Assembly: GCA_937922595.1 (NCBI GenBank)
Contig: CALAIY010000008.1
Coordinates: 1-35,097, forward strand
Direction of reading: 5' to 3'
DNA length: 35,097 nucleotides
Source: an uncultured Verrucomicrobiales bacterium
GTDB lineage: Bacteria; Verrucomicrobiota; Verrucomicrobiia; Verrucomicrobiales; DEV007
The notes below the pieces were generated by a model. The model searched no databases and had not been told where the DNA came from. It worked only from the letters and a program-made list of their open reading frames with translations. Of this stretch, positions 1 through 35,097 are shown piece by piece; position 1 is the first letter of the stretch; each line of letters starts with the position of its first letter. A program made the translations under genes and the position numbers.

Positions 1-389
1 CCCTGATGCCTGGGGATCGAAGGTGTGGGTGGGGAAGGCGTCTGTGTGCATGGTCCGGGTTGCGATGAAGTGATCTGCTAGCTCTGCTTTCGATTTCGCA
101 AACGCAGTGAGAGCAACGGTTACGAGTGGGGCGTTTTCGACGAGGAACTCTTCGTTATCCAGGAGTCTTCGTTATCCAGGAGTCTTCGGATAGTATCGGC
201 GACCTCTGAGCGGGAATAATGGTATAGCGTATTTAGCACCCAGCTAAATTCGACAAGGATAAAGACGCTTATCCAGGCAGGTGATTCCCGGGAGAAATTT
301 GTTCTCACGAGGGCTACGGCTTTTTCTACCTGCTGTTCGTCATCGCGTGTGGCTAGGCGGACGATGACGTTTGTATCAAGAGCTTCCAA
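1..389 (-). pseudogene. vapC: VapC-type PIN-domain toxin, frameshifted by a 17-bp tandem duplication; partial at window edge
   Basis: The intact 5' part reads MEALDTNVIVRLATRDDEQQ, the usual PIN start with the first acidic metal ligand in LDTN. A second conserved acidic residue lies in LVEFSWVL. The start is TTG at 389-387, inside the last codons of vapB, which is the usual toxin-antitoxin overlap. At 151-184 a 17-bp unit is present twice in exact tandem. This shifts the frame and ends the protein at 89 residues. Removing one copy restores LLDNEEFLVENAPLVTVALT, followed by KSKAELADHFIA and an FD-containing end that runs to base 1, a normal PIN C-terminal half. The family cleaves RNA, often tRNA or rRNA; the truncated product would lack the later acidic residues and should be inactive. 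An assembly error is the alternative. Confidence 0.85.
151..184. repeat. Exact 17-bp tandem duplication inside vapC
   Basis: TTCGTTATCCAGGAGTC occupies 151-167 and again 168-184 with no mismatch, followed by a further TTCG. The unit is not a multiple of three, so it breaks the vapC frame. A direct repeat of this kind can arise by replication slippage and could also revert. Confidence 0.95.
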
Positions 390-615
390 GAGAGGCGGAT
401 TGCTCGATGGATTCGTTCATTTCCTCGATGGTGAACGATTTTTTGGCTCGTGGGAGAACCTTCATGAAATCCTCTAGGGTGCCTGGTGCTTTGGAGACGG
501 CGATTTTACTGTGATCGATTTGGAAGTCGATTGTGCCGCCGGAAGCTACTCCGAGGAGGTTCCTGATTTCCTCGGGGAGCGTTACGTCGCCGTTTGTGGA
601 TACGGTCGCTGTCAT
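376..615 (-). CDS. vapB: AbrB/MazE-type antitoxin (VapB)
   Basis: 79 residues. The N-terminal part (about 1-45) has the swapped-hairpin AbrB pattern: a short beta strand, then GDVTLPEEIRNLLGV, then a Gly and the strands TIDFQID and KIAVSK. The tail (about 50-79), with FMKVLPRAKKSFTIEEMNES, is typical of the toxin-wrapping C-terminus of VapB antitoxins. It overlaps the TTG start of vapC by 14 bases, so the two are one translationally coupled operon, normally autoregulated through this DNA-binding domain. The antitoxin looks intact while the toxin is broken. It lies downstream of gyrA on the same strand, with 113 bases and a REP-like palindrome in between. Confidence 0.8.
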   Translation of the reverse strand: MTATVSTNGDVTLPEEIRNLLGVASGGTIDFQIDHSKIAVSKAPGTLEDFMKVLPRAKKSFTIEEMNESIEQSASLGSS

Positions 616-698
616 GGGTTGAATTTATGGGTGGGGGGAGGGAAGTCAAATTTGGGTGGGGCGGTGTTATTCGCTTATTCTTTGGAACCCCACCGGCT

Positions 699-728
699 GG
701 ACGCGGCGGAGCACGTCCCTCCACAAGC
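699..728 (-). repeat. REP-like palindromic element, copy 1, directly after the gyrA stop codon
   Basis: On the plus strand GGACG(CG) 699-705, core GCGGAG, then (CA)CGTCC ending at 718 form an imperfect stem, followed by CTCCACAAGC. On the minus strand this begins immediately after the gyrA TAA. A second copy lies at 3466-3497 with the same core and flank but a stem changed on both arms. It may also act as the gyrA 3' hairpin or terminator; no long U tract follows. Confidence 0.65.
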
Positions 729-3362
729 TTATTCTTCGGTGGGGGGGGCTGGGGTTTCGGCTTCGGCGGTTTCTACAGCTGCTTCTTCTTCGACCACTTC
801 TTCTTTGGCTACTCGGGTGATGTCTTGGATGGTTTCGCCTTCTTTTAGGGACATTAGGCGGACGCCTTGGGTGGCTCGGCCTACTATGGAGACGGATTCG
901 GCGGGGATTCTTACGGATTGGCCGGAGCTGGTCATTAGCATGATGTCTTCGTCGTCGGCGACGGCTAGGGCGGCTGCTACTAGGCCGGTCTTTTCGGTGG
1001 TCTTCATTGTGATGACTCCTTTGCCTCCTCGGCCTTTGGTGGGGTAGTCTTCGAAGGGGGTGCGTTTTCCGAGGCCTTTTTCGGAGGCTACTAGGAATTT
1101 GCTGTTTTCATCTACGATGGCGATTCCTACTACGTAGTCTCCTTCGCGGGGGCGGATGCCGGCGACTCCTCGGGAGGGGCGGCCCATGCTGCGGATGGTG
1201 GATTCATTGCAGCGGACGCAGTAGCCGTTTCTTGTAACTAGGCAGAGGTCGTTTTCACCGTTGGTGAGTTTTACTCCGAGGAGGGAATTGCCTTCGTCGA
1301 TGCGGATGGCGATGATGCCGTCTTTACGGAAGTTGCGGAAGTCGCCGAGGGCGGTTTTCTTTACGGTGCCGTCTTTGGTGACGAAGAGGACGAATTTTTC
1401 TTGGTCCCAGGTGATGTCGTTGCCGTCGTCTTCGCGGACGGCTTCGACGCGGAGGGTGGAGGCGATTTTTTCTTCGGGGCGTAGGTTGAGGAAGTTTTTG
1501 ATGCTGCGGCCTTTTGATGTGCGGGACATCTCGGGGATTTGGAAGGCGCGCTCGACGTAGACGCGTCCGGTATCGGTGAAGAAGAGGAGGTAGTCGTGGG
1601 CGGTGACGGCGTAGAGCTGCTCGACGAAGTCTGCTTCGTCGTCGGCGTCTTCGGCTTCACGGGTGACCATTCCTTTGAGGCCTTTGCCGCCGCGGCCTTG
1701 GGTGCGGAATTCGGTGATGGCGGTGCGCTTGATGTAGCCGCGGTGGGAGATGGTGATGACGGAGGCGTCGTTGGCGATGAGATCGATGTCTTCGACGGAG
1801 CCTTCTTCGGCGGCGAAGCCGGTTTTCCGGGGGGTGCCGTATTTTTCCTGGATGATGAGGAGCTCGTCTTTGATGATCTGGAGGACGCGTTCTTCGCGGG
1901 CGAGGATATCGAGGAGGTCTTTGATGTCTTCGAGGACGGCTCCGTATTTGGCGCGGATTTTGTCTTGCTCGAGGCCGGTGAGTTGGTAGAGGCGGAGGTC
2001 GAGGATGTGATCGACTTGCTTGTCGGTGAGGACGTAGGTGTCTCCTTCGATGGAGGCTTGGCCGCGGAGGAAGATGCCGTAGCTTTCTGCTTCGGGGAGG
2101 GTGTAGGTCTTTTTCTTTAAGCGGGCGAAGGCTTCGTCGCGGTTTTTCGAGGAGCGGACGATTTCGATGACTTCATCGAGGTTGCCGGTGGCGGTGAGGA
2201 AGGCTTCGAGGCGTTCTGCTTCGACTTCGGCTTTTGCGAGGAGGTAGCGCGTGCGGCGCATGACGACTTCGCGGCGGTGCTCGATGTAGCAGGCGATGGC
2301 ATCCTTGATGGAGAGCATGCGCGGGCGACGGTTGTCGATGGCGAGCATGTTCGCGGAGTAGGAGGTCTCGAGCTGGGTGTGCTTGTAGAGATTATTGAGG
2401 ACGACTTGGGAGCGGGCGTCGCGCTTGAGGTCGACGACGACGCGGGTGTTTTCATCGGATTCGTCGCGGACGGCGGAGATCTCGGTGATGACTTTGGTGT
2501 TTACGAGTTCGGCGATGCGTTCGACGAGGGTGGCGCGGTTTACGTAGTAGGGGATCTCGGTGATGATGATCTGATCGCGGGTCTTGCCTTCTTGGATGGA
2601 GGCGGTGCCGCGGACGCGGATGGAGCCGCGGCCGGTCTCCATGTATTTGCGGGTGCCGGCGAGGCCGAGGATGGTGCAGCCGGTGGGGAAGTCTGGCCCG
2701 AGGACGTATTCACGCATTTCGGTGTGCGTGATGTCGGGGTTGTCGATCATGGCGAAGATGCCGTTGATGACTTCGGAGAGGTTGTGGGGGGGGATGTTGG
2801 TGGTCATCCCGACGGCGATGCCGGTGCCGCCGTTTACGAGGAGGTTGGGGAAGGCTCCGGGGAAGACGACGGGCTCGCGCTGGGTGTCGTCGTAGTTTGC
2901 GACGAAGTCGACGGTGTCTTTGTCCATATCGGACATGAGGACGTGGCCGAGGTGGGTGAGACGGGCCTCGGTGTAACGCATGGCGGCGGGTGGATCACCT
3001 TCGACGGAGCCGAAGTTGCCCTGGCCGTCGATGAGGGTGTCCCGCATGGACCATGGCTGCGCCATGTTTACGAGGGTGGGGTAGATGGTGGCTTCACCGT
3101 GGGGGTGGTAGTTACCGGAGGTGTCTCCGCAGATCTTTGCGCACTTTCTGTAATTGCGACCGGGCGCGAGGCCGAGGTCGTGCATGGCGAGGAGGATGCG
3201 TCGCTGGGAGGGTTTGAGGCCGTCGCGTACGTCGGGGAGGGCGCGGGAGACGATGACGGACATGGAGTAATCCAAAAAGGATTTGGCCATTTCATCGGCT
3301 ACATTAATCGGCATCGGCACTCGGCCGGGAGCTGGTGCAGGTTTGTTTTTGTCTTCAGCCAT
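729..3362 (-). CDS. gyrA: DNA gyrase subunit A
   Basis: 877 residues, a full-length type IIA topoisomerase breakage-reunion subunit. It cuts and religates DNA and works with GyrB as an A2B2 complex to introduce negative supercoils. The winged-helix and tower domains come first; the catalytic tyrosine is Tyr130 in RYTEARL. The C-terminal pinwheel carries a GyrA box, QGRGGKG, just before LKGM, which supports gyrase rather than topoisomerase IV. The quinolone-determining region reads HPHGEATIYP, with Ala91 and Pro95 at the positions of E. coli Ser83 and Asp87. The ATG at 3362 has no Shine-Dalgarno sequence; the leader is C/T-rich. The C-terminus is acidic and ends at the REP-like element. It lies downstream of gyrB and the small antitoxin gene on the same strand. 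Confidence 0.97.
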   Translation of the reverse strand: MAEDKNKPAPAPGRVPMPINVADEMAKSFLDYSMSVIVSRALPDVRDGLKPSQRRILLAMHDLGLAPGRNYRKCAKICGDTSGNYHPHGEATIYPTLVNMAQPWSMRDTLIDGQGNFGSVEGDPPAAMRYTEARLTHLGHVLMSDMDKDTVDFVANYDDTQREPVVFPGAFPNLLVNGGTGIAVGMTTNIPPHNLSEVINGIFAMIDNPDITHTEMREYVLGPDFPTGCTILGLAGTRKYMETGRGSIRVRGTASIQEGKTRDQIIITEIPYYVNRATLVERIAELVNTKVITEISAVRDESDENTRVVVDLKRDARSQVVLNNLYKHTQLETSYSANMLAIDNRRPRMLSIKDAIACYIEHRREVVMRRTRYLLAKAEVEAERLEAFLTATGNLDEVIEIVRSSKNRDEAFARLKKKTYTLPEAESYGIFLRGQASIEGDTYVLTDKQVDHILDLRLYQLTGLEQDKIRAKYGAVLEDIKDLLDILAREERVLQIIKDELLIIQEKYGTPRKTGFAAEEGSVEDIDLIANDASVITISHRGYIKRTAITEFRTQGRGGKGLKGMVTREAEDADDEADFVEQLYAVTAHDYLLFFTDTGRVYVERAFQIPEMSRTSKGRSIKNFLNLRPEEKIASTLRVEAVREDDGNDITWDQEKFVLFVTKDGTVKKTALGDFRNFRKDGIIAIRIDEGNSLLGVKLTNGENDLCLVTRNGYCVRCNESTIRSMGRPSRGVAGIRPREGDYVVGIAIVDENSKFLVASEKGLGKRTPFEDYPTKGRGGKGVITMKTTEKTGLVAAALAVADDEDIMLMTSSGQSVRIPAESVSIVGRATQGVRLMSLKEGETIQDITRVAKEEVVEEEAAVETAEAETPAPPTEE

Positions 3363-3465
3363 GGGGGAATCGGGTAGGGAAAATTGGGAGAGGGCTCACG
3401 GGTGGGGCGCTAGAGCCAAGGGTGGTTTCGAGGGGGTGGAGATTTGGGCGATTAAATTGCCGCGC

Positions 3466-3497
3466 GGCTGCGACGGAGCGCAGCCCTCCACGAGCTT
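3466..3497 (-). repeat. REP-like palindromic element, copy 2, directly after the orphan antitoxin stop codon
   Basis: GGCTGCG (3466-3472), loop ACGGAG, CGCAGCC (3479-3485) form a perfect 7-bp stem, followed by CTCCACGAGCTTTT up to the stop codon at 3498-3500. Compared with copy 1, stem positions 3-4 change from AC/GT to CT/AG on both arms, so pairing is kept. The CGGAG core and CTCCAC flank are conserved. Confidence 0.7.
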
Positions 3498-3665
3498 TTA
3501 TTCTTTGTCGGGCGGACTGTTATTTCGGGGTGGCTTACCAATACGATATTGCTCAATTAGAATATGAAGAACCTCATCTTCAGGTGAACGATTGTTCCGC
3601 TTCGCCTGAAGTAATAATGCGTCGTAGAGATCCTGAGGAATGTCGTCGATCGTAACGTCGGCCAT
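3498..3665 (-). CDS. Orphan FitA/Arc-like ribbon-helix-helix antitoxin
   Basis: 55 residues starting MADVTIDDIPQDLYDALLLQ. A short strand followed by two helices, with the RSPEDEVLHIL segment, matches the ribbon-helix-helix family of FitA-like antitoxins, which bind DNA as dimers and neutralise a PIN toxin. The ATG at 3665 is four bases beyond the gyrB stop, so it is probably co-transcribed with gyrB; an in-frame upstream extension into gyrB is rejected because homology begins at this Met. No PIN partner follows: the stop codon is met directly by the REP-like element and then gyrA. The toxin may have been lost, or the protein may regulate another locus. Confidence 0.65.
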   Translation of the reverse strand: MADVTIDDIPQDLYDALLLQAKRNNRSPEDEVLHILIEQYRIGKPPRNNSPPDKE

Positions 3666-3669
3666 GTAA

Positions 3670-6288
<2,619 letters not shown>

Positions 6289-6291
6289 TCA

Positions 6292-6310
6292 TCCAGCTTA
6301 GAAAGCTGGA
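6292..6310. promoter_or_regulatory. Perfect hairpin in the gyrB upstream region
   Basis: TCCAGCTT (6292-6299), three-base loop, AAGCTGGA (6303-6310): an 8-bp perfect inverted repeat about 50 bases before the gyrB ATG, in an otherwise gene-free stretch (6244-6456). It could be an mRNA leader hairpin or an operator; no U tract marks it as a terminator. Confidence 0.4.
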
Positions 6311-6456
6311 GAGGCAACGCAAGGGCGTTTACGCTCCCGCAGAAACGTTCGCCACGGGGGATTTTCCATAAAAACCGCTTCTTTTCCATTCTGTGCGCCC
6401 GCGCCCCCATTTTGGTGGTCGAATACCGGAGAAAGTGTCGGGAGTTTTGGGGCGTT

Positions 6457-6732
6457 CTAGCCGGGCAATTGGTATCCGGCTCCGTGAACTGTTTTCAGAT
6501 GGGCGGCGTCTTTTGTTCCGAGTTTTTTGCGCACTTGGGCGACGGTTTGGTCTACGGTGCGGGTGGTACCGAAATACTGGAGTCCCCAGACCTGATCGAG
6601 GAGGGTATCGCGGTCGATCACCTTGTTGCGGTGGGTGTGGAGGAGCCGCAGGCGTTGCTTGATGAAGGGGCGAGTGCGGATGTGCCGAGAAGCACAGCCG
6701 CCTGGAGGGTGGTCTGTAGGGTTTACTTTCAC
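6457..6732 (-). pseudogene. OmpR/PhoB-type winged-helix remnant of a response regulator
   Basis: The C-terminal 60 residues are a well-kept OmpR-type DNA-binding half: IDRDTLLDQVWG, TRTVDQTVAQVRKKLG (recognition helix) and HLKTVHGAGYQ (wing). Nothing resembling a phosphoacceptor receiver domain precedes it. The frame stays open only to a stop at 6850-6852, has no ATG there, and the upstream residues are low-complexity. The four-stranded N-terminal sheet normal in this fold is also missing. The only upstream start is GTG at 6732. I read it as a truncated gene; a stand-alone winged-helix protein is less likely. It is on the same strand as gyrB and ends 213 bases before its ATG. Confidence 0.6.
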
Positions 6733-6876
6733 GGTGACGATCTTGGCCGGTTTGCGGGGGGCTTGTGTCAGGTCGTGGGTGGGTGAGAGCGAAATGAGAA
6801 AAAATAGCCGATAGAAAAGGAGGGGCGGGCAGTTACTAGATGATGCTGTTCATTTAGTTTGGCTGGCTGGGTTTCA

Positions 6877-6905
6877 TTGTTGAGGCCTAAATTCTGAAGT
6901 TAAAT
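6877..6905 (+). promoter_or_regulatory. Weak sigma70-like promoter candidate before the GH16 gene
   Basis: TTGTTG (6877-6882), a 17-base spacer and TTAAAT (6900-6905) lie 18 bases before the ATG at 6924. Matches to the consensus are only 3/6 and 4/6. The rest of 6733-6923 shows no recognisable feature. Confidence 0.25.
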
Positions 6906-6923
6906 ACCCAGCACGACAATCTG

Positions 6924-8378
6924 ATGAAAGATCAAAGCCTTAAGGCTACCGTTATTTTAGGAGCAGTTGCGATTTTTAGTATATCAAGTGCGTTGAGGGC
7001 AGAGCGATTGCCGCATACGGATGCGGATAATTTGGGGGAATGGGAGCTTCAGCTAGCGGGGAGCGATGAATTCGATGATGGGATGATTGATGCATCGAAG
7101 TGGCATGTGCAGGGGACGGGGGGAGAGTATTTCAACCGTTGGAAGGGGCGGGCTCCATCTCAGTTTATTCCCGAGGCAATCTCTGAAAGTGGGGGGAATC
7201 TTAGGATTCATTCCCGGTGGAATGAAGGTTTTGCCTTTGCTGATGGGGAGAGTTCGGGGCGGCCGTATGGGTATGCGGATCGATCGAAGGAGGTTTCAAT
7301 TCCGCTTACGACAGGGGCTTTGATCTCAAAGAGTTTTTTCCAGAATTGCTATATGGAGATTCGTTGCAAGGTGGGGAAGAGCCCGATGTCTGGTTCGTTT
7401 TGGGCGGTTAGTTCAGAGCGGCCTGGAGAAAAGAGCGGTGCAAATTCTGGGGAGATTGATGTCTTTGAGCACGTTGGGGAATCGTGGGATTCAGAAGGGG
7501 AGGGGAGTGATATTGCGAGGGTGATGCAGAGTTCGATTCATACGTGGGATCCTCGGCGTTCGAAGGGAGGGAATCGAATTTGGACGCACGAGCACTTACT
7601 TGATTTTGATGTGACCGATGGCTTTCACGTGTACGCGGCGGATTGGTCGCCGGAGGCGATCCGATTTTATGTTGATGGAAGATTGGTGCGTGAGATCACG
7701 AAATCTGAGGCTGAGCAGATTGAGTTTGGGTCGGTGAATGCGTGGTGTGTGGATTCTCCGATGAGAATTTGGATTGATAGCGAGATTTTTAGTTGGAAGG
7801 GGGATGTGGCGAAGCTTGATGCGAGTATGTTTGAGGACGCTGTATTTGAGGTGGATTACGTTCGGGTGTGGAAGCGGGGGGCGGATGTGAAGCTGAAATC
7901 TTCAAGCGAAAACCTCGTGAAAAATGGCCAGTTTTCTGAAAATACCGAAGGGTGGGAGTTTAAGGGAGCTTCGAGTAGACGAGACGTTTCGCGGTGGAAA
8001 TATTGGAAGGATGATAATCCTAATTTGGATAAGCACTGCTTGGTGGTGGGGCCTGGGGCGGCGCGTGCGCAGCAAAAGATCGCGGTTGATCCTGAGACGT
8101 CGTATATTTTATCCGCGCATTTGCGGGTTCCCGGGACTACGGGGACTTATGAGCCGGTGGATCAGCGTCCAAATCCAGCGGTGTGGGAGGCCGGATGGTT
8201 TGGAGTGGAGGGGTATGGTGGAGAGGCGAGAGAGGTGAAGGTTTTTCGTAATCAATTTCAGAGCTATAGTATTGAATTTACTACAGGAAAGAATGCAAAG
8301 GAGGCTCTGATTTATTTCACGAATCGAAAAAGCGGCTGGATGCTACATGTTGATTCAGTGAAGGTCCGTGAAATTTAG
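6924..8378 (+). CDS. Secreted GH16-family glycoside hydrolase (agarase/carrageenase type) with C-terminal carbohydrate-binding-like module
   Basis: 484 residues. Residues 1-26 form a signal peptide ending in ALRA. The beta-jelly-roll domain (about 40-325) carries the GH16 active site GEIDVFEH: Glu177 nucleophile, Asp179, Glu182 acid/base. This is the ExDxxE form with a beta-bulge, as in agarases and kappa-carrageenases. SGSFWAV (157-162) supplies a substrate-cleft Trp, and the domain closes with VFEVDYVRVWKRG. Residues from about 331 (NLVKNGQFSENTEGWEF) to the end resemble a CBM4/9-type beta-sandwich. The likely role is cleavage of a galactan or related polysaccharide outside the cytoplasm; the exact substrate cannot be read. 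The gene is G-rich on its coding strand and has no obvious polysaccharide-locus partners (SusCD, sulfatase) in this window. Confidence 0.85.
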   Translation: MKDQSLKATVILGAVAIFSISSALRAERLPHTDADNLGEWELQLAGSDEFDDGMIDASKWHVQGTGGEYFNRWKGRAPSQFIPEAISESGGNLRIHSRWNEGFAFADGESSGRPYGYADRSKEVSIPLTTGALISKSFFQNCYMEIRCKVGKSPMSGSFWAVSSERPGEKSGANSGEIDVFEHVGESWDSEGEGSDIARVMQSSIHTWDPRRSKGGNRIWTHEHLLDFDVTDGFHVYAADWSPEAIRFYVDGRLVREITKSEAEQIEFGSVNAWCVDSPMRIWIDSEIFSWKGDVAKLDASMFEDAVFEVDYVRVWKRGADVKLKSSSENLVKNGQFSENTEGWEFKGASSRRDVSRWKYWKDDNPNLDKHCLVVGPGAARAQQKIAVDPETSYILSAHLRVPGTTGTYEPVDQRPNPAVWEAGWFGVEGYGGEAREVKVFRNQFQSYSIEFTTGKNAKEALIYFTNRKSGWMLHVDSVKVREI

Positions 8379-8452
8379 GGGAGTCTGTTTTTTTGCACGG
8401 GGAATGAATTTTTGAAAGCATATCGGCTCCAATAGTTTATCCTGCCTTACGA

Positions 8453-9220
8453 TTGGAAGACACCGAGTACAGAGAAGAGGCTCCGCAGGAGAGTATTCAC
8501 CGGATTGGTCTGCGTGATTTGCTTTCGGGGGAGCGTTTGCAGCAGATTTATGGCGGCGAGGCGGATTACTATTGGAGCGATGAGTGGACTCCTGAATTCT
8601 TCGTGGCTCAGGCTAAGGCGGGGTTCATCAGTATCTCATACGAGACGGAGAAGGAAGGGCTGGGGCAGGTGCTCTTACCGCAGATTCATTCGGCGAATGC
8701 GGTGCTGGATTGGGGGGATTTGCACCTTTCGAAATCTACTCGGAGATGGATGCGTTCGGATCGTTTCCGCAGGGCGGATTACCGGCTTTCTCTTGATCAC
8801 TCGCTAGATGCTGTGTTGGAAGGGATTGCGCGTTGCCATGGAGAGAATAATTGGCTGGATGGGCGCTATCCAGGGCTTCTGAATGGAGTGAAGTCTCGGC
8901 GGTGGGCGAATTTTACGCTTCTGCCGGTGGGGATTGTGGATGGGGAGGGGACTTTACTCGGTGGGGAAATCGGGTGTGTGACGGGGAGGGTCTATACGAG
9001 TATGAGTGGATTCCTGGACCGCTCGGTGCCGGGATTTAACCATGTGGGAAAGCTTCAGCTTTATTGGTTGGGCGAGTATTTGAGGGATGCCGGGTTCGCG
9101 TTTTGGAATTTGGGGCAGCCTTATATGGAATATAAGTTTTCGCTGGGGGCGAAGAGGGTTTCGCGTGCGGAATTTTTGGAGCGCTGGTGGGGGGCGGCAC
9201 ATTTGGTGCTGCCGGAGTAG
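8453..9220 (+). CDS. Divergent leucyl/phenylalanyl-tRNA-protein transferase (Aat)-like protein
   Basis: 255 residues. The layout follows Aat (GNAT fold, N-degron tagging of proteins): an N-terminal segment with FVAQAKAGFISISYE, then HLSKSTRRWMRSDRFR, FRxxYRLSLDHSLDAVLEGI and NNWLDGRYPGLLNGV. The core GGEIGCVTGRVYTSMSGFLD replaces the classical VGGLYGVxxGxVFFGESMFS, and KFSLGAKRVSRAEFL replaces HLxSLGAxxIxRxEFL. The GESMFS catalytic-pocket motif is therefore altered, and the substrate may differ. The start is TTG at 8453: no in-frame ATG exists upstream before a stop at 8405, and the next Met is about 100 residues in. It converges with the rhodanese gene with no bases between the two stop codons. 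Confidence 0.65.
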   Translation: MEDTEYREEAPQESIHRIGLRDLLSGERLQQIYGGEADYYWSDEWTPEFFVAQAKAGFISISYETEKEGLGQVLLPQIHSANAVLDWGDLHLSKSTRRWMRSDRFRRADYRLSLDHSLDAVLEGIARCHGENNWLDGRYPGLLNGVKSRRWANFTLLPVGIVDGEGTLLGGEIGCVTGRVYTSMSGFLDRSVPGFNHVGKLQLYWLGEYLRDAGFAFWNLGQPYMEYKFSLGAKRVSRAEFLERWWGAAHLVLPE

Positions 9221-9577
9221 TTACTTTGCAGCAGCCCAGATGTCGTAGCCTTCTTTCATGTGGTAGACTTTTTCGAACTTTAGCTTTTTGAAGATCGCGA
9301 GGGCTTTTTGGCTGCGGCCTCCACTTTTACAGTGAACGAGGACGGGCTTCTTTGGATCGAGCTTGGTGAGTTGTTTTTCGAAGTTCGCATCGAAGAAGTT
9401 GATGGATTTTGCGCCGTCGATATGTCCGGCGGAAAATTCTTCGGGAGTCCGCACGTCTACGATGACGACGGTGCCTGAATCGATGAGTTTCTTGGCTTCA
9501 GCGATGGTGACATCTCCGGCGAGGGCTGAGATGGTGAGGATGAGTGAGGTGAGGGTGGCGAGGAGCGGTGTTTTCAT
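9221..9577 (-). CDS. Secreted single-domain rhodanese-like sulfurtransferase
   Basis: 118 residues. A signal peptide (1-20, ending SALA) is followed by one rhodanese domain: VVIVDVRTPEEFSAGHIDGA and the active loop VHCKSGGRSQ, with the persulfide-forming Cys83. Single-domain exported rhodaneses transfer sulfane sulfur or act in thiol chemistry in the periplasm; the actual donor is not evident. The SDR gene lies 8 bases upstream on the same strand, so it is the probable last gene of the VF530-SDR-rhodanese unit. No Shine-Dalgarno is seen; the coding strand before the ATG reads CCTCCTTC. Confidence 0.85.
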   Translation of the reverse strand: MKTPLLATLTSLILTISALAGDVTIAEAKKLIDSGTVVIVDVRTPEEFSAGHIDGAKSINFFDANFEKQLTKLDPKKPVLVHCKSGGRSQKALAIFKKLKFEKVYHMKEGYDIWAAAK

Positions 9578-9585
9578 GAAGGAGG

Positions 9586-11100
9586 TTACCAGTCGGTTGG
9601 TCGGTAGTCTTTCAGAAATTTCCCCCAGACGTGGGTTCCTGAATTGGTGCCGGCGATGATGGGATCGACGATTCTTGCTGCTCCATCCACGATATCGAGC
9701 GGGGGGTGGAAGCGGTGCTCGGCGACCTTCTGCTCTGCGATGTGCACGGGATCTTCATCAGATACCCAGCCGGTATCTACGGCGTTCATGTGGATGCCAT
9801 CGGCGTGGTATTCGGTGGCGGAGGTGCGGGTCATCATATTGAGCGCGGCCTTGGCCATGTTGGTGTGGGGGTGGCGGGAGGTTTTGAATTTTCGGTAAAA
9901 TTGGCCTTCTACTGCCGAGACGTTTACGATGTGTTTTCCTTTTCCTGGGGTGCGCAGCATGAGGGGCTTGAGCCGGGCATTGATGACGAATGGGGCGACG
10001 GCGTTTACGAGCTGGGTCTCGAGAAGTTCTACGGAAGAGACTTCATCGAGCATGAGTCTCCATGAATTGCGCTCGCGTAGGTCTACTTGCTGGAGATCTT
10101 GGTCGAGCTGGCCTTCGGGAAACAGGTGAGGTCGTGCGAGCGCTTCTTCTGGGAGTAGGGCAGCCTGAGAAAGCTCGGCGGAATTTGTGAGCCCAGCGAT
10201 TCCTGCTTCGGGAAGGAGTGCGTAACCACGCAGGCCTTCGTAATCGCCGAGGAGTGATTGCGCTTTTTCTGGAAGGTCTGCGAGTGCGCCGGTCTCCTGA
10301 TCCATCATGTGATGGTAGAAATCGGGGGGGCGGCGGACGGTCTGGCAGGCGTTGCTGATGATGAAATCGAGTCGGTCGCGGGTGGAGATGACGTGCTGGC
10401 AAAATGCTTCGACGCTTGGTGTGTGGCGAAGGTCTAGGCCGAAGATTTCTAGGCGCTCGCCCCAGATATCGAAATCGGCTTCCTGGGAAAACCGCTTTGC
10501 GGCGTCTCGGGGAAACCGCGTGGTCATGATCAGGTGTGCTCCGGCGCGGAGGAGCTTGATTCCTGCTTGGTAGCCAATTTTCACTCTGCCGCCGGTGAGG
10601 AGGGCGACTTTTCCGGTGAGGTCGGCGGTTTCGCTGCGCTTGGCGAAATTGAACTCTGCGCATTTTGGACAGAGTTGATCGTAGAAATGGTGGATCTGTG
10701 AAAAGGGCTGCTTGCAGATGTAGCAGTGCTTGGGATCGATTACCTCGCGGAAATCTGGGGCGTCGATTTCGCTCTGAGAGAAGTTTTTTGGCGGGTAGAA
10801 ATTGGGCGTGGTGAAGATGGATTGTGCGCGAAGCTTCCGGATTCCGGTTTCTTCGAGTACCTTCTCGTCCTTGGCGATTCGCTCGGCTTTGCGCTCCCGG
10901 TCGCGAGCGCGCACGAGTTTTCTACGCTGCGCCGGGTCGGGATTGAAGACGGAGCCGGCTGCCTGGATCAAGCGGGTCTGCTCCTCTCGGGTGAGCGCGC
11001 TGAGGTGATTGCGGTCGTGCGCCGCGGCTTCCATCTTAGCGAGCACATCGAGCATCTCCTCGCGGGAGGGTGAGGCTGGATCAGGTGTGGTGCTTGACAT
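9586..11100 (-). CDS. Zinc-ribbon-containing short-chain dehydrogenase/reductase (SDR), atypical
   Basis: 504 residues. The N-terminal half is alpha-helical and charged (about 10-95), then a CxxC-x14-CxxC cluster (Cys126, 129, 144, 147) looks like a zinc ribbon. The Rossmann domain starts at 161 with LTGKVALLTGGRVKIG (nucleotide-binding TGGRxxIG), followed by LRxGAxLIMTTR, LDLRHTPSVEAF and ISNACQ (the NAG-like motif). An insertion of about 100 residues (260-355) follows. The NVSAVEG segment gives Ser395. At the usual YxxxK site the sequence is THx-like, with Thr413 and Lys417 in TNMAKAAL, so the catalytic Tyr is absent unless Tyr402 (YRKFK) takes its place. Dinucleotide binding is likely but the substrate is unknown. 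The start overlaps the end of the VF530 gene by 20 bases. Confidence 0.75.
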   Translation of the reverse strand: MSSTTPDPASPSREEMLDVLAKMEAAAHDRNHLSALTREEQTRLIQAAGSVFNPDPAQRRKLVRARDRERKAERIAKDEKVLEETGIRKLRAQSIFTTPNFYPPKNFSQSEIDAPDFREVIDPKHCYICKQPFSQIHHFYDQLCPKCAEFNFAKRSETADLTGKVALLTGGRVKIGYQAGIKLLRAGAHLIMTTRFPRDAAKRFSQEADFDIWGERLEIFGLDLRHTPSVEAFCQHVISTRDRLDFIISNACQTVRRPPDFYHHMMDQETGALADLPEKAQSLLGDYEGLRGYALLPEAGIAGLTNSAELSQAALLPEEALARPHLFPEGQLDQDLQQVDLRERNSWRLMLDEVSSVELLETQLVNAVAPFVINARLKPLMLRTPGKGKHIVNVSAVEGQFYRKFKTSRHPHTNMAKAALNMMTRTSATEYHADGIHMNAVDTGWVSDEDPVHIAEQKVAEHRFHPPLDIVDGAARIVDPIIAGTNSGTHVWGKFLKDYRPTDW

Positions 11101-11308
11101 AGAGAGCTTCCACTTTCGCGCGTGCCCAGGGAGTTTTCCTTAAAAACTTGAGGCTGGAGGAGATGCTTGGATTTTCCTCGAAGCAGCGCACGGGGACCCA
11201 GATGCTCATGAATTCCCAGCCCTGCTCGGCTACGAGTTTTTCGAGGATCATTTTTAATGTGATCCCGTGGAGCGGGTTGTTCTTGGCACCGGGGGCGTCT
11301 TCTTCCAT
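11081..11308 (-). CDS. VF530-family (DUF2132) small DNA-binding-like protein
   Basis: 75 residues. It carries the family signature in order: NPLHGITLKMILEKLV, GWEFMSIWVPVRCFEENP and SSLKFLRKTPWARAKVEALY. VF530 proteins are small helical proteins proposed to bind DNA; their biological role is not established. The gene overlaps the start of the SDR gene, indicating translational coupling. It is head-to-head with the RsmH-like gene with only 8 bases between the two ATGs, so its promoter must lie inside the rsmH-like coding region. Confidence 0.85.
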   Translation of the reverse strand: MEEDAPGAKNNPLHGITLKMILEKLVAEQGWEFMSIWVPVRCFEENPSISSSLKFLRKTPWARAKVEALYVKHHT

Positions 11309-11316
11309 CGTCGCCT

Positions 11317-12363
11317 ATGAACGACGTCCCCCACCAGCGCCGCAAACGCTATTCTGGTAAAAACCCCCGACGCTTTGAGGATAAGTATAAGGAACTCGAT
11401 CCCAATCTGGATCCCGCGACGGTGGCTAAAGTGATCGCCTCCGGCAAAACTCCTGCGGGGCAGCACCGCCCGATCCTCGTCGATGAGATCCTCGAGCGGC
11501 TTGCGCCTCAGCCGAGTGAACGCGGGGCAGACGTCACTTTCGGCTACGGTGGCCACAGCCAGGCGATCCTGGAAAAACTCGGGACGACTGGCCAACTCCT
11601 TGCCCTCGATTGCGATTCCCAACAGCTCCCGAAGACCGAAGCCCGCCTCCGCGCGCTCGGATACAACGAGGAACAACTCCTCGTCCGCCAGAGTAACTAC
11701 GCTGGGCTATCATCGGTACTAAAAAAAGTAGGTTGGGACGACGGCGTTGATTTCCTCCTCGCCGACCTCGGGCTTTCCTCGATGCAGATCGATAATCCCG
11801 CGCGGGGCTTCTCTTATAAGAACGACGGTCCGCTGGATATGCGGATGAACCCGGCGCGTGGAGTACCTGCGCGCGAGTGGCTTGAAAAGTGCAACGAGAA
11901 GAAGCTTGCCCGCTTCCTCGAAGATGGTGGCGATGAACTCCGCGCGGAAGAGATCGCCGCGGCGATCAAAACGGCCATAGATCACGGGCCGATTGCTACC
12001 ACCACCCGGCTTCGCAAAGTAATTGAAGGAGCACTGCCGAAGCGCGTGCGAGAAGAAGAGAGCGCGGGAACGGTGGCGAGAGTTTTCCAGGCTATTCGGA
12101 TCGCAGTAAATGAGGAATTCACTGCGCTCGATGCCTTCTTGGGGAAACTCCCCACCTGTCTTCGAAGCGGAGCGACGGTCGCAATCTTAAGTTTCCACTC
12201 CGGCGAAGATCGCCGGGTGAAGCGTCATTTCAAAGAAGGCTTCCACGCGGGAACCTATTCTGAAATCGCCCCCGAGATCATCCGCCCAAGCCCAAAAGAG
12301 ATTGGCGAAAATTCCCGTGCGGCTCCGGCAAAGATGCGCTGGGCGGTACGGGCGGATGGGTGA
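11317..12363 (+). CDS. rsmH: RsmH/MraW-family rRNA (cytosine-N4)-methyltransferase, N-terminally extended form
   Basis: 348 residues. SAM-binding and family motifs: VTFGYGGHSQAIL (73-85), LLALDCD, LADLGLSSMQIDNPARGFSY, DGPLDMRMNP, RVFQAIRIAVNEE and ILSFHSGEDRRVKRHF. RsmH methylates C1402 of 16S rRNA. This copy differs from the classical one. A basic extension of about 50 residues (RRKRYSGKNPRRFEDKYKEL) precedes the usual HRPILVDEIL start, and the C-terminal tail is shorter. It is not next to mraZ, ftsL or ftsI, where the housekeeping copy usually sits, so it may be a paralogue with a shifted target. The coding strand is mildly C-rich, unlike the G-rich plus-strand genes nearby. No Shine-Dalgarno is visible. 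Confidence 0.8.
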   Translation: MNDVPHQRRKRYSGKNPRRFEDKYKELDPNLDPATVAKVIASGKTPAGQHRPILVDEILERLAPQPSERGADVTFGYGGHSQAILEKLGTTGQLLALDCDSQQLPKTEARLRALGYNEEQLLVRQSNYAGLSSVLKKVGWDDGVDFLLADLGLSSMQIDNPARGFSYKNDGPLDMRMNPARGVPAREWLEKCNEKKLARFLEDGGDELRAEEIAAAIKTAIDHGPIATTTRLRKVIEGALPKRVREEESAGTVARVFQAIRIAVNEEFTALDAFLGKLPTCLRSGATVAILSFHSGEDRRVKRHFKEGFHAGTYSEIAPEIIRPSPKEIGENSRAAPAKMRWAVRADG

Positions 12364-12398
12364 GTAGAGCGGCTTGCATAACGACGTGAAAGGCAGGA

Positions 12399-13022
12399 AT
12401 GTTTCCCATGGCCGGGATCGCTCTAGACCACTCTCCAACTACCGAGGAAGAATACCTCGCCGCAGAGCGCGCCTCAGTGGATAAGCCTAAGTGCGAATTT
12501 GTTGAAGGTATCGTCTATGCGATGGCGGGGGCGAGTATCAATCACGTTCAGATCTCTTCGAACCTGACCAAGATTCTCGGAAACGCTTTTAACGGGCGGC
12601 CATGCAGGGCTTTTTCTGCCGATCTCAAAGTCCACCTCGAAGCTACTAGCTCATTTGTTTATCCTGATAACGTTGCCATTTGCGGTCCGATTGCGACATA
12701 CGATGCGCACGAGGATATCATCACGAACCCTTCGTTTATAGCTGAGGTTCTCTCCCCATCTACGGAAGCTTACGACCGCGGAAAGAAGTTCGATCATTAT
12801 CGGGGCATCGATACGCTCGAAGAATATTTCCTTGTCTCGCAAGACCGGAAGCATGTTGATCTCTACACCCGGCAATCGAAAAACGAATGGCTTCTCAGCA
12901 GCACTTCGGGAGATGGGAAAAGCATGGAACTCACCCGGTTGAAAGTGAGTATCTCTCTCGATGAACTCTACGAAAACGTGGAGTTTCCACCGCCCTCCGC
13001 TCCGGTGGTGGCTTCCCGCTAA
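12399..13022 (+). CDS. Uma2-family (DUF820) putative endonuclease
   Basis: 207 residues. PD-(D/E)xK-like layout: a helical start TTEEEYLAAERAS, CEFVEGIVYAMAGAS (conserved Glu), then FSADLKVHLE, YPDNVAICGP (metal-binding Asp region) and FIAEVLSPSTEAYDRGKKFDHYR (Glu, then the catalytic Lys region), then TLEEYFLVSQDRKHVDLYTR. Uma2 proteins occur in many copies in cyanobacteria, planctomycetes and Verrucomicrobiota, and their function is unsettled. An extra Asn lies in YPDNVA where the family usually has YPDV. Start is ATG 12399; a second ATG three codons in (12408) is equally plausible. It follows rsmH on the same strand after 35 bases. Confidence 0.8.
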   Translation: MFPMAGIALDHSPTTEEEYLAAERASVDKPKCEFVEGIVYAMAGASINHVQISSNLTKILGNAFNGRPCRAFSADLKVHLEATSSFVYPDNVAICGPIATYDAHEDIITNPSFIAEVLSPSTEAYDRGKKFDHYRGIDTLEEYFLVSQDRKHVDLYTRQSKNEWLLSSTSGDGKSMELTRLKVSISLDELYENVEFPPPSAPVVASR

Positions 13023-13076
13023 GCCTAGTTTAGCCAGGCGTTTTTGACGAATGGGGAGAGAGTGGTAGCGGGTAAC

Positions 13077-14675
13077 ATGGCGCACGATCAGACAGATTCG
13101 ACACAGCGGGGATTTCTTGGGTTTGTGGAGCGGACGGGGAACCGGTTGCCGGACCCTGTCTTTATCTTCGTCTATCTGATTGGGGGCTTGGTGGTGATCT
13201 CGCTGGTTTGTGCTTGGGCGGGAGTCTCGGCGGCACACCCGACGAAGTTGGCTGAAGGTGGTATAGGGCCGTTGATTTTGGAGGCGCAGAGCTTGCTTTC
13301 GGCGGCGAATATTCAAAGGATTTGGGTGGAGATGCCCAAGACGTTTGCGCATTTTCATCCGCTGGGATATGTGTTGGTGGTGATGATGGGGGCAGGGGTG
13401 GCGGAGCGATCGGGGTTGTTTGCGAGCGGGATCAAGCTGGCGATGCGCCGGGTTCCGAAGGGGATGCTCACTCCAGTGGTCGCGCTGGTGGCGATGCTTT
13501 CGAATCACGCGGCGGATGCGGGCTACGTGGTGATGATTCCCTTGGCGGCGATCGTATTCGCGGCAGCCGGGCGCCATCCTTTGGCGGGGATTGCGGCGGC
13601 TTTTGCGGGAGTTTCCGGTGGTTTTTCCGCTAACATTACTCCGGGGCAGCTCGATGCGCTGCTCTTCGGCCTCGCGGAGGCGGCTACGACGAGTGCGCAA
13701 CTCGATGGCGGATGGACGATGAACATTGCTGGGAATTGGTATTTCATCGCGGCGCTGCTTGCGGTTTATCTGCCGGTGATCTGGTTTGTCACGGATAGGA
13801 TTATCGAGCCGCGTCTAGGTAGGTGGGTGCCGGGCAAGGGGCAGGAAAATGCCTTAGGTGACGAAAGTAAACCGATAGCAGAGGGAGAGAAACGGGGGCT
13901 ACGGCATGCAGCGCTCGCGGTTCTAGGAATCTGTATCGCTTGGGCGGCGATGACTTTTGGGCCGGGCACTCCTTTGCTGAATGATGAGGCGGGAGTCGTA
14001 GATCAAGCGTGGTATGTGACGGCGACGCCGTTTTTTAAATCTCTGGTCGCGGCGTTTATGCTTCTCTTTCTTGCTGCAGGGTGGTTTTACGGAAGGGCTG
14101 CGGGGACGATCAAGTCGGGCGATGATCTCATTGCTATGATGACGGAGTCGATGAAGGACATGGCTTACTATCTTGTCCTCTCCTTCGTGGCGGCGCATTT
14201 TGTGGCGATGTTTAATTGGTCGAACCTCGGTTTGATTTCCGCGGTTCATGGAGCGGGTGCGATCGAGTCTAGCGGTTTGCCGCTGGCGATTGTTTTGGGA
14301 CTGATCGTGCTGTTCTCGGCGTTGCTGAATTTATTCGTAGGCTCGGCGAGCGCGAAGTGGGCGCTGCTTGCGCCGGTGCTTGTGCCGATGCTGATGCTCT
14401 TGGGGATTAGCCCGGAAGGGGCGACTGCGGCCTACCGGGTGGGTGATAGTGCGACGAATATCATTACGCCACTGATGGTTTATTTTCCGCTGATCTTGGT
14501 CTTTGCGCGGCGTTGGCAGCCGGATTTCGGGCTTGGCTCGCTCACGGCGACGATGATTCCGTATTCGGTGGCGATGTTAGTGAGCGGGGTGGCGTTGATT
14601 GTAGGCTGGATGGTATTGGGGATCGATCTGGGGCCTGGTTCGCCGATGGAGATGGAGCTTCCTAAGTTGCCCTAG
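13077..14675 (+). CDS. AbgT-family transporter (p-aminobenzoyl-glutamate type)
   Basis: 532 residues and about a dozen hydrophobic segments. Family signatures: RTGNRLPDPVFIFVYLIG near the start, FAHFHPLGYVLVVMMGAGVAERSGL, VVALVAMLSNHAADAGYVVMIPLAA, FAGVSGGFSANITPGQLDALL, and the late GSASAKWALLAPVLVPML and RVGDSATNIITPLMVYFPL. AbgT proteins import p-aminobenzoyl-glutamate, and some members export sulfonamides; the substrate here is not determined. An upstream TTG (13044) in frame would add 12 residues; I prefer ATG 13077 because homology begins right after it. The coding strand is G-rich, unlike the preceding rsmH and uma2 genes. It converges with the beta-helix gene with 6 bases between the stops. 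Confidence 0.88.
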   Translation: MAHDQTDSTQRGFLGFVERTGNRLPDPVFIFVYLIGGLVVISLVCAWAGVSAAHPTKLAEGGIGPLILEAQSLLSAANIQRIWVEMPKTFAHFHPLGYVLVVMMGAGVAERSGLFASGIKLAMRRVPKGMLTPVVALVAMLSNHAADAGYVVMIPLAAIVFAAAGRHPLAGIAAAFAGVSGGFSANITPGQLDALLFGLAEAATTSAQLDGGWTMNIAGNWYFIAALLAVYLPVIWFVTDRIIEPRLGRWVPGKGQENALGDESKPIAEGEKRGLRHAALAVLGICIAWAAMTFGPGTPLLNDEAGVVDQAWYVTATPFFKSLVAAFMLLFLAAGWFYGRAAGTIKSGDDLIAMMTESMKDMAYYLVLSFVAAHFVAMFNWSNLGLISAVHGAGAIESSGLPLAIVLGLIVLFSALLNLFVGSASAKWALLAPVLVPMLMLLGISPEGATAAYRVGDSATNIITPLMVYFPLILVFARRWQPDFGLGSLTATMIPYSVAMLVSGVALIVGWMVLGIDLGPGSPMEMELPKLP

Positions 14676-14681
14676 GATGTG

Positions 14682-16646
14682 CTAGGGAGTTGCTAGGCGC
14701 AGGAGTGCGGTGGGGGTGGTGGGCGAGACGGGAGTCGTGCTGCGGAGGGTGATGCTGGGGGGGCCTCCGTTGGAAAATGCACTAAAGATTTCGGATGGGA
14801 TCTCGGACCAGGTGTCTGCTACAGGATCGTATTGCTGGAGGATGATGGAGATGGCGATTTCAGTGAGGTCGATGTTTTCCCGATAGGTAATGGCGGGGTA
14901 GGTGGAGCCTTCGAATTCGACGAGGGAGACGGAGGTGAGGGAGCCTTCGCTGCGGTTGGGATTTCCGACGATGAGGAATTCGGTGAAATTGGTGATGCCG
15001 TCGCGGTCGGGGTCGGCGGAGAGTCCCCAGAGGGAATTCCTGAGGGTCTCGTCGGCGACGGCGACGGGGCCGAAGTTTTCGAGGCGCCAGAAGCGGAGGC
15101 GGTCCTTTTGGTATTCGATGGCTCCGATATCTCCGTTTATGCTGCTGGCGGTGGTGATGCGGGGGTAGCCGCGCTGGTCGGTGGGGAGTCCGAAGTCGGG
15201 GGTGGCTTTATCGATGACGTCGGTGGCGGTGGGTAGAATTTGGTGGGCGAAATTGGGTGGGGAGAAACGGGTTTCGCCGCCGGCGAGGGGGGCGAGAGGA
15301 TCGATGATGGGGAGGATGCCGGTGGCGGATGGGGCGCCATTGATGGTGGTGGTGCCGGAGACGACGAAAACGCTTGAGTTGTCTGGGGTGGCGAAACCAT
15401 CGATATTACCGATGGCGAGGTTTCGCCCGAAGAGGCAATTGCGCAGGGTGACGGTGGCAGAGGCGGTGTTTTTGGAGTTTCCTGCGGCTCCCCCGCGGGC
15501 ATTGCCACAGGTGTTGTCGAGGATCGAGCAGTGGGTGAGGGACAAGGTGGAGGTGTCGTCCAGCTGGAGGCCGCCGCCGGTGAAGGTGGCGGTATTGTGG
15601 GAGAGGGTGGAATTGGTGGCGGAGATTGCGGAGCCGACGGCGGCGATGCCTCCGCCGTTTCCTCCGGTGTTGTAGATGACTGAGGTGCGATCAAGGATGA
15701 TGGCGTTGTTGAATGCGTAGATGGCGCCGCCGGTGCCGGTGGCGCGGTTGTTGTGGAGGAGGCAAGATTGCAGGGTGATCGAAGTGTTTCCCCCGGAGGT
15801 GGAGATGGCTCCTCCGGCTCCTCCAGCTCCTCCGGTGAGGGTGAGGTGGCGGAAGTCGGTGCCGCCGATGGTGGAGATGAGGCCGAATTGCGGGGCGTCT
15901 GAGGGGCGGCGGATGGTGGTGTTTTGCGCATAGGCGCTGCCATCGATGGTGAGGGGTTTATCTACGTGGAGGGGGGAGGCGAGGATGACTTCGGGGACGG
16001 CGAAAGTGATGGTATCGCCTTCGCTGGCATCGGCGATGGTCTGGCGGAGGGAGCCGGGGCCGGAATCGGCAGAGCTGGTGACGAGGCCAGGGACGACTAG
16101 TGGCGCTCGGGTGAAGCCGGTGGAGGTGGTGGTGCCGAAGAGGGTAGGGCTGGTGGCGGGGATTTCGGAGATGATGGCTTCGCTGTCCCAGAGGAGGCGG
16201 GTAAGGGTGATGCGGCGGACGCTATCGCCTCCGGTGGTAACTTCGAGGAGCCCGCTTACGGGAGCGTTGTTTCCAGGGGGAGTGAAACTAGCAGTGAGGA
16301 TGGCGGTGGTGACGTCGTCGCTTTCGCTTTCGAATCCGCTATTGAAGATGACTCCCATATCGAAGGAGGAGTTGAGCTCGGTGCTATTGATGGTGATTTC
16401 GACGAGGCTGAAGGCTCCATCGTTCTGGAAGGTGGCGGGGGAGAGGGTGAGATCGGAGACCCCATCTCCGGTAAGATCGGAGAACCAGGGGTTTCCCTCT
16501 TCGGGGGCGAGTAGTTTCGATCCATCAATGGTGCCGCCCACGATGGCATCGGCGAGGTCGATGCTATTTCCTTCGAGGCGTATTTCGAAAAGCTCGGCTT
16601 GGGCAATTGTGGTGGACAGTGCGAGTGCGGTGAGGAGAGTTTTCAT
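14682..16646 (-). CDS. Secreted right-handed beta-helix protein with choice-of-anchor-Q-like and Ca-binding-like C-terminus
   Basis: 654 residues. Signal peptide 1-17. Residues 18-185 are a beta-rich domain containing DLTGDGVSDLT, a Ca-loop-like motif. From 187, VTSSADSGPGSLRQTIADAS starts a beta-helix of the kind found in polymorphic outer-membrane proteins, with GGAI/GGGI rungs at about 278, 307, 331 and 357. It closes with DQRGYPR and GDIGAIEY, the choice-of-anchor-Q pattern. DPDRDGITNFTEF follows, an EF-hand-like or type-3-repeat motif seen in the C-terminal regions of secreted Verrucomicrobiota proteins, including the two LTD-CotH proteins here. A role in adhesion or polysaccharide contact is possible but cannot be read from sequence. 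Codons are Ser/Thr/Pro-rich and the coding strand is strongly C-rich. Confidence 0.75.
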   Translation of the reverse strand: MKTLLTALALSTTIAQAELFEIRLEGNSIDLADAIVGGTIDGSKLLAPEEGNPWFSDLTGDGVSDLTLSPATFQNDGAFSLVEITINSTELNSSFDMGVIFNSGFESESDDVTTAILTASFTPPGNNAPVSGLLEVTTGGDSVRRITLTRLLWDSEAIISEIPATSPTLFGTTTSTGFTRAPLVVPGLVTSSADSGPGSLRQTIADASEGDTITFAVPEVILASPLHVDKPLTIDGSAYAQNTTIRRPSDAPQFGLISTIGGTDFRHLTLTGGAGGAGGAISTSGGNTSITLQSCLLHNNRATGTGGAIYAFNNAIILDRTSVIYNTGGNGGGIAAVGSAISATNSTLSHNTATFTGGGLQLDDTSTLSLTHCSILDNTCGNARGGAAGNSKNTASATVTLRNCLFGRNLAIGNIDGFATPDNSSVFVVSGTTTINGAPSATGILPIIDPLAPLAGGETRFSPPNFAHQILPTATDVIDKATPDFGLPTDQRGYPRITTASSINGDIGAIEYQKDRLRFWRLENFGPVAVADETLRNSLWGLSADPDRDGITNFTEFLIVGNPNRSEGSLTSVSLVEFEGSTYPAITYRENIDLTEIAISIILQQYDPVADTWSEIPSEIFSAFSNGGPPSITLRSTTPVSPTTPTALLRLATP

Positions 16647-16776
16647 GAGCGGATCGAGTATGTGAAGTTATTGGACGCTGATGCGGAGTTAGCGGGTGGG
16701 GAATTGGCTGCTTACTCTTAGGCGGGAGGTGCCGAATATAGCTGTAAATAGACTAGGATCTACCGCTTCGAAAGAC

Positions 16777-16806
16777 TCCCATGTGATGGGATCCGGGGAG
16801 GATCCC
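16777..16806. promoter_or_regulatory. Two overlapping inverted repeats upstream of the beta-helix gene
   Basis: TCCCAT (16777-16782) pairs with ATGGGA (16786-16791), while GGGATCC (16788-16794) pairs with GGATCCC (16800-16806). The middle arm is shared, so the two hairpins exclude each other. The site lies about 130 bases before the ATG at 16646. The rest of the 270-base gap 16647-16916 holds only the tal terminator. It could be a compound operator or a leader switch; no known riboswitch was recognised. Confidence 0.35.
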
Positions 16807-16860
16807 CCTCAGCGGTCAGGCGAACAAGTGAATCACGTTGCGAAACGCGAATTGAGCCAT

Positions 16861-16894
16861 AAAAAAAGGGCTACCGGATCACCGGTAGCCCTTT
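16861..16894 (-). terminator. Rho-independent terminator of the transaldolase gene
   Basis: A perfect 13-bp stem: AAAGGGCTACCGG (16865-16877), loop ATCA, CCGGTAGCCCTTT (16882-16894). Read on the minus strand it follows the tal stop codon by 22 bases and ends in an uninterrupted U run (A tract 16861-16867 on plus). Confidence 0.92.
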
Positions 16895-16916
16895 GCGGAA
16901 TTTTTTGGGGTGGCTC

Positions 16917-17873
16917 TTAGAGCATGCCTTTGATGAGGTCTTCGAGCTTTACGATGTCGATGCCGAATTTGCGGATGCCTTCGGCGGTCTTTTCGGTGGC
17001 CATGGCGTCTTCGTTCATGAGCCAGCGGAAGGATTTTTCGTCGGTGGGGACGCGCTGGATATCGAGGTCTTTCGCTGCGGCGGCATCGAGTTTCAGCGTG
17101 AGCGGATCGGTGCAGTCTTGAAGCTCTTGGAGGAGGCCGGGGCTGATGGTGAGGAGATCGCAGCCAGCAAGCTCGGTGATTTGGCCCTTATTACGGAATG
17201 ATGCGCCCATGACTTCGGTGTCGTGGCCGAATTTTTTGTAGTAATTGAAGACGGTGGTGACGGACTGGACGCCTGGATCATCGGAGCCGGTGTAATCGGT
17301 GCCGGTGTCTGCCTTGTACCAATCGTAGATACGACCGACGAAGGGGGAGATGAGCTTCACGCCGGACTCGGCGCAGGCGACGGCTTGGACGAGGGAGAAG
17401 AGGAGGGTGAGGTTGCAGTTGATGCCTTCTTTCTGGAGGATTTCTGCTGCGCGAATGCCTTCCCATGTGGAGGCGATCTTGATGAGAATGCGGTCGCGGT
17501 TGATGCCGTCTTTCTCGTAGAGCTCGATGAGCTGGCGGCCTTTGGCGACGGTGGCTTCGGTGTCGAAGGAGAGGCGGGCGTCGGTCTCGGTGGAGACGCG
17601 GCCGGGGACGATTTCGAGGATGGCCTTGCCGAAGAGGATGAGGACGCGGTCGATGATGCTTTCGACGAGGGCATCGCCGGAGAGGCTTGAGCCCTTGTGT
17701 TCATCGATGGCTTGCTGGACGAGGTGCTTGTATTCGGCTTTCTGTGAGGCCTGAAGGATGAGCGATGGGTTGGTCGTTGCGTCCTGGGGCTGATAAGCCT
17801 GCATGGCTTCGAAGTCTCCGGTATCGGCGACGACGGTGGTGTGTTTTTTGAGTTCTTCGAGCTGATTGGCCAT
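16917..17873 (-). CDS. tal: Transaldolase (class I, TalB type)
   Basis: 318 residues, matching the usual TalB length. It moves a dihydroxyacetone unit from sedoheptulose-7-phosphate to glyceraldehyde-3-phosphate in the non-oxidative pentose phosphate pathway, in the cytoplasm. The Schiff-base lysine is Lys132 in [11 protein letters not shown], the same number as in E. coli. [10 protein letters not shown] (31-40) and the phosphate-binding SFRNKGQI segment are present. Start ATG 17873 (MANQLEELK) is chosen; an in-frame GTG-type extension to 17960 is not homologous. The gene is single, divergent from nuoB, and ends at a strong terminator. The upstream leader has no Shine-Dalgarno. Confidence 0.95.
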
Positions 17874-18000
17874 GGTGTGGTGTGTTTTTGTGTTTTTAAA
17901 AAAGGGGATTCCGGCCTCTTCCGGGGGGCGTAGCTTGCCACCCGATGGTGCTACCCGCAAGAGCGGCGGTCAGGCTGCTGGGTGAGGCGGGTCTAGGTTC

Positions 18001-18018
18001 TTGTGAAAAAATTCACAA
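18001..18018. promoter_or_regulatory. CRP/FNR-family operator-like palindrome between tal and nuoB
   Basis: TTGTGA (18001-18006) and TCACAA (18013-18018) are perfect inverted arms around six bases. The inner TGTGA-N6-TCACA is the full CRP consensus. It lies about 50 bases before the nuoB ATG and about 130 before tal, so it could act on either. No cognate regulator is in the window. Confidence 0.55.
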
Positions 18019-18066
18019 ACTCCGGTTGCGGCACGACTTCCCTGCCACGTAAATCCCCATAGCACC

Positions 18067-18624
18067 ATGGTCGCCCCAAACGATTCTCCAGAAGAAACTC
18101 CGCTCGTCACCACGAACGCCGCTTACGACTCCAAGGTCGAGGGCAATGTGATTGTCACCCAGGTCGATGCCGCCATCAATTGGATGCGGAAAAACTCCCT
18201 TTGGCCGATGCCGATGGGTCTCGCCTGCTGCGCTATTGAGCTCATGGCTACGGGAGCTTCCCGCTTTGATATTTCCCGCTTCGGAGCAGAAGTGATGCGT
18301 TTTTCCCCGCGCCAGAGCGATGTGATGATCGTAGCCGGCACGGTCACCTACAAAATGTCACTCGCGGTGAAGCGTATCTGGGATCAGATGCCTGAGCCGA
18401 AATGGTGCATTGCCATGGGAGCCTGCGCCTCCTCCGGGGGCATGTATCGCTCCTACGCGACCCTTCAGGGGATTGATCAGCTGATCCCTGTGGATGTCTA
18501 TATTTCTGGCTGCCCGCCGCGCCCTGAAGCGCTCATTGATGGGCTGATGAAGCTCCAGAAGCTTGTGGAAGAGGAGGAATCCCTCGCTGCCCTCAAGCCC
18601 GAGATCACCAAAGCCCTTTCGTAA
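18067..18624 (+). CDS. nuoB: NADH-quinone oxidoreductase subunit B
   Basis: 185 residues. NuoB is a peripheral-arm subunit of respiratory complex I and holds cluster N2, which passes electrons to quinone. The four [4Fe-4S] ligands are visible: Cys54 and Cys55 in LACCAIELM, Cys120 in GACASSGG and Cys149 in SGCPPRPEA. The N-terminal 25 residues are a loose hydrophilic extension. nuoC follows after four bases. nuoA is not upstream (tal is, on the other strand), so the usual A-B-C-D order is broken. The coding strand is mildly C-rich. Confidence 0.95.
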
Positions 18625-18628
18625 TCTG

Positions 18629-19237
18629 ATGCTCACCGAGGTCGATACCCAACTCCCGGACAGCGCAGAATCCGCTGTCGCGAAACTCAAAGCACAGTTC
18701 CCGGACGCGGTGCAAAGCTCGAAAGAGTTCCGCGGTGAGCAGACTATCGTCATCGACCCTGCGTCGAACGTCGAGTTGCTTACCTACTGTCGCGACACGC
18801 TCGGCTTCGATTTCCTCGTCGATGTCTGCTCGGTAGACAATGCTGGCCAAGATCCGCGTTTCGAAGTTGTCTACCACCTTTATTCCTACACCACGTTGAT
18901 CTCGCTTCGGGTGAAAGCGTTTCTTGGAGAAGATGAGCCTACGATTGGTACCGTGGCCGGCATCTGGGCTACTGCGGATTGGCACGAGCGCGAAGTCTAC
19001 GACATGATGGGCATCACCTTTGCCAATCACCGCGATCTTCGCCGCATTCTCATGTGGGAAGGCTACCCCTTCTACCCGCTGCGCAAAGAATTCCCCCTTG
19101 GCGGGAAGCCTTCAGAAATGCCCGACGTCGCCTTTACGGGCGTCGCCCAGCTTGAAGGGGGGCCATTCGTCACCGCCCCGGGGCCTGGCGATACGAAGAC
19201 TCGCGAGCCACGCTCACGGGATCAAGATCGTGGGTAG
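18629..19237 (+). CDS. nuoC: NADH-quinone oxidoreductase subunit C
   Basis: 202 residues. NuoC is the 30-kDa peripheral-arm subunit of complex I. Signatures: VVYHLYSY, DEPTIGTVAGIWATADWHEREVYDMMGITF and HRDLRRILMWEGYPFYPLRKEFP. Start ATG 18629 (MLTEVDTQ) lies four bases after the nuoB stop; a longer in-frame start inside nuoB is rejected because homology begins later. The C-terminal tail after GKPSEM is short, polar and not conserved. No nuoD follows: the next gene is on the opposite strand and ends 19 bases away, so this is an isolated nuoBC pair and the rest of complex I must be elsewhere. Confidence 0.93.
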   Translation: MLTEVDTQLPDSAESAVAKLKAQFPDAVQSSKEFRGEQTIVIDPASNVELLTYCRDTLGFDFLVDVCSVDNAGQDPRFEVVYHLYSYTTLISLRVKAFLGEDEPTIGTVAGIWATADWHEREVYDMMGITFANHRDLRRILMWEGYPFYPLRKEFPLGGKPSEMPDVAFTGVAQLEGGPFVTAPGPGDTKTREPRSRDQDRG

Positions 19238-19256
19238 TAGCGGCGGCCTCTTAATC

Positions 19257-19886
19257 TTAATCGTCTAGGTGTACAATGCCGCGCTTTACGGCTGCGAGGA
19301 CCGCTTGAGTGCGGTCGTCCACTTCAAGTTTAGAGAGGACGTTGGATACATGAAGTTTCACGGTGGCCTGAGAGAGCGTGAGAGTGGACATGATTTCTTT
19401 GTTGCTCATGCCGCGTGCTAGTAGGCCGAGGACTTCTTTTTCGCGCGGGGTGAGCTCGGCACGGGAGGTTCGAGAGGCGAGTTTTTTCTTAATTTCTGTG
19501 GGGAAGTAGGTCTCGCCGGATGCTAGAGCACGCACGGCTTCATAGATGGGTTCCATGCCCGCAGCTTTGGAGAGGTAGCCAGTGGCTCCAGCACTGGCCG
19601 CGCGGAAGATATCTTCCTCCCCGCTATAGACGCTGAGGACGAGGATACGGGCGGTGGGATCGTGGTTCTTTAGCTCAGTGGTGAGCTGGGCTCCGGTCAT
19701 TCCTGGCATACGGAAATCAGAGATGACGACGTCCACGGTGTTTTCTGCGTAGAATTCGAGTGCTTCGCGACCTGAGGCTACGGAGCCAGCGAGTTGGAAA
19801 TCGTCTTGGGTCTGGAGGCCTTCGCAGAGACCGAGGCGAACCATGGCGTGGTCGTCTACGACGAGAATTTTAATGGGGGAGGGCAT
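19257..19886 (-). CDS. NarL/FixJ-type response regulator
   Basis: 209 residues. Receiver domain (about 5-120): acidic pair Asp11-Asp12, phosphoacceptor Asp57 in VVISDFRMPGMTG, Ser100 region LSVYSGEED, and Lys in GYLSKAAG. The LuxR-type HTH (about 144-205) has LTPREKEVLGLLARGMSNKEI and ATVKLHVSNVLSKLEVDDRTQAV. It is the probable partner of the sensor kinase 22 bases upstream on the same strand. Phosphorylation would allow dimer binding to target promoters; the targets are unknown, with the upstream LTD-CotH and FHA genes as natural candidates. Confidence 0.92.
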   Translation of the reverse strand: MPSPIKILVVDDHAMVRLGLCEGLQTQDDFQLAGSVASGREALEFYAENTVDVVISDFRMPGMTGAQLTTELKNHDPTARILVLSVYSGEEDIFRAASAGATGYLSKAAGMEPIYEAVRALASGETYFPTEIKKKLASRTSRAELTPREKEVLGLLARGMSNKEIMSTLTLSQATVKLHVSNVLSKLEVDDRTQAVLAAVKRGIVHLDD

Positions 19887-19908
19887 CCGGGGGGGGAATC
19901 AGGGGGCT

Positions 19909-21939
19909 TTAGTTTTCTTTGCTGGGGATTTTGAACGTAATTTCTGTGCTACCAGGAATACTTTTCATGGAGAACTTAGCGCCGATTCTCTCGCAGCGCT
20001 CGCGCATTCCTACAAGGCCGAAATGTCCTTTAGGAGGCGGGGTAGTAGTATCAAATCCGGAGCCATCATCGGTGACAGAGACTGTGAGTTCGCTACTACT
20101 GTAGGCGGCAGTAAGTTGAATGTTTTGTGGGGAAGCGTGCTTGGTGGCGTTGAGGATGGCCTCCTGGATTGCTCGAAGTGTTTGCCGCGTACGAAAGTGC
20201 CCGAGGTCAAAAATCGTGCCGGTGGTTTTTCGGGAAAAGGATACGTTCGCGTGCGCGATAGTTTCGAGGACAGAATCATCGACGATGTCTGCGATGGAAA
20301 TACCCTGCTGGAAGGCGGCGCGGAGCTCGAGGACGGAATCTCGTGCTTCTGTGCGGCAGGCGTGGAGCATATGGGCAGCGATTTTTAAGGCACGGGCGCT
20401 AGTGGAGGGATCGCCTTTCTTGATTGCTTGGGAGACGTTGTCCAGCTGCATGGAGAGTCCCACCATGTTTTGCTCCACAGTGTCGTGAAGCTCGCGGGCG
20501 ATGCGATGCCTCTCGCTAAGCATTGCTTCGCGCTCGACTTGGTTGCGCATAATATCCGTCTGGAAAGCAACGCGTTTACGCAGCGAGATTGCCCAGGTGA
20601 GGGCGAATAGGGTGGCCGCGATAGCCGTAGCAAAGCCAATGAGCATGCGGCGCAGAGTCCACCAAGAGGCAGGGGTGAGTAATTCAATGTCGTTCACCGA
20701 GCGGAGGGAGATGCGGAATCCTTCGATGCTACTTACATCTGGGCGGAAGGATTTATCGATGAGCTGGCAGATTCCAGTAAAGCGCAGCAAAGAACCAGGC
20801 TGGAAGATGGTGTCTGAGCTTCCAGGGAAGACGACGTCGAAGGTGGTGCTTCCGCTTCGGCATTGAAGGATCGTCTGCTCGGAATTTTCGGTTTCTCCGA
20901 TACCGAGGAGTTCGCCTGGTGTCGTGATAAGTTCATTATTCAATGTAGAGGAGTAGGCATCCGTTGTGGGATTGAATAGTACTGGCTCCGCGTTGGCATC
21001 TCCTCCAAGTATAGTGATCTGCTCGGCATAAAGAGTGGGGCTAAAAGGTTCCACCGAAACAGTGCCTAGTACTTCAACGATATCTCCAATTTTTGCATCC
21101 ACACCACCCCGAACTTTTGCGAGAATGCTTCTGCCAGCGCCCCGAATGTAGAGTCGCTGGTATTTTGCACTGGTGACCACGCCTTGAATTCGCACTTTAC
21201 GAACGCTCGACCACTGTGGGGTGAGTAGCTTATCGAGACTTACAAGCGGTATCTCCCCACGTGAGACTGCGAGGTCGATTTCCTCGAAATCATGAACGCG
21301 GATATTTCGTCCGGTGAGCTGTCTCCTATCATTGGCCTGTGAGGCGGCGACCCCGCGGAGCTTAATGTGGCGGTGGATAAGTTGGCGGGCTTTCTCTTCT
21401 GCTTCGGGGTTATTGATGAGGATTACATCAATGAGTGATCCGAACGTCTCAACTTCGAGAGTGATGTAGGATGGAGTGATGTTGATCCCGAGGACAAATC
21501 CTTCTACTGAGACCCATTTACAATCGAGTTCGGGGCTGAATAGGTTATCGTAAGTGATCGGCAGCGCTTCAGGAAGGGGTGCCCACTCGAGTAGCTCAAT
21601 ATTTTCGATTTCGAGGTGAGGGATGAAAGATCCTTGGTGCGTTTGTCCTTGGATGCGGATCCAAGATCCAAGTTTATACGGGTGGGCAGCTTTTAGTTTA
21701 TGAGGAATTGCTGCGTAGATGGCAGTGTCATCTTGGCCGATGAAAACGCCAGATTGCTCAATTCCGATGTGAAGAATTTGCGCCTTGAGTGCAATGGGCA
21801 GACCTTTCGCTGCTTCTGAAATTGAAAGGTTCCGCACCTCTCTTATCGAGGTGATTGGCTGTCGTGCTGTGTCGGCGCTAGCCGAAGCGAGAGCAAGAGC
21901 AGAAAGTGCCGCTAGCACGAAGAGGCGGATCAGGGGCAT
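19909..21939 (-). CDS. Sensor histidine kinase (HisKA_3 type) with OB-fold-like extracytoplasmic repeats
   Basis: 676 residues. Signal peptide 1-22, then about 400 extracytoplasmic residues, one membrane span (about 430-452, ending in the basic SLRKRV), and the kinase. The extracytoplasmic part appears to be four related beta-rich segments (about 30-118, 122-215, 230-313, 330-420). Each has a pattern like VxIxGxVxxxxxxxxxIxx, which I read as OB-like folds. HisKA_3: ERHRIARELHDTVEQNMVGL with His485. HATPase_c: EAILNATKHA (Asn597), DDGSGFD (624-630) and GHFGLVGMRERCERIGA. This kinase class partners with NarL-type regulators, as found immediately downstream. The FHA gene lies 36 bases upstream. 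The ligand is unknown. Confidence 0.9.
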   Translation of the reverse strand: MPLIRLFVLAALSALALASASADTARQPITSIREVRNLSISEAAKGLPIALKAQILHIGIEQSGVFIGQDDTAIYAAIPHKLKAAHPYKLGSWIRIQGQTHQGSFIPHLEIENIELLEWAPLPEALPITYDNLFSPELDCKWVSVEGFVLGINITPSYITLEVETFGSLIDVILINNPEAEEKARQLIHRHIKLRGVAASQANDRRQLTGRNIRVHDFEEIDLAVSRGEIPLVSLDKLLTPQWSSVRKVRIQGVVTSAKYQRLYIRGAGRSILAKVRGGVDAKIGDIVEVLGTVSVEPFSPTLYAEQITILGGDANAEPVLFNPTTDAYSSTLNNELITTPGELLGIGETENSEQTILQCRSGSTTFDVVFPGSSDTIFQPGSLLRFTGICQLIDKSFRPDVSSIEGFRISLRSVNDIELLTPASWWTLRRMLIGFATAIAATLFALTWAISLRKRVAFQTDIMRNQVEREAMLSERHRIARELHDTVEQNMVGLSMQLDNVSQAIKKGDPSTSARALKIAAHMLHACRTEARDSVLELRAAFQQGISIADIVDDSVLETIAHANVSFSRKTTGTIFDLGHFRTRQTLRAIQEAILNATKHASPQNIQLTAAYSSSELTVSVTDDGSGFDTTTPPPKGHFGLVGMRERCERIGAKFSMKSIPGSTEITFKIPSKEN

Positions 21940-21975
21940 TCGTCGAAAGCTGGCGGGCTGCTAGGTATGAGCGAT

Positions 21976-22476
21976 CTATCTTAAGATGAGATATCCGATT
22001 GCGGGAATGGCGGCAGCGAGGACGATGCCAAGGCATCCACTGCCTGGGACGGGCGTGGGTGTCGGCTGATTGGGGACGATAGGTTCAGGAATCGGGGCGG
22101 TGGCCGACTTCTTTTCTTTTTTTCTTTTTTTCTTTTTGGGAGCTGGCGGCGGTGCAATCTCCTCTGCGGGCTCGGCCTCAGGATCAGTGGCGTGGTAGAT
22201 GGCTAAGGTATCGCCGAAGAGGATACGGTCTTCGTGGCGAAGGGGGGTGCTTTCGAAGATGATCCTGCCGTTTACCTTGGTGTGATTGGTGGAGCCAAGA
22301 TCAGAGACGGCGTATTCTTCATTCTCTTGAAGCTCTAGGGCTGCGTGTTGGTTCGACGACGAGCCATCGGGGAGGACGATGTCATTAGTGTCGGCGCGAC
22401 CGATGGAAAATTTGCCTCCGGAAAGTCCGTACTTGTCTTCGTTGCCATCGGAGTGGCAGATGATGATTTTCGCCAT
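21976..22476 (-). CDS. FHA-domain protein with a C-terminal membrane anchor
   Basis: 166 residues. The FHA domain (about 3-95) keeps the phosphothreonine-binding residues: Gly26-Arg27 (SIGRAD), Ser41 and His44 (SNQH), Asn64 (STNHT) and Asn69-Gly70 (VNG). Then follow an acidic/Pro stretch, a very basic run (113-123), a Pro/Thr linker and a hydrophobic C-terminal segment (about 147-165, LGIVLAAAIPAIGYLIL) that looks like a tail anchor. There is no signal peptide, so the FHA part should be cytoplasmic. It is closely related to the FHA gene 9 bases upstream, sharing the DRILFGDTLA segment. The poly-Lys stretch is encoded by long A runs and is a possible slippage site. Confidence 0.88.
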   Translation of the reverse strand: MAKIIICHSDGNEDKYGLSGGKFSIGRADTNDIVLPDGSSSNQHAALELQENEEYAVSDLGSTNHTKVNGRIIFESTPLRHEDRILFGDTLAIYHATDPEAEPAEEIAPPPAPKKKKRKKEKKSATAPIPEPIVPNQPTPTPVPGSGCLGIVLAAAIPAIGYLILR

Positions 22477-22485
22477 ATGCCGATG

Positions 22486-22779
22486 CTACTCTGTCGCTTC
22501 GAAAAGGGCAAGGGTATCGCCAAAGAGGATGCGATCCGCATCGCGAAGAACGTGGCTGGAAATGATGTTGCCGTTTACTTGGGTGTGGTTTTTCGAAATG
22601 AGGTCGATAACGATATATTGGCCGTTTTCGTTTTCTTTGAGCACCGCGTGGTATTGTGACGAAGTGTTGTCGCGGAGGACGATGGCATTATCCGAAGCAC
22701 GGCCGACGGAAAACATTTTGCCTTCAAGAGAGAATTTCTCTTCGGAGCCATCAGTGTGGGTGAGCGTAATTTTGGTCAT
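22486..22779 (-). CDS. Minimal single-FHA-domain protein
   Basis: 97 residues, little more than one FHA domain. Gly26-Arg27 (SVGRAS), Ser41/His44 (SQYH), Asn64 (SKNHT) and Asn69-Gly70 (VNG) are all present, so phosphothreonine-peptide binding is plausible. The LGST turn of its neighbour reads LISK here. Start ATG 22779 (MTKITLTHTDG) is set by alignment with the paralogue; the long in-frame extension to 22989 is antisense to nothing known and overlaps the LTD-CotH gene. It has no membrane segment and no signal peptide. It lies between the second LTD-CotH gene (32 bases upstream) and the tail-anchored FHA gene. Confidence 0.85.
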   Translation of the reverse strand: MTKITLTHTDGSEEKFSLEGKMFSVGRASDNAIVLRDNTSSQYHAVLKENENGQYIVIDLISKNHTQVNGNIISSHVLRDADRILFGDTLALFEATE

Positions 22780-22811
22780 GGGTAGATAACGGGGGTAATG
22801 TGATGATCCTA

Positions 22812-25800
22812 TCACGGTAACTTCGTGGCGCTGAAGCGGTAGAAGAGACGAGAGTCTTCCGTGGCAGCGGTGATGGAGGTGGGTGGTGTGGTAATGAGTG
22901 TCGAAGTCCAACTTCCTGGGGTGAGGTCTGACGAGACGTCGAGGGTGAGTTCGATTCCGGTGGGAGAATTTGCCCGGGGAAAGCTCCATTTCACAGAATC
23001 GGTGCTGATAACAGGGGCGGGGAAATCTTCGGGAATGAAGGGGGAGAGACCGAAGATGTATTCAATAAGGAGAGAGAGGCCATCGGAATCGAGATCGGCG
23101 TCGGGATCATTGGCTACGGAATTGGCGGTGGCCCATGAGGCGAAGGAATCGTAGGCGGAGTAATCTTCGGTAATAGTGAGAGAGTAGGGAACTTGGAGTG
23201 CCCCGATTTGGTAGGTGAAGCTGAGGATTCCCTTTTCGGTGGGTGTTCCCGAGAGTGTGCCGGTGGTGGGATCAGCGGTGAGCCAAGCTGGGGCTCCGGG
23301 AGCGAGGGAAAATGGGTTTGCGCCGGAGGGAGCGAAGCCGAATGCGGGGGTGTGGGAGAAGGGGAGGCTTACCGGGGCTCGCAGGCGGGTGGGCGAGATG
23401 ATAGTTGCGCTGCTCGCGGCACCAGGGGTGGCGAGGGCGCCGGTGGCGGGACGCCAGCTTTCGCGCTTGCCGTAGGCTGCGGGGGGAATGTCTGGGTGTG
23501 CGGCTACGTAGTGAGTGGCTCCAGGATACCAGCTTCGAAGGTAGGTGAAACGGGCGATGGATGGAGTGGTGTCCTTTGGGCCGGGAGGGGTAATTTTAAT
23601 GGTATCTTCATTGGCGCTGAGGCCGCCGCTATATTGGCCGGCAGTAGGTGCGCTGGGATAGGATGCCGTAAAGATGCTGCTATCTTCGACTACGGTGGTG
23701 TAACTTCCGGGATCGAGGGTGATGCTTGGGAAAGTGAAGTTGATACCATTCGAGATGCGCACTCCGGTGAGGTCGAGCGGAGTTGTTCCGGCGTTGAAGA
23801 ATTCGATGAAATCGAGGTCCCCGGCATCGGCGGAGATTTCGGTGACGCGGAGTGCGGTAAGCAGTGGTGTGGCCGAGGAGGTGCCATTGGGTGCGCCGGG
23901 GGTGGGGGTGGTGAATGTGGTGATTTCGCTCGAGTCTGTGGGGCTGCGGCCAGAGGTGGTGCCATCGGTCTCTCCGGTGGTGAAGACTTGGTCGATTAGC
24001 TGGCGGTCTTTAGTGATGAGTGCGATATGCTCTGAATAGGTGGAGATACCGAATGCTGGCTCGATGATGGTGTAACTTCCGGGGGCGATGAAGGTGTGGT
24101 GGGGAATGAGGTGGCGGGCGGGGGCGTCGCGGGTATTCAGGGCGTCATCGGTGAGTTCCAGGCCGCCGAGGGCGATTGCTTGAGAGTCTGGTGCGTGGAG
24201 CTCGATGAATTCATTTTTGAAGGATGGGCGTGGTGCAGGTAGCCATTCATTGAGTAGAGTGTTTCCGGGGGCCGCTGAGGTGGTGGCGATGGTGGAATTG
24301 GCGGCACCGGGTGTGGGGGTGGAAAGGTGCCAGCCGATGGCTCGGGAAAGGGAGTGGCCGGAGGGAAGATTGAAGGTGGTGGAGTCGATCAGGGTATTGC
24401 TTCTGAGCTGGATGTAGCTCCCAGAGAATTCTTGCTGAATGAGGGTGTAGCCACCGGGTGGGGGAAGGGTGTTTATGGGGTAGGCTTGCGGGGTGTCTGC
24501 GTCGTCGGAGAGGTAGTAGGTGGTGCCGGAAATCGGGGCGTTGGAGGTATTGGTGATTTCTACGGTGAAGGTGCCATTGGCTCCGGGGATGATTTCGCTG
24601 ATGTGGATTCCTGGCTGGGTATTGTCGTAGAAGATATCGATGCCGTGGGTAAGTAGGGGGTGATTTGCGGCGTCTAGGGCGGTGATGGAGATGCGATTAA
24701 AACCGGGAATAAGGGTGACTGGGGCGTTTGCGGTTTGCCCGGTGTAGATAGTGCCTGCGACGTCGATTCCCGCACCGGTGGTGGTGATGGAGATGGTGGT
24801 GGTGGGTGTGGTGGAGACGTGATAGGTGGCGGCGGCTGGAAGGGTGCTGGAGATGCTGAGAATGGGAGCGGGGGTGGTGCCTGTTGCTTGGGTGAGGACG
24901 TAGGTGGCGCGATCTACTGCGTAATCGGCGACGTCGGAAAGGAGTGAGGTGGAGCCTGTGGGTAGGTGGTGTCTGGCCAAGGTGCTGAAGGCGGGCTCGG
25001 CGAAGGTGGATTGCGAGAGCTCGCGGAGGTCGGCGAAGTAGGGGGCTTCGATTTCTGGCTTTGCGAAGAAGGGAATGAGCTGGAGGATGCGGTCGTCGCT
25101 TTTGATGCGGGAGAGATCTTCGATCATGGGGAAGAGCGTGGACTCTTCATCAAGGCCGGTGTGGAGGATGGTGTCGAAGTCGTGGGGGATGAGTTGGAAC
25201 CGGGGGGCGCCCTTGGGGCGGTAGAGGGCGTAGTCGTCGTCGATGCCATTAGATAGAGCGGTCTCACGACTTCCTAACAGGGTGTTGAAAGCGAACCAGC
25301 GGATCCATTGCTGGGTGTGGATGACATCGCCAACTAAGCTTAGGTAACTTGGATCATTGGCGTCGGATTCGTGCATTGTTTCGACGAATGCTTGGAGGTC
25401 GGAGTAATCGGCTTGGGAGCCGTTGGTCTGTTTGTCCCAGCCATCGTCATCATACCAATCGGGCTGATCGTAGATGGGAATTCCTAGGTGGACTCCCCAG
25501 TCTTTCTGATCGCGATCGCCGGGGGCGCTACGCTTGCGATACATATTTCCATCGCCACCATCGGGGAATGCGGTTTTGGCGAAGTCGGAATCCAGTGGGA
25601 CGACTTCGATGTATTGGCCGAACATGGTGTCGTCGGGCACGGAGCGGTCGGTGCCATTGAAGCTGAGCCGAACTAATCGGGTGCGTGGTGCGCGGATTCC
25701 GGAGGCGCGAGCGAGGTGCATTCCGAGGTGCTGGAGGGCAGTATTGTAGGAGCCTAGATTGGTATTGGCGAGTCCATCGTGGGGCTGGCCGGGAGGGAAG

Positions 25801-26957
25801 AAGAGCTTGATGGGTGGGGGATCGAGGCGTCTTGAGCCGTTTCCACGGATGCGGAAAAAGGTGCGGTAGCGGACTTGAGTCTCGCCATTTCGGAGGCTTA
25901 CGAAGGTGGCATTGCGCGGGGCGTCACTTGAGCTGCTGGTGGCATCGAAGGTGGCGAGCTCGGCGGCGGTGGTGACGAGGCGGTAGTGCCCGGTAGGGGA
26001 CGGCGTGGTGGGGAGATCTGCTGGGTCGATTGATTGGAAGAGGGCGTTGGCTTCTTGGGCACCGGCGTCGCTGGTGGAGCCAGGCCAGGTGCGGTAGTTT
26101 GCGCCATCGGCGGCGGCTACGTAGAATTCGGTGATGGTGCCGGTAGGGGATCCAGGGATGAGAGCGGAATAGATGCCGTCTCCCGTGGTGAGGTCGCCAG
26201 CGAAACCGTCGTCTAGAAGGGGAATACGAGTGAAGCTTGGAGGTGTCTCCGAGGAGGCGTCACGATAGTGGAGGGTGGCGGTGATGGAGGTGGAGTCTTC
26301 ATCGAGAATGCGGACGCTTACAGTGACGGGCTGACCGGCGATGGGAATGGCTGGAGAGTGTGCGACGTCGAGTAGAAGTGGGGCGACATTGGTGCTGGCG
26401 ACAGAATTGGGAGCTCCAGGGGTGCCGCCGGAAAGGGTGGAAGCTCGCCAGAGCTGGCCGGTATCGGAAGGAAGATTAGAGGCGGTGCTAGTGCGCTCAA
26501 GAGAGAAGCCTTCGCCATCATGGGGGACGTCCCATTCCCAGCCGGAGGTAGAGATGCCGCGCCTGCCGGGGCGAAGATCTGCCCAGTCTGCACCATCGGC
26601 GTAGCTTAGGGAGTCGATCGTTTCGCCGGAGGCGTCTGAGAGGGTGATGCGTTCGCCAGAATTAGAGAGGCGCCCGGTCCAGCTTGCCGGGGTGATGGCG
26701 AGGTACGCTCCTGAGGCGAGCGAGGTGCCTGCGGGAAAGGTGTAGGAGATGCCATTGGTGAAGCTCCAGCCGGAGATGTCGATGGCGGTGGCATCGGGGT
26801 TGTGAATTTCGATGAATTCATCTGCTACCGGCTCGGGCGTCCTTTCAGCGTGTGGGGGGTGGTAGTGAACCTCTGAGATGATTGGAGCCGCGGAGGCGGT
26901 CGTAATAAGGGCGATCGCTAAGAGTGAATGTGGAGGAATAAGCACGGCTGAGAACAT
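22812..26957 (-). CDS. Giant secreted LTD-CotH protein B
   Basis: 1381 residues from ATG 26957; ATG 26984 is an alternative. The open frame reaches 27215, but that extension lies inside the upstream gene and is not coding. A signal-like start (MFSAVLIPPHSLLAIALITT) precedes APIISEVHYHPP. Domains in order: lamin-tail domain (DEFIEIHNPD ... GRLSNSGERITLSDASGE), a beta-sandwich (LLLDVAHSPAIP ... ITEFYVAAADG), and a CotH-kinase-like domain (GHYRLVTTAAEL ... GNMYRKRSA ... LLGSRETALSNGIDDDYALY ... IPHDFDTIL). Further LTD-type repeats follow (LLNEWLPAPRPSFKNEFIEL; TEISADAGDLDFIEFF), then one putative-Ig (He_PIG) repeat (LTADPTTGTLSGTP) and DPDADLDSDGLSLLIEYIFG with a closing beta domain. It is paralogous to the next gene upstream. 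CotH proteins in Bacillus phosphorylate spore-coat proteins; the substrate here is unknown. Confidence 0.85.
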   Translation of the reverse strand: MFSAVLIPPHSLLAIALITTASAAPIISEVHYHPPHAERTPEPVADEFIEIHNPDATAIDISGWSFTNGISYTFPAGTSLASGAYLAITPASWTGRLSNSGERITLSDASGETIDSLSYADGADWADLRPGRRGISTSGWEWDVPHDGEGFSLERTSTASNLPSDTGQLWRASTLSGGTPGAPNSVASTNVAPLLLDVAHSPAIPIAGQPVTVSVRILDEDSTSITATLHYRDASSETPPSFTRIPLLDDGFAGDLTTGDGIYSALIPGSPTGTITEFYVAAADGANYRTWPGSTSDAGAQEANALFQSIDPADLPTTPSPTGHYRLVTTAAELATFDATSSSSDAPRNATFVSLRNGETQVRYRTFFRIRGNGSRRLDPPPIKLFFPPGQPHDGLANTNLGSYNTALQHLGMHLARASGIRAPRTRLVRLSFNGTDRSVPDDTMFGQYIEVVPLDSDFAKTAFPDGGDGNMYRKRSAPGDRDQKDWGVHLGIPIYDQPDWYDDDGWDKQTNGSQADYSDLQAFVETMHESDANDPSYLSLVGDVIHTQQWIRWFAFNTLLGSRETALSNGIDDDYALYRPKGAPRFQLIPHDFDTILHTGLDEESTLFPMIEDLSRIKSDDRILQLIPFFAKPEIEAPYFADLRELSQSTFAEPAFSTLARHHLPTGSTSLLSDVADYAVDRATYVLTQATGTTPAPILSISSTLPAAATYHVSTTPTTTISITTTGAGIDVAGTIYTGQTANAPVTLIPGFNRISITALDAANHPLLTHGIDIFYDNTQPGIHISEIIPGANGTFTVEITNTSNAPISGTTYYLSDDADTPQAYPINTLPPPGGYTLIQQEFSGSYIQLRSNTLIDSTTFNLPSGHSLSRAIGWHLSTPTPGAANSTIATTSAAPGNTLLNEWLPAPRPSFKNEFIELHAPDSQAIALGGLELTDDALNTRDAPARHLIPHHTFIAPGSYTIIEPAFGISTYSEHIALITKDRQLIDQVFTTGETDGTTSGRSPTDSSEITTFTTPTPGAPNGTSSATPLLTALRVTEISADAGDLDFIEFFNAGTTPLDLTGVRISNGINFTFPSITLDPGSYTTVVEDSSIFTASYPSAPTAGQYSGGLSANEDTIKITPPGPKDTTPSIARFTYLRSWYPGATHYVAAHPDIPPAAYGKRESWRPATGALATPGAASSATIISPTRLRAPVSLPFSHTPAFGFAPSGANPFSLAPGAPAWLTADPTTGTLSGTPTEKGILSFTYQIGALQVPYSLTITEDYSAYDSFASWATANSVANDPDADLDSDGLSLLIEYIFGLSPFIPEDFPAPVISTDSVKWSFPRANSPTGIELTLDVSSDLTPGSWTSTLITTPPTSITAATEDSRLFYRFSATKLP

Positions 26958-27015
26958 CGCTTCGAGTGGGCAGGACAAGCCCATAATAAGCCACGAATGG
27001 GATGTTTTTCGAGCA

Positions 27016-30000
27016 CTATTCCCGAGGGGCGACCGTGGCACGAAGGCGGTAAAACCGCCGCTCGGTGAATTGCGGCTGAATGATCTGCCTAAGCGCTCCG
27101 GACGGGGTGAATACGGGGATCCATGAATCGGGGCTGAGATCTGGTGAGGACTGGAATTCGATGTCGATTCCGATGGGAATATTCGCATTTGGGAAATCCC
27201 ACTGAAGGACGCCATTGATGCGCTGGGGAGCAGGGAATGGCTTGGCGGTGCGTGGCGGGAAGCCGAGGACGAATTCGTGGATCAACGCAAGGCCATCGCC
27301 ATCAAGATCGGTAGTGAGGGGGATACCGGAAACATTGTTTCTTCGAGCCCAAGGATCATAGCCGGTGAGGGTGACGGCATCGAGGAATCCCGCGTCTTCG
27401 CCGTTGGATGTTTGGGAGTCTTTGAAATAGCGCCACTCGATTATCGAGGTGCCAAGGTCGAGAGGAATGGAGCGAGTTTGCCATGGCTCTTCGCCTTCTA
27501 TGGTCGCGATTTCTTCATTATCGATGTAAAGTCGGAGTCGATCCCAGCCTAATTCAGATGAAGCTCTCCAAGCAAACCCAAGGGTAGAGGACACTGTGGT
27601 CTCGATAGTGGTAAAGAGGCTGCTGGATTGATCGTCTGTGATCGCACCGCTACGGAGCGAGGGGGAGCCATCAAACGTGCCGAAGGGCACTACAACCCAG
27701 GGGAGTGCGCCGGAGGTGGTGAATGTAAGATCTGGCGTTTCTACGGCAGCGGCTAAGGGATCTACGATTAGCGAAATTGTATGGGTGACGGCGATAGAGC
27801 CAGAAGAATTTTGTGCGGTGATGGTGATCGATTCAGTGGTGGAGCCAATTTCTTCGGGGGGGATTCCGGAAATTGTAAGCGTAGAAAAATCGTAGGTAAG
27901 CCAGGTGGGTAATCCCACTACCGTGATGCCAGAGGTCGCTTGAATGGCAGAGAAGGTGAGTGAAAAGGCGACGCCGCTAGTAGCCGAACTTTCCTCGCTG
28001 ATTAGGAGTTGTGGTAGAGGCTCGGGATTTACTTGAATGGTGATTGTGCTAGATACAGAGGCGGTAGTATTTGATGCGGTGACTGTGATCGTTTGCGTTA
28101 GGTTAAGCGCTTCGACTGGTGGGGTGCCGGAAATTGTAAGTGTGGTAGGATCGAAGGTGAGCCAGGAGGGTAGGTCTGCGATATCAACTCCGGTGCTGGC
28201 ACGCTGAACTTCGAATGTGGTGGAGAATGGCACGCGTACGAGAGCGGTGGATTCAGGCACCACTGTGATCGTGGGAGGGATCTCAGGTGTGACGAGAATC
28301 TCATAGGGAATGGAGAGCGTTTCTCCTGAATCGCTGATGAGTAGGGAGAATTCGGATACACCGAGAGCAGAGGGGGTGCCAGAGAGGAGGCCGGAGGAGG
28401 AATCTACGCTGACCCATGCGGGTGCGTCTAAAGAAAGCGCGAATGAAAGTGGGGCTCCACTAGAGCTTGTGAGAGTAGGGCGGTGATCGAGGGGGCGAAG
28501 TAATGGGGTTCGTAGCCGAGTAGGCGATATGAGTGTGGCGATGGGAGGCGCTCCCGGAGTGGCAATACTCCCTGTTGCCGGGCGCCAACTTTCGCGCTCA
28601 CCGTAGGCGGAGGGTAAGGTGCTGGGGCGTGCCGTGATGTAATGAGTGTCTCCACGGTACCAGCTGCCGTCGTAATCGAAGCGGATCACGGCTGGGGTAG
28701 TGGCGGCATCGCCGGGCGGGTGGATAATGATTTTATCTCCTCCGTCAGAAAGGGAGCCTTCAAAATTTCCTGCGACTTCAATATCGCCGAAATTTTGCAC
28801 GCTTTTAGATACGACTGTGTAACCTCCGGGAGGAAGTGTAAGGGCGGGGAAGGTGAACTCGATTGCGCCTGTGATTCGGACTCCTTCCATTTCGAGTGGA
28901 GTAAGAGATACGTTGGTAAGTTCGATGAAATCTCGTGATCCAGAGTCGGCATCGAATTCAGATATGCGTAAGCCTTCGAGATAGGGAGTTGCGGCAGAAT
29001 CGCCATTTGGAGCACCTGGGGTGGGCGTGGTGTAATTGCGGATTGAATTGAAATTAGGAAACTCTCGGCCGGCAGAGGTGCCGGCAGTTTCGCCAGAGGT
29101 GAAGACCTGATCGATTACGGTGCGGTCTGGCGTTACTAAGCGGATTAGCTCTGAGTAACTTGAGATTTTGAATTCTGGCTTAAATACGGCATAGCTACCG
29201 ACTGCGAGAAATGTGTGATGAGGGAGGCGGTGGCGTGCGGTGGAGCTTGCGGTGTTGATGCCATCATCGGTAAGTTCGAGTCCGCCGAGGGCTACTGGTA
29301 GGGAGCCCTGAAGGTCGGGATTGTAGAGTTCGATGAATTCATCGGTGAAGGCTGGGCGTGGTGCCGGGAGCCATTCATTGATGTAGAGGGTGGCGGGGAG
29401 GATTGCGGCAGTCTCAGTGATTTGGTTGGCGCTTCCGAGTGTGGGTTCTGAGATGTCCCAACCGCCAGGAAAATTGGGGATTCGGGAAAGTGAGAATCCT
29501 TCGGGGACTGCACCGGTGATTACGCTATCGATTTCGGCGTCGTTGTGGAGAAGGACGAGTGTCTCAGGGCTGCCTTGATAGGTGAAGGAGGTGAAATTTC
29601 CTGGCTGAAGCATGCCGGAGAGTGGCAGTGAAGAGGTGCCGGGTTCTTGGGCGGCGATGGTGTAGGAAGATAGGTCGAGAATGGAATTAGACGTATTCTC
29701 TACCTCGACGTCCAATTGCGTGGAGCCGTTTTTCCGGATTTCACTTAGGCGGAGAGGATTAGTGCTAGATATGGTGTAGAAGATATCGAATCCTTGGCTT
29801 CGACCGGTGGGAAGGCTGAGTGTGATGTGATTGAAGCCGGGCTGGAGGGGGCGTTGTACCGAAGTGCCTGAGCGGGTGAAGGTCGCAAGGGGAGAGGAGG
29901 ATACGAAGTAGCTAGAGGTGCGGGGGAGATTGAGGGTGAAAGGTGCGGTGTCTGTGGGGGAAGCGATTTTATTCAGAATATTTGAAGTGCGCCTTGTATT

Positions 30001-32061
30001 GGAGGTTTCGATGCGGCTTTTCTCGGCAGTGGCGCGTCCGGGGAGATGGCGGGTGAGGAGTTCATCGATGTAGCGGTCGTTGAAGGTGGTGCGCCCGAGA
30101 TCTTGTAGGTGGCCGAAGTAGCGATTTCTGATTTCGCTATTTTCAAAGAAGGGAATGAGCTGGGGGATGATGTCTTCACCTCCGATCTCATTTAACTCAT
30201 TAATCATTGCGAAAATCGGTGGGTTATTGCGGCTGAGTCCTAAGTGGAAAATAGTATCGAAATCGTGGGGGAGGAGCTGAAAGCGGGTGTCTCCGGCCGG
30301 GCGGTAGATGGCGTAGTCGTCGTCGATACCGTTGCTAAGATTGGTTTCTTTATTTCCGAGAAAGGTGTTTACCGCGAACCAGCGGAGCCATTGCTCGGTA
30401 TCGATGACGGAATTGACAGATGGGATGTCATTAGAGGACTGATCCATGACTTCGACGAAGTTTTGGAGATCGGAGAAGTCGTAGGCGCTGGCATTGGTTT
30501 GTTTGTCCCATTGATCTGCCTCGAACCAGAAGGGTTGGTCGTAAATGGGAGTGCCGGAGTGGACGCCCCAGCGTTTGGTGTCTCGACTGGGGTTTGCGCT
30601 GCGTTTGCGGTAGATATTGCCAGCGCCACCATCGGGAAAGGCGCGGGCTACGAAGTCGTCGTCGAGGGGCTCTATTTCTACATAGAGGTCGTACATGGTG
30701 TTGTCGTCATCGGCGCGGTCTTGGCCGTTGAAGGATAGGCGGACGGGACGGGTCTTGGGTGATCGAATACCGGAAGCGCGGCTCAGGAGCATTCCGATGT
30801 GTTGGGTCCAGGTGAGGTAGGCATTGATGTTTGTATTGGCGAGGCCATCGTGGGGCTGGCCAGGTGGGAAAATGAGCTTGATGGGGGGAGGGTTTCGGTT
30901 GCGTGAGCCGTTTCCTCGGGCGCGGAAAAATGTGCGGTAGCGAATTTCGGATTTTCCATTTCGTAGGCTGATGAAGGTGGCGCTACGCAGCGCGTCGCTT
31001 TGGGTGCTGGCGTCGTCGAAGGCGTCGAGCTCGGTGGCGGTGGTGATGAGTCGGTAGTGGCCGATGGTGGGATCTAGGGAATAGGGCTCAAGGTCTGCTG
31101 AGGAGACGGTGAGAAAGTGGGCGTTGGCGCCTTGGGTGCCGGAATCGTCGGTAGGGCTGGGCCAGGTGCGGGAATTGCCTTGGGAATCGGAGGCGGCGAC
31201 GAAGAACTCGGTGATGTTTCCGGCCGGTTGGCCGGGGATGAGGGCGCTGAAGATTCCGTCACCGGGGATGAGGTCGCCTGAAAAACCGTCGTCGAAGAGT
31301 TGAAGCTTGGAGAATAAAGGTGGCGATGAGGAAGTGGCGTCGCGGTAATAGAGCGTGGCAGTGATGCGAGAGGGGAGGCCAGGTCTGGGGTCGTCTAAGA
31401 TTCGGGCGCTGATGATGGTAGGTTCGCCTGCGCGGGGGAGCGCGGGGGAGTGCTCTACATCAAGGAGAAGAGGTGCGATGTTGTCTGCATTGGTAGAATT
31501 CGTAGTGCCGGGAGTGCCGCCGGAGGTAGTGCTCGAACTCCAGACTTGTCCGGAATTCGAGGGAAGTGCGGGGGAGGTAGAGGTGCGCTCAAGGGATGCT
31601 CCATCGCCATCGTGGGGGGCGACCCAAGTCCAGCCACGAGAGTTTGCACTCCTGGGGCCACGGCGAAAATCCGCCCAGTCGGCACCATCAGCGTAGCGCA
31701 CCGAATCGATGGTTTCGCCGGAGGCGTTAGATAGGGTGATGCGTTCACCAGAATTCGAGAGGCGCCCGGTCCAGGATGGGGCGTGGACTACGAGATAATT
31801 TCCTGCATCGAGTGTGGTGCCAGTAGGGAAGGTATAAGTTACGCCATTCGTGAATTTCCAGCCTGAAAGATCGATGGCGGCGGCATCAGGGTTGTGGATT
31901 TCGATGAATTCTTCGTGAGTGGGCTCTGGGGTGCGCTCCTCATGAGGTGGATGATAGTGGATCTCCGAGATGATGGGTGTCGCAAATGCGGGCACTAATG
32001 AGAAAAGAAGGAGGACACAGGTGGTGATGACTTGCAAAGAGCCTAGGGGGAATGTGCGCAT
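27016..32061 (-). CDS. Giant secreted LTD-CotH protein A with tandem Ig repeats
   Basis: 1681 residues. Signal peptide 1-27 (cut after PAFA). LTD 28-180; beta-sandwich about 195-310; CotH-kinase-like domain about 335-690, with GNIYRKRSA (481-489), LGNKETNLSNGIDDDYAIY (568-586) and LLPHDFDTIF (596-605). LTD-like repeats lie at about 770-880, 893-1019 and 1030-1170. Three He_PIG-type Ig repeats follow (about 1175-1258, 1262-1345, 1350-1433), each with a PxWLxxDxxTxTISGxP-like line. A sugar-binding-like beta-sandwich (about 1443-1567) contains LGWDRLRLYIDNEEI, and DLDGDGLALIHEFVLG (1584-1599) with a C-terminal beta domain closes the protein. It differs from protein B mainly by extra Ig repeats and the sandwich. 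It is the first gene of the candidate operon, 72 bases after the LolA-like gene. No Shine-Dalgarno. Confidence 0.87.
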   Translation of the reverse strand: MRTFPLGSLQVITTCVLLLFSLVPAFATPIISEIHYHPPHEERTPEPTHEEFIEIHNPDAAAIDLSGWKFTNGVTYTFPTGTTLDAGNYLVVHAPSWTGRLSNSGERITLSNASGETIDSVRYADGADWADFRRGPRSANSRGWTWVAPHDGDGASLERTSTSPALPSNSGQVWSSSTTSGGTPGTTNSTNADNIAPLLLDVEHSPALPRAGEPTIISARILDDPRPGLPSRITATLYYRDATSSSPPLFSKLQLFDDGFSGDLIPGDGIFSALIPGQPAGNITEFFVAASDSQGNSRTWPSPTDDSGTQGANAHFLTVSSADLEPYSLDPTIGHYRLITTATELDAFDDASTQSDALRSATFISLRNGKSEIRYRTFFRARGNGSRNRNPPPIKLIFPPGQPHDGLANTNINAYLTWTQHIGMLLSRASGIRSPKTRPVRLSFNGQDRADDDNTMYDLYVEIEPLDDDFVARAFPDGGAGNIYRKRSANPSRDTKRWGVHSGTPIYDQPFWFEADQWDKQTNASAYDFSDLQNFVEVMDQSSNDIPSVNSVIDTEQWLRWFAVNTFLGNKETNLSNGIDDDYAIYRPAGDTRFQLLPHDFDTIFHLGLSRNNPPIFAMINELNEIGGEDIIPQLIPFFENSEIRNRYFGHLQDLGRTTFNDRYIDELLTRHLPGRATAEKSRIETSNTRRTSNILNKIASPTDTAPFTLNLPRTSSYFVSSSPLATFTRSGTSVQRPLQPGFNHITLSLPTGRSQGFDIFYTISSTNPLRLSEIRKNGSTQLDVEVENTSNSILDLSSYTIAAQEPGTSSLPLSGMLQPGNFTSFTYQGSPETLVLLHNDAEIDSVITGAVPEGFSLSRIPNFPGGWDISEPTLGSANQITETAAILPATLYINEWLPAPRPAFTDEFIELYNPDLQGSLPVALGGLELTDDGINTASSTARHRLPHHTFLAVGSYAVFKPEFKISSYSELIRLVTPDRTVIDQVFTSGETAGTSAGREFPNFNSIRNYTTPTPGAPNGDSAATPYLEGLRISEFDADSGSRDFIELTNVSLTPLEMEGVRITGAIEFTFPALTLPPGGYTVVSKSVQNFGDIEVAGNFEGSLSDGGDKIIIHPPGDAATTPAVIRFDYDGSWYRGDTHYITARPSTLPSAYGERESWRPATGSIATPGAPPIATLISPTRLRTPLLRPLDHRPTLTSSSGAPLSFALSLDAPAWVSVDSSSGLLSGTPSALGVSEFSLLISDSGETLSIPYEILVTPEIPPTITVVPESTALVRVPFSTTFEVQRASTGVDIADLPSWLTFDPTTLTISGTPPVEALNLTQTITVTASNTTASVSSTITIQVNPEPLPQLLISEESSATSGVAFSLTFSAIQATSGITVVGLPTWLTYDFSTLTISGIPPEEIGSTTESITITAQNSSGSIAVTHTISLIVDPLAAAVETPDLTFTTSGALPWVVVPFGTFDGSPSLRSGAITDDQSSSLFTTIETTVSSTLGFAWRASSELGWDRLRLYIDNEEIATIEGEEPWQTRSIPLDLGTSIIEWRYFKDSQTSNGEDAGFLDAVTLTGYDPWARRNNVSGIPLTTDLDGDGLALIHEFVLGFPPRTAKPFPAPQRINGVLQWDFPNANIPIGIDIEFQSSPDLSPDSWIPVFTPSGALRQIIQPQFTERRFYRLRATVAPRE

Positions 32062-32068
32062 TAAATTA

Positions 32069-32088
32069 GGTAGAAGGGGCTACCCCTT
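32069..32088. promoter_or_regulatory. Small alternative hairpins before LTD-CotH gene A
   Basis: AAGGGG (32074-32079) pairs with CCCCTT (32083-32088). The overlapping GGTAG (32069-32073) pairs with CTACC (32080-32084). The two are mutually exclusive and lie just upstream of the ATG at 32061. Too short to assign; no U tract follows, so it is not a clear terminator of the LolA-like gene. Confidence 0.25.
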
Positions 32089-32133
32089 ACAGAACCCCGT
32101 AATGGGTGGTTTTCCCAGTACGAAATGAGAGGG

Positions 32134-32757
32134 CTATTTCACGACTGGCTTTGCAAATCGGACAAGAGTGCGCGCACCAGATTTCTGGCGGACATCAAAG
32201 ATATTCAGGGCGCTCGTCTCCGCGTCGATTTGGAGAATTATCGATTCTACCTGCCGCGCGAAAGTCGGATTGCGCGGTTTCAGCGAAGCTGTGTAAACGC
32301 CACCTTCAGTAGTGGCCGCGATAAGAAAGAACGTCTTAAAAAATGCGTCGGGATCACGCGCAGTCGCGAAACGAAAAATCGGCCGAATGCGAGGATCTGA
32401 AGGCGAGAGAGTCGTCGTCTCTTCCTCGATGGTGTCTTCCATGGTGAGCGTAGTACCATCGAATTTTAAAATCGTCTCCGGTGGCTTTCCGAGTTCCCAG
32501 AGGAAACCGCCGCCAGCATAGCGAACGAACCGACCTTTCGTCGAAACCGGTTTATCCAAGCTCGGCACCGTGCGCTCCTGAAGGAATCCGATCTCCACAT
32601 GGCGATCCATCGCCGCCTCCGCAAGCCAAGCCCGGAGCGGGCCATCCTCAGCTGCTATCGAGAAAAATGGAGTCGCTAAAGTGGCAATCGCCACCAAGCA
32701 GCCACAAAGCCATTGCTTGCGTGTGCAGAGGGGGCTCCTAGGATCGGACGTGAACAT
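32134..32757 (-). CDS. LolA-like outer-membrane lipoprotein carrier family protein
   Basis: 207 residues. Signal-type N-terminus about 1-36 (QWLCGCLVAIATLATPFFSIAA). The mature part follows the LolA half-barrel pattern: VEIGFLQERTVPSLDKPVSTKGRFVRYAGGGFLWELGKPPETILKFDGTTL is read in short strands, followed by IRPIFRFATARDPDAFFKTFF, which resembles the LolA-like proteins of aryl-polyene and fatty-acyl export loci rather than E. coli LolA. It would act in the periplasm as a lipid or lipoprotein carrier. Start ATG 32757 is chosen; the in-frame extension to 33051 is antisense to the MMPL gene. It overlaps the head of that divergent gene by 8 bases, and the pairing with an MMPL exporter supports a lipid-transport role. 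Confidence 0.72.
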   Translation of the reverse strand: MFTSDPRSPLCTRKQWLCGCLVAIATLATPFFSIAAEDGPLRAWLAEAAMDRHVEIGFLQERTVPSLDKPVSTKGRFVRYAGGGFLWELGKPPETILKFDGTTLTMEDTIEEETTTLSPSDPRIRPIFRFATARDPDAFFKTFFLIAATTEGGVYTASLKPRNPTFARQVESIILQIDAETSALNIFDVRQKSGARTLVRFAKPVVK

Positions 32758-35097
32758 ACGGAAAAAATTGGTTTGGGTGTTAGTTGCGCTCATTGCGATC
32801 TGCGCGCTCGGGCTTACGAAAATACGCCTCTCCACCGATATCCTCGATGTCCTTCCAGACAACGTCGCCGGCGTCGAAGCACTACAACGTCTCCAGGCAC
32901 AGGCCGAAAGCCAGAACCAACTCGTCCTCATCTTCCAAGCCCACGGGGAAACTCCTCTCCCCGAAGAAGGCGCCTTCGCCGCACTCGCCAGCAAGCTCGC
33001 CGCCGTTCCCGGCACCAAGCGCGTCCAATGGGAAGAAGGCCTCGGCGACATCCAAGAGCAGGGCGATTGGGCCGCCGTCGTCGCCTACCTCTGGGCAAAT
33101 ACCGACCCCAAAATTTCCGCTGAAAAGCTCAGCCACCTCCACGACAGCGCCGCACTTCGCAAGCACCTCAAACGCACCATCCGCCGGCTCGGCACCACCA
33201 TGGACGAAGTCGAAGTCGCCAAGCGCACCTACGATCCCCTCGGCCTCCTTGAGCACCCGTTTATCGAAAAAATGCTCGAAGACGCGCCCTCCTTCCTCTC
33301 CAAGGACGGCACCGCCCGCATCGTCCTCCTCAAGCCCGAAGCCGATCTCGCTGGCTATAAAGACTACGGCGCATGGTCCGAAAAAGTCCGTAAGGTAATC
33401 CGCGCCGAGCTTCCCGATACGCACTTCTTCATCACCGGAGCCCCCGCCATCGCAGCCGAAATCGGAGGCGGCCTCGAAGGCGATCTCTCCAGCACCATGG
33501 CAGTCACCGCCGGCCTTGTCGGCCTCCTCTTCCTACTCTTCCAGCGCAGCCCCCGCCAGCTCTTCGCGCTACTCACCTGTCTCACCCTCACCATCGTCGC
33601 CGCCCTCGGAATCTGCGGCTGGATCTGGGGCACGCTCAGTCTCGTCTCCGGCGGTTTTGCCGCCATCCTCCTCGGTCTCTGCGTCGATTACGCCATGGTC
33701 GTCGGCAGAGAAATCACCCTCGAAGGCGACGCCGCTCGAGGCCAAAAACGCGCCGCCGCAGGCGTCTTCTGGGCCGCCCTCACCACCGCCTCCGTCTTCG
33801 CCGCCTGCACGATGAGCGCCCTCCCCGGCGTCCGCCAGCTCGGAGCCCTCGTCGCCGCCGGCCTCATCGCCGGAGCCCTCATCATGGTCATCATCTACCC
33901 CATACTCGCCTTCGGCGGAAACGGCCACAAGCCCGTCCGCAAGCCCCTCATCCTCCCACTGCCCACCATCACCCGCAAAGCCGCCACCGCCACCCTCATC
34001 ATCGGCATCACCGCCGTAGCCGCCGCCCTCACCTTCACCGGCCTTCCCGGTCTCGACTTCGATCCCGCCCGCTTTCGCCCCGAAGACAGCGAAGCCCAGA
34101 AAGGCTACGTCACCCTCCAGGAAAACTTCCCCCAATGGAGCGAAGAATCCGTCACCCTCCTCATCCGCCCCCACCTCCTCGCCGCCACCCCCGATCCCGC
34201 AGCCCAGCGCACCGCCCTCGAAGCCGAAGTCGCCAAGCTCCAAGCCGATGGCCTCGTCAGCTCCCTCAATATCCCTTACGGCATCCTCCCACTAACCGAC
34301 AAATTCCCCTCCCAAGAATTTTTCGCCAAAATGTTAGCCTCCCAGGAAAAACTCACCACCGCCATCACCGACGCCGGTTTCAACGACAAAGCCACCGCCT
34401 TCCTCACCACCACCACCACCGCCCTCGAAAAACTCCTCCAAAAAACCCCCGCCGCCGCCTACACCACCATCTCCCAACACCCCGCCATCTTCCAAGCCAC
34501 CCTCCCACCCGACGGCATCCGCGGCGTCCTCCGCCTCGAATCCCCCCGCGGCAGCCTCCTCAGCCAATCCGACCACGCCGCCCTCCGCGCCCTCGACCGC
34601 CCCTGGCTCTCCGCCTCCGGCTGGCCACTCCTCCGGCACGACGTCGTCCCCGTCCTCTCCCAAGACAGCTGGCGCGTCAGCCTCCCCGTCATCTGCATCC
34701 TCGCCGCCGCCCTCTTCCTCGTCTTTCGCAACATCCGAGACACCCTCACCGCCATCCTAGTCATGGCCCTCTGCCTCGGAGCCATCACCCTACTCGTCCG
34801 CAGCACCGCCGGCGTCTGGCACCTCACCAGCATCCTCTGCATCCCGCTCCTAGCCGGCACCGGAGTCGATTACATCATCCACATCATCTTCGCCCTAAGA
34901 AGGGAAAACGGCCACCGCCCCCGCGTCCTAGCCGGCACCGGCATGGCCGTCCTCTTCTGCGCCCTCTCCACCGCCATAGGATTCGGCTCCCTCCTCTTCG
35001 CCTCCAATAGATCCATCTACGACCTAGGCCTAGTAGCCTCCGGCGGAATCCTCACCATCGGCACCGGCTGCCTCCTCCTAGTCCCCGCCCTCTGGAA
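32750..35097 (+). CDS. MMPL-family RND exporter (partial, runs off the window end)
   Basis: About 782 residues are present with no stop. GTG start at 32750, giving NIRKKLVWVLVALIAICALG, a membrane segment after basic residues. A periplasmic loop begins LSTDILDVLPDNVAG. The first membrane block includes LFLLFQRSPRQLF and the diagnostic LGLCVDYAMVVGREI (about residue 309), followed by a second periplasmic loop with FDPARFRPEDSEAQKG. The second membrane block has LLAGTGVDYIIHIIFALRR (near 34855) and AIGFGSLLFASN. The two VDY motifs mark an RND pump with duplicated halves, driven by proton flux. Lipid or lipid-linked substrates are usual for MMPL proteins. The coding strand is extremely C-rich, unlike every other plus-strand gene here. 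Confidence 0.88.
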   Translation, partial: MNIRKKLVWVLVALIAICALGLTKIRLSTDILDVLPDNVAGVEALQRLQAQAESQNQLVLIFQAHGETPLPEEGAFAALASKLAAVPGTKRVQWEEGLGDIQEQGDWAAVVAYLWANTDPKISAEKLSHLHDSAALRKHLKRTIRRLGTTMDEVEVAKRTYDPLGLLEHPFIEKMLEDAPSFLSKDGTARIVLLKPEADLAGYKDYGAWSEKVRKVIRAELPDTHFFITGAPAIAAEIGGGLEGDLSSTMAVTAGLVGLLFLLFQRSPRQLFALLTCLTLTIVAALGICGWIWGTLSLVSGGFAAILLGLCVDYAMVVGREITLEGDAARGQKRAAAGVFWAALTTASVFAACTMSALPGVRQLGALVAAGLIAGALIMVIIYPILAFGGNGHKPVRKPLILPLPTITRKAATATLIIGITAVAAALTFTGLPGLDFDPARFRPEDSEAQKGYVTLQENFPQWSEESVTLLIRPHLLAATPDPAAQRTALEAEVAKLQADGLVSSLNIPYGILPLTDKFPSQEFFAKMLASQEKLTTAITDAGFNDKATAFLTTTTTALEKLLQKTPAAAYTTISQHPAIFQATLPPDGIRGVLRLESPRGSLLSQSDHAALRALDRPWLSASGWPLLRHDVVPVLSQDSWRVSLPVICILAAALFLVFRNIRDTLTAILVMALCLGAITLLVRSTAGVWHLTSILCIPLLAGTGVDYIIHIIFALRRENGHRPRVLAGTGMAVLFCALSTAIGFGSLLFASNRSIYDLGLVASGGILTIGTGCLLLVPALW

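Follow-up and report, generated by a model that had tools for sequence, protein, structure and literature searches.

The six genes at 19257–32061 of the window, by which we mean the whole 35,097-nt stretch of DNA analyzed here, probably constitute a lineage-specific, autoregulated transcription unit made up of three independent modules: a duplicated pair of exported LTD-CotH proteins (G1 and G2), a tandem pair of FHA proteins (FHA1 and FHA2), and a stand-alone two-component pair with an OB-fold sensor (HK and RR). The three gene pairs are unrelated modules that stand together only here among the loci searched. This corrects the tempting reading that an extracellular kinase and FHA readers belong to one pathway, and it points to two better-posed questions, namely what role the CotH fold plays at the cell surface in two phyla in which its Glu is conserved, and which ligand is sensed by a kinase with four predicted periplasmic OB barrels.

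Gene layout and transcription of the block

The window is one complete contig of a 3.27 Mb draft genome (174 contigs, 93% complete) that alone represents its genus in our comparison set. Six uninterrupted ORFs on the minus strand, in the order G1, G2, FHA1, FHA2, HK and RR, are separated by 58 (or 31), 32, 9, 36 and 22 bases (Table 1). All ORFs, coordinates and gaps of the preliminary description were confirmed, and Pfam agrees with its assignment of LTD-CotH, FHA, HisKA_3 and NarL domains. The automatically called starts at 27215 and 22989 overlap the upstream neighbors, so the start at 26957 (or 26984), which gives G2 a signal peptide, and that at 22779 for FHA1 were adopted. The close same-strand spacing is consistent with co-transcription, as had been proposed, and judging from the gaps it is plausible that the six genes share one transcript.

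Table 1. Positions of the block genes and of features on their upstream side
Feature	Position	Strand	Description
G1	27016-32061	-	1681 aa, exported LTD-CotH-LTD-He_PIG; Pfam, AF2, Foldseek
G2	22812-26957	-	1381 aa from MFSAVL, LTD-CotH-LTD-He_PIG; alternative start 26984; Pfam
FHA1	22486-22779	-	97 aa, small cytoplasmic FHA protein; Pfam FHA
FHA2	21976-22476	-	166 aa, FHA + Lys/Pro-rich linker + C-terminal hydrophobic anchor; Pfam FHA
HK	19909-21939	-	676 aa, signal/TM, four predicted periplasmic OB-like barrels, TM, HisKA_3 (His485), HATPase_c
RR	19257-19886	-	209 aa, NarL-type response regulator: Asp57 receiver, GerE HTH; Pfam
LolA-like periplasmic lipoprotein-carrier gene	32134-32757	-	Pfam LolA E 5.1e-8; possible first gene of transcript
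Perfect inverted repeat AAGGGGTAGCCCCTT	32074-32088	-	between LolA and G1; possibly an operator or a weak hairpin in the RNA

On its downstream side, the block is convergent with nuoC, which ends at 19237. Upstream of G1, a LolA-like gene lies on the same strand at a distance of 72 bases, so that the same-strand run comprises seven genes, and this gene may be part of the same transcript. Its start codon and that of a divergent gene for an MMPL/RND-family transporter (HAE3 and HpnN family matches, below cut-off) are apparently a few bases apart (window 32134–35095), which leaves almost no room for a promoter. Pattern scans gave 4 promoter-like matches compared with 7.1 in shuffled sequence, and 12 terminator-like matches compared with 12.4; since neither number exceeds the shuffled level, the operon boundaries are not fixed by them. 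An inverted repeat of the size of that in the LolA-G1 gap is contained in ∼4% of the shuffled gaps.

A direct-repeat/inverted-repeat motif 5′ of G1 was considered as a regulon signature and rejected: it has 3 loose matches in the genome compared with 2 for a reversed control, and shows no enrichment ahead of 56 LTD-CotH genes. A foreign island or a misassembly was likewise discarded; the G+C content of the block (0.53–0.59) resembles that of the gyrA-gyrB-nuo surroundings and thus gives no sign of an island (weak evidence). Elsewhere in the window (14682–16646), the genes for an AbgT transporter and a transaldolase flank a gene for an exported protein that contains repeats and weakly matches choice-of-anchor Q.

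The giant LTD-CotH proteins and their CotH site

According to Pfam, G1 and G2 each contain three LTD stretches (PF00932), a CotH domain and He_PIG, and both have a weak choice-of-anchor X domain. Their N-termini are signal-peptide-like by simple hydropathy. The two proteins are 60% identical in the LTD-CotH region and are sisters in a tree of 85 sequences built with a quick method (SH-aLRT 100), indicating a lineage-specific tandem duplication.

Many exported proteins of the window genome have a common C-terminal segment, in which a D-rich DxDGD-like stretch is followed by SSDL..W and an end near FYR[LFI]R. This segment is seen at window positions 22812–23160 and 27016–27360 as well as at loci L085, L088, L089 and L092, and is possibly a sorting or anchoring domain. 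In two related genomes, a gene for a PrsW-family intramembrane protease adjoins the LTD-CotH giant (loci L098, 12504–13589, and L101, 118–1659).

By prediction, the CotH domain of the giants has the CotH kinase fold. Both CotH domains match PF08757 (50.3 and 64.0 bits, cut-off 23.8), and the best Foldseek match of the AF2 model of the LTD-CotH region (mean pLDDT 77) is the CotH kinase 5jd9 (E 4.5e-16, TM 0.72 normalized to the target). The lamin A/C globular domain is also among the Foldseek matches and, together with the PF00932 assignments, points to an Ig-like fold of the LTD modules.

In Bacillus CotH, loss of Asp228 or Asp251 inactivates the protein, and the D228Q variant is inactive (PMC7821199). 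A phmmer search with the single CotH region of G1 matched no PDB chain; 5jd9 (Spore coat protein H) was reached with a profile built from 14 canonical CotH domains of relatives. In 5jd9, 23 residues separate the aspartates of N-F-D and W-D-Y-D, the same spacing as for Asp228 and Asp251. Mapped through 5jd9, Glu572 of G1 occupies the Asp228 position and Asp600 (HDFD) the Asp251 position of Bacillus CotH. The earlier view of the CotH parts as atypical kinases therefore stands with regard to the fold (Pfam, Foldseek 5jd9), but the essential Asp is replaced by Glu, so that their activity is uncertain and kinase activity of the G1 and G2 domains cannot be assumed.

The same replacement is found throughout an LTD-CotH clade of 85 members that spans Verrucomicrobiota and Planctomycetota. 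Counted by alignment column, the Asp228 position (N-x-D) is Glu in G1, in G2 and in 84 of the 85 clade members, the exception being a poorly aligned paralog on a long branch. The Asp251 position (W/H-D-x-D) is Asp in 84/85 members, a conservation that, like that of the motifs, arises partly by construction, as the retrieval patterns held DDDY and PHD-x-D; the Glu count does not, Glu being absent from the patterns. Five other aligned CotH domains of the window genome have kept Asp at the Asp228 column.

With Glu at the Asp228 position, it is quite possible, though on balance we doubt it, that the LTD-CotH proteins are inactive pseudokinases serving as purely structural surface scaffolds or adhesins, a reading that concerns the giants only and is compatible with the transcription unit proposed above. 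In line with it, G2 carries Val where nearly all members have Glu, Gln or Asp (Glu453 in A2 numbering). However, the near-invariance of Glu, HDxD and DDDY over two phyla goes beyond the expectation for a decayed site, and whereas this is partly by construction for the motifs (DDDY and PHD in the scan patterns), it is not for Glu. We consider it unlikely that the clade represents a distinct family of active phosphotransferases that use Glu in their site (N-x-E, DDDY, HDxD) and modify exported proteins or polymers at the surface, and that were duplicated here and came under the control of an OB-barrel sensor kinase.

The number of CotH domains per genome is split among the 57 relatives, with at least 19 domains in 19 of them and 0–5 in the rest; the window genome has 10. 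Many of the CotH-rich genomes were scored at at least about 31 domains, with up to 81 candidates. Since at least 19 CotH domains are present in a third of the relatives (19/57), the question of the CotH Glu touches a large, uncharacterized part of their surface proteome.

The FHA and two-component pairs and linkage in relatives

FHA1 and FHA2 are 56% identical and match Pfam FHA with E-values of 1.4e-16 and 1.1e-17; FHA2 also matches FHA structures in the PDB. The phosphothreonine-binding residues GR, SxxH and N are present in both, with a conserved R27, S41, H44, N64 pattern in FHA1, and FHA2 has a TM-like C-terminal segment (142–160, simple hydropathy). Three FHA domains are encoded in the window genome, two of them in this block, next to 11 Hanks-type Ser/Thr kinase matches above the Pfam cut-off. 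Thus, CotH need not be what supplies the FHA ligands, and the earlier suggestion of a cytoplasmic Ser/Thr kinase elsewhere as their possible source finds candidates in these 11 matches. The compartment problem raised in the same context also stands, with exported giants (signal-peptide-like N-termini) on one side and FHA domains that appear cytoplasmic on the other. At locus L088 of the window genome (5649–16477), another LTD/CotH gene adjoins three tandem Hanks-type kinase genes on the opposite strand.

Pfam assigns HisKA_3 (E 4.8e-13) and HATPase_c to HK, and Response_reg and GerE to RR. By simple hydropathy, HK has TM segments at its N-terminus and at 432–450. Its AF2 model (mean pLDDT 84) has four tandem OB-like barrels at about 48–119, 142–214, 248–312 and 337–412, which matched no Pfam family, and Foldseek returned the tandem-OB HIN protein p204 first, followed by DesK kinases. 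As a prediction, this bears out the OB-fold sensor of the preliminary description and supports a sensor region of five-stranded, extracytoplasmic OB barrels. The phospho-accepting His485 and the N-box Asn597 are invariant in 20 homologs, and the core is DesK-like. Apart from HK, no HisKA_3 protein was found in the 93% complete window genome.

Inspection of the matches listed for the 57 relatives placed the best ones for HK, FHA2 and G1 on separate contigs, and no relative was found when genome contigs were scanned with only the kinase. A contig scan yielded 80 LTD-CotH loci from Verrucomicrobiota and Planctomycetota, with a few records labeled otherwise; at least 2 kb downstream were available in 54 of them and at least 2 kb upstream in 63, and the flanks of the relatives were limited to 10 kb, with some contigs ending early. 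Profiles of FHA, the OB-sensor kinase and the regulator were run against every ORF of these loci and of 20 further regions. This search detected neither an FHA gene (0/80) nor an OB-sensor kinase gene (0/80) in the flanks of the LTD-CotH loci, and only five weak generic regulators matched in the loci and further regions. Conversely, FHA or LTD-CotH genes were alongside in none of 30 OB-sensor kinase loci, and LTD-CotH or OB-sensor kinase genes in none of 10 FHA-ortholog loci. The same profile searches recover all six window genes, indicating that they work.

This lack of synteny would also fit chance neighbors with separate promoters, among which only kinase and regulator belong together in function or transcription, and a promoter-like match does precede G2 (26983–27012), yet such matches are no commoner than in shuffled sequences. 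We regard chance proximity as somewhat unlikely, as a 12.8-kb run of same-strand genes only 9 to 58 bases apart is what operons typically look like. Very improbable is the dedicated surface phospho-signaling system of the preliminary description, with LTD-CotH kinases under the control of the two-component pair and FHA proteins that bind partners phosphorylated in the same pathway: adjacency and orientation of the genes, the CotH fold and the canonical FHA residues agree with it, but the modules are in opposite compartments, the essential Asp has become Glu, and the neighborhood check that had been suggested (LTD-CotH with FHA and HisKA_3), for which a gene order not conserved in relatives had been named as refuting, found no conserved order among the matches listed for the 57 relatives and the modules together in 0/80, 0/30 and 0/10 loci.

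Linkage is conserved for the kinase-regulator pair: in 27/30 OB-sensor kinase loci, the regulator gene adjoins that of the kinase on the same strand. In ∼8 of the 30, the pair adjoins an exported giant LamG-PSCyt1-DUF1549-DUF1553 protein, 50–75% identical to the copy at locus L077. As the pair is thus often found beside giant exported proteins elsewhere, control of nearby secreted proteins is plausible, by analogy only; in the window genome, none of the seven PSD1 matches adjoins HK-RR. The LamG-PSCyt1-DUF1549-DUF1553 neighbors (loci L074, L077, L079, L205, L209, L211, L219 and L222) occur in two families, sometimes with DUF1501, and at other OB-sensor kinase loci prepilin-like genes adjoin the pair (by eye).

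Proposed mechanism and comparison with known systems

In the autoregulated transcription unit that we favor, the membrane kinase HK would bind a periplasmic ligand via its four OB barrels and phosphorylate the NarL-type regulator RR, which would adjust transcription of its own operon, so that the amounts of G1 and G2 are proposed to follow the HK ligand. The giants would leave the cell by Sec and act at its surface as adhesin-like or matrix proteins composed of several modules. Their CotH-fold domain, carrying Glu for the essential Asp, would either serve for binding or be a weakly or differently active phosphotransferase. The FHA proteins would recognize phosphothreonine that Hanks-type kinases produce in the cytoplasm, outside the surface pathway; this cytoplasmic pair would thus be unrelated to the surface proteins and merely ride on the transcript.

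In the literature, searched mostly among openly accessible papers, we found no description of the Glu variant of the CotH site or of a four-barrel sensor, which is not proof of novelty, and a search for CotH together with lamin tail domain and Verrucomicrobia returned nothing. Several known systems resemble individual modules. With Bacillus CotH (PDB 5jd9/5jda, PF08757), the giants share the predicted fold and the Asp equivalent to Asp251; in contrast, the Bacillus enzyme has Asp228 where the LTD-CotH clade has Glu, and is a spore coat protein rather than a secreted multi-module protein. An exported protein joining LTD and CotH modules is known from the Clostridium thermocellum cellulosome (Cthe_0239, PMC6083626). 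Compared by architecture, its order is LTD-LTD-Fn3-CotH, whereas in the giants LTD and CotH are followed by further LTD stretches and He_PIG and, unlike in the cellulosomal protein, no dockerin match was found in G1 or G2. For the planctosome of freshwater Planctomycetes, an LTD anchoring protein has been proposed (PMC6461901), likewise a giant exported LTD protein thought to reside at the outer surface; that model includes cohesin, dockerin and peptidase proteins, none of which is encoded in this block.

The short proteins FHA1 and FHA2, with FHA as sole domain and canonical phosphothreonine residues, are similar to those of the GarA/Rv1827 type, from which FHA2 differs by its C-terminal anchor. 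Finally, HK and RR share with DesK/NarL-type HisKA_3 systems the DesK-like core and the adjacent NarL-type regulator, but in contrast to these systems, the sensor of HK consists of four predicted periplasmic OB-like barrels.
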